From Elizabethkingia bruuniana (GTDB taxonomy: Bacteria; Bacteroidota; Bacteroidia; Flavobacteriales; Weeksellaceae), in NCBI RefSeq assembly GCF_002024805.1, contig NZ_CP014337.1, positions 3,100,001 through 3,164,000 of the forward strand: DNA of 64,000 nt, given 5' to 3'. The translations under genes and the position numbers were made by a program. Of this stretch, positions 1 through 64,000 are shown piece after piece. How positions within the stretch are numbered: position 1 is the stretch's first letter; each line of letters begins with the position of its first letter. Under the pieces are notes generated by a model. It saw only the letters and a program-made list of their open reading frames with translations, had not been told where the DNA came from and did no database searches.

Positions 1-720
1 ATATGCAGTCCGTTGCACAATGTTATTATGTCGGTTGATGATAAAAGATTAATATACTTTTTCCCACCGAATCACTTTAATTGTAGAACAACACTCCGGA
101 AGCTAAGAAACGGTACGCCTACACCTGATGTTGAGTTGCCGGAAATACCGGAAGCTTTTAAAAATAATGTTGCCCTGAGTGGTGAAATTTTCACAGATAA
201 GAATGCTTATATCGAAAATACCCCTAAAAAGGTTCTGGCTATGTCAGACGAGTTCGCAAACCGCTGGCAGAAATATGAGCAGTTTTTAAATGATAAAAAC
301 TATCAGGAAGTACAATTTGGAAAGGATGGAGGATTAAAAGCAATTCACATCGGTCATAACTTCAATAAAATAACCGGAAAATATGAGAAACTAGTTCAGG
401 ATCTTTTTTTTCAAAAGGGTGACGAAATTATTCTGACAAATGAAAGTTCTAATATCCCCGGAAAGAAAGTAGATGGATTATTGAATGGAGAATCATTTGA
501 TATTAGCTCTATAATGGGTACAGGTAAGAATACAATAAAAAGAGCTTTAAATCATAGTAAGGATAAAGAAGCGAAAATTGCAATTCTGTACTTCCCAAAC
601 AGTGACGCTTTTAATATAGAATGGCTTGGTAATTCTATTAGAATGTATAACGGTCAAACTAGCTACCGCTTTGATAAAATCATTTATATCGTAGAAGATA
701 AAGTTTACTATTATCCATAA
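1..720 (+). CDS. Mu gpF-like phage minor head protein with C-terminal nuclease-toxin-like domain (5' truncated)
   Basis: The frame is open to the left edge, so the start lies outside the window. The motif FFPPNHFNCRTTL near the left end is typical of the C-terminus of SPP1 gp7/Mu gpF head-morphogenesis proteins. The remaining ~150 residues resemble CdiA-C/BECR-fold nuclease toxins found fused to phage head proteins: a GDEIILT strand, then KVDGLLNGESFDISS, then a helix and the strand AKIAILYFP. Known for the family: such polyvalent toxin domains are thought to be delivered with the virion or used against competitors. The nuclease assignment is inference from pattern, not a search. A hairpin follows the stop, so this may be the last gene of its transcript. 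Confidence 0.7.
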   Translation: MCSPLHNVIMSVDDKRLIYFFPPNHFNCRTTLRKLRNGTPTPDVELPEIPEAFKNNVALSGEIFTDKNAYIENTPKKVLAMSDEFANRWQKYEQFLNDKNYQEVQFGKDGGLKAIHIGHNFNKITGKYEKLVQDLFFQKGDEIILTNESSNIPGKKVDGLLNGESFDISSIMGTGKNTIKRALNHSKDKEAKIAILYFPNSDAFNIEWLGNSIRMYNGQTSYRFDKIIYIVEDKVYYYP

Positions 721-721
721 A

Positions 722-747
722 AAAACCACTTCCGTGGAAGTGGTTTT
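722..747 (-). terminator. Hairpin terminator between convergent genes
   Basis: An 11-bp perfect stem (AAAACCACTTC / GAAGTGGTTTT) closes a 4-nt loop directly after the gpF-like stop. On the minus strand it is followed by a run of seven T, on the plus strand by only four. It could therefore stop transcription from both sides but looks stronger for leftward transcripts, which supports a leftward gene to its right. Confidence 0.6.
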
Positions 748-957
748 AAGCACAATGAGCAGCCGAACTGGTCTCTTTGTTACACAAATATACAAAATAT
801 TCTGAATATCAATTAAAAACTATAATAATGTACAAACTAATATTGTCATACGACATCCAAAACGAAAAAGGAGAAAGTGTTTTAAAAGACTATATCCCAA
901 ATACAGCCAGTTATCCACTGAGTGAAAATGATGCGGAAGAATTCAGCTGTTCTATTG

Positions 958-1308
958 CTAAAGATAGGCTTTCAATATTTTTAACGCACTTTCTGGCAAC
1001 GGGCTTTCTTGTGAAAAATCCAAAGCCTCAAATTCGAGGTATAATTCCAGAGGTGAAAGATTGTAATTACAAGATAAGTTTGCCTTTAGAGCCGCTTGCA
1101 ATTCAGTTTTATCACTCCAATACAAAGGTACATGAAAGAATTTCCCACGATTCACAGCAAGTATATCCGTACGAATCAGTGGTGAAATCTTCTCTATGCG
1201 ATCAATCTCAAGATAAAAATTAAAATTTTTAGTATCTGCAATTAATCTTGAGTTTTCAGTAAAGTACATTTCATTGTACTGATACAATTTTGAAGCTTGT
1301 AAAAACAT
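958..1308 (-). CDS. Small unknown protein antisense to the late operon
   Basis: A 116-residue product starts at an ATG at 1308. A TACTTTTG box (TAnnTTTG type) lies at 1324-1331, about 15 nt upstream, and the transcript would end at the hairpin at 722-747. The product has ordinary composition (FYLEIDRIEK, FFHVPLYWSD, LELYLEFEALD) but matches no family I recognise. It sits between the toxin-tailed head protein and the gpG-like gene, on the opposite strand and with its own promoter, so it could be expressed in the lysogen; an immunity role for the toxin is speculation. The competing plus-strand frame at 828-1223 overlaps it, and only one is likely real. I prefer the minus frame for its promoter, terminator and composition. 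Confidence 0.45.
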   Translation of the reverse strand: MFLQASKLYQYNEMYFTENSRLIADTKNFNFYLEIDRIEKISPLIRTDILAVNRGKFFHVPLYWSDKTELQAALKANLSCNYNLSPLELYLEFEALDFSQESPLPESALKILKAYL

Positions 1309-1336
1309 AAAATAAAATTTCACCAAAAGTAAACAA

Positions 1337-1870
1337 ATGGCAAAATCATTAGAAGAAATTTTAGCAAAAAAGAAAGAAAGGCTAGCCCAGACCTTTAGAG
1401 ACCTTCCGGCTATTATCGGAAATGAAGTGGTCAATTTCACCTTAGAAAATTTTGAAAAACAAAGCTGGCAGGGTGATTCTTTTGAACCATGGGAAAAACG
1501 GAAAAATCCTACAGCATGGGGAAAGAAAGACGATACAGGGCGAGCATTACTCGTTAAATCTGGAAAATTAAAGAGAAGTATCAGGATTGCGTCCATTCAA
1601 GCTGATAAAGTAACCATTGCAGTAGGTGGTGCAGATGTTCCGTATGCACGTGTACACAATGAGGGCTTTAAAGGCACAATAAATCAGCAGGTGAAGGAAC
1701 ATATCCGAAGAGGTAAGAACTTTAAAAATATAAAGGTTTCTGCTTTTAACAGGACTATTCAGCAAAATATACCAAAGCGTCAATTTATCGGATCAGAAGA
1801 ACAATCCCCGGTACTTAAAGAACGTATTAAAAAAGTATGCCTTGATGAAATAAAAAAAGCAATGGAATAA
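1337..1870 (+). CDS. Mu gpG-like phage virion morphogenesis protein
   Basis: The 177-residue protein has the layout of the Mu gpG/phage virion morphogenesis family: an N-terminal helix (LEEILAKKKERLAQT), the central block WQGDSFEPWEKRKN...GRALLVKSGKLKRSIR, then VPYARVHNEGF and a C-terminal PKRQFIG. The segments SGKLKRSIR, YARVHNEG and P-R-FIG are the family hallmarks. These proteins act in head completion and tail joining. It follows the gpF-like gene as in Mu and is followed 19 bp later by another late gene in the same direction. Confidence 0.8.
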   Translation: MAKSLEEILAKKKERLAQTFRDLPAIIGNEVVNFTLENFEKQSWQGDSFEPWEKRKNPTAWGKKDDTGRALLVKSGKLKRSIRIASIQADKVTIAVGGADVPYARVHNEGFKGTINQQVKEHIRRGKNFKNIKVSAFNRTIQQNIPKRQFIGSEEQSPVLKERIKKVCLDEIKKAME

Positions 1871-1889
1871 TTTAAAAACTATTTAAACA

Positions 1890-2324
1890 ATGGAAAAACT
1901 GTATTTAAAAATCGTAGAATTATTAGGAACCATTCCGGAGATAAAATATATTGATCTGGATTCCGGACAACTTCAGGAAGAAAAACCCCCTTTGGCTTAC
2001 CCTGCGGTTTTAGTACGTATTAATGAAATTAGAGAAGATGTGGATAATGTCTTTCAAATTGTAATCGGAAATATTCAGCTATTGGTAATTGATAAAACAT
2101 ATTCGGAAACAAATAATATTACACCTGAAGCCGTTCGAAAAAAAGGACTTGGCTATATGGCTCTTAACACTAAAATACATAGTATTTTGCAAGGTTATCA
2201 GGATTCTGAATTTAGAAGCTTTACCAATACCGCTAAAACGGATCAGCAACTTAGAAAAGGTTTAAAGACGATTGCACAGCAATGGACAACGTCTTGGCGG
2301 GAGAGTATGTATAATTCCAACTAA
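1890..2324 (+). CDS. Small phage structural protein, tail/head completion-like
   Basis: This 144-residue product lies 19 bp after the gpG-like gene, in the position where Mu-like phages encode small gp36/gp37-type proteins. It contains YPAVLVRINEI, a predicted strand-rich middle and RTxL-type ending similar to small tail-terminator proteins, but I cannot assign a family with certainty. Its last 74 bp overlap the end of the convergent early gene at 2251-2583. Confidence 0.6.
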   Translation: MEKLYLKIVELLGTIPEIKYIDLDSGQLQEEKPPLAYPAVLVRINEIREDVDNVFQIVIGNIQLLVIDKTYSETNNITPEAVRKKGLGYMALNTKIHSILQGYQDSEFRSFTNTAKTDQQLRKGLKTIAQQWTTSWRESMYNSN

Positions 2325-2583
2325 AAAAAGGGAATCGGGATTTTAACTGTTGTATAGATACCTGGTTCCTTTCAAGTTCTGAAATAATGTCGCCGCATTC
2401 TGAGATCAAATCACAGATGCGGCTTTCTGATATGTCGAATTCCTGTTCTAATTCGCTAAGACAACGAGAGAAATTAAGTCCTAAAAGGCAGCTGTACCAA
2501 TAAAAACGAGCCGCTAATTTGTTGTTGCGATTTTGGATTAAGAACGGGCTGCGACCTTTTGATATGTTAGTAACACTTGACAT
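2251..2583 (-). CDS. Conserved Mu-like prophage protein, possible helix-turn-helix
   Basis: The ATG at 2583 gives 110 residues; in-frame codons further upstream look non-coding. The core AARFYWYSCLLGLNFSRC followed by LSELEQEFDISESRICDLI is characteristic of a short protein common in Bacteroidota Mu-like prophages, and the second half reads like a helix-turn-helix. The C-terminal ~22 residues after FPFFSWN run into the convergent late gene and look unlike the rest, suggesting that an original stop was lost. It is the last gene of the leftward early block. Function is unknown. Confidence 0.6.
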   Translation of the reverse strand: MSSVTNISKGRSPFLIQNRNNKLAARFYWYSCLLGLNFSRCLSELEQEFDISESRICDLISECGDIISELERNQVSIQQLKSRFPFFSWNYTYSPAKTLSIAVQSSLNLF

Positions 2584-2641
2584 TACTACAAAAATAAAAA
2601 AACGCCTGAACTTGTGCAAGTTGGCGTTTATTTGTATTGTG

Positions 2642-3181
2642 CTAGAAATCATTGTCTGATTTTCGATTTAGATAATTGACAATATCTTTAAGTACTATTT
2701 TATAAAATGATAGAGATACATCTATCTGTTTTTTATTGTATTTATATGTGATATCATCACTTAGGTCTATATTATTTTCTGAATCTGTCAAATAAGAATA
2801 TCTTAAATCTGTCAATATAATTCTATACTTTTTATCTTTAATAAGAAATTTCCCTGTATAAAATATTTTAATTGGAAGGTATGTATCTTTACCATTCTTT
2901 TTTACTCCTGTTAAAAAATCTTCTTGATAAAAACACTTAAATGTAATTTCACCCAAATTAATGTCTTTAGTTTCTATAACATTCCTTGAATCTTTAAAGT
3001 TATTACTAAGCCAAGCTAAACTATTACTAAAAACACTCTCTTTTGTTTGGTTAGATACCATTACAGTATCTATTTTATATACTTGCTTTCCATACTTATT
3101 ATAATTCCCATTATCAGGCTGAAATGTCTGTGCATTAACAAATATTGTTGATAGAGTAAGAAATAATAACAGCTTTTTCAT
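2642..3181 (-). CDS. Secreted DUF4468-like protein
   Basis: An N-terminal signal peptide (MKKLLLFLTLSTIFVNAQ, cleavage after NAQ as in many Bacteroidota exported proteins) precedes a domain resembling DUF4468. The match is DTVMVSNQTKESVFSNSLAWLSNNFKDSRNVI followed by the G-EITFKC strand pattern expected of that TBP-like fold. It is 179 residues long. An exported protein inside the phage early block is probably cargo (a lysogenic-conversion gene) rather than part of replication. No biochemical role is known to me. Confidence 0.65.
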   Translation of the reverse strand: MKKLLLFLTLSTIFVNAQTFQPDNGNYNKYGKQVYKIDTVMVSNQTKESVFSNSLAWLSNNFKDSRNVIETKDINLGEITFKCFYQEDFLTGVKKNGKDTYLPIKIFYTGKFLIKDKKYRIILTDLRYSYLTDSENNIDLSDDITYKYNKKQIDVSLSFYKIVLKDIVNYLNRKSDNDF

Positions 3182-3204
3182 AGTTTAAAATTTTTCAAAT
3201 TTAA

Positions 3205-3426
3205 TTAATAATCTCTTCCTACAAAGTAACCAAGCCAAAATAAATCTTTAGCTGAAATTTCTTTTCCCATTTTAGGTGAAAAAATAATTGTCTGGCTATT
3301 TGTTGCAATAGTTTTAATCGTAATATCTGTTTTAGTTGCAATACCTATACCAATAGAACAGTCCTTCAATGCTGTCTGTATATTTTTTATAATTTCTGTT
3401 TGTGCGTTTATTTTAATTTCTTCCAT
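3205..3426 (-). CDS. Small unknown prophage protein
   Basis: The start at 3426 (MEEIKINAQ) gives 73 residues; an upstream in-frame ATG at 3450 would run into the terminator hairpin. The product is a short mixed alpha/beta sequence ending KDLFWLGYFVGRDY. It lies 23 bp upstream of the DUF4468-like gene and probably shares its transcript. I recognise no family. Confidence 0.5.
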   Translation of the reverse strand: MEEIKINAQTEIIKNIQTALKDCSIGIGIATKTDITIKTIATNSQTIIFSPKMGKEISAKDLFWLGYFVGRDY

Positions 3427-3453
3427 TTTAGTTTTATTAAAAGTTATCAAAAA

Positions 3454-3473
3454 AGCCCCGGTTTCCCGAGGCT
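3454..3473 (-). terminator. Hairpin terminator in the early block
   Basis: Arms AGCCCCGG / CCGAGGCT with one mismatch and a 4-nt loop, followed by six T on the minus strand. It separates the cargo-like pair to its left from the main early operon to its right. Confidence 0.55.
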
Positions 3474-3587
3474 AACCAATGATACATTCATATTAATCTA
3501 CTTCTTAGCCTCCTTCATTGTTTTTATAATCAAAGATAATTTCAGATTATTTTTATCTATTACGGCAATCCGTAAGGAATTTTAAAA

Positions 3588-3866
3588 TTATTTATTAAGT
3601 GTTTTTAAAAGCTTTTTAACTTCTGTTTCAAACACCTTTAAATACAATGTGTTTTCGCTTTGTTTTTCATCCGGCTTAGTTGCTGTAAAGGTGTAAACTT
3701 CTGTTTTTGGCTCATTTACCAACATTTCTTCGGTAGCGGGTAATTTTTGAACAAAAGCTTTGATTTCGTAGCCTTCTATTTGTAGAAAACTGATGATATC
3801 GCTTTGCGGAATATGCATTTTTATTTCCATTCTGATAACGTCATTTATTGGTGTTAGCTGTATCAT
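3588..3866 (-). CDS. Unknown early phage protein
   Basis: This 92-residue product starts four bases inside the end of the preceding gene (ATGA-type overlap at 3863-3866), which indicates translational coupling. Segments such as IPQSDIISFLQIEGYEIKAF and the lysine-rich end EVKKLLKTLNK are typical of a small soluble protein. I recognise no family. The 115 bp between it and the terminator contain no convincing gene. Confidence 0.55.
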   Translation of the reverse strand: MIQLTPINDVIRMEIKMHIPQSDIISFLQIEGYEIKAFVQKLPATEEMLVNEPKTEVYTFTATKPDEKQSENTLYLKVFETEVKKLLKTLNK

Positions 3867-4255
3867 ATTGAATTTTCATCTTTACTTTTATTTGATTTAA
3901 AAGCCCCAGCACAAGGAAATATACTGCCTGAAATCCAAAATTTTATAATTTCCAAATATATTTCTGAATGACTGTTTCCATGGAAAACAAATCTATCCAT
4001 TGTGCATCTATACTGAAAAGTCTCTGTAACATTAAAATAATTTCCATCATCAGCTTTTATCCATCTTGTCTTTTCAAATCTTCTATCGGTACTTTTTGAA
4101 ATTTTAATTTCATTACTACCAGATAAAGCCCTGCATATAATTTCTAACCAATCTTCTGATTGACTTTTTATAGCTTCATCAACAAATAGCCTTGCATCCC
4201 ATTCTTTTTCATGTTTAGGAATAAAATTATTTGCTACTGTTTTTAGATTTCTCAT
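3863..4255 (-). CDS. Unknown early phage protein
   Basis: A 130-residue soluble protein whose start overlaps the end of the upstream gene by 29 bp. It has a helical N-terminal half (KHEKEWDARLFVDEAIKSQ) and a tryptophan/cysteine-containing C-terminal half. No recognisable domain. Its place in a tightly packed operon makes it a real gene, but its role cannot be read from the sequence. Confidence 0.55.
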   Translation of the reverse strand: MRNLKTVANNFIPKHEKEWDARLFVDEAIKSQSEDWLEIICRALSGSNEIKISKSTDRRFEKTRWIKADDGNYFNVTETFQYRCTMDRFVFHGNSHSEIYLEIIKFWISGSIFPCAGAFKSNKSKDENSI

Positions 4256-4982
4256 TTCTTGATTGTTTTTCTGTTATTAAAATATTGTATACCTCTGGGT
4301 GAGTTCTTTGTGAAGTATTGGAAATCATTGTTTCCAGTTCTTTGTCCGTCATCTGCTTTGCGGTATTGGGCAAACTTGAAACATAAGCTTCTAAGCTAAA
4401 TAAAGGGTCATTCCGGTCTGCTTTTGCCTTAGATGGTACTTTTATCTTTTTGGATATTTTTTCAAACATTTTGGCGGTTTTATCGCTTATTGGGATTTCC
4501 TCAATTTGTCTATTAGTTAACTTTTGCTCTGAAACTATTATCTGTTCACGTATTTCTGCTTTTTCATCCATATACTTTGGAATCCAACCCATAATTACAA
4601 CATGATCCAGACGGTAAAAATCTCCAAAGCTTCCATTTCTTGCCATCTTAAACAATAAAACGATATCCTCTAAAGTGTCACCATACTTAAAAGCCTCTAT
4701 CAGATCGGCAGATAATGCAATCATTTGATCGTCATTAAGCTTTTTACTAACATTTATCAGATTATTAAACCTGTATAGTATTGCGTAAACTGTTTTGATT
4801 AGGGTGTTTTCATCAGCTTTTATCAGTTGGGCTATACTGGAACCTGTTTGGAAAACTTCTTTAATAGTCAATTTCCTTTCAATACTTGCTAACTCAATAC
4901 TATTGTTTTCCACCAAACATTGCATCAATTTTGCTGAAGGCAGATGTTGGATCGTTGTGTTTTGGTTTGTTGAGTTCTTCAT
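4227..4982 (-). CDS. Conserved phage protein, replication-associated by context
   Basis: The 251-residue product contains TLEDIVLLFKMARNGSFG followed by RLDHVVIMGWIPKYMDEK, a pattern I associate with a conserved protein of Bacteroidota phages and prophages. The C-terminal ~60 residues are polar and may be disordered. It overlaps the TIGR02220-like gene by 83 bp from the ATG at 4982; a second ATG at 4925 would cut the overlap to 26 bp. Context next to a replication-type protein suggests a replication or recombination role, which is inference. Confidence 0.5.
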   Translation of the reverse strand: MKNSTNQNTTIQHLPSAKLMQCLVENNSIELASIERKLTIKEVFQTGSSIAQLIKADENTLIKTVYAILYRFNNLINVSKKLNDDQMIALSADLIEAFKYGDTLEDIVLLFKMARNGSFGDFYRLDHVVIMGWIPKYMDEKAEIREQIIVSEQKLTNRQIEEIPISDKTAKMFEKISKKIKVPSKAKADRNDPLFSLEAYVSSLPNTAKQMTDKELETMISNTSQRTHPEVYNILITEKQSRNEKSKNSSK

Positions 4983-5283
4983 AATACTTTTTGTATTGTT
5001 GTGGGTTAGTTTTCACTGTTTCCACTTGGTTCACATACTTATCGAAGTTGGAAGGGCGAAATATTGTCGTTGGGCAAAGATGCTGTGCCATTACTTCGTT
5101 ATTCTTCCATTCTAAGGTCTTAAGCTGAATAACTTCCTGCATTTGCTCTTTTGTATATCCTGCTTTAAATCTTGCCGATATCGGGCTTGTATTGCTTTTT
5201 ATCGGTTTGAACCGCTTTCCTGTAATCTCATTGAAATAATTTAGTATTTCAATTTCTGGGGTTATTATTTCTTCTGCACTCAT
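4900..5283 (-). CDS. Phage replication protein with conserved TIGR02220-like C-terminal domain
   Basis: The first ~80 residues match the conserved phage C-terminal domain (PF09524/TIGR02220) seen at the end of many phage replication initiators: ILNYFNEITGKRFKP, then ISARFKAGYTKEQM, then LKTLEWKNN, LCPTTIFRPSNFDKYVNQ. Here the domain is free-standing, without the usual N-terminal winged helix, in a 127-residue protein. It precedes the 4227-4982 gene and belongs to the same operon. Confidence 0.65.
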   Translation of the reverse strand: MSAEEIITPEIEILNYFNEITGKRFKPIKSNTSPISARFKAGYTKEQMQEVIQLKTLEWKNNEVMAQHLCPTTIFRPSNFDKYVNQVETVKTNPQQYKKYYEELNKPKHNDPTSAFSKIDAMFGGKQ

Positions 5284-5297
5284 ATATTATTTATTAT

Positions 5298-6143
5298 TCA
5301 ATAACTGTTACACATACACGCTTCTCCAACATCGGAGAACATTTCTAACTGATTACCATCATCTAAAGCACATTGTGCAGACCGCACCAAATCATCAATT
5401 GATAGATTACCTCTGAAAAATCGGTTGCCATATTTTTGCTCTTCCTTTCTATACCAATCTATATATTGAAAATTCTGCTTTCGTAAATCGAATTGTATAG
5501 CTTCAATTAAATTTCTATCTGATTTTTTTTGACAATAAGCACAGTTCCCTAATCTTGAATGAATTTTAAGTTTAAAAGGTTGTTTTTGGAAATATCTGTT
5601 TAATTCAAACTGATCTACTGCATTTCCAAAATCTGTAAGAAGTGGAAAAATCTTTTTCTTACTCATTTTTACCTCTTTCCATGTAATTCGCTTTGGCATA
5701 TCTTCACGGCGGAACCCAATAGCAGAAATAAAGTTAGTGGTCTGAAATACCTCTTTTGCAAAATGATGAGAAACTCTTTTTTTCATATAATCAGAACAGT
5801 AGGGTATTGCTTCATTTGGAACTCCACACCATTCATTCTTATTAAGATGTGAAATTGCATCAGAAAAGACTTTCCCTTCCATATCCATAGTATTAAAATC
5901 AACTAATTTAGATTTTACACCTACTCCGGATTTAAGAGAATAAACACCTTCAATCATATACAGTGGTAAATTCCAATATTTAATCTGGTCTTTTAAAAAT
6001 TGTATAGTTTCTGAACGCTCTAAACCAGTATTACAGAAGACATATAATTTTTGATAGTCTTTATACTTTTCCGACGTTTGAATATGCCTTGCCATCATTG
6101 CTGATGATCTCCCACCGCTTACATTTACTAACAGAAACTTCAT
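5298..6143 (-). CDS. PAPS-reductase-like N-type ATP pyrophosphatase
   Basis: The N-terminus NVSGGRSSAMMARH is the SGG-type PP-loop of the PAPS reductase/adenine nucleotide alpha hydrolase superfamily, and YVFCNTGLERSET fits the following strand-helix. Cysteine motifs occur later (GNCAYCQKKSD and ACMCNSY), possibly for a metal or an Fe-S cluster. It is 281 residues from the ATG at 6143; the in-frame codon just before is TTG. The ATG overlaps the upstream stop as TGATG. Phage members may modify nucleotides or DNA sulfur, but the substrate cannot be read here. Confidence 0.7.
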   Translation of the reverse strand: MKFLLVNVSGGRSSAMMARHIQTSEKYKDYQKLYVFCNTGLERSETIQFLKDQIKYWNLPLYMIEGVYSLKSGVGVKSKLVDFNTMDMEGKVFSDAISHLNKNEWCGVPNEAIPYCSDYMKKRVSHHFAKEVFQTTNFISAIGFRREDMPKRITWKEVKMSKKKIFPLLTDFGNAVDQFELNRYFQKQPFKLKIHSRLGNCAYCQKKSDRNLIEAIQFDLRKQNFQYIDWYRKEEQKYGNRFFRGNLSIDDLVRSAQCALDDGNQLEMFSDVGEACMCNSY

Positions 6144-6610
6144 CAATTTAAATTTTTAAGTTTTTGTCCTTTTCTCCACCATGCCTCATTCATTGGTTTT
6201 TCAGCACTCTTTGCATTGTTATACTTTAATGTCTGCATTTGTGCCAGCAAAGTTTTTAGTTCTGATAGATTATAGGAATTCAGATGCTTTTTATAAACAG
6301 AGTACTGTAACATCCAGTTATTAAACTTCTGAAAATCTCCGGATTCTTTTATTCCTTCCTGTTCTGCAACTGCTAAAATTTTGCTTCTCCATTCTTTACA
6401 TAGTATTTCTTCCAGTAAAGCATTATTTCTCGCTTCGACATCCTTTGGTAAAGGCTTATGAATAGCCAAAAGGTTTATAGCTTCTTCTGTTGAAAGATCA
6501 TCTATTTTTGAAGTTCTAAACCCGGTAAATCCGCTAATCTCTATTGCAACATCCATTGGTTTTCTGTCTGCAAATAGTTCTTTGAGTTGTTCGTGTGGGG
6601 TTGTCATCAT
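6143..6610 (-). CDS. Unknown helical early phage protein
   Basis: A 155-residue, mostly helical protein with the middle segment DVEARNNALLEEILCKEWRS and the end EAWWRKGQKLKNLN. It is coupled to the downstream PAPS-reductase-like gene by a one-base stop/start overlap. It does not match any family I know. A DGR accessory role (Avd-like helical bundle) is conceivable from its proximity but has no sequence support. Confidence 0.5.
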   Translation of the reverse strand: MMTTPHEQLKELFADRKPMDVAIEISGFTGFRTSKIDDLSTEEAINLLAIHKPLPKDVEARNNALLEEILCKEWRSKILAVAEQEGIKESGDFQKFNNWMLQYSVYKKHLNSYNLSELKTLLAQMQTLKYNNAKSAEKPMNEAWWRKGQKLKNLN

Positions 6611-6622
6611 ATTAGTAGAGTT

Positions 6623-6919
6623 TTAGGTGAATTCGAGTCTTCTATCTTGTTTAACTATGGTTGTTTTAAAAGGAAATTTGTCTTTAGGAACCTGCCTAAT
6701 CATGAATATTAAATTTGCTGATCCACAAAAGAGTATATTTTTATCGCCTTTTCTTTCTATTTGCAAAGTGAGAAGCTCTGTTCCGGGCTTTACCTTCGAC
6801 GGCTCCACTTTGTAATCAAGTATCAGTATTTCAGTGTTTATAATTTTATCTATGCTTATTTTATCACCTATGAAGGTGCTTTCTTTTGGTTTTATTCCTA
6901 ATTCGCTAAAGTTGAACAT
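6623..6919 (-). CDS. Small unknown protein overlapping the DGR reverse transcriptase
   Basis: A 98-residue product whose start lies 22 bp inside the end of the reverse transcriptase gene, so the two are probably translated together. It looks beta-rich (TEILILDYKVEPSKVKPGTE; ILFCGSANLIFMIRQV), which might suggest an OB-like nucleic-acid binding fold, but this is only an impression. Because it is coupled to the reverse transcriptase it is a candidate DGR partner. Confidence 0.55.
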   Translation of the reverse strand: MFNFSELGIKPKESTFIGDKISIDKIINTEILILDYKVEPSKVKPGTELLTLQIERKGDKNILFCGSANLIFMIRQVPKDKFPFKTTIVKQDRRLEFT

Positions 6920-7863
6920 CCCAGTTTTTTAAGTAAGTTTTTTGAATCACAATGCTTTGTCCAACCTTTATAAGAAGCAATTGAAGCTTTGTTTGGTCTT
7001 TTTTTGAGCATTCGGGCAAAACGTTTTTTGATTGATTTACGTAGTAAAACGTGCGAGTGATAATGTTTGTAGCCTACAAAGTCAATTCCTCGTTTTGATA
7101 CTGGAAATACTTGCCAGTTATTTTTTACTGTTAATTTTAAACGCTCTTTAAAGTAGGTTTCAATTTCTTTTAAAAGCTGATGCAGATATTCTTTACTATC
7201 AGATAAAATAACCAGATCATCTGCATACCTGAAATAATACTTTACTGATTTTTTTTCTTTGATCCAGTGATCGAAATAGGTTAAGTAAAAGTTTGCTAAA
7301 AACTGACTTAAATAGTTACCAATAGGAAGCCCCGGCGCACTATCTATAATTTCATCCAGCAACCAAAGCAGATCAGTATCTTTAAATTTTCTTCGTAGTA
7401 ATGTTTTTAGTATTTCGTGGTCGATGTTTGGATAAAATTTTTCAACATCCAATTTTAGACAATAGGTAGTTTTTTCGACATTTTTTAAAGCTTTGCGTAC
7501 TGCAAAAGAAGCTGCATGAATACCTTTTCCTTTTATACAGCTATAAGAGTCAGCAGTAAAAGTTGAAACGAATATCGGCTCTAAGATGTTCATTACTGCA
7601 TGATGTGTAATTCTATCAGGGAAGAACGGCAGACGGTATACTTCACGCTCTTTTGGTTCATACACTTTAAACACTGAGTATTCAGATGTTTTATAGCTTT
7701 TCATACGTAACTGGGTGTTAAGCTTCATAATATTATTTTCTTTATTCTTATTATGCAGCATAATGCCGTATCTGTTAGCCTTTCCTTTCTGGGCTTTTTC
7801 ATCAGCAAGCATCAAATTTTCGATGCTGATAATTTTCTCGTATAGATTGTTTAATCTTTTCAT
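6898..7863 (-). CDS. DGR reverse transcriptase
   Basis: The ATG at 7863 gives 321 residues, the usual size for DGR reverse transcriptases. The open frame continues upstream through the template repeat, but that part is not protein-like. Visible RT motifs are REVYRLPFFPDRITHHA, LKLDVEKFYPNIDH (catalytic Asp), the DGR-type LPIGNYLSQFLANFYL with its SQ pair, the active-site YADD at residues 213-216, and a C-terminal GIDFVGYKHY. There is no maturase domain. The enzyme is expected to copy the template-repeat RNA with errors at adenines and feed the cDNA into the variable repeats at 8154-8230 and 8628-8704. No Avd-type gene is recognisable nearby. Confidence 0.93.
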   Translation of the reverse strand: MKRLNNLYEKIISIENLMLADEKAQKGKANRYGIMLHNKNKENNIMKLNTQLRMKSYKTSEYSVFKVYEPKEREVYRLPFFPDRITHHAVMNILEPIFVSTFTADSYSCIKGKGIHAASFAVRKALKNVEKTTYCLKLDVEKFYPNIDHEILKTLLRRKFKDTDLLWLLDEIIDSAPGLPIGNYLSQFLANFYLTYFDHWIKEKKSVKYYFRYADDLVILSDSKEYLHQLLKEIETYFKERLKLTVKNNWQVFPVSKRGIDFVGYKHYHSHVLLRKSIKKRFARMLKKRPNKASIASYKGWTKHCDSKNLLKKLGCSTLAN

Positions 7864-7966
7864 TTTGCCTTTGCTTTTAAAAAAGTCGTTTTCGGAATAT
7901 CCTACCAACGCCTTTTGGAAAGTGAGTTGTTTTTTGCCAAGAGGCAGGGTTTGCAGTGTTAAATAA

Positions 7967-8043
7967 CATAGGTGAGAGCTGACATTCGAATTCGAGTTAT
8001 CGTAATCGTAGTCGTTGTACGAGAACCTGCCAGACGAAGAACT
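7967..8043 (-). repeat. DGR template repeat (TR)
   Basis: This 77-bp copy aligns without gaps to 8154-8230 and 8628-8704. It holds 19 adenines on the minus (sense) strand. Fifteen differ in VR1 and fourteen in VR2, and no non-adenine position differs. In sense orientation it is rich in AAC/AAT/TAC/GAT codons (Y-N-D-Y-D-Y-D-N-S-N-S-N), the classical template design that lets A-substitution reach many residues. Just 3' of it on the sense strand is an inverted repeat TGTTA-N2-TAACA (7957-7968). Order on the sense strand is targets, TR, reverse transcriptase. Confidence 0.95.
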
Positions 8044-8074
8044 ACAGCAACACACTGCACAACCTTATTATCAA

Positions 8075-8539
8075 TTATTCAATCACAAAGTATTCTCTGT
8101 AAATTGCTTCAAACTGTTTTCCAGCATATTCTGCTAAATCTCTGCTTTTAAAGCAAAGGCGAGAGCCGACAATCGAATACGAGCAAACGCAAACGAAGTC
8201 GTCGCACGAGAACCCGCCAGACGAAGAACCTTCCATATCAAACCAAGGGTAATATTTGTACTCGTCGTCATTATCCCAGTCAGGTTCCCATCCTTCATTT
8301 AACGCCATTGCAATAATACATAGCTTGTAATGTGCGAATAAGGGTTTTTGTAATTTAGTAGGAATAGTTTCCAAATCTGGGTTTTGTGGGGTGATTCCCA
8401 GAACATCGCAAGCCTCTTCGAAACTTTTTACTCTGTCTTTGATATCCTTAGGCTTTTCAGCAAACTTTACAACACCTGTCGCTTTATCAAAAGTGTCAAT
8501 TTTGTACCCTTCCGGGATTTCAATTTTTAATTCGTTCAT
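8075..8539 (-). CDS. DGR variable target protein 1
   Basis: A 154-residue protein with an N-terminal region shared with its tandem neighbour (MNELKIEIPEGYKIDTFDK, then VVKF-KPKDIKDRVK), a conserved LNEGWEPDWDNDDEYKYYPW block and the variable region at residues ~104-129, followed by a constant helix AEYAGKQFEAIY. The cysteine-rich variable part reads CDDFVCVCSYSIVGSRLCF. Similar GW-PDW...YYPWF...VGSRLCF proteins are frequent in Bacteroidota phages and prophages; DGR variable regions of this type are usually C-type-lectin-like. The ligand is unknown. The variable repeat is not at the extreme C-terminus: about 25 residues follow. Confidence 0.85.
   Translation of the reverse strand: MNELKIEIPEGYKIDTFDKATGVVKFAEKPKDIKDRVKSFEEACDVLGITPQNPDLETIPTKLQKPLFAHYKLCIIAMALNEGWEPDWDNDDEYKYYPWFDMEGSSSGGFSCDDFVCVCSYSIVGSRLCFKSRDLAEYAGKQFEAIYREYFVIE
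8154..8230 (-). repeat. DGR variable repeat 1 (VR1)
   Basis: Gapless 77-bp match to the template at 7967-8043 with 15 differences, every one at a template adenine (T on the plus strand). On the sense strand it is followed directly by the hairpin TGCTT-N3-AAGCA (8143-8155), in the place where known DGRs carry their mutagenic-homing signal. Confidence 0.95.
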
Positions 8540-8551
8540 AATAAATGTTTT

Positions 8552-9004
8552 TTAAAGGGTTGTGAATTTTTTATAGATACTTATAAACTGAGTTCCGGCA
8601 TATTTTGCAAGCTCACTGCTCTTGTAGCAAAGGCGAGAGCCGACAGCCGAACCCGAGAAATCGTAATCGCAGTCGTCGCACGAGAACCCGCCAGACGAAG
8701 AACCCATTCTAAACCATGGATAATATTTGGTCTGGTTACGATCGTTCCAATCTGGTGTCCAACCTTCATTTAATGCCGATGCAATCAGTTTTATTTGTTT
8801 GTATGCAATTTCATCATCTGTTAGGCTAAGACATTCCATTGCAAATGTTTCAGATTTTATCCCGTGATACTGCAATACATCATTAAAAGTTTTAATGCGT
8901 TCTTTAATGTCTTTAGGTTTAGCTTCGAATTTTACTACACCTGTAACTTTGTCGAAAGCTCCAATCTGGAAGCCTTCAGGAATTTGAATTTTTAACTCGT
9001 TCAT
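8552..9004 (-). CDS. DGR variable target protein 2
   Basis: A 150-residue paralogue of the neighbouring target, 12 bp upstream of it in the same operon. It shares the N-terminal MNELKIQIPEGFQIGAFDK region and the LNEGWTPDWNDRNQTKYYPW block. The variable region spans residues ~101-126 and reads CDDCDYDFSGSAVGSRLCY, followed by a constant helix. Two tandem targets served by one template suggest that both are diversified. Function is not known; see the other target for family remarks. Confidence 0.85.
   Translation of the reverse strand: MNELKIQIPEGFQIGAFDKVTGVVKFEAKPKDIKERIKTFNDVLQYHGIKSETFAMECLSLTDDEIAYKQIKLIASALNEGWTPDWNDRNQTKYYPWFRMGSSSGGFSCDDCDYDFSGSAVGSRLCYKSSELAKYAGTQFISIYKKFTTL
8628..8704 (-). 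repeat. DGR variable repeat 2 (VR2)
   Basis: Gapless 77-bp match to the template with 14 differences, all at template adenines. VR2 differs from VR1 as well, so the two variable repeats record separate homing events or later retargeting. A hairpin TGCT-N5-AGCA lies at 8617-8629, the same relative position as in VR1. Confidence 0.95.
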
Positions 9005-9035
9005 AATGATTATTTAAATTGTTTTGAAATATTGT

Positions 9036-9149
9036 TTAAAAGCCTTTACGTTTTTTCCAGAACTCTACCCCCATCAATGTGAGAGTTGTTAGGCAGCATA
9101 CAAAGGCTATAATTGCTGCTGCTCCGGCTGCTACTCCTATGTAAAACAT
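9036..9149 (-). CDS. 37-residue single-pass membrane microprotein
   Basis: The frame starts at the ATG at 9149, which overlaps the stop of the DUF3164 gene as TAATG, a clear sign of coupled translation. The peptide begins MFYIGVAAGAAAIIAFVCC, one hydrophobic span of ~25 residues, and ends with the basic tail WKKRKGF, so the C-terminus is probably cytoplasmic. Its position just upstream of the DGR targets in the early operon is noteworthy. Function unknown. Confidence 0.65.
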   Translation of the reverse strand: MFYIGVAAGAAAIIAFVCCLTTLTLMGVEFWKKRKGF

Positions 9150-9781
9150 TACAATGAAGAAAAGTTTAATACTAAAGGCTTCCATGCTCCGTTTCGCTCT
9201 TTTTTAGAGACAGTCACATAATCTTTACTATGAATAAAGCTGTAACTCTCTTTTAAAAGCTTAATTCCTTCTTTCCAGTTTTCATCATTGAAACGGTCTT
9301 CCATGGAATAAAGCTTCTGTACCTGATCTACATCCAAAGCACCCTTTTTTCTTTCCAGACATAACATGATGAAATCTCTGGTGTCTTCATCACCACCAAA
9401 ACGATTATTAATAAAGTCTATAATGTGCTGTTCTGCTTGGTGTGATCTCTCGTCAAAGGTTCCTTTGCCTTGGCGTTTAAATTGAATTTTGTAATCTTCA
9501 TTAGATATTTCAAAATTTCCTTTTCCATCCTGATGGCGTTTACTGTAGACTTGTAAAAGTTCATACAATGCGCCAAGCTGGGAAAATGCTTTACTCTTGT
9601 ATCGCATCAATTGCAAATGAATATCTTCAGCAATTGGTGCCAGTTCTTCAATGGTTTCTTTTTTTAAGGCTTCATAGTCAGTACGCTGTTTTTCACGTGC
9701 CAACCTTTCAGCTTCTTTCTTTTCTGCCAGTGCCGCCTCTAATGCTTCTGCGGAAACTGTTGTAAGGTCGATTGTTTTCAT
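9149..9781 (-). CDS. DUF3164 family Mu-like phage protein
   Basis: The 210-residue protein has an N-terminal coiled-coil-like helix (ALEAALAEKKEAERLAREKQ), then ELAPIAEDIHLQLMRYKSK, YKIQFKRQGKGTFDERSHQA, and the ending KDYVTVSKKERNGAWKPLVL. This matches DUF3164, a protein regularly encoded downstream of A and B in Mu-like phages. A DNA-protection or replication-support function is often assumed but not established. It is coupled to the membrane microprotein downstream. Confidence 0.75.
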   Translation of the reverse strand: MKTIDLTTVSAEALEAALAEKKEAERLAREKQRTDYEALKKETIEELAPIAEDIHLQLMRYKSKAFSQLGALYELLQVYSKRHQDGKGNFEISNEDYKIQFKRQGKGTFDERSHQAEQHIIDFINNRFGGDEDTRDFIMLCLERKKGALDVDQVQKLYSMEDRFNDENWKEGIKLLKESYSFIHSKDYVTVSKKERNGAWKPLVLNFSSL

Positions 9782-9789
9782 ATTTATTG

Positions 9790-9966
9790 TTAATTTTTAT
9801 CTACGATAAATTTTCTGATTTTCATTTTGGGATCATAGTCCCAGTGTCCTTTTCGCTTTGCCTGAATTTCTTTTGCTTTTGCAAGGGCTGCGAATGCTTT
9901 TATGCGTTCCTGTTCTTTGGCATTTGCTTTTGCAACAATGTGCGCTCCGGTGTCTCCTGTCGTCAT
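9790..9966 (-). CDS. Small basic early phage protein
   Basis: Direct translation of this stretch gives 58 residues, MTTGDTGAHIVAKANAKEQE and onward through a lysine/alanine-rich helix to HWDYDPKMKIRKFIVDKN. Its ATG overlaps the stop of the gene upstream as ATGA (9963-9966), and the DUF3164 gene begins 8 bp after its stop. That packing makes it a real operon member. It is strongly basic and may bind nucleic acid, which is a guess. Confidence 0.65.
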   Translation of the reverse strand: MTTGDTGAHIVAKANAKEQERIKAFAALAKAKEIQAKRKGHWDYDPKMKIRKFIVDKN

Positions 9967-10250
9967 ATTAATAGTTCTTTGGTTAATTCTGGGTTGTTAT
10001 TCTTGTATTGTTCAATTGGAAGCCAGCGTTCCTGTTCTTCTTCGAAGTAGTACAGTAATCTGTCTTGATCATATCTCATATCGGGAGCATACCAGCTGAA
10101 TTCTTCAATTAGCGCAAGTAAAACATGTATTGATTCATTAGAATCTTTAGTTTTATTTTGCATTAATAAATGAACTTGTATTCTATCGTCCCACGTAAGC
10201 AACCTGTATATGCTGTCGAGTTGTAATAATGTTAAATATTGATGTTTCAT
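9963..10250 (-). CDS. Unknown small early phage protein
   Basis: From the ATG at 10250 the product is 95 residues (MKHQYLTLLQLDSIYRLLTW), acidic toward the C-terminus (LLYYFEEEQERWLPIEQY). Longer starts run into the upstream ATPase gene. It overlaps the next gene by four bases. I see no domain. Confidence 0.6.
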   Translation of the reverse strand: MKHQYLTLLQLDSIYRLLTWDDRIQVHLLMQNKTKDSNESIHVLLALIEEFSWYAPDMRYDQDRLLYYFEEEQERWLPIEQYKNNNPELTKELLI

Positions 10251-10255
10251 AGGTT

Positions 10256-10882
10256 TTATTTTGTTTCGGTTGTTCCCCAATATTTTTGTGCGCCTTCGTC
10301 CCAAATGGTGTAAATGCCTCCGTTGTGTCCGATATATCGACCTTTGGAAAATGCACGGAAACCTTCAATCCAGATTTTTAAACTTGCATCATACATTACT
10401 TTTACTGCTGATTTTCCGGACGGGTTCTTTCCGTCTGCCTGACTGGTGAAAATGAAAAGCTTGTTTGGATATTTCCGTTTCATGGCTAAATACTGCTGAA
10501 AGGTTTGATTTGTATATTGCCAACTATCATTTACTATTATATCAGGGCTTTTACGTCTGGAAAGGCGTTCGTCTAAAGCCTGCATATCTTCACATATTAA
10601 CTGTACTTTTCGCCCGCATTCGTGAACCCTGTGCCGTTTCCATGCATTTTGCATGGTGTGACTGGTTCCTTCCTCTAAGGAGTTGTAAAGAACCCGACCA
10701 AACTTGCTCAGTTCCTTTACTAATTCTAAAATGAAGCTTGTTTTTCCGTTTCCAGAGTTTCCCCAAATGAACCAAACGCCACTAGTCTCAGGTGTGTCAA
10801 AGGCATCATACCATTTTCCGTCGAAGTCAAAGAGCTTATATTTTTTACTGAGAATATCCGTTGAGGATAGGGCTTTGTTCAT
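10256..10882 (-). CDS. P-loop ATPase downstream of MuB
   Basis: Walker A GNSGNGKT sits at residues 41-48 of 208, after VWFIW, and a Walker-B-like strand is DIIVNDSW. KLFIFTSQADG fits the sensor region of RecA/AAA-type ATPases. The last third is a beta-rich tail (GGIYTIWDEG). It is the second ATPase next to the MuB-like gene, separated by only 2 bp, so it probably works with transposition or replication. Its exact role is not established to my knowledge. Confidence 0.7.
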   Translation of the reverse strand: MNKALSSTDILSKKYKLFDFDGKWYDAFDTPETSGVWFIWGNSGNGKTSFILELVKELSKFGRVLYNSLEEGTSHTMQNAWKRHRVHECGRKVQLICEDMQALDERLSRRKSPDIIVNDSWQYTNQTFQQYLAMKRKYPNKLFIFTSQADGKNPSGKSAVKVMYDASLKIWIEGFRAFSKGRYIGHNGGIYTIWDEGAQKYWGTTETK

Positions 10883-10884
10883 GG

Positions 10885-11826
10885 TTACTGTTTTGGCATA
10901 TTGAGTATTTTTCTTACTAGATTTTCGGTAACTGGTTCACCAAGTCTTTCGGCTTCTCGAAGTGCAGGAACTAATACATCATGTAATTCTCCATAGTTCT
11001 CACACTCTCTTTGAAGGAACTTAACCAAATTTTTATCCTCAATACCTTCCAAAAATTCTTTATATCTGGTGTCAATTGGCTTTAATTCCCTGATTCCGTA
11101 CTTTACACGGCGGTAAAACTGTGGCATCCCTGCTGCATTTTTATTTTTCAGCTTTTCAATCTTTGTTTTTAGCTGATCGGTACCAATAAGAATAAGTGCG
11201 CATTTTCCGTTTAGATGATCGTGGAACTCCTTTATATTACATAATGTTGCCTGTTTCATATATTCCGATTCATCCCAAATAACAGATGGATTTCTGCCGT
11301 TTAGTCGTAATCTGTTTAATTCTTTGGTAATAGTGTGGATTTTTCGGGATTTTGAACCAGCAATAGGTAATCGCATAGCTAATCCTAATTTATCTAACAG
11401 GTCTCCGATAGTGTCCATTGAACCGACAGTTATTTTAAATCTGTTTTTGGGATTTTGCTTTACAAATAAATCTGTTATATAAGTTTTACCACACCCAGTG
11501 GAACCGATTATAATATTTGTATATCCAAACTTTTCAGCATCTTCTAAGACAGAAAGCATCTGATTAAGCTGCGGGGTTTGTTTTAATGTCCAGTGGCTTT
11601 TATTTCCGTAGTTATAACCGATTACATCGGCAACCATACGAAAATATTTATCGTCAATATCTACTTCCTTTCCGCTTACAGTAATAAAATACTGGCTTTT
11701 TCTCATGTATGACAGATAATTGGCTGGTACTGCCGTTTCTGTTGAAAACTCATTGGCAGAAAAATTATGTTCATCCATCCATAACTCAGCGGCTGCCATT
11801 ATTTGGTCTTTGGTAGTTTTATTCAT
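10885..11826 (-). CDS. MuB-like transposition ATPase (target-DNA activator)
   Basis: The 313-residue protein starts with a helical DNA-binding-like region (MAAAELWMDEHNFSANEFST), followed by Walker A GSTGCGKT at residues 108-115 and Walker B SVIWDESE. The layout fits the AAA+ MuB family, which binds target DNA and activates the transposase. It overlaps the transposase gene by 8 bp, as expected for an A-B operon. Confidence 0.88.
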   Translation of the reverse strand: MNKTTKDQIMAAAELWMDEHNFSANEFSTETAVPANYLSYMRKSQYFITVSGKEVDIDDKYFRMVADVIGYNYGNKSHWTLKQTPQLNQMLSVLEDAEKFGYTNIIIGSTGCGKTYITDLFVKQNPKNRFKITVGSMDTIGDLLDKLGLAMRLPIAGSKSRKIHTITKELNRLRLNGRNPSVIWDESEYMKQATLCNIKEFHDHLNGKCALILIGTDQLKTKIEKLKNKNAAGMPQFYRRVKYGIRELKPIDTRYKEFLEGIEDKNLVKFLQRECENYGELHDVLVPALREAERLGEPVTENLVRKILNMPKQ

Positions 11827-13864
11827 CGTTATCTAGGTATTTATTGAGGTTTACTTTATTTGCGTAATAATCATTTTGTTCTTTTTCCCAATCAAAATCG
11901 TTTTCTTGTTGTATTTGCTTTTCCTGCTTATTGAGTAGGTTTTTAGAGCGATCTAAACGTTTTGCATTCCGTTGGTCTTTATGTTGCCCTCTGCTATTTA
12001 CTATCACCATCTTTGCCAGTGTTCCGTCTAATTCAGGGTTTCGGATAAACATTTGGTTAACTTCTTTGTAATCTTCTGCCTGAGTATCAAGAATCACCTG
12101 CTTCATTTCCTTATTAAAGCGACCTATTTTTGCTAATTCTTCGGCATCACCTTCTTCGCGGTCATATAAAGCCATTGGCTGTACATATTTTTCCTGAAGC
12201 ATGAAACTGATATTGTGTTCTTCATTGTAGGCAAGAACCTCATTGAGATTATTGCTATCATATTTTATCGTCCAATCGAGGTGCGAATACATTCTGAAAT
12301 TAATATCAAAGCTGTCGTACTCATGTTTTTTACCATTAATAGCGATATGAAGACCGTTGTGATTAACTTTATTTGTGTAACCTGTTGTTTCTCCAAAGTG
12401 TAAAAGGAAATCCTGATTACTGATCTCTTTTTTAGCATCCTCAGGCATATTATTATAAGCTTCGATATATTGCTCTTTTAGCCTTTCCCTTTCTATTTCG
12501 ATCATCGTTATAATTTGGGTCATACAACCATTTTCGTCTGGGAATGAGTGTCGAATCTTATTTAAATATTCTTCATTTGGCTGCGTTTCGGATTTCACCC
12601 CTTGTCCGCTCCAATTCGGTGCTAACTGGCAATACTTTTTATTAAAGAATTTAAACCATGGCTCAATTACTTTAGATTTTGCATTACCAACCTTTGCAGG
12701 AGTAAAGTTTTTAGACATCATTTCATAAATCGGTGTCATTTTCTTCTTAGAATAGTTATCAGACTGTATCTGTAATACTTTATGCTTTTGTCCAAATAAT
12801 TCTTCAGTATGTAGAACTGCATTTCTAAGAGCCTGTTGTATAAGACCTGAACTTTCCTCTCTTCCAATTGCATAACCGATAGGGTATTTTATTACTGGGT
12901 CTAAAACAACCACCATTGTAAGGCGATTATGATAAGTTGTGATCTTATCACCTTTTAAATTCTTGCTTTGTCTCTGATATAGCAACTCGATATCCCATCC
13001 ATCAACAGTCCAGAACAATAATGGAGCAGAAGGTGCTTTTCTTTTCACCTGCATACCTATGTTATCATTAAATGCCTTTTCTCCATTGGTTCCGGCATAT
13101 ACTAACAGATTCCACTTTTTACGATAATTGCCAATTGTTCCGGCAGATAGTTCTGGAAAGCCTTGTATTTTAGCAACTGAGTTGTAAATCATGGCGATTT
13201 GCTCATTATCCAGATTACGGTGATCTCTTAATAATTGGCGCAATAAAGCTTCCTGTGTAGCATCTTTTACTTTTATCGCTTTTTTCTTTCCGAAATTTTC
13301 AGAAACCAATGATTTGTAGCCATCTTTTGCAAATTCAGCCAGTTTATCACGCAAACGTCGATCTGTACCCGGCAAAGTATGCCCGATTTGACCTTTTACT
13401 TCTTTTACTGCAATTGCAGCTTCTTGCCAAATTTTTGTTATCGATCCGCCTCTGGATTTTCTGAAAGCTTTCATATCCTTCATATAAGCGTCAACAGCTT
13501 GTATCATCTGAGCATTTCTAACATATTCATCCTGTTTTTCCGGAGAAAGCCTTCTGTAATCCTCTAGCAAATGAGTCGCATAGAAGTCAATCGCTTCATA
13601 ATCTGTCTTGTAATACTTTAAAATCAGATGTTGAGCCTCTTTTTTTGGAGGAATACCAAGCTTTCTTACAATTTCAACTCTGAATCGTTCCGGTATGCTA
13701 TCAAACTCTACAAGAGCACAGTTATCTAAGCCTTTACCCTGTCTAACTCGATTTAATTTACCTTGTCTACATTGTTTATCATAATTAGATTTAGACATAA
13801 CGCCCAAATCCTCATACAAGGCTCGTCCGGGAATCGTTAAAGTGTTATGATAAAAATCGTACAT
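11819..13864 (-). CDS. MuA-like DDE transposase
   Basis: The protein has 681 residues, near the 663 of Mu A. The N-terminus resembles the Mu DNA-binding domain (YDFYHNTLTIPGRALYEDLG). The catalytic RNase-H-like core shows D288 (TVDGWD), D369 (QSDNYS) and E401 (SKVIEPW), a D-D-(31)-E spacing. A beta-barrel-like region follows, and the charged C-terminal tail (ENDFDWEKEQNDYY) could contact MuB. It should cut and join prophage ends for integration and replicative transposition. It is the first large gene of the early operon. Confidence 0.93.
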   Translation of the reverse strand: MYDFYHNTLTIPGRALYEDLGVMSKSNYDKQCRQGKLNRVRQGKGLDNCALVEFDSIPERFRVEIVRKLGIPPKKEAQHLILKYYKTDYEAIDFYATHLLEDYRRLSPEKQDEYVRNAQMIQAVDAYMKDMKAFRKSRGGSITKIWQEAAIAVKEVKGQIGHTLPGTDRRLRDKLAEFAKDGYKSLVSENFGKKKAIKVKDATQEALLRQLLRDHRNLDNEQIAMIYNSVAKIQGFPELSAGTIGNYRKKWNLLVYAGTNGEKAFNDNIGMQVKRKAPSAPLLFWTVDGWDIELLYQRQSKNLKGDKITTYHNRLTMVVVLDPVIKYPIGYAIGREESSGLIQQALRNAVLHTEELFGQKHKVLQIQSDNYSKKKMTPIYEMMSKNFTPAKVGNAKSKVIEPWFKFFNKKYCQLAPNWSGQGVKSETQPNEEYLNKIRHSFPDENGCMTQIITMIEIERERLKEQYIEAYNNMPEDAKKEISNQDFLLHFGETTGYTNKVNHNGLHIAINGKKHEYDSFDINFRMYSHLDWTIKYDSNNLNEVLAYNEEHNISFMLQEKYVQPMALYDREEGDAEELAKIGRFNKEMKQVILDTQAEDYKEVNQMFIRNPELDGTLAKMVIVNSRGQHKDQRNAKRLDRSKNLLNKQEKQIQQENDFDWEKEQNDYYANKVNLNKYLDNDE

Positions 13865-13881
13865 AGTTTAAAAAAAATTGT

Positions 13882-13921
13882 TCCCGCCGTGGTGTCGAAT
13901 CCACGCTATGCCGTGGCGGGA
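13882..13921. other. Compound inverted repeat between divergent genes
   Basis: Outer arms TCCCGCC / GGCGGGA enclose an inner GTGG / CCAC hairpin. It is unusually GC-rich for this region and lies between the transposase start and the rightward zinc-ribbon gene. A regulatory or terminator-like role is possible. Confidence 0.4.
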
Positions 13922-13928
13922 GATTTAC

Positions 13929-13936
13929 TATATTTG
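13929..13936 (+). promoter_or_regulatory. Bacteroidota -7 element upstream of the zinc-ribbon gene
   Basis: TATATTTG fits the TAnnTTTG -7 consensus and lies 23 nt before the ATG at 13960. No clear -33 TTTG is visible at the expected distance, where the GC-rich inverted repeat lies. Confidence 0.4.
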
Positions 13937-13959
13937 TTATTCCACTAAAAAATATAGTT

Positions 13960-14163
13960 ATGACTAATTATTCAAGATCAAAATGTCCTAAATGTGAAAA
14001 CTCTCGTTTTGAAATGGTTGAAGATGCACCGGAAGGTTCTAATTTTAAGATGATGTTTATCCGATGTACCTCATGTAAAACGGTTATTGGAGTAGGTGAT
14101 TACTATAATATTGGCACCTTAATCCATGAACTTGCTAGAAAGCTTAATGTTCGTTTGGATTAA
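13960..14163 (+). CDS. Small zinc-ribbon protein
   Basis: A 67-residue protein with two CxxC pairs, CPKCENSRF and IRCTSCKTVIG, forming a likely zinc ribbon. The C-terminal half is helical (IGTLIHELARKLNVRLD). It is transcribed against the early operon, inside the region between repressor and transposase, and its last 20 bp overlap the convergent 14144-14329 gene. Zinc ribbons of this size often bind nucleic acid or act as adaptors; the specific role is unknown. Confidence 0.7.
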   Translation: MTNYSRSKCPKCENSRFEMVEDAPEGSNFKMMFIRCTSCKTVIGVGDYYNIGTLIHELARKLNVRLD

Positions 14164-14329
14164 TAGTTTTTTCAATTTCTTTAATCTTTTTCCATACTTC
14201 CTCATACTGTTCTGGTGGAAGCAATATTCCTTTTTGCTCTATAGAAATAGCTAGTTTCTTTTTTTGAGATTCAAAAGATGTTTGAGAAATGCTAGATGCT
14301 GTATTTGAGATAATTAATAGAATTTCCAT
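14144..14329 (-). CDS. Unknown small early phage protein
   Basis: A 61-residue, largely helical product (ILLPPEQYEEVWKKIKEIEK at its C-terminal half). It is the last of three small genes packed head-to-tail after the early promoter (14681 to 14144). No family recognised. Confidence 0.5.
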   Translation of the reverse strand: MEILLIISNTASSISQTSFESQKKKLAISIEQKGILLPPEQYEEVWKKIKEIEKTINPNEH

Positions 14330-14331
14330 TT

Positions 14332-14475
14332 CTAAAGGGCTTTATAGGTTGTTTTATAAGTGAATCCCAAGAGTTGGTATGAAGTTGCCAACTCTTTTAT
14401 ATGGCTATCAACATTTTCTACTTCATAAGTTGAAATACAGAAGATGTTCTGCAATAATTTTTGCAATAATTTCAT
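14332..14475 (-). CDS. 47-residue early phage protein
   Basis: Reading this gap gives MKLLQKLLQNIFCISTYEVE and a further 27 residues ending KTTYKAL. Its ATG overlaps the stop of the preceding gene as ATGA (14472-14475), and it ends 2 bp before the next start. The packing supports translation; function cannot be inferred. Confidence 0.55.
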   Translation of the reverse strand: MKLLQKLLQNIFCISTYEVENVDSHIKELATSYQLLGFTYKTTYKAL

Positions 14476-14681
14476 AATGGTTGTTTTTTGAAGTTTTCAA
14501 GTGCTTTTATTGAAGGATTAGCCAATTCATAATATTTTTTACGAATGGTTTCTGCTGTTAAACTATGTTTCTCTTTACGGACACACATTCTTACAAATCG
14601 TGTTGACACCAAGAATTCTTGAGAAAGAGCATTGATGATTTCCGTATTGTAACTTTCTCTTTTTTTTGTTTCTTTGTTCAT
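14472..14681 (-). CDS. Small early phage protein, possible DNA-binding (Ner-like position)
   Basis: A basic 69-residue protein (MNKETKKRESYNTEIINALS, then FLVSTRFVRMCVRKEK) that is first in the leftward early operon, opposite the repressor. In Mu this place is taken by ner, the early-transcription regulator. The middle could form a helix-turn-helix, but the match is not strong. Confidence 0.5.
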   Translation of the reverse strand: MNKETKKRESYNTEIINALSQEFLVSTRFVRMCVRKEKHSLTAETIRKKYYELANPSIKALENFKKQPL

Positions 14682-14706
14682 TGCTTTATTTATTCCGATT
14701 ATGGAA

Positions 14707-14714
14707 CAAATATA
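14707..14714 (-). promoter_or_regulatory. Early-operon promoter -7 element
   Basis: On the minus strand this reads TATATTTG, a full match to TAnnTTTG. It lies ~25 nt upstream of the first early gene, and its upstream (-33) region overlaps the inverted repeat at 14724-14751, a sensible arrangement for repression. Confidence 0.6.
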
Positions 14715-14723
14715 GAAAATATA

Positions 14724-14751
14724 TTTTCGATTAAAAAAATAAATCGCAAAA
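14724..14751. promoter_or_regulatory. Candidate prophage repressor operator
   Basis: The arms CGATT (14728-14732) and AATCG (14742-14746) are inverted, with flanking TTTT and AAAA one base out of register. A third CGATT occurs at 14696-14700. The sites sit between the divergent repressor and early promoters, where a phage operator is expected. Confidence 0.5.
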
Positions 14752-14760
14752 ATAATTGCT

Positions 14761-15453
14761 ATGATTAAAGACAGAATTATACAAGTAGTTGAATATAAAG
14801 GTATTGCAAAAGAAAATTTTTACAAAAAAATTGGTATGACATCAGCTAGTTTTCGTGGTAAGGCTAAAGAAACACCAATTAATTCAACTGCTATCGAAAA
14901 TATATTATCGGAAATACAAGACTTAAACTCTGAATGGCTTTTAACAGGGAAAGGAGAAATGCTTAAAAAAGATCAACCACTATATGGGACACAAATCTAT
15001 ACTTCAGATACAATAAATGAAACAGAGATGATTTATAAGGAACCTAAATCAATTAATACTGGAATTCCATTAATTCCTATTGATGCTATGGCTGGTTATG
15101 GTACTGGATCAATGCAAATTATGGATTATGAAACGAGCTATTATGAGGTTCCTGAATTTACAGAGTTGAGAGCGGAGTTTATGATTAGGGTAAAAGGGTC
15201 TTCTATGTACCCGAAATACAGTTCAGGAGATTTAATAGCCTGTAAGAAAATATCTTTGAATACTTTTTTCCAATGGAATAAGGTTTACGTATTAGATACA
15301 GAACAGGGCGCATTAATAAAACGTGTAAAGAAATCTCAAAAAGAAAATTGCATTTTATTAGTTAGTGATAACGCTAATTATGACCCTTTCGATATACATC
15401 TTGACAATATTTACTCAATAGCTTGTGTTCTAGGCGTCATAAGATTAGAATAA
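14761..15453 (+). CDS. Prophage repressor, HTH plus S24/LexA-like peptidase
   Basis: The 230-residue protein has an N-terminal helix-turn-helix region (IAKENFYKKIGMTSASFRG) and a LexA/CI-type C-terminal domain. A scissile Ala111-Gly112 (DAMAGYG), catalytic Ser148 in VKGSSMYPKY and general base Lys187 in ALIKRVK are all present, so self-cleavage after RecA activation is plausible. It is divergent from the early operon and should hold the prophage silent. Family knowledge: the Mu c repressor itself lacks this peptidase, so SOS induction may apply here as in lambda. Confidence 0.88.
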   Translation: MIKDRIIQVVEYKGIAKENFYKKIGMTSASFRGKAKETPINSTAIENILSEIQDLNSEWLLTGKGEMLKKDQPLYGTQIYTSDTINETEMIYKEPKSINTGIPLIPIDAMAGYGTGSMQIMDYETSYYEVPEFTELRAEFMIRVKGSSMYPKYSSGDLIACKKISLNTFFQWNKVYVLDTEQGALIKRVKKSQKENCILLVSDNANYDPFDIHLDNIYSIACVLGVIRLE

Positions 15454-15964
15454 CACCCAACTTAACACTTAAATGTTTTAAAACCCTTATAAATAAAGAC
15501 ATTTTACGATTTATCGCTTAAAAAATAGGGGATGTAAAACGACAATTACATACTTTTTAATGCATTTTTCAGCATTAATATATCTATTTAAAAGGGTTTA
15601 AATTACCATTTAAGGTAACCCTAAACGTAACCCTAAAGGTATCTTTTAATATTTTACTTATTAAAATTTCAGGGTTCCAATATTTAAATGTTTCTTCTAT
15701 TTATGACTATTTCTGAATTACTTAATAGCCTATGAATAAGGCATCCAGTATATATTTACATATATAAACAATAAATGCCCCAATAGGGACATTTAATTTG
15801 TATTTAATTTTGGTTGAAACGGTATTTAAATGGTATTTTTTGACATTTAATTTTGATTTCATAAGAATGCCTACTTGCACCGTTTTTCTTTTATTTATCG
15901 GTATTTGCGCCCTGTTTTTTTGATTTTTATTTTTGACATTTTATTTTAGGGGGTATAATCCTCA
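15454..15964. mobile_element. Non-coding right-end region of the Mu-like prophage
   Basis: About 500 bp without a credible gene separate the repressor from host-like coding sequence. The region is very AT-rich and holds short internal repeats, such as a doubled TAACCCTAAA at 15618-15642 and several ATTTAAA blocks. Three GACATTT-type sequences near its right side are candidate transposase sites. Host-like codons resume at 15959 right after an in-frame stop, so the prophage end lies close to 15,960. The CA at 15963-15966 would fit a TG...CA terminus, but the exact base cannot be fixed without the left end. Confidence 0.6.
15788..15951 (+). repeat. Three end-proximal repeats, candidate MuA binding sites
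   Basis: GACATTTAATTT occurs at 15788 and 15842, and GACATTTTATTT at 15935. The last two share the longer TTTTGACATTTwATTTT core. The copies are on the same strand at spacings of 54 and 93 bp, close to the prophage end, as transposase sites are in Mu. Binding is inferred. Confidence 0.5.
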
Positions 15965-16216
15965 CAAATTAACGCACAGTTACTTCCAAAGTATACTGAT
16001 TCTCTTAAATATAAAAAAGATACTGCAATATTAGGATTAAGCAACAAAAAAGAAATAGTAATAGATTTTAAAAAACCACAAAAAAAGAGTGGTTTTAATT
16101 TTTCTCTTGGAAAAGAAAAAGAAGTTATTTACAGAGATAATTTTACAAATCGGATTTATTTTCAAAATGGATTTGATAGAACATTAATATATCAAAGAGA
16201 TAATACAACTAAATGA
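15959..16216 (+). pseudogene. 3' fragment of a host gene interrupted by the prophage
   Basis: An open frame without a start begins right after the in-frame stop at 15956-15958. It encodes ~85 residues (INAQLLPKYTDSLKYKKDTA ... NFSLGKEKEVIYRDNF ... RTLIYQRDNTTK) and ends in a TGA that overlaps the next gene's ATG as ATGA. The composition matches the downstream host operon and not the phage. I read it as the C-terminal part of a secreted or outer-membrane protein whose 5' part lies beyond the prophage's left end. No family recognised. Confidence 0.65.
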
Positions 16217-17361
16217 AGTCCATATTATTTTTAATAGCCTATTTGGGGTTATCATTACAATTTTATTTTCCTCAAAATATCAAAGTAAGAATTATTGATT
16301 CTGAAGAAAACAAACCTCTTCAAAATGTTAGAATTATGTCTGATAATGTGGTGCTGTATAGTAACGATGATGGGGAAGTAGAACTAAAAAATGATAAGAA
16401 ACCACTGAATATTTTTGCTCAAGGATATGAAGAGTTAACATTGGAGTCTTTAACTCCTATTATAAAATTAAAGCCATTATATAAAGATATTGAAGAGGTG
16501 AAAATATCCAAAATAGATATAAGGCAAATGTTTCAAAATGCTTTAAAAGATTATCTAAGCATATATTACAGTAAGCCCTCTCTATATCAATCTACAATAA
16601 AGCAAAAAGGTTATATTGATGGGAAAATGATTAACCTTTTAATAGCCAATATTGACATATGGGCTTTAGCAAATGCCTATAATTTTAAGGCACAAGATAA
16701 TGTCGACTCTTTTGTCCAAATCGGCTTTAACAACATTAAATATTTTAAAACTAAAGTATCTTCTAATGATTATCCCTTTAATACAGATATTCAAATAACT
16801 CCCAAAAACTTTATTCAGAAGTTATTTTTTAATAGTGAAATTATTGGTTTTTTAAATGATACAAAAAATAGTGTATTTGTTTCAAAAATACTTTCAGAAA
16901 ACCAGAACATTCAAATTATTTATTTTGAAACAAAAGATGAAATAAATACATATAAAGGAAAATTTACATATAGCAAAACAGACAAAGTCATTAGTAGTTT
17001 TGATCTTTATATAACAAATATGTCTCAGTCGTTCAAGAACAAGAACAAACGAGGAGAAGCTTACGAAGGTGTAGCCACTTCAAATAATATCAAATATGAT
17101 TTTTATAAAAAAGACGGAAAATATCTACCAGCTTTAGTTTATACCGAAATTAAAGGTTATGCGCTATACAAAGAAAAAAAGTATCCCGTTTCATTTATTC
17201 AAGAAATAAATTTTCAAAAATTTTTAGAATCAGATAAAAAAGGATTGAAAAATAAAATTGATTTAAATAAAAATCTAACCGAAAATATTGCTAATAAAGA
17301 GATTAAAGAAAATAATACTTTACTTTCCAAAGAAGAACAGAAATTTATTGATGAGCCATAA
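16213..17361 (+). CDS. Secreted carboxypeptidase-regulatory-like protein
   Basis: The signal peptide MKSILFLIAYLGLSLQFYF is followed by a CarboxypepD_reg-like beta-sandwich at residues ~22-90 (KVRIIDSEENKPLQNVRI, SNDDGEVELKN, IFAQGYEELTL). About 290 residues without a known domain follow, similar in style to exported Bacteroidota proteins of unknown role. Its ATG overlaps the stop of the interrupted gene, and its end overlaps the next gene by 11 bp, so the operon was translationally coupled. The prophage has probably cut it from its original promoter. Confidence 0.65.
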   Translation: MKSILFLIAYLGLSLQFYFPQNIKVRIIDSEENKPLQNVRIMSDNVVLYSNDDGEVELKNDKKPLNIFAQGYEELTLESLTPIIKLKPLYKDIEEVKISKIDIRQMFQNALKDYLSIYYSKPSLYQSTIKQKGYIDGKMINLLIANIDIWALANAYNFKAQDNVDSFVQIGFNNIKYFKTKVSSNDYPFNTDIQITPKNFIQKLFFNSEIIGFLNDTKNSVFVSKILSENQNIQIIYFETKDEINTYKGKFTYSKTDKVISSFDLYITNMSQSFKNKNKRGEAYEGVATSNNIKYDFYKKDGKYLPALVYTEIKGYALYKEKKYPVSFIQEINFQKFLESDKKGLKNKIDLNKNLTENIANKEIKENNTLLSKEEQKFIDEP

Positions 17362-19210
17362 AAAGAAATCTCCAGAATTTTACGAATATTATCCTAAACT
17401 ATTTCACGATTATTTTCCAGATATAGATAAGGTGACAATAGACCTGCTTTCAAAAGCAGGCTTTTATTTTTATCAATCTATTTTGCAATTAGATGCTGTT
17501 ATTGATAATCAAGAAAATCATAGAATATTTAATGTTTTAGATTTACAAGAGAATGCAATAAAAATTTTATCCACAATATATGAAGATGGTAACAATTTTT
17601 GGAATCTTTGGGAAACAAGAAAAAGAGAGTTTCGCAAGGCAATATCATTAGAAAAAAACCTTTGGAATAATCCAAGTGAAGAGAATTATAATAAAGTTGC
17701 AGATATGAAATCTGCCTTTGGAAAAGTAGCTATTGATAGTTTATTTATTTTTTCAGAAAATAGTAACAATAGCGAAATTTATAATTTACTGCTCGAATCT
17801 CATAAATATTTTTCGATAGGGTTTCAATTATATGATGATATTATAGATTTCACAGAGGACTTTAACAAAAAACAATTTAATTGGGCGGTATATGAATTAT
17901 CCAAAACATTAGACTTTTCCAAATATAAATATGATGTAAATATTTTAAATAAGTTGTTTTATATAGATGGAACAAGTGTTATTCTTTTTGAAAAATCAAT
18001 TTATTATTTGGAGAAGGCTAAAAAAGTAATTGAAAAATTGCCACCGGATAGTTTGTGGCTGGATACAATCTGCGACTTTGAAAAAACAATTCTTCAAACC
18101 AAGGATTCAGTTAATGGTTATGTCAAAACAATAGAAGAAAAAGCAAATACAAAAAGAAAATTAATTCAAGAAGATTACTTTTTTGATTTTAATAAAGTCA
18201 CAATAGACTTTTTTTTTAAAGGCTTGCAATTCATTAAGAGTGATTTTCTTCAAAATTATGTTGATTTAAAGCATTTTATGTATTTAGGAGGTATGGAAGG
18301 ATTCGAGAATGAAATTGATATCCATTCTTCAGATACTTTTCAAAGAGCATTATTGAATGATTGTTTGTTGGAAATTGCACATTCTTTTAATCTTAATCTT
18401 CAAGTTTTTATTGAAAAAGAAAATCAATATATAGAAGGAAGACAAAATAAGGACAATATTGGAGCTTGGTCTTATTTTCCAACTGTTCAGGAAATAGCAG
18501 CAGATATTGACGATCTAGGGCAAATTATGCAACAGTTTATCAAAACAGGAAATGGGAAATTGGTAGATAAATATTGTATAAAAGCAATTAGTATTGCCGT
18601 ATCTGAAAGAACACAGCCTAGTGGTGGAATAGAAACTTGGATTCTTCCTAAAGTAAATCTTACTGAAAAACAGAAAAAACAGGATTTATTCAATTCTACC
18701 AAATGGGGAAAAGGGGCAGATGTGGAAGTTGTAGCCAACTTTGTATATGCTTTAACCTTATTAGATTCAGAAAAATACAAGTCCACCATAGAAAAAGCAA
18801 TCAAGTATATTATTTCAGAGCAAAAAGAGCAAGGGTATTGGGAGAGCAGATGGTACTATGGTAAACTTTATGGTACATATGTTTGTCTGAGGTTGCTTAA
18901 TGAGTTTCCTACACAATATGGAGCTGTCAAGCAGAAAATAAAAGACTTTTTGATTGGTTTCCAAAATGCTGATGGAAGTTTTGATGAGAATCAATATAAA
19001 AATTTGTCAACTTCTTTTGCTATTTTTTGCATGAATTTATTAGAGTTTCCTGAACTTGAGAAAATGAAAAATAGCGCACAACAATTTTTAATAGAACATC
19101 AGCATGAAAATGGTAGTTGGAAGGCGGAAAATTTTATTAAACCTAAAGCCCATGAGCCTTACAAAAGTAAGACGCTTACTACTGCTTACGCATTAAAGGC
19201 TTTACTATAA
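17351..19210 (+). CDS. Fused polyprenyl-synthase-like and terpene-cyclase-like protein
   Basis: From the ATG at 17351 (MSHKKKSPEF) the product has 619 residues. The N-terminal half is all-helical and carries two aspartate motifs in class I isoprenoid-synthase positions: D48-A-V-I-D52 and D162-D-I-I-D166. The C-terminal half holds a DIDD at residues 385-388 (the DxDD of class II cyclases) and alpha/alpha-toroid repeats such as FQNADGSFDENQ and HQHENGSWKAEN, as in squalene-hopene-cyclase and prenyltransferase families. No signal peptide is visible. It could make or process an isoprenoid, or be an inactive relative. The substrate is unknown, and the link to its peptide-handling neighbour is inference. 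Confidence 0.65.
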   Translation: MSHKKKSPEFYEYYPKLFHDYFPDIDKVTIDLLSKAGFYFYQSILQLDAVIDNQENHRIFNVLDLQENAIKILSTIYEDGNNFWNLWETRKREFRKAISLEKNLWNNPSEENYNKVADMKSAFGKVAIDSLFIFSENSNNSEIYNLLLESHKYFSIGFQLYDDIIDFTEDFNKKQFNWAVYELSKTLDFSKYKYDVNILNKLFYIDGTSVILFEKSIYYLEKAKKVIEKLPPDSLWLDTICDFEKTILQTKDSVNGYVKTIEEKANTKRKLIQEDYFFDFNKVTIDFFFKGLQFIKSDFLQNYVDLKHFMYLGGMEGFENEIDIHSSDTFQRALLNDCLLEIAHSFNLNLQVFIEKENQYIEGRQNKDNIGAWSYFPTVQEIAADIDDLGQIMQQFIKTGNGKLVDKYCIKAISIAVSERTQPSGGIETWILPKVNLTEKQKKQDLFNSTKWGKGADVEVVANFVYALTLLDSEKYKSTIEKAIKYIISEQKEQGYWESRWYYGKLYGTYVCLRLLNEFPTQYGAVKQKIKDFLIGFQNADGSFDENQYKNLSTSFAIFCMNLLEFPELEKMKNSAQQFLIEHQHENGSWKAENFIKPKAHEPYKSKTLTTAYALKALL

Positions 19211-20385
19211 TGGAGGAAAGCCCTGTATATAAACTATCATCAGATATTGAATTTTCAAAATTCAATGAAAGTGAATATTTACTGCATAATGTAAAACTTA
19301 ATAAATATACTAAACTGAATCAGAAATACTATGATTTATTAAGTTTAGCAGATGGGAGCAGAACAGTATCACAAATTAATATGGATTTTCAAAAAAGCCA
19401 TAAAGTACCTATTTCAGATTCACAAATTATATTGCTTTTTGGTCAGCTAAAACAGTATGGAACTTTTGGTCACGATGATTCAATAAAAGAACAATCAAAA
19501 ATTCCGGACTATATAAAATATGGTTTCATTTTTCTTAAACCAGAAGTAATTTCAACAATAGTTCCCTTCTTGAAACTATTGTTTGTCAGGAAAGTTTTTT
19601 ATTCGGTTATTTTTTTTTCAATCATTATTTTTGGATATAGTATTTATACAAATTATTATAATAATCCGACTCTCAACTCTAATACTTTTGTGCCATATTT
19701 TATATTGCTACTTTTTATAAGTACTATTTTTCATGAGCTGGGACATGCAAGTGCATCCCATTTTTTCAAGGCAAGACATGGAGGAATTGGCTTTGGTTTT
19801 TACTTGTATTTCATACCAGCATTTTTTGCAGACGTGACGGATATATGGAGATTAAGTAAGTGGAAAAGAATTATAGTAAATAGTGCAGGTATTTATTTTG
19901 AAATTATTTTTTGCTTATTACTATTAATTATTGGTTTTTTTATAAAATATCATATACTGGAAATTTTGGCATTGGCTATTTCAGTAAAAGCATTATACAA
20001 TCTAATCCCATTTTTGCGAGCTGATGGATATTGGATATTGTCAGACTTGTTGAACAAGCCTAATCTTAATTTCCATGCCATGAACAACTTAAAATTGATT
20101 CTATTATCTACTTTTAAAAATGAAAAGTCTATACTAACGAAAAAGGATTATCTTATTGCTTTATATGGGGGCTTTAACATTGTAATGATAGCTCTGTTTT
20201 TCTATTATCAAATATTTTTAAATTGGTATTCAATTATAAATTTTCCCATAACAATTTATAAAATAGTTATCTCAATCTTTCAATGGAAGTTTAATTTAAG
20301 CTTTAATGAATTATTCAAACTATTATCAGTCTTAATTTTTTACATTATAAGTGTCAAGATAATTTTAGGAATAATGAAGAGATAA
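19210..20385 (+). CDS. PqqD-like domain fused to an M50 membrane metalloprotease
   Basis: Residues ~1-95 resemble PqqD-type peptide-binding domains (FNESEYLLHNVKLNKYTKLN, LLSLADGSRTVSQI), which capture leader peptides in RiPP pathways. The rest is a multi-pass membrane protein with the zinc motif H175-E-L-G-H179 and a late ligand candidate D272 in ADGYW, as in site-2 (M50) proteases and the YydH-type putative peptide zinc metalloproteases. Its ATG overlaps the upstream stop (TAATG). Together these point to maturation or signalling by an exported peptide. No precursor peptide is visible in the operon. Confidence 0.78.
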   Translation: MEESPVYKLSSDIEFSKFNESEYLLHNVKLNKYTKLNQKYYDLLSLADGSRTVSQINMDFQKSHKVPISDSQIILLFGQLKQYGTFGHDDSIKEQSKIPDYIKYGFIFLKPEVISTIVPFLKLLFVRKVFYSVIFFSIIIFGYSIYTNYYNNPTLNSNTFVPYFILLLFISTIFHELGHASASHFFKARHGGIGFGFYLYFIPAFFADVTDIWRLSKWKRIIVNSAGIYFEIIFCLLLLIIGFFIKYHILEILALAISVKALYNLIPFLRADGYWILSDLLNKPNLNFHAMNNLKLILLSTFKNEKSILTKKDYLIALYGGFNIVMIALFFYYQIFLNWYSIINFPITIYKIVISIFQWKFNLSFNELFKLLSVLIFYIISVKIILGIMKR

Positions 20386-20447
20386 TTATTGTTTTTCAAA
20401 CACACTAAATAATTGCACAATTTAAAGTTATAGAATTGACTTTTAAA

Positions 20448-20550
20448 ATGAAATTTCATATAGAAAAATTAGCACCTAAATTAGCACCCGAAAATTAAAA
20501 AGCCTATAAACACGTTGTTTATAGGCTTTTTTTGCGGAGAGTGAGGGAAA
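20448..20550 (+). other. Possible mobile-element scar with terminator
   Basis: A short frame at 20448-20498 (MKFHIEKLAPKLAPEN) looks like the tail end of a tyrosine recombinase. It is followed by a perfect hairpin (AAGCCTATAAACA / TGTTTATAGGCTT, 20499-20530) with a T-run, then GCGGAGAGTGAGGG at 20535-20547. That string resembles the reverse complement of a tRNA-Ser 3' end, a usual integration site. Immediately after it the ABC transporter frame resumes mid-gene. I infer that an integrated element was lost here together with the 5' part of the transporter gene. Evidence is suggestive only. Confidence 0.4.
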
Positions 20551-21191
20551 GTAACTGCCTTAGTAGGAGCTTCCGGAAGTTGTAAACCACCATAATGAAA
20601 TTGCTTCTTAAATTTTACAAACCTGTTAAGGGAAGTATCTTTTACAACTATGATGATTTAGAGATCATCTCACCGAAAAGTTTGAGAGAGAATTGTGGCG
20701 TAGTGATGCAGGACGGGTATATTTTTTCGGATACTATCGAAAGAAATATTGCAACAGGAGATGAAGAAATTAATAGGGAAAGATTACAAAATGCTACAAA
20801 AATAGCCAATATAGAAGGATTCATCGACAGTATTCCTTTAGGATATAACACCAAAATCGGAGCATCAGGAAATGGAATTTCAGGAGGACAAAAACAACGT
20901 ATTCTGATTGCACGTGCCGTTTATAAAAATCCACATTACATCTTTTTTGATGAAGCAACTTCGGCATTGGATGCGGAAAACGAAAAGACAATTCATGACA
21001 ACTTACAATCGTTCTTTAAAGGAAAAACAGTCCTGATTATAGCACATCGCCTTTCAACTGTAAAAAAAGCCGACCAAATCATTGTTCTAAAAAATGGACA
21101 AATTGTAGAACAGGGAAATCATCAACAATTGACAGCAAATAAAGGTGAATATTATAATCTTGTAAAAAATCAATTGGAATTAGGAAGCTGA
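20545..21191 (+). pseudogene. Remnant of an ABC exporter ATPase (truncated, frameshifted)
   Basis: The fragment starts inside the nucleotide-binding domain: GKVTALVGASGS leads into the Walker A, which is broken (GGT changed to TGT, and one A lost from the AAA-ACC junction) so the frame shifts and stops at 20593. A second frame, 20595-21191, continues with KLLLKFYKP, the Q-loop VVMQDGYIF, signature ISGGQKQR, Walker B YIFFDEATSALD and the H-loop IIAHRL. It resembles the C-terminus of peptidase-containing bacteriocin exporters. Without transmembrane segments or Walker A it should be inactive. It lies downstream of the PqqD-M50 gene, perhaps a former partner. Confidence 0.8.
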
Positions 21192-21281
21192 ATAAACTGT
21201 CTTGATTTTATAATTATGGCGTCTTGATTCATAAATCAATACAAAATAAGGGCTAAATCATTTTAGAAGAAGAAATAAATC

Positions 21282-21314
21282 AAAACCCTGTAAGTTAAAA
21301 CTCACGGGGTTTTT
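21282..21314 (+). terminator. Hairpin with T-run
   Basis: Imperfect arms AAAACCCTGTAAGT / ACTCACGGGGTTTT followed by T residues, ~90 bp after the ABC remnant. A second perfect hairpin (AGCCAATTTTACA / TGTAAAATTGGCT, 21359-21395) follows without an obvious gene; it may end transcription coming from either side. Confidence 0.5.
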
Positions 21315-21432
21315 AATTATGTTTCCTAAAATATCTTGAAATATCAAAAAAATAAAAAAGCCAATTTTACATTGCTTTTGGCTGTAAAATTGGCTGTAAT
21401 TAATTTAAATCACTGATTATCAAGTGATATTG

Positions 21433-21503
21433 TAGACCCACAGGGATTCGAACCCCAGATGACTGAACCAAAATCAGTAGTGTTACCGCTACACCATGGG
21501 TCT
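21433..21503 (-). tRNA. tRNA-Gln (anticodon TTG)
   Basis: On the minus strand the sequence folds as a cloverleaf. The acceptor stem is AGACCCA / TGGGTCT with discriminator A. The T-arm contains GGGTTCGAATCCC-type pairing, and the anticodon stem ACTGA / TCAGT closes a 7-nt loop TTTTGGT, giving anticodon TTG. CCA is not encoded. Confidence 0.93.
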
Positions 21504-21668
21504 CTGTTTTATTGTGGTGCAAATTTACGACAAATTTTCTATTTTGCAAGAACTTCGTAAAAAAAATACACACTTTTTTCTCTAAAAACCGTTATTTAAC
21601 TGAATTTCAATATCAAAAAATACACGGGATTTTTTATCCACAGAGTGGTTTTAGTATATTTATTTCCG

Positions 21669-21676
21669 TAATTTTG
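21669..21676 (+). promoter_or_regulatory. Candidate recA promoter -7 element
   Basis: TAATTTTG matches TAnnTTTG and lies 18 nt upstream of the recA start. A TTTT-rich stretch sits ~19 bp further upstream in the -33 position. No LexA-type palindrome is obvious. Confidence 0.4.
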
Positions 21677-21693
21677 AAAAAATTAAAAATTAA

Positions 21694-22695
21694 ATGAGCA
21701 GTACAGACGATAAGAAAAAAGCGCTAGCCCTGGTGCTGGAAAAGCTTGATAAAACATACGGAAAAGGAACTGTAATGACTTTAGGAGACGATTCTGTAGA
21801 TCACACTATCGAAGTTATTCCTTCTGGTTCTTTAGGACTTGACCTTGCATTAGGTGTGGGTGGTTATCCAAAAGGAAGAATTATCGAAATCTACGGACCT
21901 GAATCTTCAGGTAAAACAACTTTAACGCTTCATGCAATCGCCGAAGCACAAAAGCAAGGCGGGATTGCAGCATTTATTGATGCTGAGCACGCTTTCGACA
22001 GAAATTATGCAGCTAAACTGGGAATTAACTTAGAAGACCTGATTATTTCTCAGCCCGATAATGGTGAGCAGGCATTGGAAATTGCAGATAACCTTATTCG
22101 TTCAGGAGCAATTGATATTGTTGTAATAGACTCTGTTGCAGCCCTAACTCCAAAAGCAGAAATCGAAGGGGAAATGGGAGATTCTAAAATGGGTCTTCAT
22201 GCCAGATTGATGTCTCAGGCACTAAGAAAGCTTACAGCTACTATTTCCAGAACAAAATGTACCGTAATCTTTATTAACCAGCTAAGAGAAAAAATCGGTG
22301 TAATGTTCGGTAACCCTGAAACAACAACTGGTGGTAATGCTCTTAAATTCTACGCATCTGTAAGAATCGATATTCGTAAGGCTAGTGCTCCAATTAAGCA
22401 AGGTGACGAAGCTGTAGGTAGTCGTGTGAAAGTGAAAATTGTAAAAAATAAAGTAGCACCTCCTTTCAAACAAGCAGAATTCGACATTATGTATGGTGAA
22501 GGAGTTTCTAAAGTAGGAGAAATCCTGGATCAGGGTGTAGAACAAGGTGTGATCCAGAAAAGTGGTTCATGGTTTAGCTACAACGATACTAAACTAGGTC
22601 AGGGTCGTGATGCGGTGAAAGACGTTATCAAAGATAATCCGGAACTTCAGGAAGAACTTGAAGAAAAGATCAAAGAAAAGATCAACGGAAATTAA
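21694..22695 (+). CDS. recA: Recombinase RecA
   Basis: The 333-residue protein is clearly RecA. It shows Walker A GPESSGKT (residues 68-75), the IDAEHAFD motif, [11 protein letters not shown] with loop L1, [14 protein letters not shown], and loop L2 ending in [13 protein letters not shown]. It forms ATP-dependent filaments on single-stranded DNA for strand exchange and SOS co-protease activity. Given the S24-type prophage repressor ~6 kb away, RecA activation is the likely trigger for induction. It is monocistronic, with its own hairpin after the stop. Confidence 0.98.
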
Positions 22696-22782
22696 TACCA
22701 TTTGAAATTGGAGATTTGGCTTCGCCGAACCACTTCGTTAGGTTTGAAATTATAATCTTCCTGTTTCTTCAAATAACTAAGA

Positions 22783-22821
22783 ATGCCATTCTGTCACTTT
22801 TTGCAGGATGGTATTTTTTTT
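22783..22821 (+). terminator. recA terminator
   Basis: Arms ATGCCATTCTG / CAGGATGGTAT with a short loop, followed by a run of T, ~90 bp after the recA stop and before htpG. Confidence 0.55.
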
Positions 22822-22867
22822 GAAAAAATTCATCTGTAAATCATAAATAAAAAAAATCTAAATAATT

Positions 22868-24763
22868 ATGGCAAAAGGAAATATCAATGTATCGGTGGAA
22901 AACATTTTCCCGCTTATCAAAAAGTTTCTTTACAGTGATCACGAAATCTTCTTAAGAGAACTTATTTCTAATGCAACAGATGCAACACTAAAACTAAAGC
23001 ATCTTACTTCTATTGGTGAAGCGAAAGTAGAATATGGCAACCCAAAGATTGAAGTTAAAATAGACAAAGACAACAAAACACTTCATATTATAGACCAAGG
23101 ACTTGGTATGACTGCCGAAGAGGTAGAAAAATACATTAACCAGGTTGCTTTCTCCGGAGCTGAAGAGTTTTTGGAGAAATATAAAGATTCTGCTAAAGAT
23201 TCCGGAATTATCGGACACTTTGGTTTAGGTTTCTACTCAGCATTTATGGTTGCTGACAAAGTAGAGATTATCTCCAAGTCATACAAAGAGGGAGAATCTG
23301 CAGTACACTGGACTTGCGATGGCAGTCCGGAATTTACACTGGAGGAAACTACCGCCAAAACGGATCGTGGAACGGAGATCATTCTTCATATCGCTGAGGA
23401 CTCGACTGAATTCTTAGAAGAATCCCGCATTCGCGAGTTACTTCTAAAATACAATAAGTTTATGCCGGTTCCGATTAAATTCGGAATGAAGACAGAAACA
23501 CTTCCTCTTCCTGAAGGGGCAGCAGAAGATGCTAAACCTGAAACTATAGAAGTAGACAACATCATCAACAATCCTAATCCGGCATGGACAAAATCACCAA
23601 GTGAGCTTACAAATGAGGATTACCAGAAGTTCTACCACGAGTTGTACCCAATGCAGTTCGAAGAGCCTTTATTTAATATTCACCTGAATGTTGATTATCC
23701 GTTCAATCTGACAGGGGTTTTATTCTTCCCTAAACTGGGTAACAATCTTAATATCGAAAAAGATAAAATCCAGTTATACCAGAATCAGGTTTTTGTAACA
23801 GATGAAGTAAAAGGTATTGTTCCGGACTTCCTGATGTTGCTTCGCGGGGTAATCGATTCTCCGGATATCCCGTTGAATGTTTCCCGTTCTTATCTTCAGG
23901 CCGATGGTGCTGTAAAGAAAATCTCTTCTTACATCACAAAGAAAGTGGCAGACAAAATGGTTTCATTAATTAATGAAAACCGCGAAGATTACGAGAAGAA
24001 GTGGAATGACATAAAGGTGGTTATCGAATACGGAATGATTTCTGAAGATAAATTCTATGAGAAATCTGACAAGTTTGCCTTGTATCCTACAACTGATGGT
24101 AAACATTACCTATGGGAAGAATTAACTGAAAAGATAAAACCGTTACAAACCGATAAAGATGGAAAACTGGTTATCCTATATGCTTCTAATACCAACGAGC
24201 AGGATAGCTATATTCAAAATGCAAAAGCTAAAGGTTACGAGGTTCTTTTATTAGACTCCCCTATTATTCCACATTTGATTCAGAAACTTGAATCTTCAAA
24301 GGAGAATATCTCTTTTGTAAGAGTAGATGCAGACCATATCAACAATTTGATTAAAAAAGATGAGCCTGTAATCGCTAAGTTGAATGACACAGAAAAGGAA
24401 ACTTTGAAAAAATCTGTTGAAGAAGCGGTAAACGATCAGACATACACTGTACAATTAGAAGATCTGGACAGCGATGATGCACCATTCATTATAACCCAGC
24501 CAGAATTTATGCGTCGTATGAAAGACATGCAGATGACTGGTGGCGGCGGAATGTTTGCAATGGGTGGATTCCCAGATATGTACAATCTTGTTGTAAATGC
24601 AAACAGCGATTTAGCTACTGGTATCCTGAAAACCGAGAACACTGAAGATAAAAACGCTTTGGTAAAACAGGCTTTAGATTTAGCTAAGCTTTCTCAGAAC
24701 TTACTGAAAGGTAAAGACCTTACTGATTTTATCCAGAGAAGTTTTGCACAACTGAAAAAGTAA
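22868..24763 (+). CDS. htpG: Molecular chaperone HtpG (Hsp90)
   Basis: The protein has 631 residues and the standard Hsp90 order. The N-terminal ATPase motifs are LISNATDATLKLKHL, DQGLGMTAEEV and GHFGLGFYSAFMV. The middle domain carries GVIDSPDIPLNVSRSYLQ, and the C-terminal dimerisation domain lacks the eukaryotic MEEVD. It helps fold and activate client proteins in the cytoplasm. Standalone gene with a hairpin 30 bp after the stop. Confidence 0.97.
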   Translation: MAKGNINVSVENIFPLIKKFLYSDHEIFLRELISNATDATLKLKHLTSIGEAKVEYGNPKIEVKIDKDNKTLHIIDQGLGMTAEEVEKYINQVAFSGAEEFLEKYKDSAKDSGIIGHFGLGFYSAFMVADKVEIISKSYKEGESAVHWTCDGSPEFTLEETTAKTDRGTEIILHIAEDSTEFLEESRIRELLLKYNKFMPVPIKFGMKTETLPLPEGAAEDAKPETIEVDNIINNPNPAWTKSPSELTNEDYQKFYHELYPMQFEEPLFNIHLNVDYPFNLTGVLFFPKLGNNLNIEKDKIQLYQNQVFVTDEVKGIVPDFLMLLRGVIDSPDIPLNVSRSYLQADGAVKKISSYITKKVADKMVSLINENREDYEKKWNDIKVVIEYGMISEDKFYEKSDKFALYPTTDGKHYLWEELTEKIKPLQTDKDGKLVILYASNTNEQDSYIQNAKAKGYEVLLLDSPIIPHLIQKLESSKENISFVRVDADHINNLIKKDEPVIAKLNDTEKETLKKSVEEAVNDQTYTVQLEDLDSDDAPFIITQPEFMRRMKDMQMTGGGGMFAMGGFPDMYNLVVNANSDLATGILKTENTEDKNALVKQALDLAKLSQNLLKGKDLTDFIQRSFAQLKK

Positions 24764-24796
24764 TCTTTTTTATTGTTAATTAATAGAGTCTTTTAT

Positions 24797-24835
24797 ATAG
24801 TAAAGGTGGAAAATCAATTTTTCCTCCTTTACTAT
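24797..24835 (+). terminator. Hairpin after htpG
   Basis: Arms ATAGTAAAGG / CCTTTACTAT with further AAAAT / ATTTTT pairing inside. It lies between the converging ends of htpG and the GLPGLI gene and may serve both. Confidence 0.45.
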
Positions 24836-24902
24836 TTTAACCTTAATTGGTGATTATATCCAATTGAAAAGATATGTATGATAAAAAGTTTATCAAGCAA
24901 TA

Positions 24903-25733
24903 CTATTCTAATTCTATGGGGTTATACGGTTTAGATTTCAATTTTATAGAAGATCCATCTTCTTCATATGCACCATTATGGAAAAAGCCAGGATTATCAT
25001 GATAACTCTTTTGAAGCTTCCTAAATTGCTTTCTATTTACACGAAAAATTTCCTTTTCATTTCTTATGTAAATTTCTCCATCTTTTTTATCCATTGCAAC
25101 CGCAGTAAAATGATAGTGATTTTTACTGTCTTCTAATTCCATAATTAAGCCCGGCAATCCTTGGAATACATATGGACCATTATTAATAGGAATATCTGTA
25201 GTATACCATGCAGTATATTTTCTTCCTCTGTATTCTGTAATTGCTTTTCTACAACTATATCCTAATATATCTTTGGTTCCATCTTCAAGTTTCCAATCAA
25301 AAACAGGTTGTTGCTCCTCATATTGGTAATCAGCCTTAACATAATTCTGCATTATATTTTTTTGCTCTGATATATTTTTTACTAAAGTATTATTCCAGTT
25401 GTCATGCAATGCAAAATACCTACTTACTTCTTTCGCTCCAACCTTCCCCATGGGACTATAAATTGCCATCAATGAATCTTTCCTTAATTTAACAAAATCA
25501 ACAAATTTGGAATAATCTTTCCCTAATTGTAAAATACATAAAGCCTCTGTCTTTTTATCTGATTTTCTGGGCTTTTCTACAAACTCAGCTTTATAATAAA
25601 TATTCTGATAACTTTTATCTAATATTTCAATACTATAAGGCCCTGCGTTAACAGAGAAATTAGGTGAAAAAGTATCTTGTGCGCTTATAAAAATCGCAAA
25701 AAAACAAGTAAATAATGAATTGAATAATCTCAT
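24903..25733 (-). CDS. GLPGLI family secreted protein
   Basis: Starting at the ATG at 25733 (MRLFNSLFTCFFAIFISAQ, a signal peptide) the protein has 276 residues. The family signature appears as VFQGLPGLIMEL, preceded by CRKAITEYRGRKYTAWYT and PINNGPY, the usual GLPGLI layout. Such proteins are periplasmic or surface-exposed in Bacteroidota and often lie next to GG-leader peptide genes, as here (precursor at 25795-25980). Function of the family is unknown. Confidence 0.85.
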   Translation of the reverse strand: MRLFNSLFTCFFAIFISAQDTFSPNFSVNAGPYSIEILDKSYQNIYYKAEFVEKPRKSDKKTEALCILQLGKDYSKFVDFVKLRKDSLMAIYSPMGKVGAKEVSRYFALHDNWNNTLVKNISEQKNIMQNYVKADYQYEEQQPVFDWKLEDGTKDILGYSCRKAITEYRGRKYTAWYTTDIPINNGPYVFQGLPGLIMELEDSKNHYHFTAVAMDKKDGEIYIRNEKEIFRVNRKQFRKLQKSYHDNPGFFHNGAYEEDGSSIKLKSKPYNPIELE

Positions 25734-25747
25734 AGTTTCATAGAAAA

Positions 25748-25772
25748 AGAGCCACAATAAAAATGTGGCTCT
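25748..25772 (-). terminator. Hairpin between GG-leader peptide and GLPGLI genes
   Basis: Perfect 9-bp arms AGAGCCACA / TGTGGCTCT with a 7-nt loop. On the minus strand it is followed by TTTTTC, so it may attenuate read-through from the peptide gene into the GLPGLI gene. Confidence 0.5.
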
Positions 25773-25794
25773 GATTTATTTAGCACTTATGGTA

Positions 25795-25980
25795 TTAAGA
25801 GCATTTAATACTATCTAACTCTTTTACAGCATCCTGCATATCATTAATACTTCTGTAATTATCAAAGCATAAACCATAGCTTGCACCACATTCGGCTGTA
25901 TGCCTATACCATTCACTACATGCTGCACCCCCTGCAACATTTTTTAAATCAGCTCTAGAAAGTCGTTTTAAATTTTTCAT
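25795..25980 (-). CDS. GG-leader bacteriocin-like peptide precursor
   Basis: A 61-residue peptide starting MKNLKRLSRADLKNVAGG, the standard leader of Bacteroidota bacteriocin-like precursors with a Gly-Gly cleavage site. The predicted core begins at AACSEWYRHTAEC and contains five cysteines in all (AACSEW, AECGAS, GLCFD, IKCS), so disulfides or thioethers are possible. No intact exporter with a C39 peptidase is present in the window. The function (antimicrobial, signalling or other) is unknown. Confidence 0.8.
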   Translation of the reverse strand: MKNLKRLSRADLKNVAGGAACSEWYRHTAECGASYGLCFDNYRSINDMQDAVKELDSIKCS

Positions 25981-26143
25981 AAAATTATTTTATTGATTAG
26001 TATTTCAAATCTAAACATTCTTCTATAAAAGACAATTTAACATAATTACTTTTTATGAAATTTTAACATTTGTGAAAAAATCTTAATACATTTAACTTGG
26101 TGTCAAATTGTATTTAGGCCAATTTATTTTCTATCTTTAGGAT

Positions 26144-26290
26144 TCCTAAAACTTACACATATGATATTAGAAAAATTTTTTGCCCTTGTGGTATGGTGGC
26201 GGTATTGGAAACAACTGCAAACGCCGTGTAAGGCGTTAGGACACCTACGCCCCAAGGGCTTTATCATTTCCTAATACTTACACATTATGA
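26144..26290 (+). repeat. Direct repeats flanking a structured element
   Basis: TCCTAAAACTTACACATATGA at 26144-26164 and a near-identical copy with one extra T at 26269-26290 each end at an ATG. The second ATG is the start of the gene at 26287. The 125-bp offset looks like a duplication of the translation start region around an inserted hairpin element. Confidence 0.6.
26161..26274 (+). other. Structured 78-nt element with possible leader ORF
   Basis: Positions 26182-26188 (GCCCTTG) pair with 26253-26259 (CAAGGGC). Inside are the hairpins ACGCC-N6-GGCGT and TAGG-N3-CCTA, so the RNA would fold compactly. The same stretch reads as a 37-codon frame starting at 26161 (MILEKFFALVVWWRYWKQ...). The base composition is far more GC-rich than its surroundings. 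It could be a small RNA, a leader that controls the next gene, or a MITE/REP-like insertion. The choice cannot be made from one copy. Confidence 0.45.
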
Positions 26291-26607
26291 ACTCAAAGAA
26301 AACCGCCGTAATATTGAACGGCAAAGAAGTTGAGCTAAAAGACTGGTTTGTTTCGATTAGCCAACCTGGCTCTGTCCACACGAATGCTAATATCGAAGTA
26401 CGAGACTACTCCGATATAGGTTTTAAAATTAAATCTATTTTGGCAGTATGCATGCAGGCGTTGGAAAGTCTGGATAACGGATCTTCTCATGCGGATACTT
26501 CCGATCTTTGCAATGTTTTGCAAATTGCATATGATTTGCTTCCACATTCAGAATTAGAATTACTCACCTATATTCAGCAGGCTGTATCAACAGGAATATC
26601 TGAATAA
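26287..26607 (+). CDS. Small unknown protein
   Basis: A 106-residue soluble protein (MNSKKTAVILNGKEVELKDW ... LCNVLQIAYDLLPHSELELL). It has a short beta N-terminus and a helical C-terminal half with no recognised domain. It begins at the second copy of the direct repeat and ends just before a strong hairpin (26616-26642), so it is a complete transcription unit with the structured leader. Confidence 0.6.
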   Translation: MNSKKTAVILNGKEVELKDWFVSISQPGSVHTNANIEVRDYSDIGFKIKSILAVCMQALESLDNGSSHADTSDLCNVLQIAYDLLPHSELELLTYIQQAVSTGISE

Positions 26608-26615
26608 AAAAGAAT

Positions 26616-26642
26616 AAAGGTATATCTTCGGATATACCTTTT
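26616..26642 (+). terminator. UUCG-loop terminator
   Basis: Perfect 11-bp arms AAAGGTATATC / GATATACCTTT closing a TTCG tetraloop, followed by T residues, right after the stop at 26607. Confidence 0.7.
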
Positions 26643-26687
26643 ATTTTTATACACTAAAGTAGATTTGAAAAAGTTAATTCTCCTTTA

Positions 26688-27482
26688 TTAAAGACTCTGA
26701 ATAGCCTTTAGAACTTCAGCGGAATTATTTTTAATACCCATTAAATGTGCTCCTGTAGATTCAATAAATTGTTTTGGCTCCGGAGCATTGTCAAAAACTA
26801 ATTTGCCCTGTTCATAAGGAACTTCTTTATCCTCTTTACTGTGGACAACTATTTTAGGAAGCTTCCTAAGTCCTTTTATATCTTCTTTTGCTGAATAAGG
26901 AGAAACCATACCTTTCAGGATCATATCTTTATACTGAGGTGCATAGAAAGCAGCAATATCAGTAAACGAAGCCATAGGACTATCTAAAATTAAACCTGAA
27001 ATTTTATCCACATTATCTTTAGCCAGATGCGTTGCAATTTGTGATCCCAAAGAAGCACCATAGATATAAATTTTAGTATTCTTAATATCTGGTCTATTGA
27101 TAAACTGATTAAACAACATTTGTCCGTCTGCTGCTACGTTCAGGTGAGTAGCTTTTCCTGTCGACTTTCCATAGCCACGGAAATCTATCATCACTACCTG
27201 AAACCCTGCATCTACTAAAGGTTTTGTAATAATCTGATTGGTAGTAACATTCCCTCCGGCACCATGAAAGAATAAAATAGTTTTCTTAATCTTTTTAGTC
27301 TCAGGTTTTGCAATATAAGCTGTAATAGTATCTTGTTCCACAGGAACAGCAATATATTCAAGCTTTGAAAATTCAAGTGGTTTAAGTTTTTTGCTTGGCT
27401 GATAAAACTTATCGTCCATTTGTGCATGAGCAAAACTTAGTAAGAATAAAAAAAGAGCGGAGAAAATTTTGATAGCTTTCAT
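26688..27482 (-). CDS. Secreted alpha/beta hydrolase
   Basis: After a signal peptide (MKAIKIFSALFLFLLSFAHA) the 264-residue protein shows the alpha/beta hydrolase fold: oxyanion region ILFFHGAGGN, nucleophile elbow YGASLGSQ, acid DKEVPYEQG and catalytic His in TGAHLMG. The layout resembles the FrsA/BD-FAE esterase group. It probably cleaves esters in the periplasm; the substrate is unknown. The gene stands alone. Confidence 0.8.
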   Translation of the reverse strand: MKAIKIFSALFLFLLSFAHAQMDDKFYQPSKKLKPLEFSKLEYIAVPVEQDTITAYIAKPETKKIKKTILFFHGAGGNVTTNQIITKPLVDAGFQVVMIDFRGYGKSTGKATHLNVAADGQMLFNQFINRPDIKNTKIYIYGASLGSQIATHLAKDNVDKISGLILDSPMASFTDIAAFYAPQYKDMILKGMVSPYSAKEDIKGLRKLPKIVVHSKEDKEVPYEQGKLVFDNAPEPKQFIESTGAHLMGIKNNSAEVLKAIQSL

Positions 27483-27601
27483 AGTATTTGATTTTTAAAT
27501 TATGGTTCAAAGCTACCCTACCGACCACAGAAAAGAAAAATAATATCGCTGAGCTGTTATTTTAAAATACCGAATGGTAAAAATCCTGAACTCAAACTTT
27601 T

Positions 27602-28549
27602 TTAAACATTCACAATTACCTTCCCTACTACCCTTCCGGTTTCTACTTCTGTATGAGCTTTTCCCATTTCTGAAAAGCTAAATTCCTGATGAATATGAGG
27701 CTTTAGCACTTTAGTTTCTAGTAAATGGGCTATAGTTTGTATTGTTTCTTTTTTTGAAGACACCAGATAGAACTGTAAATCGACATTTTTTTGTGCGGCT
27801 TTTTCCAACGCTTCATCCTGAATATCTCCGGAAGGTAATGTTATCACAATTCCGTTATCCTTTACAACATCCAATGATTTTAATAAAGTTTCACCAGCAA
27901 TACCATCCAATACGACATCAACATCTTTAATTACATTTCCAATGTCTCCTTTTGTATAGTCAACATGCTCATCTGCTCCCAAAGACAAAACAAAATCTCT
28001 GTTTTTAGCAGATGAAGTCCCGATAACATAAGCACCTAAATGTTTCGCTATCTGTACTGCATGATGTCCGACTCCACCTGAAGCTGCATGAATCAATACC
28101 CGGTCGCCCTTTTTTACTTTACCAATTTCTGTTAATGCCTGATAAGCTGTAGAAGCTGCCAGAGTTGTTGCAGCGGCTTTCTGAAAAGATATACCTGCGG
28201 GAATGAGTGCCAAATGATTCGCCGGAGCTGCCACATATTCAGCATAAGCTTTTCCGTTTCCAAAGAAGTTAACCATTCCGAATACTTTATCTCCGGATTT
28301 AAAATCTTTTACATCTTTACCAACTTCGGTAATGTCACCGGAAATATCCCAGCCTAAAATAACAGGTCGCTCTTCTGCAAATAGCCAACTTAGTACACCA
28401 TCGTTGCGTCTTGCCTTTACATCAACAGGGTTTATACTAATAGATGCTACTTTTACCAGCACCTCATCGTTTTTAATAGCTGGAATTTCTACTTCAGCTA
28501 ATTGCAGGTTTTCCACTCCGCCTGCTTCATTTAAAAGAATTGCTTTCAT
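27602..28549 (-). CDS. Zinc-independent quinone oxidoreductase-like MDR protein
   Basis: A 315-residue medium-chain dehydrogenase/reductase. The GroES-like N-terminal part has SINPVDVKARRNDG and LGWDISGDITEVGKDV. The Rossmann motif is VLIHAASGGVGHHAVQIAKHLGA, followed by VIGTSSAKNRDFVLSLGADE. Structural zinc cysteines are missing, as in NADPH:quinone reductases. It should reduce quinones or enones with NADPH. It is divergent from an HxlR regulator gene, a common arrangement for electrophile-inducible reductases. Confidence 0.85.
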   Translation of the reverse strand: MKAILLNEAGGVENLQLAEVEIPAIKNDEVLVKVASISINPVDVKARRNDGVLSWLFAEERPVILGWDISGDITEVGKDVKDFKSGDKVFGMVNFFGNGKAYAEYVAAPANHLALIPAGISFQKAAATTLAASTAYQALTEIGKVKKGDRVLIHAASGGVGHHAVQIAKHLGAYVIGTSSAKNRDFVLSLGADEHVDYTKGDIGNVIKDVDVVLDGIAGETLLKSLDVVKDNGIVITLPSGDIQDEALEKAAQKNVDLQFYLVSSKKETIQTIAHLLETKVLKPHIHQEFSFSEMGKAHTEVETGRVVGKVIVNV

Positions 28550-28609
28550 CTGAGTTTTATTTTAAATATTAATGAAGCAAATGTAGATTATTTAGTATCT
28601 TTATGTCAA

Positions 28610-28636
28610 GTATGCACTTTTTAGTACTCTACATAC
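28610..28636. promoter_or_regulatory. Candidate HxlR operator
   Basis: The dyad GTATGCA (28610-28616) / TACATAC (28630-28636) is centred in the intergenic space between the divergent oxidoreductase and HxlR genes. HxlR-type regulators bind similar GTAT-rich dyads. The position fits control of both genes. Confidence 0.5.
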
Positions 28637-28683
28637 CTAAAATATACTATTATTGATTATCAGTAAATTAAATTTTAAAAAAA

Positions 28684-29022
28684 ATGAAAAATAATAAATA
28701 CATCAATGAAGAATCTTGTCCTGTGGACTATGCTTTTAAGCGAATAGGTGGAAAATATAAGGGCAGAATATTATGGCATTTACATCTGGAGAATATTATG
28801 CGATATGGAGAACTAAGGAAGACACTAAGCGATATTACCCCAAAAATGCTTACCCAAACGCTGCGCGAATTGGAGGACGATAATTTGCTTCACAGAAAGG
28901 TATATCAGGAAGTACCTCCAAAAGTTGAGTATTATCTGACTGAAACGGGTGCTGAACTTATTCCTTTTATTACTCACCTGAAGAAATGGGGTAAAAAAGA
29001 AATGGAGAAAGCCCGGAGTTAG
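28684..29022 (+). CDS. HxlR family transcriptional regulator
   Basis: A 112-residue winged-helix protein with the family pattern C13-PVDYAFKRIGGKYKGRILW, RYGELRKTLSDITPKMLTQ, LREL-DD-L and VPPKVEYYLTETG. The cysteine near the N-terminus is the redox-sensing residue of many HxlR proteins. It most likely controls the divergent quinone oxidoreductase in response to quinones or aldehydes. Confidence 0.9.
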   Translation: MKNNKYINEESCPVDYAFKRIGGKYKGRILWHLHLENIMRYGELRKTLSDITPKMLTQTLRELEDDNLLHRKVYQEVPPKVEYYLTETGAELIPFITHLKKWGKKEMEKARS

Positions 29023-29041
29023 ATTTTTATTTATACACTAT

Positions 29042-29082
29042 AAAAAAGCCTTGCCAGAATTCTAAACCCTGGCAAGGCTTTT
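29042..29082 (+). terminator. HxlR gene terminator
   Basis: Arms AAAAGCCTTGCCA / TGGCAAGGCTTTT with a 13-nt loop lie 20 bp after the stop. The hairpin ends exactly where the MITE-like repeat begins. Confidence 0.65.
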
Positions 29083-29270
29083 AGAGCTTGTTTAAATTTT
29101 ATTACTAATACTCTTCGACAGGCTCAGAGTGACATTGCTCGTTCAAAATATCTTCCTTTTAGGAGTGTCAGACTGAGTTAAGTCTATAGTGAGCCAGTTT
29201 ATAAAGAGCTTGACGAACTAAACTATTGAAGTCTAATATTATTTTGAATCAAAATTCAAACAGACTCTTA
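29081..29270. mobile_element. MITE-like element with 17-bp terminal inverted repeats
   Basis: The left end GAGCTTGTTTAAATTTT (29084-29100) is the inverted partner of AAAATTCAAACAGACTC (29251-29267) with three mismatches. Both ends are flanked by the trinucleotide TTA, a likely target duplication. The ~190-bp inside has no gene and carries further short palindromes (CTTCGACAGGCTCAGAGTG and a related inverted copy). It looks like a non-autonomous element mobilised by an insertion sequence elsewhere. Confidence 0.6.
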
Positions 29271-29291
29271 AATTCTTTTATATTAAATATT

Positions 29292-29981
29292 TTATTGATT
29301 CAAGATCTCTAATACCTGGTCTCCTACAGCTCCTCCGGATTGCGGATTCTGACCGGTAACCAATCTGCCGTCTGTCACAGCAAATGGTGTAAAATCTTGT
29401 TCAGCTTTTACGTAATTTGCACCTTTACTTTTTAGAACATCTTCTGTAAGATAAGGCATATGGTCTGCCAACTCAGCAGCAATCTCCTCGGAATTACTAA
29501 ATCCTGTAACTGTTTTATCTTTAATTAATAAAGAACCATCGGAAAGTGTAATATTAAACAATCCCACTGCGCCGTGACATACCGAGGAGATAATTCCCTG
29601 GTTTTCATAAATTGTTCTTGCAATATTTTGTAATCCTTTATCTTCGGGAAAATCCCATACAACTCCGTGTCCACCAGCATAATAAATAACATCATAATCT
29701 GATGCGTTTACTTCTTCAGGTTTTAAAGTATCTGCCAGTTTATTTCTAAAAGTTCCATCAGCATAGTATTTCCAGTCCACAGGTTGTACAAATTGTTGGA
29801 TACTTACAGGATCTAAAGGTGTATAACCTCCTCTGGGACTCACAAAGTCAACCTCCTTTCCGGTATTTATCATTTTATCATAGAAATGCACAGCTTCCCC
29901 CAGCCACAGACCTGTAGCTCTCTCCATATTAGGATATTTCTCAACACTTGTTACAACGATTAATGCTTTTTTCTGTTCCAT
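29292..29981 (-). CDS. DJ-1/PfpI superfamily protein (HchA-like)
   Basis: A 229-residue protein of the type 1 glutamine-amidotransferase-like fold. The nucleophile elbow ISSVCHGAVGL holds the catalytic Cys followed by His, an acidic residue is in GLWLGEAVHFYDK, and VSPRGGYTPLDP and YYAGGHGVVWDF are typical of the Hsp31/glyoxalase III branch. It may detoxify methylglyoxal or repair glycated molecules. A perfect CRP-type palindrome lies 89 bp upstream of its start. Confidence 0.85.
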   Translation of the reverse strand: MEQKKALIVVTSVEKYPNMERATGLWLGEAVHFYDKMINTGKEVDFVSPRGGYTPLDPVSIQQFVQPVDWKYYADGTFRNKLADTLKPEEVNASDYDVIYYAGGHGVVWDFPEDKGLQNIARTIYENQGIISSVCHGAVGLFNITLSDGSLLIKDKTVTGFSNSEEIAAELADHMPYLTEDVLKSKGANYVKAEQDFTPFAVTDGRLVTGQNPQSGGAVGDQVLEILNQ

Positions 29982-30069
29982 AATATTTTGCTTTTGTATT
30001 GTTAATATTTACTTGAACAAAGTTCGGTCAGCAAACAAAATTATCACAGGACATACCTCAAAAAAAAAT

Positions 30070-30085
30070 TGTGATGTAAGTCACA
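30070..30085. promoter_or_regulatory. Perfect CRP/FNR-type palindrome
   Basis: TGTGA-N6-TCACA with full symmetry, the classical CRP half-sites. It lies upstream of the DJ-1/PfpI gene and just beyond the stop of the Crp/Fnr-family gene, pointing to that regulator acting on its neighbour. Confidence 0.6.
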
Positions 30086-30087
30086 TC

Positions 30088-30654
30088 TCAGGAACTATAA
30101 AGCCTGCTCAGTGTTTCCCGGGACACACCGAGATAACTGGCAATAAGCTGTTTGGGTATTCTGTTTCCCCATTCAGAATACTGATGAATAAAGTCCTCAT
30201 AACGTTCCTTTGCGGCTTTAGTCATGAGCGCCAAAACCCTGTCCTGTAATGCGCAATAACCTAAATTGCTTTTCACACGGAAAAAATGCTCTGCTTTTGG
30301 TATTCTTCTGCATACTTCATTCATATCCTCAAAAGTAATGGCGTAAACCTCACTGTCTTCGATACAATCTACAGCCAGGCGCGCCGGATGGTGTTTATAA
30401 AAGGCAGTATAATCCGAAATCCACCAGTCTTCTGTAGCAAACTGCAATATTTGTTCTTTACCGGAATTGTCGATCATACCACATTTTAACAATCCTGATT
30501 TCACAATAAATAATTCGTCTACCATTTGGTTTTCCTGAATCAGGAATTGTCTTTTTCTGTATTTCCTGAACTGAAAGAAACCCAGGATTTCTTCATATTC
30601 CTCATCGGATAAGCGGACAATATTTTCTATATGCTTTCTGAGAAAATCTGACAT
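30088..30654 (-). CDS. Crp/Fnr family transcriptional regulator
   Basis: From the ATG at 30654 the protein has 188 residues. The cyclic-nucleotide-binding-like domain (FFQFRKYRKRQFLIQENQM, LFIVKSGLLKC) is followed by a linker helix and a winged helix ending PKQLIASYLGVSRETLSRL. No Fnr-type cysteine cluster is visible. It may sense a small molecule. It follows the alkyltransferase-like gene by 2 bp, so the two are co-transcribed. Confidence 0.88.
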   Translation of the reverse strand: MSDFLRKHIENIVRLSDEEYEEILGFFQFRKYRKRQFLIQENQMVDELFIVKSGLLKCGMIDNSGKEQILQFATEDWWISDYTAFYKHHPARLAVDCIEDSEVYAITFEDMNEVCRRIPKAEHFFRVKSNLGYCALQDRVLALMTKAAKERYEDFIHQYSEWGNRIPKQLIASYLGVSRETLSRLYSS

Positions 30655-30656
30655 TA

Positions 30657-30965
30657 TTAAATTTCGTTTAACGGATCCCAAAAGATTTTTCTGAAGTTCT
30701 GAATTTTATTTCCCTTTACTGCTACACCTTCTTTGGCAAGTTTTTTAGTAAAATCCGGAATACAGTCTTCAGCTGTAATAACACCTGATGAATTACAAAC
30801 CCTGTGTGCCGGAAAATCTGCATCATAATGCCGCAATGCATTTCCCACATGTCGGGAATGATTAGGATAGCCTACAGCTTTTGCAATGGCACCATAAGAT
30901 GTTACCCTGCCTTTTGGTATCATCCGGATAATCTCAAAAACCTGATCTTTAAATTGCTGATCCAT
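30657..30965 (-). CDS. Alkyltransferase-like (MGMT-fold) protein without active cysteine
   Basis: The 102-residue protein is the DNA-binding domain of the Ogt/MGMT family (IPKGRVTSYGAIAKAVG, SRHVGNALRH). The active-site PCHR is replaced by PAHRV, so it cannot accept an alkyl group. Such ATL proteins recognise alkylated guanines and hand them to nucleotide-excision repair. It forms a unit with the Crp/Fnr gene downstream. Confidence 0.88.
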   Translation of the reverse strand: MDQQFKDQVFEIIRMIPKGRVTSYGAIAKAVGYPNHSRHVGNALRHYDADFPAHRVCNSSGVITAEDCIPDFTKKLAKEGVAVKGNKIQNFRKIFWDPLNEI

Positions 30966-31013
30966 GAAGAATATATTTATCTAAAGTTAAAAAAATATTT
31001 ACTAACAATACAC

Positions 31014-31712
31014 CTACTGATGATCCTCTAATAGGATATCGCAAAACTCATAGCCGTAAGACTTCCCGTCGTGGTTGTAAGACTTTTCCACTCTTTCTCC
31101 GTTCTTAATACTCAGGCTATTTTGAAATACAGGCCCTGCGTATACAAACGTATGAAACTCACCGTTTTCCCCGCAAGGATCTACATTTTCAGGAAGTTTA
31201 TTAATCAAATATTCATCCAGATCACATCCTAAGAAGTCAGAATCCAGATAATGTTTATTAATACAGCAGATTCTGGTACGAAATCCTAGTTCCAGAAATT
31301 CATACACCAGGTTTTTGGTATCTTTTTTCCAAAGGGGGAAAATTGCTTTCCAACCGATTTTTTCCAATTGTTGTTCCCTGTATTTCCTCAAATCTTCCAG
31401 AAAAATATCGCCAAATACTGATGCTCCTATTCCCTGCTCCGTAAATGTGGATAAAGTCTGCTCCATTATATTTTCATAAGCAGCCATATCCGATGATTCA
31501 GGTAAATTAATTTTAGTGAGTGGTAATCCTATACTTTCAGCTTGTTTTACTAACAATTCTCCGCTTACACCATGCATGGAAATTCTCTGATTAGCGGCAT
31601 TAACAGAAGTAAGTAGTCCTTCAACCTGATAATCGCTATTATTGAGTATATTATAAAGTGCCATTGCGGAGTCTTTTCCACCGCTCCAGTTCATCAATAC
31701 TTTTTCTTTCAT
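31014..31712 (-). CDS. Dph6-like ATP pyrophosphatase
   Basis: The 232-residue protein starts with the PP-loop SGGKDSAMALY and continues with EGLLTSVNAANQRISMHGV, typical of the diphthine-ammonia-ligase (Dph6)/MJ0570 family. Bacteria lack diphthamide, so the natural substrate is unknown; ATP-dependent amidation or a related ligation is expected. The gene stands alone. Confidence 0.82.
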   Translation of the reverse strand: MKEKVLMNWSGGKDSAMALYNILNNSDYQVEGLLTSVNAANQRISMHGVSGELLVKQAESIGLPLTKINLPESSDMAAYENIMEQTLSTFTEQGIGASVFGDIFLEDLRKYREQQLEKIGWKAIFPLWKKDTKNLVYEFLELGFRTRICCINKHYLDSDFLGCDLDEYLINKLPENVDPCGENGEFHTFVYAGPVFQNSLSIKNGERVEKSYNHDGKSYGYEFCDILLEDHQ

Positions 31713-31817
31713 ACAGAAGTTAAAGTTACTGGTTATTGATGAACAATCAATCGTATATTTCTTTATACTGAAGAAAAGATAAAATTATCCAGATAATATA
31801 AGTTACAATGTGGAAAA

Positions 31818-32906
31818 CTAAATTTTAGCAATAAAATTTCTGCATAACTTATAGAGAGGCTTTTCTATCCACAGATAAATTATGACAGAACAAATCCAAA
31901 GCAATATAAAATTGCGATCGGGTAAGTACAGATAAGACTTTAGCTTCAGATTAAAATAACTGATGTGGATAAGATAAAAAACAAAAGAAGCATTTCCCAG
32001 AAGAACAAGAAACTTTGTGGATAAAAATCTGGATACCCATGTTTTTTCGGACATTAATCCCCAGAAGAATAATGCAATACCAACAGGAAGAAATATTTCA
32101 TGAATTAGTCTGCCTTCCCAACGTTCCACACCATGCACAAAATTATTTCTGGCAAAAAAAGCAATAGCAATGGTAAAGAGCAGCATTAAAAGTCCACCGT
32201 ACAATGTAGGCCTCTTTAGTTTCAACAATGTATTTACTTTACTTTCCTGCTTCATCATATAAGCCAGTAACATTCCGAAAAAGAATTCTGTACTTCTTCC
32301 GAAAAAAGTATTACTCATAATAAAATTCAGCGGATACAAGAATCCCTTAGGATTCGAATTATACCAATGCAAACCATAACCGACAGCGCAACTGAGTAGA
32401 AATAATCCCAACATCAATGAGACACAATACTTCCAATTTTTCTTTAGTAAAAGAAAGAGTATTGGTGACAGTAAGTAAAAAAAGAATTCTACACTAAGCG
32501 ACCACGCCTGCACAATTCCTGTAAGAACATACTGATCAAATAAAGAGTACAGCAGTGAATATTGGAGGAAATAGGTATTTACATTCTTAGAATATTCCGT
32601 ATCCAGAAAGTAAAAACTGAGTAGAATCCAATACAGCGGGAATATTCGTGCTATTCTTAGCAGAATGTATTTTAGGTAGCCTTTTTTGCTTTCCAAAGGT
32701 TTGTCCTGATAACGATAAGCTAACAGAAAACCACTCAGAACAAAAAATACAGTTACTCCAATATGCCATTCGCTGATAAAGCGCATTACTGCCCATGGCA
32801 AATCATTGCGCCAGTATTTGCGGTTGTGATAAACAAATACCATAATTGCGGCAATAGCACGCATTCCGGTAAGAGCATCGTATTTAACGGTGTTTGGAGA
32901 CTGCAT
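31818..32906 (-). CDS. Acyltransferase 3 (OafA/YrhL-like) membrane protein
   Basis: A 362-residue polytopic membrane protein with ten or so hydrophobic spans. The N-terminal ALTGMRAIAAIMVFVYH carries the family histidine, and EWHIGVTVFFVLSGFLLAYR fits the next conserved block. These enzymes O-acylate cell-surface carbohydrates with acetyl groups moved across the membrane. The acceptor cannot be named: no polysaccharide genes lie nearby. Confidence 0.87.
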   Translation of the reverse strand: MQSPNTVKYDALTGMRAIAAIMVFVYHNRKYWRNDLPWAVMRFISEWHIGVTVFFVLSGFLLAYRYQDKPLESKKGYLKYILLRIARIFPLYWILLSFYFLDTEYSKNVNTYFLQYSLLYSLFDQYVLTGIVQAWSLSVEFFFYLLSPILFLLLKKNWKYCVSLMLGLFLLSCAVGYGLHWYNSNPKGFLYPLNFIMSNTFFGRSTEFFFGMLLAYMMKQESKVNTLLKLKRPTLYGGLLMLLFTIAIAFFARNNFVHGVERWEGRLIHEIFLPVGIALFFWGLMSEKTWVSRFLSTKFLVLLGNASFVFYLIHISYFNLKLKSYLYLPDRNFILLWICSVIIYLWIEKPLYKLCRNFIAKI

Positions 32907-32916
32907 TGTAAAAAAT

Positions 32917-32941
32917 AAAAGGCTTATTGGATAAGCCTTTT
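32917..32941 (-). terminator. Hairpin between deoxyhypusine-synthase-like and acyltransferase genes
   Basis: Perfect 10-bp arms AAAAGGCTTA / TAAGCCTTTT with a 5-nt loop and A/T-rich flanks. Confidence 0.55.
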
Positions 32942-32967
32942 ATTAAGAAATTTATATTCTGTTTCTA

Positions 32968-33945
32968 TTAAGAATTCTCAAGAATGTAAGTGAACATTAG
33001 CGGTGCACAGATTGTAGCATCACTTTCCACAATAAATTTAGGAGTGTGGATATCTAATTTACCCCATGTAATTTTCTCATTCGGAACAGCTCCGGAATAA
33101 GAACCATAAGATGTTGTAGAGTCAGAAATCTGACAGAAGTAAGACCAGAAAGGCACATCGTGCATTTCAAGATCCTGATACATCATCGGAACTACACAAA
33201 TAGGGAAATCTCCTGCGATACCGCCACCAATTTGGAAGAATCCAACTCCTTTCCCGCTGCTGTTACCTTTGTACCAGTCTGCTAAGTAAGTCATATACTC
33301 GATACCTGACTTCATTGTAGAAGCTTTTAATTCTCCTTTAATGCAGTATGATGCAAAGATGTTACCCATTGTAGAATCTTCCCATCCTGGTACTACGATC
33401 GGTAAGTTTTTCTCAGCTGCAGCAAGCATCCACGAATTTTCTTTAGGAATCTCATAGTATTGCTCTAATACACCTGAAAGAAGCATTTTGTACATGTATT
33501 CATGCGGGAAATATCTTTCTCCTTTATCTTCTGCATCTTTCCAGATCTCGTGAATATGTTTTTGTAGTCTTCTGAAAGCTTCTTCTTCAGGAATACAAGT
33601 ATCGGTTACACGGTTAAGACCTCTTTCTAAAAGATCCCATTCTTCCTGTGGAGTAAGATCACGGTAGTGAGGTACTCTTTCGTAGTGAGAGTGTGCTACC
33701 AGATTCATTAAATCTTCTTCAAGGTTAGCCCCTGTACAAGAAATAATAGCTACTTTATCCTGACGGATCATTTCTGCTAAAATTTTACCTAACTCAGCAG
33801 TAGACATTGCACCTGCTAAAGTAATCATCATTTTCCCGCCATCTTTAAGGTGGGCAACATAACCTTTAGAAGCATCTACTAAAGCTGCTGCATTAAAGTG
33901 TAAATAATATTTTTCTATAAAATCAGAAATGGGTCTATTGCTCAT
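32968..33945 (-). CDS. Deoxyhypusine synthase-like protein
   Basis: A 325-residue homologue of deoxyhypusine synthase: LAGAMSTAELGKILAEMIR and IISCTGANLEEDL match the NAD-binding core, and GKGVGFFQIGGGIAGDFPI and ITWGKLDIHTP the later conserved blocks. Bacteria have no eIF5A, and family members in bacteria act on polyamines (homospermidine-type synthesis) or have unknown targets. Flavobacteria contain homospermidine, which makes this role attractive but unproven. Confidence 0.85.
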   Translation of the reverse strand: MSNRPISDFIEKYYLHFNAAALVDASKGYVAHLKDGGKMMITLAGAMSTAELGKILAEMIRQDKVAIISCTGANLEEDLMNLVAHSHYERVPHYRDLTPQEEWDLLERGLNRVTDTCIPEEEAFRRLQKHIHEIWKDAEDKGERYFPHEYMYKMLLSGVLEQYYEIPKENSWMLAAAEKNLPIVVPGWEDSTMGNIFASYCIKGELKASTMKSGIEYMTYLADWYKGNSSGKGVGFFQIGGGIAGDFPICVVPMMYQDLEMHDVPFWSYFCQISDSTTSYGSYSGAVPNEKITWGKLDIHTPKFIVESDATICAPLMFTYILENS

Positions 33946-34036
33946 TTTTTTTATTATTTAATTTTTGCAAAGATAGGGAAAAATAAAGTTTGGGATTTGA
34001 GATTTTGACAGTGGAATACTGATTGTTATTATATCT

Positions 34037-34444
34037 CTACATTCTGAATTTACGGTTCTCCTTTTTCTCAGAATGCTGTTTTTTTTGATTTAGTCTTTTT
34101 TCTTTAGATGACTTTGTTGGTTTTGTTTTAAATCTCTTTTGAGGTACAAATAGTGCTTTGTCCACCAACTCCAACAGTTTTTGGATAGCTCTCTCTTTAT
34201 TATCCAGCTGAGAACGGGATTCCTGAGCACTTACCTGTAAATAGCCTTCTGCACTAATTTTATTCTTAAGCTTTGTGAAAATGAGCTTTTTCTCATCTTC
34301 AGAAAAGAATCTAGAATCCCATACAGCCCAGCGCGCAGTCACCATTGTTTCTACCTTATTCACATTCTGTCCTCCTGCTCCACTACTTCGTGCAGTTTTG
34401 AAACTTAATTCTGAAGAGAAATCTTTCATTTTATAAAGATACAA
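34037..34444 (-). CDS. arfB: Ribosome rescue factor ArfB (peptidyl-tRNA hydrolase)
   Basis: The 135-residue protein contains the release-factor GGQ motif in SSGAGGQNVNKVET. Its basic C-terminal tail (KTKPTKSSKEKRLNQKK) is the part that enters the empty mRNA channel of stalled ribosomes in ArfB. It is therefore a release-factor-like rescue enzyme. It lies 23 bp downstream of menE and may be co-transcribed. Confidence 0.92.
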   Translation of the reverse strand: MYLYKMKDFSSELSFKTARSSGAGGQNVNKVETMVTARWAVWDSRFFSEDEKKLIFTKLKNKISAEGYLQVSAQESRSQLDNKERAIQKLLELVDKALFVPQKRFKTKPTKSSKEKRLNQKKQHSEKKENRKFRM

Positions 34445-34467
34445 GAATCAAGAACAAAGATAAAAGA

Positions 34468-35499
34468 CTATCTCGTTATAAGTTTCAGAAGTTCTCCTCG
34501 GTTTACCTTACCATTAGGTGTCCTTGGAATTTTAGATACAAATACTATTTCTTTGGGTTTATGAAAAGGCTTTTCATATTTAACATCCAAGACTTGAGAT
34601 CTCAGTACTTCGTTTTCATCTGCCTCAATAACCAAAACCAATTTCTGTCCTAGTACCTCATCCGGAATTCCCAGAAAAACAGCTTCATTCGGAATATTCT
34701 TTTTTACCAGAGCCTCTAGTTGTTCCGGAAATATTTTAGCCCCACCGGAGTTAATCACATTATCCGCCCTCCCTAAAAACCTGAACTGTTTAGGGTTCAA
34801 TACATCAACGATATCATTAGTCTGTAGCAGTTCAGCATTAATTTTAGGTGCAGAAATACGAAGGCAGCCACGATCATCCAAAGAAATATCCACCCCATCG
34901 AAAAGCGTAAAATAGTCTTCACCCTCAGGATAGATTCGCTTTAGTCCGATATGAGAAAGTGTTTCAGACATTCCATATGTTTCATAAACTTTGGATGCCG
35001 TTTGTTTGCTTTCTAAAATATCGTTCAGCTTTTTCTTCAGACTTTCAGATACAGATGCTCCACCAATGATTAAATTCTCTATTAAATGTATTTTATCCAA
35101 AGAGTTCTCAACCTGCAACGGTGTCATCGCACAAAAGCGGATAGGCTCTTCAATATTTTTAAGCGGATCCAATTTAGGCTCAGCAACTATAAGTTTCAGT
35201 TTTCTGAATACAGACCGAACAACCATCATTTTGCCGGAAATATATTCTACAGGAAGACATAATAAGGCCGAGTCTCCTACTTTCAGATTTAAAAAATTGC
35301 AGGTCATTTCTGCAGAATTCAGCATTCGGGATTTTTCAATCGGAAATCTTTTCGGAATCCCTGTTGAACCGGAAGTCTGTACCTCAACGTTTTCAGAATC
35401 TGAAAACCACTCTGCTAAAAAGTTTTCAACTTTTTTTTCAAAGTCATTCTGAGGTTTTAGGTTCTCTGCACTAATATTTTTTGAAAAATCAATCTTCAT
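34468..35499 (-). CDS. menE: o-Succinylbenzoate-CoA ligase-like AMP-forming enzyme
   Basis: A short (343-residue) member of the acyl-adenylate family. Core motifs: A3 VQTSGSTGIPK, A5 ETYGMSETLSHIG, the RFLGRADNVINSGG block and the C-terminal catalytic lysine region IPRTPNGKVNR. The short form is usual for MenE in Bacteroidota, where it activates o-succinylbenzoate in menaquinone synthesis. Other men genes are not in the window, so the symbol rests on sequence style. Confidence 0.82.
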   Translation of the reverse strand: MKIDFSKNISAENLKPQNDFEKKVENFLAEWFSDSENVEVQTSGSTGIPKRFPIEKSRMLNSAEMTCNFLNLKVGDSALLCLPVEYISGKMMVVRSVFRKLKLIVAEPKLDPLKNIEEPIRFCAMTPLQVENSLDKIHLIENLIIGGASVSESLKKKLNDILESKQTASKVYETYGMSETLSHIGLKRIYPEGEDYFTLFDGVDISLDDRGCLRISAPKINAELLQTNDIVDVLNPKQFRFLGRADNVINSGGAKIFPEQLEALVKKNIPNEAVFLGIPDEVLGQKLVLVIEADENEVLRSQVLDVKYEKPFHKPKEIVFVSKIPRTPNGKVNRGELLKLITR

Positions 35500-35542
35500 A
35501 ATTCAAATTTACAGCAATCTGTTGCAAAGGGCAACATGACTT

Positions 35543-38107
35543 TTATTTTACCAGTTTTTGAGCTCTTCTCAGATTTTCAGTGGCCTGTAAAATTTTATTC
35601 TTCAGTATCGAATTATAATCAGGATTTTTCTGAATAAACTGATCGACAACAGTAAGTGCTTCAGGATTCTGGTAGCTGCTAAAGGTAGAACGAAGCCAGT
35701 TATCCGGGAAAAATATATCTCCGGTTTTTTGTATTTCCTGCAACAATTCTAAAGACTTCGGCAGATAATTAACAGAAGTCTGTTGTCTTAACGGATGATG
35801 TAAATATCCTAATGCGGAACCAACAGCCGATTCATTGGATCTGTTTTGCTTTTCTGCAAGGCTATTAAAAAATTCATCCCGAATCTGTCTATCTGAAGAA
35901 GCTGCTTTCATTATAATTTTGAAACGGTTAATTCGATCAGGATTTTTAATTCGGGTTAATTGTTCCTGCAAAAGATCGTTATTGTTATTATTTCGCAATG
36001 ATAAAGCCAATGCAAGGCTTGTAAAGTCTTCATCATTTAAAGTAACACCTTGTGGTGCAGTCTGCGATTTCCATATTGTATACAAATTATCATATGCCTT
36101 TTTAGACTGGAAAATTCCCTGATAACAGTCGAACAAATTCTTTTTATTATTAACCGCAGCCTGCTTCTGTAAAGCATCCCATACAATATTTTCTAAGCTT
36201 TCAGATTCTTTATTTCTTGTACTTTCTGATAGAAACCCCCAGTATATTCCGGAAATATAACCTGTGATAAGCCTCAGGTTAAGTTCAGTACTTTCCTTTT
36301 GTAGTTGTCCCGCAAAAAAATGCAATAATTTTTGTGGTGCAATACCTGATCCACCCAGCATATTTTCGTACAATGAAATATAAGCACTGGCTCTGCCCAC
36401 AGGATCTTTTATCAATGAGAAACTTCTCATTAAATCCTTATCAACTTTGAACACTCCGTAGCCTATCCCCGACGAGTTTTGAAGAACAAATAAAGGCTTT
36501 GGTTTCCCTTTCAATTCAGGTATATCCTGTTGTTTTTCGGAAAGCTTTACATCAACTTTTTCAATTTTATCAGGATAAAATAAACTAACCTGAAATTCTT
36601 GTGGCCAGAGTTTCTGAGCATTTCCATGCTCCGGATATTGAGAAATTTTGAAATTTTCAATCTTATTTCCTTTATATTTTATTGTATAATCGATCACTGG
36701 TCTCCCCGGCTCATTCACCCATACTTTATTCCAGCTTTGCAGGTCTTCGGATGTCTGATTATCTAAAATTGTAATAAGATCCGGCCATGTAGCATTGCTG
36801 TAAGCATATTTTCTCAGGTATTCACTTACTCCTTTTCTAAAGTTATCTTCACCAATCAACAATTCCAGCTGGCGCATCATAATAGGAGCCTTATTATAAA
36901 TAATCGGACCATACATCATTCCAGCATTTTGCAGATTATCCAGAACCTGACGGATAGGATTTGCTCCTATGGTCCGGTCTACAGAGTAAGCCGCAGGAAA
37001 GTGTGTTGTCAGAAACTTCAGGTCATAAACACTCTTATCTGAAGAAGCCCCCGTGCTTTTATCTGCCATAAAATTGGCAAAAACTTCTTTTGTCCATACA
37101 TCATTAAACCAGTCCATCGTCACCATATCCCCAAACCACAGATGGGCAACTTCATGAGCAAGAAGATTAGAACGATTATTCAGCTGACTTTGCGTAGCAT
37201 TTTTATCTAAAAATAAAGTAGAGTTCTGAAACAGGATAGCTCCCGGATGCTCCATGCCTCCAAACTGAAAATCAGGAACAACAACCAACCCATGTTTCTG
37301 GAAAGGGTGCGGAATGCCTGTCCATTTTTCATAGTAAGCAAGTGAACTTCTGTAAAGATTATAAATAGAATCCATACTATTCTTAATCTTTATGGTATCT
37401 GTTTCACGATACAGCATACCTACATCCTGTAAACCTATTTTTTCTTTAAAATGTTTAAAATCGCCAGCAGCAAAAGAAAACAAATATGTCGGCAATAAAT
37501 CTGATTGCGCAAAACTCATCTTTTTTCCTCCCTGCTTTACGGTTGTTTCTTTCAACACTCCATTAGCCATAGCATTCCACTTTTCAGGGATTGTTAGTGT
37601 TAAAGAATAATTTGCTTTCAGATTAGGCTGATCGAAACACGGAAACATAGTTCTCGCACGGTCCGGAACAAATAGAGTGTATAAATAACCATCGCGTCTG
37701 TTAAGTGCTGAATTACCTGCTAAGAATTTAAAAGTAATCTGGTTACGTTCTGATTTCAGATATTTCTGATCTATTAAAATATGTTCATTTTCAAGAACTG
37801 GCTTTATAGCTTGCCCATTCACAGTTACTGACAACAAAGAGGCCGAAGTTTCTTTAAAATCAATCTGTAATGGTGCAGTATTCTGCTTTTTATAATTAAA
37901 AATTAGATTCTCTGTTCCCGAAATTCTGTCGGTTTTACTTTCAGGAATATCCAGGTCTAATTCGTATTTAATATCGCTCAGTGTACTTTTTCTAAACTGA
38001 GCTAATTCATAGGATACACCGGATTCAACCTTTGGTTCAGGTTTTATTTGAGCGTGATAACAACTACTGAAAATAATAAAAGATAATGTGAGTAAACCTG
38101 TTTTCAT
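35543..38107 (-). CDS. Secreted M1 family zinc aminopeptidase
   Basis: The 854-residue protein has a short export signal (MKTGLLTLSFIIFSSCYHAQ; the SSC-Y could be a lipobox), the exopeptidase motif GGMEHPGAI and the zinc site HEVAHLWFGD with the downstream glutamate in WTKEVFANFM. A C-terminal helical repeat domain follows, as in ERAP/PepN-like enzymes. It removes N-terminal amino acids from peptides in the periplasm or at the surface. It is divergent from the S9 peptidase gene. Confidence 0.93.
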   Translation of the reverse strand: MKTGLLTLSFIIFSSCYHAQIKPEPKVESGVSYELAQFRKSTLSDIKYELDLDIPESKTDRISGTENLIFNYKKQNTAPLQIDFKETSASLLSVTVNGQAIKPVLENEHILIDQKYLKSERNQITFKFLAGNSALNRRDGYLYTLFVPDRARTMFPCFDQPNLKANYSLTLTIPEKWNAMANGVLKETTVKQGGKKMSFAQSDLLPTYLFSFAAGDFKHFKEKIGLQDVGMLYRETDTIKIKNSMDSIYNLYRSSLAYYEKWTGIPHPFQKHGLVVVPDFQFGGMEHPGAILFQNSTLFLDKNATQSQLNNRSNLLAHEVAHLWFGDMVTMDWFNDVWTKEVFANFMADKSTGASSDKSVYDLKFLTTHFPAAYSVDRTIGANPIRQVLDNLQNAGMMYGPIIYNKAPIMMRQLELLIGEDNFRKGVSEYLRKYAYSNATWPDLITILDNQTSEDLQSWNKVWVNEPGRPVIDYTIKYKGNKIENFKISQYPEHGNAQKLWPQEFQVSLFYPDKIEKVDVKLSEKQQDIPELKGKPKPLFVLQNSSGIGYGVFKVDKDLMRSFSLIKDPVGRASAYISLYENMLGGSGIAPQKLLHFFAGQLQKESTELNLRLITGYISGIYWGFLSESTRNKESESLENIVWDALQKQAAVNNKKNLFDCYQGIFQSKKAYDNLYTIWKSQTAPQGVTLNDEDFTSLALALSLRNNNNNDLLQEQLTRIKNPDRINRFKIIMKAASSDRQIRDEFFNSLAEKQNRSNESAVGSALGYLHHPLRQQTSVNYLPKSLELLQEIQKTGDIFFPDNWLRSTFSSYQNPEALTVVDQFIQKNPDYNSILKNKILQATENLRRAQKLVK

Positions 38108-38270
38108 AGTTTAAAGATAAGAATTGAATTGGAATTACTGAGTAAAGGAAAGCAGGGAAAATATAGTACAATTAATTCTGAGAACTAATTAATATTAATT
38201 CACTGGCTTTTTTATTAAATTATTAGCATTCATATTACGATATTTGTTTTTCTAATTAACTAGTAATAAT

Positions 38271-40430
38271 ATGAAGTATTCAAAATTGGCTCTGATTGCA
38301 TTAGGGTCGGTATCTGTTCCTTTATTTCATGCTCAGGATTCCGTTACTGTTGCAGATTATAAAAGAGCTGAAAGCAGGTTATTTTACAAAACTGCCCCGT
38401 TGGTCCGAAATGTAATGAATGGCCAAATATGGGATAAAGACAGCAAAGGTTTTAAATATACCAAAACCTCATCAACAGGAGAACTTACCAATGTTTATGT
38501 AACTCTCGGGAAAAAGGCTAAGACTGAAACTACTGTTCAGGCAAATACAAAAAATTCCAACTCTCCAATCACACCGCCGCAAAGGAAAAATAATAAACCT
38601 GGTGTTGTTTCTCCTGATGGAAGGCAACTGGCTTATATCGACAATTACAATCTGTGGATAGAGGATACGACCACTCATGAGAAAAAACAACTGACTACTG
38701 ACGGAATAAAAGATTTTGGATATGCTACCGATAATGCAGGTTGGAAGCACAGTGATGCCCCTATCCTAAGATGGTCACCGGATTCTAAAAAGATTACTAC
38801 TTTTCAGATGGATGAAAGAAATGTGGGTGAAATGTATCTGGTAACCACTAATGTCGGACATCCGCAATTAAAAGCATGGAAATATCCTCTACCTGGTGAC
38901 ACAATCCTTCCGATGTTGCAGAGAGTTGTTATAGATACTGAAAATGGAAATTTAGTTCGTTTCAAAATGAAGCCTGATTTCCATAGAGGTACACTAAGTG
39001 ATGATATCGCTGCCAGTGGAACTTTCGACGACATTGACTGGAATCCGGACGGATCTGAAGTAGCTTTTGTATCCAGCTCCAGAGATCATAAAAATGCAAA
39101 ATTCAGGATCGCCAATACCAAAGACGGTTCCATTCGTGAAGTTTTCGAAGAAACTGTTGCCACCCAATTCGAATCCGGACGTAATGCTATTAACTGGCGT
39201 TATTTGCCAGCTACCAATGAAATACTTTGGTATTCCGAAAGAGATAACTGGGGACATCTTTATTTATATGATGCTAAAACAGGAAAAGTGAAACACCAGA
39301 TTACTAAAGGTGACTGGCTTGTCGCTAACCTGTTAAAGGTAGATGAGAAGAACCGGAAATTATACTTTACAGCTGCAGGTTTACAAAAAGAAAACCCTTA
39401 TTTTATTTCTCTTTGTTCTGTCGACTTTTCCGGGAAAAATTTCAAAAACCTGACTCCAGAAACAGGTACTCACCAGATTACCCTTTCACCTGATGGCACT
39501 CATTTCATAGATCAATATTCACAACCTAATGTAGCACCGGTTTCTTTAGTAAAAAAACTGGATGGTACGAAAGTTATGGATTTAGAAAAAGCTGACCTTA
39601 CAGCTTTGGAAGCTACCGGATGGAAAGCACCAACACCTGTAAAACTAAAAGCTGGTGATGGTGTTACGGATGTTTATGGCCTTCTTTTCCAACCCAATAA
39701 TATTGTTGCCGGTAAGAAATATCCGATGATTGATTATATCTATCCGGGACCACAAGGCGGAAGTGTCGGAAGCTGGGCATTTTCTGCATCCAAAGGCGAT
39801 AACAATGCACTTGCAGAATTAGGTGCTTATGTTTTGGTTTTGGAAGGTACCAGCAATCCATATCGTTCAAAATCATTTCATGATATGAGCTATGGAAATA
39901 TGTCTATCAATACTTTACCTGATCAGATCGCTGCCATTAAACAACTTGCAGCAAAATATCCTATAGATGTAGATAAAGTTGGTATCTGGGGGCATTCAGG
40001 CGGAGGTTTTGCGACTGCAGCAGCCATGTTCAGATATCCGGATTTCTTTAAAGTTGGTATCTCAGAATCTGGTAATCATGATAACCGTAATTATGAAGAT
40101 GACTGGGGTGAAAGATATAACGGACTTGTAGAAAATTCGGATTATGCATCGCAGGCTAATCAGCTTTATGCTAAAAACCTGAAAGGTAAATTACTTATTG
40201 CACATGGTATGATGGATGACAATGTACCTCCGTACAATGCATTACTGGTAATTGAAGCTTTGGAAAAAGCGAATAAAGATTATGATTTCATTGCTTTTCC
40301 TAACAGTGCTCATGGTTTTGGAGAGCACACCTACTATATGATGAGACGCCGTTGGGATTATTTTACAGCTCATTTACTCGGTAAGAAACATCCAAAAGAA
40401 TTCTTATTAGGCCCTAATAAGACAAAGTAA
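38271..40430 (+). CDS. S9 family (dipeptidyl-peptidase IV-like) peptidase
   Basis: A signal peptide (MKYSKLALIALGSVSVPLFH) precedes a DPP4-type beta-propeller (SPDGRQLAYIDNYNLWI, LRWSPDSKKITTFQMDERN) and a prolyl-oligopeptidase catalytic domain. The nucleophile sits in IWGHSGGGFATAAAM, the acid in HGMMDDNVPPYN and the histidine in NSAHGFGEH. With 719 residues it fits DPP4-like exopeptidases that trim proline-containing peptides. It pairs with the M1 peptidase as part of peptide digestion. Confidence 0.93.
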   Translation: MKYSKLALIALGSVSVPLFHAQDSVTVADYKRAESRLFYKTAPLVRNVMNGQIWDKDSKGFKYTKTSSTGELTNVYVTLGKKAKTETTVQANTKNSNSPITPPQRKNNKPGVVSPDGRQLAYIDNYNLWIEDTTTHEKKQLTTDGIKDFGYATDNAGWKHSDAPILRWSPDSKKITTFQMDERNVGEMYLVTTNVGHPQLKAWKYPLPGDTILPMLQRVVIDTENGNLVRFKMKPDFHRGTLSDDIAASGTFDDIDWNPDGSEVAFVSSSRDHKNAKFRIANTKDGSIREVFEETVATQFESGRNAINWRYLPATNEILWYSERDNWGHLYLYDAKTGKVKHQITKGDWLVANLLKVDEKNRKLYFTAAGLQKENPYFISLCSVDFSGKNFKNLTPETGTHQITLSPDGTHFIDQYSQPNVAPVSLVKKLDGTKVMDLEKADLTALEATGWKAPTPVKLKAGDGVTDVYGLLFQPNNIVAGKKYPMIDYIYPGPQGGSVGSWAFSASKGDNNALAELGAYVLVLEGTSNPYRSKSFHDMSYGNMSINTLPDQIAAIKQLAAKYPIDVDKVGIWGHSGGGFATAAAMFRYPDFFKVGISESGNHDNRNYEDDWGERYNGLVENSDYASQANQLYAKNLKGKLLIAHGMMDDNVPPYNALLVIEALEKANKDYDFIAFPNSAHGFGEHTYYMMRRRWDYFTAHLLGKKHPKEFLLGPNKTK

Positions 40431-40436
40431 AAGACT

Positions 40437-40466
40437 AAAAAAACCTGCTTTTTAGCAGGTTTTTTT
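40437..40466. terminator. Bidirectional terminator
   Basis: Perfect 11-bp arms AAAAACCTGCT / AGCAGGTTTTT with a TTTT loop. It lies between the converging S9 peptidase and argS genes with T-runs on both strands. Confidence 0.75.
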
Positions 40467-40485
40467 ATATTTCAAATCTAAGAAA

Positions 40486-42249
40486 TTACATTCTGTTGAC
40501 TGTTCCTATTCCTAAAAGGCCTAAGGCTTTCTGAATAATATTTCCGGTCACTTTGGAAAGTTTAAGACGAAGTTGTTTCGCATCTTCATCATCCTGATTA
40601 AGGATAGGATTATTCTGATAGAAAGAGTTATAAGATTTCACTAAATCATACACATAATTTGCTACCTGTGCAGGGCTTAAAGTTTCAGCAGCTTTAGCAA
40701 TCACTTCATTAAACTGAGAAGCCATAACCAATAGTTCTTTCTCGGAAGCATTTAACTGATAATTCTCTGAAATATTTCCTTCTTTATATTCTGCTCTGTT
40801 CAATAGGGATTGAATTCTCGCATAAGTATACTGGATAAAAGGCCCTGTATTTCCGTTGAAATCAATACTTTCAGCCGGATTAAATAATATTTTTTTCTTT
40901 GGATCAATCTTCAGGATATAATATTTCAAAGCACCAAGACCTACCGTTTCATAAGATTTCTCTTTTTCATCTTCCGTAAGACTTTCCATCTTACCTAGTT
41001 CCTGAGCTTTTTCTTTTGCAGTCAGGTACATTTCTTCCATTAATTCATCTGCATCAACAACAGTACCTTCACGGGATTTCATTTTACCGTTAGGAAGCTC
41101 CACCATTCCGTAAGATAAGTGATGCAAATGATCTGCCCATGAATATCCTAACTTCTTAAGTACCAAAAATAATACCTGGAAGTGATAATCCTGCTCGTTT
41201 CCTACCGTATAGATTAACTGCTGGATATCATTGTCTTTAAAACGTTCTACCGCTGTTCCAAGATCCTGAGTCATATATACAGAAGTTCCATCGGAACGCA
41301 GTAATAATTTCTGATCCAGACCATCATCTGTAAGGTCTATCCATACGGAACCATCATCTTTGCGGAACAAAATGCCTTTATCCAACCCCTCCTGGATCAA
41401 ATCTTTTCCTAAAATATAGGTATTGCTTTCGTACTGACGCTGGTCGAAATCAACTCCCATACGGGCATAACTTGCATTGAAGCCTTTATACACCCACCCG
41501 TTCATCATTTCCCAAAGTTGACGCACTTTTTCATCTCCATTTTCCCAGTCTAATAACATTTTCTGAGCTTCCAATATAATTGGAGCCTGCTTTTTAGCAG
41601 CTTCTTCTGCTATTCCCTGAGATTTTAGTTCTTCAATCTGCTTTTTATATTCCTGATCGAATCTTACATAGTAATTACCAACTAATTTATCACCCTTCAG
41701 ACCAGTTGATTCCGGAGTTTCTCCATTACCAAATTTCTCCCACGCCAGCATAGATTTACAAATATGAATACCACGGTCATTGATAATCTGTGTTTTAATC
41801 ACATTGTAACCGGCAGCTTTCAGTATTTGTGCAACTGAGTAACCTAAAAGGTTATTTCTTACATGGCCTAAATGCAAAGGTTTGTTGGTATTCGGAGAGG
41901 AATATTCTACCATAATGGTTTCACCTTTTTCCGGAAGGTTGCCTAAATCAGTTCCTAAATCCTGGGCCTGACTGATAAAAAAATCATTTTTCAAAGAAAG
42001 ATTTAAAAAACCTTTCACGACCTGATAGGACCTGATATAATCAGTAGCTGCTATAAGTTCTTCACCCAATTCCTGTCCCAATGCATCCGGACTTTTCCTC
42101 GCCTGTTTTACAAGCGGAAAAATCACTACAGTGAAATCTCCTTCAAAATCGGTTTTGTTTTGCTGAACTTCTAGTGCAATACCTTCTAACTGGTATTTCT
42201 GCTGAATAATCTCAGTAATCTGATCCTGAATCTGTTTTTTTATCTCCAT
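40486..42249 (-). CDS. argS: Arginyl-tRNA synthetase
   Basis: The 587-residue class I synthetase has an Add1-like N-terminal domain, the HLGH signature in SSPNTNKPLHLGHVRNN, the KMSKS-equivalent KMKSREGTVV, the catalytic-domain block VEYSSPNTN and the C-terminal anticodon-binding domain (YVYDLVKSYNSFYQ). It charges tRNA-Arg in translation. Standalone, on the minus strand. Confidence 0.97.
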   Translation of the reverse strand: MEIKKQIQDQITEIIQQKYQLEGIALEVQQNKTDFEGDFTVVIFPLVKQARKSPDALGQELGEELIAATDYIRSYQVVKGFLNLSLKNDFFISQAQDLGTDLGNLPEKGETIMVEYSSPNTNKPLHLGHVRNNLLGYSVAQILKAAGYNVIKTQIINDRGIHICKSMLAWEKFGNGETPESTGLKGDKLVGNYYVRFDQEYKKQIEELKSQGIAEEAAKKQAPIILEAQKMLLDWENGDEKVRQLWEMMNGWVYKGFNASYARMGVDFDQRQYESNTYILGKDLIQEGLDKGILFRKDDGSVWIDLTDDGLDQKLLLRSDGTSVYMTQDLGTAVERFKDNDIQQLIYTVGNEQDYHFQVLFLVLKKLGYSWADHLHHLSYGMVELPNGKMKSREGTVVDADELMEEMYLTAKEKAQELGKMESLTEDEKEKSYETVGLGALKYYILKIDPKKKILFNPAESIDFNGNTGPFIQYTYARIQSLLNRAEYKEGNISENYQLNASEKELLVMASQFNEVIAKAAETLSPAQVANYVYDLVKSYNSFYQNNPILNQDDEDAKQLRLKLSKVTGNIIQKALGLLGIGTVNRM

Positions 42250-42287
42250 TCTTAAAATAGTTGTGGCTGCAAATTTACGAAATAAAA

Positions 42288-42307
42288 AAACCGCCCGAAG
42301 GCGGTTT
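42288..42307 (-). terminator. Terminator after the first SusC/SusD pair
   Basis: Perfect 8-bp arms AAACCGCC / GGCGGTTT closing a CGAA (TTCG on the minus strand) loop, followed by T residues on the minus strand. Confidence 0.75.
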
Positions 42308-42328
42308 AAATATTAATTGAAATAAATT

Positions 42329-43759
42329 TTAGTTTTTATCCCAGAAGAGCTTAGTCGTAACATCATCACCACCAATCTTGGCAGCTGCTGCTCTAACATT
42401 CTTTTCATTTTGAGTATACTCATCACTTGAGTAAATCATTCTTACCGGAACTCCTTTAGTATTAGAATTTGTTGGATTCTTAAGGATAGGATTATCCAAT
42501 CTTCTCATAAAATTCCATGCTGCAAAAGCTCTGTTGTACATAGCAATCCATGACTCTTCACCAATAGACTTTTTCCAGTTTGTTGCATCATACGGACGCG
42601 ATGCAATGTATGCTGCAGCTTTCGTAGCATCTACTCCATATTCTGTCATAGACTCTGTAATAGCTGCGGCATATAAACCTGCCGCTGTACCTCCCATGTT
42701 AAATCCTCTTGCAGCTCCTTCAGCCTGCATAAACAGTACTTCTGAATAGCTTAACAAATTGGATGGGGTTATTGGCTTTTTAAAGCTGTCCATTACATGA
42801 GAATAGTTTCCGTATGTATTTTTGATTCCATAAACACCGCCTAGGTATTTACCATCTTTTGTTTTTGTAAACCATACGTCTCTTCTTGGATCATTATTAG
42901 TATTCATAACATCTACTAATATATTTGAAGGAACAAAGTCATCACGATTAGAAGCTACCAAGTTGTCAAAAACAGGATTGGTAAACGTTACTCCGTCATA
43001 AACAAAAGAATAAGAATCTGCTGTTGAAGTCATAACTCCAGATGCAATAGCTGATTCTGCTGCTGCTTTTGCAGTAACAGGATCCACATCTGAAAGATTT
43101 AATGCTAATCTTAATTTAACAGAATTAGCTAATTTTCTCCACTTGGACATATCGCCCTTGTAAACAATGTCATTTACTTCATAACCCTTTGCAGAAGGGT
43201 TAATTTTAGCAATTGCTGCATCGATTCTTTTTAATAAATCAGCATAAATAGTTTTTGCATCATCATATTTTGGTGCAAAACCACCGTTTACAGCAGCCAG
43301 AGCCTCAGTATAAGGAACATCTCCCCAAGTATCTACAATATTTTCCCAAACAAAAATAGAAGAAATCTCATTTGTCACCCATTTATTTGCAGCAACAGCA
43401 GGATCATTTACTTCCGTAGCTAAAGCATCTTGCGCTTTTTTGAAGTTGTTTAAACTATAGACATACATTCTGTTGAAATGAAATCTAGGCTGATTTCTTG
43501 TAATCAAGTTATAGTTTACCTCATCAGTATAAGTTGTTTCAGACCATTGCTGAACAAAGAATCTGTAATTATTTGCATTAACACTAGGGTTATCTATATT
43601 ATAAAATTGTTGATTTTGCCCCATTGACAATAACACTCCAGAACTTAAATCAGATGGATGTTTTCCATCATTATTTAGCAATGTTGTATCTCTTTCACAA
43701 GAGGAAAGCGTTGTTACAGCTATTGTTAAACCTAAAAAGGCTTTAAATATATTTTTCAT
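42329..43759 (-). CDS. SusD/RagB family outer-membrane lipoprotein 1
   Basis: A 476-residue lipoprotein with lipobox LSSC-E at the N-terminus (Cys ~20). The later pattern fits the SusD-like_2 group: WVTNEISSIFVWENIVDTWG, DVPYTEALA, YKGDMSKWRKLANSVKLRL. SusD proteins form the lid of SusC channels and bind the substrate outside the cell. It lies 9 bp after its SusC partner. The ligand, sugar or peptide, cannot be told from the sequence. Confidence 0.9.
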   Translation of the reverse strand: MKNIFKAFLGLTIAVTTLSSCERDTTLLNNDGKHPSDLSSGVLLSMGQNQQFYNIDNPSVNANNYRFFVQQWSETTYTDEVNYNLITRNQPRFHFNRMYVYSLNNFKKAQDALATEVNDPAVAANKWVTNEISSIFVWENIVDTWGDVPYTEALAAVNGGFAPKYDDAKTIYADLLKRIDAAIAKINPSAKGYEVNDIVYKGDMSKWRKLANSVKLRLALNLSDVDPVTAKAAAESAIASGVMTSTADSYSFVYDGVTFTNPVFDNLVASNRDDFVPSNILVDVMNTNNDPRRDVWFTKTKDGKYLGGVYGIKNTYGNYSHVMDSFKKPITPSNLLSYSEVLFMQAEGAARGFNMGGTAAGLYAAAITESMTEYGVDATKAAAYIASRPYDATNWKKSIGEESWIAMYNRAFAAWNFMRRLDNPILKNPTNSNTKGVPVRMIYSSDEYTQNEKNVRAAAAKIGGDDVTTKLFWDKN

Positions 43760-43768
43760 TGTTTTGAT

Positions 43769-46747
43769 TTAGAATTTGAAAGAAATATTAACTCCGATAT
43801 CTCTTGTAGTTGGTAGAGATCCAATAGAATAACCAAAAGATCTTACACCTCCACCCAGAGTAGACTCAGGATCTGCATAAGGAAGATTTTTGTGAATAAT
43901 CCATAAGTTTCTTCCTACAATAGAAATCTTAGCCTCGTTAACAAATGTATTAGCTAATAAAGCCTTTGGTAATGTGTAGCTAATACTTGCTTCTCTAAGC
44001 TTTATAAAAGATCCGTCATAAACATAGCGTGATGTAGGACTCTTTTGATAGCCCATATTACCATATACAGATGCATCTATTGCTGTTTGGTTTGGCTGCC
44101 CATCAGCGGTTACCCCCGGTAGAACCACTTTTCCTGTTCTATAATCACCAATTGCAGTATCCTTATACAAACCTGTAGAAGTTGCATAATACATATCGGT
44201 TGAGAAAATATCTCCTCCTTTTCTGAAATCTACTAAGAATGAAACACTAATTCCTTTATAACTAAAAGAGTTTCTAACACCTCCAATCCAATCCGGAGTT
44301 GTGTTCCCAATTACCTTGTTACCTTCTAAAACATAGAATCCTTTAGAGTCAACAACTTTTTGCCCATTAAGGTATTTGTAATCACTACCTCTAATTGCAC
44401 CCCACATTTCACCTTCAGTTGCATTAACAGATGCACCTCCCTGAATACTTGTTAAGTTATAGTTGCTAACATCTGTTGTTGCATTATGCAACAATTCAAC
44501 AACTTTATTTTTATTTTTAGACCAGTTAACATCTATATTCCAAGAGAAATCTTTGGTTTTAATTGGCGTAGCACCAATTTGTAGTTCAATACCTTCGTTA
44601 TCAATTCTACCAGCATTTGCAACTGCTGTCAATAAACCTGATCCAGCAGAAATTGGAAGATTTATAATCTGATTAAATGTCTTAGTCTTGTAGTAAGCAG
44701 CATCAAATGTTAATCTCCCTTTGAAAAAATGAGCTTCAGTACCTACTTCAAATTCTTTTGAGCGCTGTGGCTTTAAATCAGGATTTGCAAGAAGCGTCTG
44801 TGAATTTTGCATTACAATAGAGTTATTAAATGTACCTGCAAAAGTATAATAGTACTGTAGCTGATATGGATCTGCTGTTCCTCCTACTTCAGCATAGTTT
44901 GCTCTTACTTTCCAGAAACTCAACCATGATGGCTTTACAAATTCTGACAAAATGAATGATCCCGTAAAAGAAGGATAAGTATACACTCTGTTTGCTTTTG
45001 GTAACGTAGAAGTTTTATCCGCTCTAAATGTAGCATCTAAATAGAAGAACTTATAGAAATCAAAAGATGCTGTTGCATAAGCACTTGAAGTTACTGTTGT
45101 ATATTCATTTTCATCCGGCGGGATAATAGGGAATTTTGAATTTGCCAAAGCATATAATCCATCTTTTTCTAATCCTCCTTCTGTAGACGCATAAATAGAA
45201 TTATAATAATTTCTTCTTACGTTTCCTCCGGCTATACCACTAACATTGATGTTATCTGTAATATTAAATTTATAATTTAACATTAAGTCAAAGTTAGTTT
45301 CTGTTGTAGTAAGGTTTTGTCTGCTATATCCTGAACTCACTAGTTTTTGTGATGCACCAAATGCTTTTGGTACAGATCCTGGAGCCAATCTGTTTTGGAA
45401 ATATGTAGATGCATTGTCATAAGACACCTTACCTATTAAACTGAAATTTTTATTGAAATCATATGTCAATGAAGCATAACTGAAACTTCTTGTTCTGTCA
45501 TCACTACTATAACTTTGATATCTTTGATAGTATGGATTATTCCAGAAACCTAAAACAGGATTTGCACCACTCTTCAGATTCCAGCTAATATTCTTACCAC
45601 CACTATTAAAGTAAGCGTTTTTCTGATCAACTATATCAACGTTGTTTGCCCACCATTGTCTGAATCCACCTACCAAGTTTCCAGAATAATTGGCATCGTT
45701 TCTACCTTTAGTATTCTGAACTACTAATGTTGAATAAACAGTAGCATGTAACTTAGGTGTAAAATCGTAGTTAATTTTTGTAGTAAATGTATTCTTTCTT
45801 AAATCAGAATTTGGCAACAAACCATTAGACAACATATTATCGTATGATAACATAAAGTTATTTCCTTTCTTACCTTTTTCAAGGGTAATACCATTTACAT
45901 AAGTAATTGGAGTTTCAAAGAACTTAATAGGTCCATTCTTAGCAGCTACCCAAGGTGTTGCTTTTCCAAAGTTTTTAGAATTAGGATCAAATGCATCCCA
46001 TTGATATACTAATTGATTAGGATTAAATTCTGGTCCCCATGAAGCATCGTCACCTATATTTCCGTAAGGTGTACCATTTGCATTTTTTTCACTGAAGCTC
46101 ATAGCATACCCGGCTCCATATCTATTCTGGTATTCTGGGAAAGTAGATTTATCTATAAAGCCAGCTTGTACAGATGATGATAGAGTTACCCCCCAGCTTC
46201 CATCATCTTTTCCTTTACCACTCTTGGTCGTAATTACAATAACACCATTAAGACCTCTCTCACCATATAATGCAGATGCTGCTGCACCTTTCAGAACGTT
46301 GATGGATTCAATATCTTCCTGATTGACATCTGACAATAGGTTACCCATATCCTGGTTTGTCTTGGTGTCATAGGTAGAAGAGTTGTTTACAGGAGATCCA
46401 TCAATAACGATAAGTGGATTTGCCCCTTGTAAACTTTTTATACCTCTGATTACAAGACTTGAGGATCCACCAAAGTTACTAGATGTATTTACCTGAAGAC
46501 CAGATACTTTACCGGAAAGCTGGGAAGCAATATTACCCGTATTGGTAGTACCATCAAAGAGTTTGTCTGCTTTTACTTCCTGAGAAGCATACCCCAAAGA
46601 CTTTTTCTCTCTTTTAATACCAAGGGCAGTCACTACAACTCCCTCAATATCCTTAGTTCTGGCAGAGTCTTGTTTCTTCTGAGCATTAACAAATACAAAA
46701 GAAGAAGACAAAACCACTACCAAAACACTGTTAGTTAGTTTCTTCAT
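43769..46747 (-). CDS. SusC/RagA TonB-dependent outer-membrane transporter 1
   Basis: A 992-residue TonB-dependent receptor. Signal peptide MKKLTNSVLVVVLSSSFVF is shared with the other two SusC proteins here. The TonB box region is DIEGVVVTALGI. The plug domain shows LSGKVSGLQV, VIRGIKSLQGANPLIVIDG and INVLKGAAASALYGERGLNG, followed by a beta barrel ending in I-FKF. No CarboxypepD_reg extension precedes the plug. It imports a nutrient with its SusD lid. Promoter at 46771-46801. Confidence 0.93.
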   Translation of the reverse strand: MKKLTNSVLVVVLSSSFVFVNAQKKQDSARTKDIEGVVVTALGIKREKKSLGYASQEVKADKLFDGTTNTGNIASQLSGKVSGLQVNTSSNFGGSSSLVIRGIKSLQGANPLIVIDGSPVNNSSTYDTKTNQDMGNLLSDVNQEDIESINVLKGAAASALYGERGLNGVIVITTKSGKGKDDGSWGVTLSSSVQAGFIDKSTFPEYQNRYGAGYAMSFSEKNANGTPYGNIGDDASWGPEFNPNQLVYQWDAFDPNSKNFGKATPWVAAKNGPIKFFETPITYVNGITLEKGKKGNNFMLSYDNMLSNGLLPNSDLRKNTFTTKINYDFTPKLHATVYSTLVVQNTKGRNDANYSGNLVGGFRQWWANNVDIVDQKNAYFNSGGKNISWNLKSGANPVLGFWNNPYYQRYQSYSSDDRTRSFSYASLTYDFNKNFSLIGKVSYDNASTYFQNRLAPGSVPKAFGASQKLVSSGYSRQNLTTTETNFDLMLNYKFNITDNINVSGIAGGNVRRNYYNSIYASTEGGLEKDGLYALANSKFPIIPPDENEYTTVTSSAYATASFDFYKFFYLDATFRADKTSTLPKANRVYTYPSFTGSFILSEFVKPSWLSFWKVRANYAEVGGTADPYQLQYYYTFAGTFNNSIVMQNSQTLLANPDLKPQRSKEFEVGTEAHFFKGRLTFDAAYYKTKTFNQIINLPISAGSGLLTAVANAGRIDNEGIELQIGATPIKTKDFSWNIDVNWSKNKNKVVELLHNATTDVSNYNLTSIQGGASVNATEGEMWGAIRGSDYKYLNGQKVVDSKGFYVLEGNKVIGNTTPDWIGGVRNSFSYKGISVSFLVDFRKGGDIFSTDMYYATSTGLYKDTAIGDYRTGKVVLPGVTADGQPNQTAIDASVYGNMGYQKSPTSRYVYDGSFIKLREASISYTLPKALLANTFVNEAKISIVGRNLWIIHKNLPYADPESTLGGGVRSFGYSIGSLPTTRDIGVNISFKF

Positions 46748-46770
46748 ATCAAATTAAATTTTAACTGGCA

Positions 46771-46801
46771 CAAGTATATAAATTTTTCTTAACATACCAA
46801 A
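46771..46801 (-). promoter_or_regulatory. Promoter of SusC/SusD pair 1
   Basis: On the minus strand TTTG is followed after 19 bp (GTATGTTAAGAAAAATTTA) by TATACTTG. The same arrangement precedes the other two susC genes. The leader to the ATG is ~20 nt. Confidence 0.6.
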
Positions 46802-46934
46802 GTTAAAAGTTAATGCATTGTTAATTTTATATTTTAAGCAATAAAAATAACTCACTGAAAGTTAAATTAATCACAAAAATACTTCGTTGTCAGAATATTT
46901 GTCTTTTTATTTCCATGCATATAATAAATAAAAA

Positions 46935-46957
46935 AGTCGGAAGAAAATCTTCCGACT
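46935..46957 (-). terminator. Terminator after the second SusC/SusD pair
   Basis: Perfect 9-bp arms AGTCGGAAG / CTTCCGACT with a 5-nt loop and a T-run on the minus strand. Confidence 0.75.
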
Positions 46958-46995
46958 GTAAATTTGCTAATGACAAATTATATTCATTTAATTTA

Positions 46996-48420
46996 CTAAT
47001 TTTTATCCCAAAAAACTCTATCTCCTTGAGAATCAGATTTAGATGGCAATTTATTTATAGCATCATACATATTCGTAGAGTTAATAGAAGATTCTTTTGT
47101 TGGATACGGTAATCTCATTGGAATAGGATCAGAAGTTGGATTCTGAGTTGTTAATTTTGGATAATCTAATCTTCTAAAAAACGTCCAAGCCTCAAATCCT
47201 CTATTATACATAGAATGCCATGCTTGAGTTCCTATTTTTTCACGGAATGTACCTGGTAAAGAGTTATAATCATTAGCTGCCAAATAAGTAGCTTTATCAG
47301 CAGCAGCAACACCCCAAAGGTCTAATGAAGCTGATAATGCATTTTTAAAATGTGTTGCTGCATCTGCCCCTACTGCATATCCTCTGGCAGCTGCCTCAGC
47401 CAATATGAATTCAATCTCTATATAATCCGAAAAATACCCATATGAATCAGGTGCATAAACACTTGGCTTTATTAAAGATAAATCAGAAGCGGCTGTTGGA
47501 TTAGTTGTTCCAAATTTACCAGCCTTAAACACACCTCCCACAGTAGTGAAGTAAGATGATATACGAGGGTCATTATCCGCAGTTAAGCCAGCTAAATAAA
47601 TATTAGACAGACAATAATCAACTCTTCCCGATTGTGCTAAATCTCTGTATGAAGGAGACGTATAGATACCTGTTGAATTATATTGGATTCTAGCACTTTC
47701 ACTCTGATTAGCAAATGTTCCTAACTGATATCCCGATTCAACAGCTGTTTTTGATAAAGCTGCATCAGAATCTGCAAGATTAATACCCATCTTTATTTTT
47801 AAAGCTGCAGCAAATTTTATCCATTTAGACATATTCCCTTTGTATAGAAAATCATCATTTCCATAAGCCCCGGCACTCGGATTAATTGTTGCAACTACAG
47901 CATCTAATCTTTTCAACAAATCTACATAGATAGATTTTGCATCATCATATTTAGGACTTGTGTAAGCAGGGTTTAATGCCTGTGAATATGGAACATCTCC
48001 AAAAGTATCTACCAATGTCTGATAACAATAAATTTCCATGATTTCTGTGGCGGCTAATTTATTCGCTACCACCGCAGCATCCCCGCCATCTCTTTTAACT
48101 GCTACTTTTGCATTTTCAAAATTTTGCAATTGACTATATAAAGCATCCCATTGCGAATCTGGAAGTGATCTTTTTCTAACTTTATAGGCACCACCCTCTA
48201 AATATTCCACATCAGCTAATTGTTGCACAAACATTCTAAATTGATTAGAATTCATACTTGATGTATTCATCTGATCTGAAGTTCCCAAAACACCACCTGC
48301 AAAAACATTATTCGCAGAAACATTAGTTGCCGTTTTAGGATCTTCATTCAATGAAGTCATATCACTGCCACATGAGGATAATACTCCTAATATACTTAAT
48401 AATAATATCTTTTTTTTCAT
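46996..48420 (-). CDS. SusD/RagB family outer-membrane lipoprotein 2
   Basis: A 474-residue paralogue of the first SusD, with lipobox LSSC-G (MKKKILLLSILGVLSSCGSD) and the same landmarks (EIMEIYCYQTLVDTFG, DVPYSQALNP, YKGNMSKWIKFAAALKIK). It lies 5 bp after its SusC partner. The sequence between landmarks is clearly diverged from the neighbour, so the two probably bind different ligands. Confidence 0.9.
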   Translation of the reverse strand: MKKKILLLSILGVLSSCGSDMTSLNEDPKTATNVSANNVFAGGVLGTSDQMNTSSMNSNQFRMFVQQLADVEYLEGGAYKVRKRSLPDSQWDALYSQLQNFENAKVAVKRDGGDAAVVANKLAATEIMEIYCYQTLVDTFGDVPYSQALNPAYTSPKYDDAKSIYVDLLKRLDAVVATINPSAGAYGNDDFLYKGNMSKWIKFAAALKIKMGINLADSDAALSKTAVESGYQLGTFANQSESARIQYNSTGIYTSPSYRDLAQSGRVDYCLSNIYLAGLTADNDPRISSYFTTVGGVFKAGKFGTTNPTAASDLSLIKPSVYAPDSYGYFSDYIEIEFILAEAAARGYAVGADAATHFKNALSASLDLWGVAAADKATYLAANDYNSLPGTFREKIGTQAWHSMYNRGFEAWTFFRRLDYPKLTTQNPTSDPIPMRLPYPTKESSINSTNMYDAINKLPSKSDSQGDRVFWDKN

Positions 48421-48425
48421 TTTGT

Positions 48426-51386
48426 TTAGAATTTAACTGTTACATTAACACCAACTGTTCTTGTTGTTGGCATAGACCCAATTGAATATCCTCTGGACAT
48501 TAATCCTGCATTTAATCCTGATTCAGGATCTGCATAAGGTAGATTCTTATGTATAATCCACAGATTTCGTCCAACTATACCAACTCTTAATTCATTGATA
48601 ACAGTATTAGCAAAAAGTGATTTAGGGAAAGTATAGCTAATTGAAGCTTCTCTTAATTTTATAAAAGAAGCATCGTATACAAAACCTTTGTTCGGCACAG
48701 CATATTCTCCACCATTCAATGCTCCAGTATCTTTTGCTGGTAGAGGAGTTGTATTTGGAGTACCATCAGGATTTACACCAGGTAAAATAATATTAAACCT
48801 ATCTGGAACTCCCGTTTCCTTATATAATCCAGTATCTAACCCAAAATACATATCATGTGAGAAAATACTTCCTCCTTTTTGCCCGTCAATTAAGAAGCTA
48901 AAATTAAAGCCTTTGTAAGTTAAACTATTTCTAACACCTCCAGTCCATTCAGGCATAATATTACCAATAACCTGATCCTGCTTCATTTGATAAATTCCGT
49001 CCTCAACAATTCTCTCTCCTTTATCGTTATAAACATAGTCACTACCCTTTATTACACCATACTCTTCACCAACCTTGGCATTAAAAGTAGTTCCCCAACC
49101 TGCATTATATAATAAAAGATTATCAAGTCCATTCTTCAGAGAAAGAACTTTGTTAACATTTTTATTCCAGTTAACATCCATGCTCCACGTGAAGTTTTTC
49201 GTCTTAATTGGAACAAAATTCAACTGCACATCGATACCTTTATTTTGTAGGTTACCAGCATTGATCCATTGTGTACTATAACCTGTTGCAGTAGATACAT
49301 CAACTCTAACAATTTGATCTACAGAATTAGTTTTATAAAGCGCAACATCAAATCCAATTCTATTCTTCAAAAACTTAGCTTCTAGACCAACTTCATACTC
49401 AGTTGATATTTCTGGCTTAAGATTAGGTTCTTTCTTAATAGTACTAGTGGTTATAATAGGAGTTTGGTTAAACAAGCCTCCAATATTAAAGGTATCATAT
49501 AATCGGTAATTATCAGTTGTTTTTCCTGTTTGTGCATAATTCCCTCTAATTTTCGCAAAACTTAACCAATCTTGTTTAATTAAGTTAGACAGGATTATTG
49601 ATCCTGAAACTGAAGGGTACCAATAAGCATTATTTCCTGCTGGTAGATTACTTGATTGATCTCTTCTAATTGAACCTTCAACGAAATATGTATCATAAAA
49701 ACCTAGAGATGCCTGTGCATATACTCCCCCTAATGTGCTTTTTGCAATAGCTTCCAATGGAGGTAAAGTTGTACCAGCAGAATTTCTTAATGAATACAGT
49801 CCCGGTAAAATAAGTCCTCCCTCTGTTGATGCATCTACTGTTTCAAAAGAATTTTTCCTTAGATTACCACCTAAAACAGCATTTAAAGAAATATTATCAC
49901 CAAATTTAGTATTATACGTCCCTGTTAATTCATAGTTTATTTCACTACTATTTATATCTCTTCTGCTATAACCAGACCCTGTAGTATTTCCAGATAACCC
50001 AAAAGCTTCAGGGATACTTCCGACAGCTTTTCTTCTTTCATTTAATTGTCGGTAAAAATCCATTGAAACTCTACCCATAATATTAAAACCTTTGGCTACT
50101 TTATAATTTAACTGAGCGTATCCAAAGAAACGGGTTCTACTATCTGACTGATAATTCTGATATCTATCAAAATAAGGATTATTCCAATATTTTGGTGTTC
50201 CATTAGAATAACTTGTTCTATTCCATGAAGCATTAGTATTTGCATAATTATATGCATCTCTTAGATCCCAAACATCAACATTTACAGGCCACCATTGTCT
50301 GAATCCGGTAATAACGTTATCACTATAACCTGTCGAATTTCTACCTTTGGTGTCTTGCATCGTCAAGGATGCATATACAGTAGCATCTAGTTTATCATTA
50401 ATTTTATAGCCCATTTTAGAAGAAAGTGTATTTTTCTTCATATTAGAATTAGGTAATATACCATCAGAAAGGTAGTTACTATAATTTAATAGGAAATTGG
50501 CATTCTCATTTCCTTTCTCTAATCCAATCGTATTTACAGTAGTCTGAGCCGTCTGGAAAAAATCAAGAGGACCATGCTTCGCAGCTACCCAAGGGCTTGC
50601 CTTACCAAAATTTTTTGTTCCTGGAGTAAACGCATCCCATTGATATACCATTATATTTGGATCAAATTGTTGCCCTAATGATGCATCAGCAGAAAAAGGA
50701 GGAACAAGTACCTGGACTCCGTTTAAATTAATTTTTGACAAATTGGTAAAATAACCTTGTCCATACATATTCTGATATTCAGGAAAAGTTTTTTTATCAG
50801 CTGTACCAACTTGATATTCTGAAGATAAGGTTACCCCCCACTTATCACCATCTCTTGAACGACCTTTTTTAGTAGTAATAACAATAACCCCAGACGCAGC
50901 TCTCTCTCCATATAACGCAGATGCAGCAGCCCCTTTTAGAACGTTAATGCTTTCAATATCTTCCTGATTAATATCCGAAATATTGTTACCATAATCAAAT
51001 CGACTATCTGTATTGGTTCTGTTATCAACTGGAACACCATCTATTACAAATAGAGCTTGGTTATTACCTGAAATCGATTTATTACCACGTATTACAACAT
51101 TTGTAGACCCTCCAAAGTTGGTATTTGTAGTAATCTGGAGTCCAGCAGCTTTACCCGCTAGCTGGCTCGAAATATTACCCGAATTAGACCCTTCTCTTAA
51201 AACATCACCTTTAATTTCTTGAGTAGCATACCCTAAGGTTTTTTTCTCTCTTTTAATACCAAGGGCTGTAACTACAACACCCTCAATATCTTTTGTTTTA
51301 GTAGTATCTTGTTTCTTCTGTGCATTAATAAACACAAAAGACGACGACAAGACTACAACTAAGACACTGTTAGTTAGTTTCTTCAT
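48426..51386 (-). CDS. SusC/RagA TonB-dependent outer-membrane transporter 2
   Basis: A 986-residue paralogue with signal peptide MKKLTNSVLVVVLSSSFVFI, TonB-box region DIEGVVVTALGIKREKK nearly identical to transporter 1, plug motifs VVIRGNKSISGNNQALFVID and INVLKGAAASALYGERAASG, and the barrel end VGVNVTVKF. The extreme N- and C-termini are nearly identical to transporter 1 while the central barrel diverges, pointing to duplication with substrate specialisation or recombination. Confidence 0.93.
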   Translation of the reverse strand: MKKLTNSVLVVVLSSSFVFINAQKKQDTTKTKDIEGVVVTALGIKREKKTLGYATQEIKGDVLREGSNSGNISSQLAGKAAGLQITTNTNFGGSTNVVIRGNKSISGNNQALFVIDGVPVDNRTNTDSRFDYGNNISDINQEDIESINVLKGAAASALYGERAASGVIVITTKKGRSRDGDKWGVTLSSEYQVGTADKKTFPEYQNMYGQGYFTNLSKINLNGVQVLVPPFSADASLGQQFDPNIMVYQWDAFTPGTKNFGKASPWVAAKHGPLDFFQTAQTTVNTIGLEKGNENANFLLNYSNYLSDGILPNSNMKKNTLSSKMGYKINDKLDATVYASLTMQDTKGRNSTGYSDNVITGFRQWWPVNVDVWDLRDAYNYANTNASWNRTSYSNGTPKYWNNPYFDRYQNYQSDSRTRFFGYAQLNYKVAKGFNIMGRVSMDFYRQLNERRKAVGSIPEAFGLSGNTTGSGYSRRDINSSEINYELTGTYNTKFGDNISLNAVLGGNLRKNSFETVDASTEGGLILPGLYSLRNSAGTTLPPLEAIAKSTLGGVYAQASLGFYDTYFVEGSIRRDQSSNLPAGNNAYWYPSVSGSIILSNLIKQDWLSFAKIRGNYAQTGKTTDNYRLYDTFNIGGLFNQTPIITTSTIKKEPNLKPEISTEYEVGLEAKFLKNRIGFDVALYKTNSVDQIVRVDVSTATGYSTQWINAGNLQNKGIDVQLNFVPIKTKNFTWSMDVNWNKNVNKVLSLKNGLDNLLLYNAGWGTTFNAKVGEEYGVIKGSDYVYNDKGERIVEDGIYQMKQDQVIGNIMPEWTGGVRNSLTYKGFNFSFLIDGQKGGSIFSHDMYFGLDTGLYKETGVPDRFNIILPGVNPDGTPNTTPLPAKDTGALNGGEYAVPNKGFVYDASFIKLREASISYTFPKSLFANTVINELRVGIVGRNLWIIHKNLPYADPESGLNAGLMSRGYSIGSMPTTRTVGVNVTVKF

Positions 51387-51408
51387 ATCAAATTATTTTT
51401 CACAATTC

Positions 51409-51439
51409 CAAATTTGTGAATTTTTATTAACATAGCAAA
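51409..51439 (-). promoter_or_regulatory. Promoter of SusC/SusD pair 2
   Basis: TTTG, 19 bp (CTATGTTAATAAAAATTCA), then CAAATTTG on the minus strand; homologous to the promoters of pairs 1 and 3. The 190 bp further upstream, to the next terminator, hold no gene. Confidence 0.6.
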
Positions 51440-51631
51440 GAAAAAATTTAACATTTTTTTTAACATTTCAATATTATTGAGAGATTACTAAAAAACAAAT
51501 AATAATTCACCAATACTTTAACAATATGACAATAAAACCACAAAATGAATACATTAAAACTGATTAATGCAAAATTCAAAATATACGCCAGACAATTATT
51601 TATTATTTTTTTAAAAAAAATTAATATAAAA

Positions 51632-51657
51632 AGCCGGAGAATATATATTCTCCGGCT
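51632..51657 (-). terminator. Terminator after the third SusC/SusD pair
   Basis: Perfect arms AGCCGGAGA / TCTCCGGCT around an AT-only loop, with T residues following on the minus strand. Confidence 0.75.
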
Positions 51658-51685
51658 AGTAATCATAAAGTATAAAAATTTTATT

Positions 51686-53227
51686 TTATCTTAACCAAAA
51701 AGGGGTATACTGATTTTTAGCAAAAACATCATTAGTTGTAATATTAGGCACGTTAGCTGAATTCCCAACATATTCTGTTTGTGGATAAATTAACCTATAT
51801 GGCTTATTAGGGAAGGATGCAGTTAAAGCCATTGGCGTTTGCGGATATCCCGTTTTTAGATAATTCAGATAAGTTTCAAAAGGCCTTACCATATTCAATG
51901 CAATAAGTCTCTGATACTGAATAGCAGCCATTTTATCAGGAGCTCCAGTCCATCCGACTGCCTTACTATCTAAACTCGCCAAATAAGCTGTTGCAGCACT
52001 CGTTGTTAATCCATAAAATACAAATGAAGCATTTACTCCTTTAATATAATGCCCTGGCGCATCGTTAAAATACTGAGGATATAAAATTGCTGCTTCAGAC
52101 TGCAAAAGTTCAGATTCAGATGCCAACATCAAGTATCCATCCATTAAACCTCCTACTCCTTCAGCAGTATTATAAGTCCATCCTACCCTAGAATAATCTC
52201 CTTCAGCAGAACCATCGGGTTTATCACTGCCTTGAATAATCCCATTCAATTTACCTGTACTAGCTCCAGTAGTAGCTTTAGTGTACATTACTGTTCCTCT
52301 TGGATCAACAACACCGGAAGTAGGTTTAGAAGCATCACCATTTAATAATTTTGCAAAATGATCAGATAACATAAAATATCTCCAACCTGTATTATTCGCG
52401 GAATGGTCAAAATTATATCTACCCCAGTTAGAATACAATGGACTCATAGACGATTGAGAAGAGGCATTATACCCAGGATTAATTTTAACATCAGAGGAAA
52501 CAAAAGTTGCACTAGACAATGTTGCTAACTGTGAGTTTACAAATTGCTTAACATTCGCATCTGCAACATTTGATTGTCTCAACAGTAATCTCAGTTTAAT
52601 TGTATTTGCAAAAATTTTCCATTTAGCAAGATCTCCTTTATAAATATAATCTTCATTGGCTTTAATTTCGTTATCAGAAGTAACATTAGCGTTATCGATG
52701 GTTTGAATCGCCTCATTTAATTTCACAACCAAATCCCTATAAATATCCTCTCCTTTATCATACTTAGGTGAAATCTTCTGTTGTTGCTTAAAGGCCTCTG
52801 TGTAAGGTGCATCTCCATAAAAATCTACAATATACTGCATACTATTTGCCAATAAAATTTTAGAAATAGCCACATGATAAGGATATTTAGCAGCATCCTT
52901 ATTGTTTATAATATTTGCAAGATTAGCCATTGCCAAATAATTTCCATTCCAAATACCATTCGCAAATGTAGATGTAACATTCATCTGATATTCATTAGTC
53001 ATCGGAGCTGCATAATAGTAATAATTACCAGCGACAACATTAGTCCATATTCTAGATAATGACACCATTGTACCTGCTTGTGCAGCATAAGATGTTGTTT
53101 CTGCAGCAGCCATAAGTTGCCTTGGTGAAATATCCTCTGTTAGAGGTAAGTTCGGATCAATATTATCATCCAATTTACATCCCACAAGAGAAACTGCACT
53201 GATTGCTATATATAATATTTTTTTCAT
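51686..53227 (-). CDS. SusD/RagB family outer-membrane lipoprotein 3
   Basis: A 513-residue SusD-like lipoprotein with lipobox SLVGC-K (MKKILYIAISAVSLVGCKLD), then YIVDFYGDAPYTEAFKQ and YKGDLAKWKIFANTIKLRL. It is longer than and clearly different from SusD 1 and 2. It lies 10 bp after its SusC partner. Confidence 0.9.
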   Translation of the reverse strand: MKKILYIAISAVSLVGCKLDDNIDPNLPLTEDISPRQLMAAAETTSYAAQAGTMVSLSRIWTNVVAGNYYYYAAPMTNEYQMNVTSTFANGIWNGNYLAMANLANIINNKDAAKYPYHVAISKILLANSMQYIVDFYGDAPYTEAFKQQQKISPKYDKGEDIYRDLVVKLNEAIQTIDNANVTSDNEIKANEDYIYKGDLAKWKIFANTIKLRLLLRQSNVADANVKQFVNSQLATLSSATFVSSDVKINPGYNASSQSSMSPLYSNWGRYNFDHSANNTGWRYFMLSDHFAKLLNGDASKPTSGVVDPRGTVMYTKATTGASTGKLNGIIQGSDKPDGSAEGDYSRVGWTYNTAEGVGGLMDGYLMLASESELLQSEAAILYPQYFNDAPGHYIKGVNASFVFYGLTTSAATAYLASLDSKAVGWTGAPDKMAAIQYQRLIALNMVRPFETYLNYLKTGYPQTPMALTASFPNKPYRLIYPQTEYVGNSANVPNITTNDVFAKNQYTPFWLR

Positions 53228-53237
53228 TATTTTTTCT

Positions 53238-56210
53238 TTAAAAGGTTATTGTAATATTAGCCCCATAAGTTCTGTACTCAGGATATTGCCCTGCATTAGC
53301 AAGTCCTCTATATCTTGGATCAAATGCAGTTTCAGGGTCATTATATCCTTTATTTTCCTTAGAATATTTTTGGAAAGGATTCCTTGCATGTACCCCAACA
53401 GTTAACGCATTTATTCCAGTAGTACCGAGAGCTGATTTTGGGAAAGTATAGCTCAAAGCAATTTCTCTTACTTTAAAAGCAGTAGCGTCTAAAACATAAT
53501 TATCAGAAACCGTATTATAACTTGCTCCCCCAAAATAGTTTTCAAGAGCTGCTTGCGGATTTGTTTTACCATTAGAATTGTTATAAATAGGAATAGAAGT
53601 ATTGGATACATAATTTCCACTTCCATCTTTATATGATGAGTTTGGAACAATATATGGTTGACTTCTGTCCACTGCTGAGGCAACATTTAACCCATTAAAT
53701 GTAAAACCTTGCAAAGTACCTGAATAAAATTTGTGACCAGTACGATAATCCATTACTGCACTTAGTCTAAATCCTTTATAGCTAATATTTGTTGTCAACC
53801 CAAATATATATTTAGGAGTTGTTCTTCCAAATTTTTCCTGGGTAGACGTTACTTGAGGTAAACCTGTATTCGAATCAACAATAATACGCCCTTGCGGGTC
53901 TCTCTGATACGCAATACCTTTTATTATGGTCAATTCTTCTCCTTCATCTGCATACAACCCTAAGAAACTGTTTCCTGCCAATCGCACTGATTTTGCATCA
54001 TCTGTAAGTTTTGTAATAATAGTTTTTTGATGAGACATCGAAAGCCCCAAATCCCATTTAAAATCAGTTGATTTAATTGGCACCAGATTCAGATTTAATT
54101 CATACCCCTTGCCTTTTAATTTCCCAATATTAAACAATCTTTGTGTTAATCCTGTAGTATTACTTGTTGTAGCATTTGTAATCAAATCATCCGTATCTTC
54201 CTGATAATAAGCTCCATCAAAACTAATTCTATCTTTAAATAAAGAAAAACTTAGATTAACCTCTTTCTTCGTTGTAAATTCTGGTTTTATATTCTGATCT
54301 GTAGGAGACTGGTTTATAACAAAACTTAAAGGACCTGTACCATAAGGATATCCAGAACCTAAATTAGGCCTATCATATATACTATAAGTACCAATAGCCG
54401 AAGACTGTCCAATTCTAGAATAGTTAAGCGCTACCTTTAAATAATTTAATACTGAATTATCTTTTAAGAAATTGAATGCTTTTGTAGGAACAAAAGAGAC
54501 CCCAACTGACGGATAGAAATATCCATTACTATTCTTTGGTAAGACAGATGTTAATTCATAACGAGCTGATGCATTTAAAAATAAGAAACTCTTATAATTC
54601 AAATCTAAATTTGCAAATAAGGCATGTTGATTTCTAAAGAATGACTTATTATTCAAACTATATGGCTGAGCCGGGTTTGATAAATTCCATACCTGGTATA
54701 TCCCAGGAATCTGGATCCCCGTACCCCCGGCTGACATATTATTAGTTCTCCACTCTTGATAATTATGTCCCACATTCAGCATCATATTCAAATCATCTGT
54801 CAAATCATAGTTAAAATTTGCCATCAAATCCCCATAATAGTTTGCTAGTGTAGTATTATATTTATAGTAAGAAGAAGTTATCGCTGTAGCATCAAGCATT
54901 GAAGAACTCCAACCATCATTATGGCTATTAGACTCTGTATTAGTATATTGAACATTACCACGATACATTAAACTAATATGTGAATTAACGTCATATTGAG
55001 CAGATGCAATTGCATTAAAATAATTGCTTAAATTATTATATCTAAGATGTTTAATATTCCAATAAGGGTTTTGATAGTAAACATTCCATGCATAAGCATT
55101 ATCTGTATAGTCTCTCCATCTGGTAATTGGAATATCTGTTGCGGATTGTAACAATTGATAATAAATATCCTGAGTAGTTGTAGACGTTTTTTGATGGTTA
55201 TAATTAACAATACCTTCAAACCTCCACTTACCAACCTTCATCCCCCCTTTTAACATTGCAGAAGTACGTCTTAATATATCATCCTGAATCATAAAATCTC
55301 TGTTAACGTTATTCAACGTCAACATTATATAGCCATCCCCATCTCCCGCATTTATCGAAAGTGTATTCTGATAAAGAGATCCTGTTTTAAAAAACTTTCT
55401 AATCTGATCATTACCAAACGATTTAAACGGAGACATAATAGATGCCGCCTCGTCTCCTGCTGGAGTACTATCATTTGGATTAAAATCTATAACACCATTT
55501 TTATTATAGTCATACAAAGGGATACCATAAGGCTGTATTGTTCCTGCATATTTCGGGTCATTAAACGACCATCCCCATGCGCCATTTTCTACATTTACTT
55601 TTTTTCCTGACCATCCTTGACCATACATAGTTTGCCTTGTAGGCATCATACCTACACTTTCAAAGTCTACAGCGGAAGTTAAAGAAACAGATAATCTTTT
55701 TGATTTCGTTCCTCTTTTGGTAGTAACCACTACTACTCCATTAATACCTTGAGAACCATACAAAGCAGCTCCTGAGCCCCCTTTAATAATATTAACAGAT
55801 TCAATAACCTCAGGAGGCAATTGTTGCAAAACGGCTGCAGTAGAAATTACATTATCAATAACAACCAATGCTTCATTGCTACCTGTAATTGTTCTCTGCC
55901 CTCTAATCACAATACTAAAATCACCTGTTACACTGGAATTTGTTTGTGTAATCTGCACCCCTGAAACCTTACCAGTTAGTGCACTAACAGCATTAGGACT
56001 CGATGCTTGATTCAATTCAGATGCTGTAACCACCTGCTGAGCAGAAGTCTGGGCATCTGCTTTCTTTTTCAACCCCAAAGCTCCCGTGATAACAACTTCA
56101 CCAATGTCTTTGGTTTTCGCGGTTGTATCTGCCACTTTTTTTTGTGCAGATATTAGTGCCATGGATGAGCTCATCACAACAACCAAGACACTGTTTGTTA
56201 ATTTCTTCAT
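53238..56210 (-). CDS. SusC/RagA TonB-dependent outer-membrane transporter 3
   Basis: A 990-residue transporter sharing the signal peptide MKKLTNSVLVVVMSSSMALI with the other two. The TonB-box region differs (DIGEVVITGALGLKKK), and the plug reads VVIRGQRTITGSNEALVVID and VNIIKGGSGAALYGSQGING. It is the most diverged of the three, both in plug and in barrel. The barrel ends with I-TITF. Confidence 0.93.
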   Translation of the reverse strand: MKKLTNSVLVVVMSSSMALISAQKKVADTTAKTKDIGEVVITGALGLKKKADAQTSAQQVVTASELNQASSPNAVSALTGKVSGVQITQTNSSVTGDFSIVIRGQRTITGSNEALVVIDNVISTAAVLQQLPPEVIESVNIIKGGSGAALYGSQGINGVVVVTTKRGTKSKRLSVSLTSAVDFESVGMMPTRQTMYGQGWSGKKVNVENGAWGWSFNDPKYAGTIQPYGIPLYDYNKNGVIDFNPNDSTPAGDEAASIMSPFKSFGNDQIRKFFKTGSLYQNTLSINAGDGDGYIMLTLNNVNRDFMIQDDILRRTSAMLKGGMKVGKWRFEGIVNYNHQKTSTTTQDIYYQLLQSATDIPITRWRDYTDNAYAWNVYYQNPYWNIKHLRYNNLSNYFNAIASAQYDVNSHISLMYRGNVQYTNTESNSHNDGWSSSMLDATAITSSYYKYNTTLANYYGDLMANFNYDLTDDLNMMLNVGHNYQEWRTNNMSAGGTGIQIPGIYQVWNLSNPAQPYSLNNKSFFRNQHALFANLDLNYKSFLFLNASARYELTSVLPKNSNGYFYPSVGVSFVPTKAFNFLKDNSVLNYLKVALNYSRIGQSSAIGTYSIYDRPNLGSGYPYGTGPLSFVINQSPTDQNIKPEFTTKKEVNLSFSLFKDRISFDGAYYQEDTDDLITNATTSNTTGLTQRLFNIGKLKGKGYELNLNLVPIKSTDFKWDLGLSMSHQKTIITKLTDDAKSVRLAGNSFLGLYADEGEELTIIKGIAYQRDPQGRIIVDSNTGLPQVTSTQEKFGRTTPKYIFGLTTNISYKGFRLSAVMDYRTGHKFYSGTLQGFTFNGLNVASAVDRSQPYIVPNSSYKDGSGNYVSNTSIPIYNNSNGKTNPQAALENYFGGASYNTVSDNYVLDATAFKVREIALSYTFPKSALGTTGINALTVGVHARNPFQKYSKENKGYNDPETAFDPRYRGLANAGQYPEYRTYGANITITF

Positions 56211-56233
56211 ATCAAATTAATTTTTCAACAATA

Positions 56234-56265
56234 CAAATATGTGAATTTTTCTTAATATTATCAAA
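56234..56265 (-). promoter_or_regulatory. Promoter of SusC/SusD pair 3
   Basis: TTTG, 20 bp (ATAATATTAAGAAAAATTCA), then CATATTTG on the minus strand; the strongest -7 match of the three susC promoters. Confidence 0.6.
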
Positions 56266-56295
56266 AAAAAACTAAATAATGTTAAATAAATGATA

Positions 56296-56319
56296 AAAAC
56301 CTCGAATTAACGAGGTTTT
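56296..56319 (-). terminator. Terminator upstream of SusC 3
   Basis: Arms AAAACCTCG / CGAGGTTTT with a 6-nt loop and T residues. It ends transcription of the secreted-protein gene at 56369-57088. Confidence 0.65.
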
Positions 56320-56368
56320 ACATTCAATTAACAAATATATATTTCAATATAAAGAGAATAACATAATT

Positions 56369-57088
56369 TTATTTATCAATTTCGATTAACATTTTAATAA
56401 CATTTTCTTTATTTTTAAGATCAATTTTATTATTATTTAGGTAATTAGCTATACTTCTATCATTTGTGAATTTTTGATTAAACTCTTTAGTTGAACCAGG
56501 CAATAGTTCTATTTTATCTCCAATTCTTATATAGAAAATATCTTTCTTTTTTGCAAATCTATACCCTGTATTATCTACAATTCCATTATCAGCTCCGGTT
56601 CCTCCTTTAAGTTCTATCCGCTCTTTAGTATATAGCCCATAGTTTTTTCCATAGAAATCTACTGCTAAATAACCAAGATGTTTTTTACCCTCAAAAGGAT
56701 AATCTAGCACAACATATGTTTTTTTGATGGATGGAAACTCAACAATTAGATTTTCAAATTTGTTAATTTCATATGTTTTTTGGTCTTGCATATACTCCAT
56801 CTGATCTGAAAAAGCATTATATCTTAACTTCTGAGGCACATCAACACCTCCATTAATTTTAACACTATAAAATTTATCATCATAATATGGTGATCCCTTA
56901 ACATCTTTCTTAAGATCGTCTATACTTACCGATCTGTTAATATTATTTTTCCAATTATTTGCATAATCTCTTATATCATTGTTTTGGGTAGACATACCAG
57001 AAGTACCAATTCTGTATTGATCATTTCCTTGAGCAAACACTAACCCATAAAAAAATAATAAAAATGCGATTTGAACAGTTTTTTTCAT
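56369..57088 (-). CDS. Secreted protein of unknown function
   Basis: A 239-residue protein with signal peptide MKKTVQIAFLLFFYGLVFAQ. The mature part is beta-rich (YYDDKFYSVKINGGVDVPQK, YVVLDYPFEGKKHLGYLAVD) and charged at the C-terminus. It has no domain I recognise and resembles many small exported flavobacterial proteins. It is terminated before the SusC/SusD cluster, so it is not obviously part of it. Confidence 0.65.
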   Translation of the reverse strand: MKKTVQIAFLLFFYGLVFAQGNDQYRIGTSGMSTQNNDIRDYANNWKNNINRSVSIDDLKKDVKGSPYYDDKFYSVKINGGVDVPQKLRYNAFSDQMEYMQDQKTYEINKFENLIVEFPSIKKTYVVLDYPFEGKKHLGYLAVDFYGKNYGLYTKERIELKGGTGADNGIVDNTGYRFAKKKDIFYIRIGDKIELLPGSTKEFNQKFTNDRSIANYLNNNKIDLKNKENVIKMLIEIDK

Positions 57089-57143
57089 ATTAAATTATTT
57101 TAAGTTTAAAAAATTAACATTAAATTTAACAAAAAAAACAATA

Positions 57144-57713
57144 TTGCAACTTTTTATAACAAAATTTACAGAAGCAGGCTGCGATGAAGTCGGAAGAGGC
57201 TGTTTAGCGGGTCCCGTAGTGGCAGCAAGCGTTATATTAGATGAAAAATTTAACAATTTATTTGTTAAAGATTCTAAAACACTATCAAAAACTTCAATAA
57301 AAGAGCTCGCAGAATATATCAAAACAAATGCGCGCGATTATGCTATTGCAGAATTACCCCCGGAGTTTATAGATAAACATAATATACTGAACGCAAGTAT
57401 CCATGCCATGCATTTAGCTTTGGATCAATTAAAAGTACGTCCTGAATTTATCTTGGTAGATGGAAACAGATTTCATCCCTACAATTACATTCCTCATCAG
57501 TGTGTAATAAAAGGAGACTCTAAAGTTTTAAGTATTGCTGCTGCATCTATTCTCGCAAAAGATTACAGAGACCGGTTAATGGAAAAACTTCATGAAGAAT
57601 ATCCACAGTACGGCTGGGCTAAAAATGTAGGTTACCCAACTAAGGCACATAGGGATGCTATTCGGGAATTTGGTACTACCCCATACCATAGAATGAGTTT
57701 TAAATTACTTTAG
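57144..57713 (+). CDS. rnhB: Ribonuclease HII
   Basis: The 189-residue protein shows the RNase HII motifs AGCDEVGRGCLAGPVVAA (catalytic D14/E15), the KDSKTLSK block, ILVDGNRF with a further catalytic Asp, and IKGDSKVLSIAAASILAKDY. It cleaves RNA embedded in RNA-DNA hybrids, including single ribonucleotides. No ATG is present at the right place; the start is the TTG at 57144. Confidence 0.93.
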   Translation: MQLFITKFTEAGCDEVGRGCLAGPVVAASVILDEKFNNLFVKDSKTLSKTSIKELAEYIKTNARDYAIAELPPEFIDKHNILNASIHAMHLALDQLKVRPEFILVDGNRFHPYNYIPHQCVIKGDSKVLSIAAASILAKDYRDRLMEKLHEEYPQYGWAKNVGYPTKAHRDAIREFGTTPYHRMSFKLL

Positions 57714-57716
57714 ATA

Positions 57717-57748
57717 AAAAAATAATCACTATTAAGTGATTATTTTTT
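57717..57748. terminator. rnhB terminator
   Basis: Perfect 14-bp AT-rich arms AAAATAATCACT / AGTGATTATTTT around an ATTA loop directly after the rnhB stop. Confidence 0.6.
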
Positions 57749-57783
57749 TATCTTTGGTATACAACCAACATAAATATCACAAT

Positions 57784-57921
57784 ATGAAAACATTTTCAAA
57801 GCTTGCTAATGCAAAACTTTTGGACAAAAAAGGATTAAGACAAATTACAGGAGGAAAAATATGTGTATGTGGCAGACCATGCCCTGATCCAAACCAACCA
57901 CCTCCAAGAGAATGCGACTAA
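57784..57921 (+). CDS. Second GG-leader peptide precursor
   Basis: A 45-residue peptide from the ATG at 57784. The leader MKTFSKLANAKLLDKKGLRQ plus ITGG ends in the Gly-Gly cleavage site, and the core KICVCGRPCPDPNQPPPREC has four cysteines and many prolines. Flanked by terminators on both sides, it forms its own small transcript. It is unrelated in core sequence to the precursor at 25795. No modification or export gene is adjacent. Confidence 0.7.
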   Translation: MKTFSKLANAKLLDKKGLRQITGGKICVCGRPCPDPNQPPPRECD

Positions 57922-57923
57922 AA

Positions 57924-57960
57924 ATAAGAAACCCTCGATCACTGACCGAGGGTTTCTTAT
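57924..57960. terminator. Terminator between peptide gene and yidC
   Basis: Arms AAGAAACCCTCG / CGAGGGTTTCTT with a 9-nt loop, placed between converging genes. Confidence 0.7.
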
Positions 57961-57974
57961 ATATTTCAAGAAGT

Positions 57975-59756
57975 CTATTTCTTCTTATTTTGTTGTTTTA
58001 AGTTTTCCATCTGCTTTTGCTGATCCTGAGCTTTTTCCATCATTTCACGCATTCTTGCCTGGAAACGGCCTTCCTTCTTAGGCTTAGCTTTATTTTCCTG
58101 AATCTGAGCATGAATTCTCTTTTCATCCAGAATGAAATACTTAATGACTAAGATAATTACAATGTTAATCGCATTGGAAACAAAATAGTACCAAGATAAA
58201 CCTGATGCTGCAGAGTTCAAGAAGAACAAGAATGTAACCGGGAAGATATACATCAGCGGTTTCATATTTGGCATTCCCTCCTGAGTAGGCTGCTGCATAT
58301 TACCAGCAGTCATCACTGTATAGATAAGAATCACAATCGTACATGCCAATGCAAAAACACTAAGATGTTCTCCTAAGAAAGGAACATTAAATGGTAATTT
58401 AATCAGGTCATCATATGCTGTAAGGTCATTTGCAAACCAGAAACTCTTACCTCTCAAGTCCAACATGTTCGGGAAGAATCGGAACAATGCATAGAAGATA
58501 GGAATCTGTACCAAGCCCGGGAGACATCCTGCAAACTGATTAACACCAGCTTTTCGGTAGACCTCCATTGTCGCCTGCTGCTTCTTCATAGGATCAGCAT
58601 TTTTATACTTTTCCTGAGCTTCTTCAATTTCCGGACGGATCACACGCATCATAGCACTCAGCTTATGCTGCTTGTACATAATTGGTGAAAGGATAATCTT
58701 CACCGCAATTGTCATTAAGAAAATCACCCATCCTGCAGCAATACCCCAAGATGAAAGAAGGTTATAAACTGGGATAAAGAACCATCTGTTTAAACTTCCG
58801 ATGAAAGACCATCCGAAAGGAAGGATTTCATCAAAGTTTTTATCATAAGACTTTAACAGATTAAGATCTAATGGCATAAAATACCATTTGAAATCCTGAT
58901 TCAGCTCATTCGCAGCCAAATCAACCTGTCCATTATAGTTGAATTTTTTCAGGTATTCACCTTTTTCAATTGTTTCCTGATTACCTTTAGAATTTTTGAA
59001 ACCATTCTGAGCTTCAATTACCGCAGAGAAGAACTGTTGCTTTACACCAATCCAGTTAAGATTTTCTTTGGTTTCATCCATATCGCCTCTGGAGTCATAA
59101 TCATAGCTCTTATAATTATTGAAAGCATAAACAAACTCTGTATGTGTCTGTTCCTGAGAACGTCCTTTTTCAGCCTCACGAACATTATAGTTCCATACAA
59201 AGTCAGCTTTATTATCAGAAACTAACTGAGAAAGCCCCTGTGTTCTTACTTTAAAGTCTACAGTATACTTATCTAATAAGGTATAGACAAACTGAATTGT
59301 AGCCGCTCCAACATTAGCCTGCATTGTAATAGCATTGCCATTAGCCGTTGCATTAAAGACTAAGTCTTTGGTATTAATTACTTTTCCGGATTTGTCTTTA
59401 AACTGGAAGCCATAATCAGCATTGTTATTGGCAAATAACAAAAGAGGCTTATCTTTTGTCTTTTCATCAAAAGCGTTGAACTTGTTAAGTCTTACCGTAG
59501 AAATTTGTCCACCTAGCGTTGTAAAATCAACTGTCAGTAAATCATTCTTCAACTGTACCTTCTGAATACCTGCTGCATTAGCATTATTCTGCAATTGTGC
59601 AGCATTCGATTTCTGAGCAGACTGTGTCACCTGAGTTTTTGCGTGGTCTTCAGGTTTTTGCTTCGACTGGAAGTAAAACATAACCCCCATAAGGATTAAT
59701 GAAAAAACCGCAAAACTGATCAGTTGGCTTTTGCCTACACCATTATTTTGTTGCAT
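57975..59756 (-). CDS. yidC: Membrane protein insertase YidC
   Basis: The 593-residue protein has an N-terminal transmembrane anchor, a periplasmic beta domain up to about residue 330, and the conserved five-helix core (FIPVYNLLSSWGIAAGWVIF, then IMYKQHKLSAMMRVIRPEI, MEVYRKAGVNQFAGCLPGL). A basic, glutamine-rich C-terminal tail contacts ribosomes. It inserts membrane proteins with or without Sec. It lies 8 bp downstream of pyrG. Confidence 0.96.
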   Translation of the reverse strand: MQQNNGVGKSQLISFAVFSLILMGVMFYFQSKQKPEDHAKTQVTQSAQKSNAAQLQNNANAAGIQKVQLKNDLLTVDFTTLGGQISTVRLNKFNAFDEKTKDKPLLLFANNNADYGFQFKDKSGKVINTKDLVFNATANGNAITMQANVGAATIQFVYTLLDKYTVDFKVRTQGLSQLVSDNKADFVWNYNVREAEKGRSQEQTHTEFVYAFNNYKSYDYDSRGDMDETKENLNWIGVKQQFFSAVIEAQNGFKNSKGNQETIEKGEYLKKFNYNGQVDLAANELNQDFKWYFMPLDLNLLKSYDKNFDEILPFGWSFIGSLNRWFFIPVYNLLSSWGIAAGWVIFLMTIAVKIILSPIMYKQHKLSAMMRVIRPEIEEAQEKYKNADPMKKQQATMEVYRKAGVNQFAGCLPGLVQIPIFYALFRFFPNMLDLRGKSFWFANDLTAYDDLIKLPFNVPFLGEHLSVFALACTIVILIYTVMTAGNMQQPTQEGMPNMKPLMYIFPVTFLFFLNSAASGLSWYYFVSNAINIVIILVIKYFILDEKRIHAQIQENKAKPKKEGRFQARMREMMEKAQDQQKQMENLKQQNKKK

Positions 59757-59764
59757 TTAAAAAA

Positions 59765-61414
<1,650 letters not shown>

Positions 61415-61600
61415 TCATCCAATTGGGCAACGTGAAATGCAATTGATTTAAAAATCAATTAATCAGCCCTTTATAAAACAAGTCTTTATTTTCTCTGCCA
61501 TTACACCTTCACCAAAATCATTCCTCAGCAAAACTTTTTTGGCAAAAACTGAAAATGAAATTGTAATTTGCAGTATTAATCAAAGGTTTAGAGATAAAAA

Positions 61601-62947
61601 GTGGCAAAGGTCAAAACGGCATATTACTGTCAAAATTGCGGAACTCAGTATCCGCAGTGGCACGGACAGTGCAAAAATTGTGGAGAATGGAATACTTTGG
61701 TTGAAGAAGTTATAGAAAAATCGGCTTCAAAAAATTATTCCGGAGAAAAGAAACAGCATATCATTAACATTATTGAGGTCAACGCTCAGGAAGAACCAAG
61801 AATTGCAACTCCGAGCGATGAACTGAATCGTGTATTGGGAGGTGGGATTGTACTGGGTTCTGTTACCTTAATTGGTGGTGAACCGGGCATCGGAAAATCC
61901 ACCCTTTTGCTTCAGCTGGCACTAAAAATGCGCAAGCGTGTTTTGTATGTCTCCGGAGAAGAAAGCGCTTCACAAATTAAAATGCGTGCAGACCGTCTTA
62001 CCGACCTCCAAAATCCGGAGTGCTTCCTTTTTACAGAAACTTCTGTGGATAAAATTCTGCATGAAGCGAAAAAGTTACAGCCTCAGTTTATGATTCTGGA
62101 CTCTATACAGACATTACATTCCAGCCTTATAGAAAGCTCTCCGGGAACAGTTTCTCAGATCCGGGAATGTTCCTCAGAAATTATAAAGTTTGCCAAAGAA
62201 ACCAATACTCCGGTATTTCTGGTGGGTCATATCACCAAAGACGGACAGATTGCCGGTCCGAAAGTACTGGAACATATGGTAGATGTGGTTCTAAATTTCG
62301 ATGGCGACAGAAATCACCTTTTCAGGTTACTAAGAGCTAATAAAAACCGTTTTGGCTCCACTTCAGAAATTGGTATTTATGAAATGATATCTCAGGGTCT
62401 GAAAGAAATTAAGAATCCTTCTGAAATTCTGATTACCAAAAAATTTGAAGAGCTATCCGGTAACTCGGTAGCCGTAACCCTGGAAGGAAACCGTCCAATG
62501 CTACTGGAAATTCAGGCTTTAGTAAGTACCGCAGTATATGGTACTCCACAGAGAAGCTGCACTGGTTTCGATGCAAAAAGGTTGAATATGCTTCTGGCGG
62601 TTCTGGAAAAACGCGCAGGCTTCCAGCTTGGATCAAAAGATGTCTTCCTGAATATAACTGGCGGTATCAAAACAGATGACCCGGCACTGGATCTAGCAGT
62701 TGTAGCCTCTATTCTGTCTTCCAATGAAGATATTGCTATTTCCGAGAAGTATTGCTTTGCAGGAGAAATAGGTCTTAGTGGAGAAATACGCCCTGTTCCC
62801 CAGATTGAACACCGGATCACAGAAGCCGAAAAGCTGGGATATGATAAAATCTACGTTTCCAATCTGAATAAAATACCTAAACGGAAATTTGCGATAAAGA
62901 TTGAAGAAGTCAGCAAAATTGAAGATTTTCACGAAAGACTATTTTAA
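61601..62947 (+). CDS. radA: DNA repair protein RadA
   Basis: The 448-residue protein starts at a GTG and carries the zinc finger C10-x2-C13...C24-x2-C27, Walker A GGEPGIGKST at about residues 92-101, the RadA-specific KNRFG and a Lon-like C-terminal domain (SGEIRPVPQIEHRI). It promotes branch migration and DnaB-assisted unwinding in recombination repair. It is divergent from pyrG-yidC. Confidence 0.95.
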   Translation: MAKVKTAYYCQNCGTQYPQWHGQCKNCGEWNTLVEEVIEKSASKNYSGEKKQHIINIIEVNAQEEPRIATPSDELNRVLGGGIVLGSVTLIGGEPGIGKSTLLLQLALKMRKRVLYVSGEESASQIKMRADRLTDLQNPECFLFTETSVDKILHEAKKLQPQFMILDSIQTLHSSLIESSPGTVSQIRECSSEIIKFAKETNTPVFLVGHITKDGQIAGPKVLEHMVDVVLNFDGDRNHLFRLLRANKNRFGSTSEIGIYEMISQGLKEIKNPSEILITKKFEELSGNSVAVTLEGNRPMLLEIQALVSTAVYGTPQRSCTGFDAKRLNMLLAVLEKRAGFQLGSKDVFLNITGGIKTDDPALDLAVVASILSSNEDIAISEKYCFAGEIGLSGEIRPVPQIEHRITEAEKLGYDKIYVSNLNKIPKRKFAIKIEEVSKIEDFHERLF

Positions 62948-62967
62948 ATAATTAAAACAACATCAGA

Positions 62968-64000
62968 ATGCCGATTGAAAATATTCAGAAATTTGTTCTT
63001 GTATTGCTTTACGGCAGTCTGGTTTTGCAGTCATTCACTCTGCTGGCAAATCCTATGAACGTTAATAAGAAAGCAAATTTTGCTTTCGGAATATTCCTGT
63101 TCTTATGGTCCGGCTATTGGGTTTTAGACATTCTGACAATTTGTGGATTTTCACCTGGCCCTTTATTAATATTTTCAGTCTATTCTGTATTAATATTCAC
63201 TCCTCTTTTCTTATTCTTCAGCGTTGTATTTTTCATCAACCCCAATTACCAATTCAGAAAAAAAGATTTAATATGCTTTGTTATTCCTGCTATTTACTTA
63301 ATTGTATTATTCAACTCTGAGGAAAACAAAATACTGCATATCCTTGCAATGCTTATTGTAATTGCCCACAACCTTCCTTATGTTGGCATTATCTATTATA
63401 AGATAAGGAAACACCAGAAAAGAATTGAAATCATTTCCTCCAATACTGAAAGCATCAACCTGCAATGGCTTATTAAGCTAAGCTTCCTGTTATTTATAAC
63501 GATTATCATAACAGTTTGCTACGAACTTTTCAATACGTTTATCTACAAAATGCATCAGAATCTTGTGATGGATTTATTGTTCCTGTTTATTGTTTACAGT
63601 ACTTTTTATCATGTTCTTCGGCAAAAGGAAATTTATCCTGTAAGCAAAATGCAACTGGAAGAATTGTTATCTATAGAACCTGAATCCGAAGAAAAGACGG
63701 AAAAGAAAAAATTAATTCCGGATGAAGATTTTGAAAGCCTGAAAGAAAAGTTACTAACATTAATGAAGGACGAAAAACCTTATCTGGAAGGCGATCTCAA
63801 TTTATTAAAGCTTTCAGAACTTATCGGCATCAGTACGCATCAGCTCTCCTATCTGCTGAACAATGGGTTTAATGAAAACTTCTTTCAGTTTGTTAATAAA
63901 TACAGAGTAACGCATGCCAAGGAATTATTATTAAGTGACTCTTATTATAAAATGTCTGTTTTAGGCATCGCTTTTGAATCAGGATTCAATTCAAAAACAG
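62968..64000 (+). CDS. Membrane-anchored AraC-family regulator (3' truncated)
   Basis: The frame from the ATG at 62968 runs to the window edge. The N-terminal ~215 residues form about seven hydrophobic spans (QKFVLVLLYGSLVLQS, FLFLWSGYWVLDIL). A cytoplasmic linker leads to an AraC-type helix-turn-helix domain (LNLLKLSELIGISTHQLSYL, YRVTHAKELL, LGIAFESGFNSKT) cut before its end. This 7TM-AraC architecture is common in flavobacteria, and the ligand is unknown. Confidence 0.85.
   Translation, partial: MPIENIQKFVLVLLYGSLVLQSFTLLANPMNVNKKANFAFGIFLFLWSGYWVLDILTICGFSPGPLLIFSVYSVLIFTPLFLFFSVVFFINPNYQFRKKDLICFVIPAIYLIVLFNSEENKILHILAMLIVIAHNLPYVGIIYYKIRKHQKRIEIISSNTESINLQWLIKLSFLLFITIIITVCYELFNTFIYKMHQNLVMDLLFLFIVYSTFYHVLRQKEIYPVSKMQLEELLSIEPESEEKTEKKKLIPDEDFESLKEKLLTLMKDEKPYLEGDLNLLKLSELIGISTHQLSYLLNNGFNENFFQFVNKYRVTHAKELLLSDSYYKMSVLGIAFESGFNSKT

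Follow-up and report, generated by a model that had tools for sequence, protein, structure and literature searches.

The locus studied here raises the question whether a Mu-like prophage of Elizabethkingia bruuniana carries a diversity-generating retroelement (DGR) of the working type and, if so, which proteins are diversified and which components take part. In the accessible part of PMC8144416, host attachment is the main role ascribed to phage DGRs. A literature search, with most subscription papers outside its coverage, returned no paper naming both Elizabethkingia and DGRs. A preliminary description had proposed a complete DGR with two targets inside a Mu-like prophage, and we followed up this proposal by comparing the repeats, genes and RNA of the locus with those of related loci. 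From these sequence comparisons, the locus can be regarded, with a probability of roughly 0.95, as a real, working-type DGR of a Mu-like phage with two targets.

Materials and methods

The window, i.e. the whole stretch of 64,000 nucleotides that was analysed, covers positions 3,100,001 to 3,164,000 of the genome, which is a single contig of 4.43 Mb. Both strands of the window were scanned with the template repeat (TR), whereby adenines were left free and at least 60% of the remaining positions were required to match. For the first set of related loci, relatives of the reverse transcriptase (RT) were taken as the best 80 of 532 from IMG/VR, while relatives of the targets came from IMG/VR (14) and from 21 of 320 family genomes, the own genome counted. 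Removal of identical sets reduced the first set to 81 loci. The second set comprised 80 genome loci, 11 of which have a TR also present in the first set. Its adenine counts are based on 54 loci, after dropping seven without repeats, the 11 with a shared TR, six without anchor, and two with repeats distant from the RT start.

Template adenines were numbered relative to the adenine in the 3′ AGC codon of the TR (site 0). The first anchor used variable repeat (VR) letters at 0, 1, 3, 4, 6, and 7; sites were recounted in the TR register for 79 loci (an anchor was lacking in L116 and L120), and a TR-only anchor was used for the second set. For the RNA alignment, 69 loci of 79 were kept, near-identical ones being dropped. 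Published systems are cited by PMC number from the accessible parts of these papers.

Results

The cassette and its prophage

The coordinates of all features are listed in Table 1. The RT ORF is intact and contains both motifs named in the preliminary description, YADD and LPIGNYLSQ. The nearest solved chain, titled 'Reverse transcriptase', is 8ub7 (E = 1e-47), which we take to be the BPP-1 DGR enzyme; a group II maturase matched with E = 1.5e-19. The matches to PHROG 1423 and 8ub7 bear out the assignment to a DGR. The RT adjoins the repeats as described, but the span originally given for the element (7863-9004) leaves out the RT ORF itself, which likely starts with the ATG at 7863. If this ATG is not taken as start, the mechanical ORF extends through the TR up to 8055. 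VR1 and VR2 lie inside ORFs, and the TR is located beside the RT gene and outside its likely coding frame.

Also, the claim of a Mu-like prophage was supported, as a transposase (PHROG 310) and a MuB-like protein (PHROG 296) are encoded beside the RT. MuA and MuB homologues are present in the order of a Mu-like early region, the minus-strand order being transposase, MuB-like ATPase, second ATPase, DUF3164 protein, target 2, target 1, TR, RT, and orf98. The prophage has about 34.3 kb overall and continues to the left of the window. A further prophage of the genome is related to this one, lies in the opposite orientation, and has the same end points. The true ends are uncertain, and a search for a 5-bp target duplication at the end points common to both prophages gave no 5-8 bp repeat.

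Table 1. Features of the DGR cassette and the surrounding prophage (window coordinates)
Feature	Position	Strand	Basis or remark
orf98, 98-aa basic protein (pI 9.3)	6623-6919	minus	PHROG 19665, 1.8e-12; overlaps RT end
DGR reverse transcriptase, 321 aa, YADD, LPIGNYLSQ	6898-7863	minus	PHROG 1423, E = 8e-128; Pfam RVT_1
Structured spacer RNA between TR and RT	7864-7966	minus	Rfam RT-17 (RF03020) at 7865-7951
Helix P1, 3′ arm	7949-7959	minus	Alignment A1 columns 148-158; covariation
TR, template repeat	7967-8043	minus	77 nt, 19 adenines: 14 diversify, 5 fixed
Helix P1, 5′ arm	8052-8063	minus	Alignment A1 columns 21-32; covariation
Target 1, 154 aa	8075-8539	minus	PHROG 11581
VR1	8154-8230	minus	Ungapped 77-nt alignment to TR; within target 1
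Target 2, 150 aa, paralogue of target 1	8552-9004	minus	Paralogy by sequence comparison
VR2	8628-8704	minus	Ungapped 77-nt alignment to TR; within target 2
DUF3164 protein, prophage early region	9149-9781	minus	PF11363, 1.9e-18
MuB-like transposition ATPase	10885-11826	minus	PHROG 296, 2.6e-25
Mu-type transposase	11819-13864	minus	PHROG 310, 8.1e-39
Mu-like prophage, in-window part	1-15958		Ends where two related prophages cease to be alike

The positions of TR, VR1, and VR2 and the restriction of their differences to adenines proved exact. VR1 differs from the TR at 15 of the 19 adenines (eight A to G, seven A to T) and VR2 at 14 (ten G, three T, one C), while none of the other 58 positions is changed in either repeat. 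The scan of both window strands matched TR, VR1, and VR2 only. The genome holds three cassettes, namely that of the window, that of the second prophage, and a third at 597-599 kb with its own VRs, and searching the whole genome at the DNA level with the TR region gave no further VRs beyond these.

Related loci

Among 116 sequences scanned, 104 contained an RT, and at least one repeat differing only at adenines was detected near 101 of these 104 RTs, these loci being related to each other, so that the counts do not represent independent events. When C, G, or T was left free instead of A, the same 104 loci gave 0, 14, and 2 hits, so the adenine pattern is more than chance. In the second set, 73 of the 80 loci had adenine-only repeats (C 0, G 13, T 2), and in the seven others the RT lies at most 460 nt from the start of the available sequence. 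The layout target-target-TR-structured spacer-RT-orf98 is recurrent in Bacteroidota phages: among 79 loci with recognisable targets, 72 have two or three target ORFs (two in 65, three in 7, and one in the remaining 7).

Targets and gene context

VR1 and VR2 lie, as proposed, in two targets; these are tandem paralogous ORFs, the products of which are about 55% identical. PHROG 11581 was matched by 73 of 74 targets. The targets gave no convincing Pfam family (best E = 0.004, one member) and no significant solved relative (best E = 0.1); the Pfam matches listed included neither a lectin nor an FGE family. The hypervariable stretch of the products comprises about 12 codons, and in the window targets about 25 codons follow the VR. 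None of 146 targets has a strongly hydrophobic segment, the criterion being a Kyte-Doolittle value above 1.6 over 19 residues.

Relatives of the transposase, MuB, ATPase, and DUF3164 genes were found in 23, 25, 26, and 22 of the 81 loci, respectively, always on the DGR strand; upstream sequence of 6.5 kb or more before the RT was available in only 51 of the 81 loci. Further flanking genes were sampled in seven of eight mapped loci, all seven being without a transposase match of the window type. Of the 20 flanking proteins, which were picked by us and are mostly from longer ORFs, 11 belong to DNA metabolism (exonuclease, helicase, primase, DnaC-type loader, replication initiation, SbcC, HNH). 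The sample also included a methyltransferase, a metal-dependent hydrolase, and five proteins unmatched or of unknown kind. Two are structural, namely a head protease encoded about 1.4 kb downstream of orf98 (L101) and a tape measure protein on the opposite strand (L104). The DGR flanks thus favour DNA metabolism over tail genes.

These observations bear on the reading that the targets are virion or surface adhesins switching the host range as in BPP-1 and the hankyphage, with the early-gene position being incidental. Most viral DGR targets in clades 1, 4, and 6 carry tail-protein annotations according to the accessible part of PMC8144416, the hankyphage, which is also Mu-like, diversifies a tail fibre (PMC12135933), and structural genes occur near the cassette in two of the seven sampled loci. 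However, the targets have only about 150 aa and no convincing Pfam family, and more than half of the sampled flanking proteins serve DNA metabolism, which leaves adhesins a rather doubtful explanation. The likeliest job of the targets, put forward at somewhat less than even odds, would be the binding of variable intracellular partners such as host or rival-phage proteins, and not that of a tail fibre. The two features that point to such intracellular action are the gene position and the lack of hydrophobic segments.

Two kinds of template adenines

The preliminary description had read the TR/VR differences as direct evidence of adenine-specific mutagenic homing. The adenine-only footprint agrees with this, but five of the template adenines in the window are fixed differences and do not reflect random mutagenesis. 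Four distinct cassettes with a byte-identical TR were compared: the window, L047 (identical to L069), L048 (identical to L067), and L068. TR positions 1, 16, 64, 71, and 75 correspond to G, G, G, G, and T in all eight VRs of these cassettes and are therefore fixed TR/VR differences rather than diversified sites.

The same distinction was found in the related loci. At the central adenines (-39 to -4), A was kept in 37.5% of cases (855/2283), and all bases appear. At site 0, the VR has G in 145/146 cases of the first set and 84/86 of the second; the corresponding values are 128/128 and 87/88 for G at +7, and 82/83 and 48/48 for G at -48. Fixation extends to silent sites: G at -55, changing TCA to TCG (91/94 and 37/38), G at -49 (17/18 and 6/6), and T at +11, changing CTA to CTT (99/101 and 53/57). 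VR1 and VR2 agree at sites 0, +7, and -55 in 66/67, 59/59, and 40/42 cases, compared with 390/1049 at central sites. A search for differences of the IMH versus IMH* kind revealed conserved TR/VR differences at 0, +7, +8, and +11, the 3′ end being AGC, CAC, CTA in the TR and GGC, CGC, CTT in the VR. Between about -53 and +5, TR and VR have the same non-adenine bases, wobble positions included, with no more than three mismatches per site in 153 pairs. As the non-adenine bases of the repeat ends at the same time differ between loci, the ends must be held in register.

Protein selection might have purged other bases at essential glycine and arginine codons, since sites 0 and -48 encode Gly and +7 encodes Arg in the targets. 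Such selection cannot explain the silent sites, where -55 and +11 are equally fixed, and it gives no reason for the retention of A in the TR, although a single substitution by G would save numerous products of homing. We consider protein selection an unlikely explanation for the fixed adenines. Nearest-neighbour mutagenesis, with A before G read as G, was rejected because central C-A-G and G-A-G gave G in 1/9 cases. A need for A in folding of the TR RNA was rejected as well, as VR bases did not weaken the computed fold: swaps to the VR bases at fixed sites gave a mean of -3.2 kcal/mol (69 loci), and random central swaps -2.1. The swap at -55 alone is predicted to make the TR RNA more stable (mean -2.6, 42 loci), so that avoidance of extra RNA structure is possible at this site, but in the computed folds RNA folding is not clearly the cause of the fixed adenines. 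A comparable difference is present in archaeal DGRs, with TGGAAT in the TR and TGGGGT in the VR (PMC4372165). Our best guess is that the fixed end adenines distinguish donor from recipient in the manner of IMH*/IMH.

Homing history

The comparison of repeats in relatives, which had been named as a possible refutation of the element, was run with the four cassettes, and the VR differences between these near relatives lie only at adenine-templated columns. Across the four cassettes, 14 of the 19 adenine columns and none of the 58 others vary in VR1, with identical counts for VR2, while 0 of 77 TR columns and 239 of the 2080 columns of the rest of the aligned stretch are variable. Pairs of cassettes differ at 8-13 of the 19 adenine columns in their VRs and at 34-207 of 2080 columns in the remainder. 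Since the adenine columns changed with the TR staying constant, homing has acted repeatedly after the four cassettes split. Judged from these alignments, DGR homing continued after their divergence; what is recorded thereby is past and not present homing.

That the element is decayed, with the VRs as old products of a homing process that has ceased, is suggested by the identical VRs in the two prophages of the genome. These VRs are situated within a difference-free block of about 7.6 kb (about 3,107.0-3,114.6 kb), which was thus recently shared as a whole, so that the two copies record no homing since then. Together with the intact RT ORF and the extent of VR differences between cassettes, this makes decay improbable. 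That the tandem paralogues simply diverged or underwent gene conversion, without mutagenic reverse transcription, might be suggested by the paralogy of the two targets but has a negligible chance, as it is already contradicted by the TR/VR and cross-cassette comparisons with no non-adenine change in any VR against 239 variable columns elsewhere.

Error spectrum

In template Asn codons, the second A was changed to C in 6/362 cases for AAC but in 92/421 for AAT (stratified by codon position, z = -6.0), and in the second set in 9/252 and 53/265 cases (z = -4.2). As both codons yield the same amino acids, protein selection is an unlikely cause of this bias. A change of A to C is hence rare before C in these DGRs, whereas the BPP-1 enzyme shows the reverse, with the corresponding misincorporation given as 26.8% before C and 2.5% before T in the accessible part of PMC12875486.

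Spacer RNA and search for a hairpin

The spacer matched the Rfam family RT-17 (RF03020) with 43.3 bits (gathering cut-off 40.4), and the cut-off was also exceeded in two of eight other loci searched. In the literature search, with most subscription papers outside its coverage, no paper on RT-17 was found. In the 69-locus alignment, helix P1 pairs the stretch before the TR with the start of the spacer, thereby bracketing the TR, and is followed by two hairpins. The consensus fold has 23 pairs, 21 of them showing changes on both sides. Of the cells at consensus pairs, 97.0% are paired, compared with 30-42% in slid controls, and double-sided changes amount to 334 versus 85±15 in shuffles. A pairing of the TR 5′ end with the spacer, seen by eye in the window, was rejected as it is absent from the consensus fold.

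BPP-1 needs a GC-rich hairpin with a stem of 7-10 bp and a GRNA loop after the VR (PMC3240598). Within 120 nt after the VR, a GRNA-loop hairpin was present in none of 155 VRs, and stems of at least 7 bp were found in 15/155 VRs versus 5/155 shuffled sequences. Shorter stems (at least 4 bp) occur near the VR in 95/155 VRs and in 29/79 TRs.

orf98 and Avd

Relatives of orf98 follow the RT in 77 of the 81 loci (78 by translated search). Among genome loci with enough sequence after the RT, orf98 was found in 59/77, its presence varying with RT identity (44/44 at 64% or more, 14/26 at 50-64%, and 1/7 below). In the 320 family genomes, orf98 was detected in 11, all of which are also in the target list, and a search of 50,697 phage records (E up to 1e-3) matched it in two archaeal viruses, both of which encode it immediately behind the RT. 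The relatives are basic (median pI 9.1, n = 64). The orf98 profile gave no significant match among solved structures, for which reason its identification as an Avd was rejected. The gene after the RT of crAss cr55_1 was rejected as a relative of orf98 (probability 1.1%).

A six-frame search for Avd (PF05635) gave nine places in the genome, none near the three DGRs, and there was no Avd among ten proteins around the RT. The cassette can therefore be called complete, as proposed initially, only as a DGR without Avd, with orf98 in that place. orf98 is a conserved DGR neighbour and a candidate cofactor, probably in the place of Avd. The literature search, which did not cover Wu et al. 2018 or the majority of subscription papers, indicated no accessory like orf98; its novelty is unproven.

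Discussion

The core of the element is an ordinary DGR of known lineage, as far as architecture and motif tell. Lineage 3 of the RTs with VR class CLec3 (Wu et al. 2018, as quoted in the accessible part of PMC7290462) is characterised by the order target-TR-RT, the lack of avd, and the motif SRLC. The same order, the lack of avd, and SRLC at the VR 3′ end are present here, a likeness of architecture and motif. What is distinctive is the nearly constant partner gene orf98, the non-tail context, and two sequence rules worth testing.

With the BPP-1 DGR (PMC3240598, PMC12875486), the cassette shares a DGR-type RT, adenine-specific transfer from TR to VR, a structured spacer, and 3′ differences that may be of the IMH/IMH* kind. 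In contrast to BPP-1, no Avd is encoded near the cassette and no GRNA-loop hairpin follows the VR; since both are needed in BPP-1, the mechanism would not be a plain copy of the BPP-1 mechanism. Further differences from BPP-1 are the VR position before the target end and the two targets among early genes. The hankyphage of Bacteroides (PMC6199706, PMC12135933) is likewise a Mu-like transposable Bacteroidota prophage with a DGR, but in the accessible parts of these papers it has one large target, a tail fibre with a C-terminal VR, and an annotated Avd, unlike the paired small targets without Avd described here. The DGR of the archaeal virus ANMV-1 (PMC4372165) resembles the present one by a relative of orf98 (AJP62065) directly after the RT, although its single target is larger and lies beside genes annotated as tail fibres. 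The accessible part of that paper marks an Avd in a figure and names Avd-like ORFs elsewhere by pI and size.

The following course of events may be proposed. TR and spacer would be transcribed, and the RNA folds, as shown by covariation, such that helix P1 closes the TR and the spacer hairpins are presented. The RT may bind to the folded spacer RNA and, probably with orf98 in place of Avd, copy the TR with errors opposite adenines; the cDNA would then replace the middle of VR1 and VR2 in the two tandem paralogous genes, the footprint of both copying and replacement being seen in the repeats. The fixed adenines at both TR ends, chiefly the 3′ end, might mark the TR as donor and the VR as recipient, similar to IMH*/IMH of BPP-1. 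The predicted products are small, lack strongly hydrophobic segments, have a hypervariable stretch of about 12 codons, and are encoded among early DNA-handling genes. A tentative extension, which we regard as possible though not probable, is a DGR branch in which orf98 has the role of Avd, paired small early intracellular proteins are diversified, and 'donor-mark' adenines at the TR ends stay in register and are never diversified.

For Avd-less DGRs, orf98 offers a concrete candidate for how some of them work. The natural error spectrum predicts an RT biased opposite to that of BPP-1, which is useful for designed diversification. If the tentative branch is real, the targets would be an intracellular counterpart of hypervariable tail fibres, directed against host or rival-phage proteins, and a widespread set of Bacteroidota phages with targets among DNA-handling genes would show directed hypermutation inside the cell.

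Adenines at silent template positions

When the template repeat (TR) codons of 79 loci were compared, the silent third codon positions from -52 to +5 (counted from the A of the 3′ AGC codon as 0) were found to be free of adenine except at -49. At the ends, A recurred at the silent sites -55, -49, +8, and +11.

Related elements and neighboring genes

The genome carries a second Mu-like prophage and a third DGR, which belongs to the same type as the DGR of the window. Comparison of the second prophage with the window prophage revealed a mosaic, in which difference-free blocks, comprising the DGR and the early genes and also parts further left, adjoin blocks of ~90% identity. The RT of the third DGR is ~78% identical, and no match to the window-type transposase was detected around this DGR within the stretch searched.

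Features in the window and elsewhere in the genome
Feature	Coordinates	Strand or orientation	Assignment
Second Mu-like prophage (L041-L043)	genome 3,556,282-3,590,751	inverse to window prophage	
Third DGR (L044)	genome 597-599 kb		same type as window DGR
PAPS reductase-like protein	window 5298-6146	(-)	PHROG 424
Gene row immediately beyond prophage	window 16213-21191	(+)	read by eye

The PAPS reductase-like gene lies downstream of the DGR cassette on the same strand. The row beyond the prophage, as read by eye, encodes a protein with prenyltransferase-like repeats, followed by a membrane protease (M50-like) and then by a fragmentary ABC ATPase, and was judged by eye to be perhaps a peptide-modification and export cluster.

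The target scaffold is also present in proteins from genomes of a related genus (L023, L025, L026, and L029, the latter with two target-like domains in tandem), in which the loop at the place corresponding to the VR differs from that of the targets. An RT search of these genomes gave no match better than E 6e-4, and these proteins are possibly DGR-free relatives of the targets.
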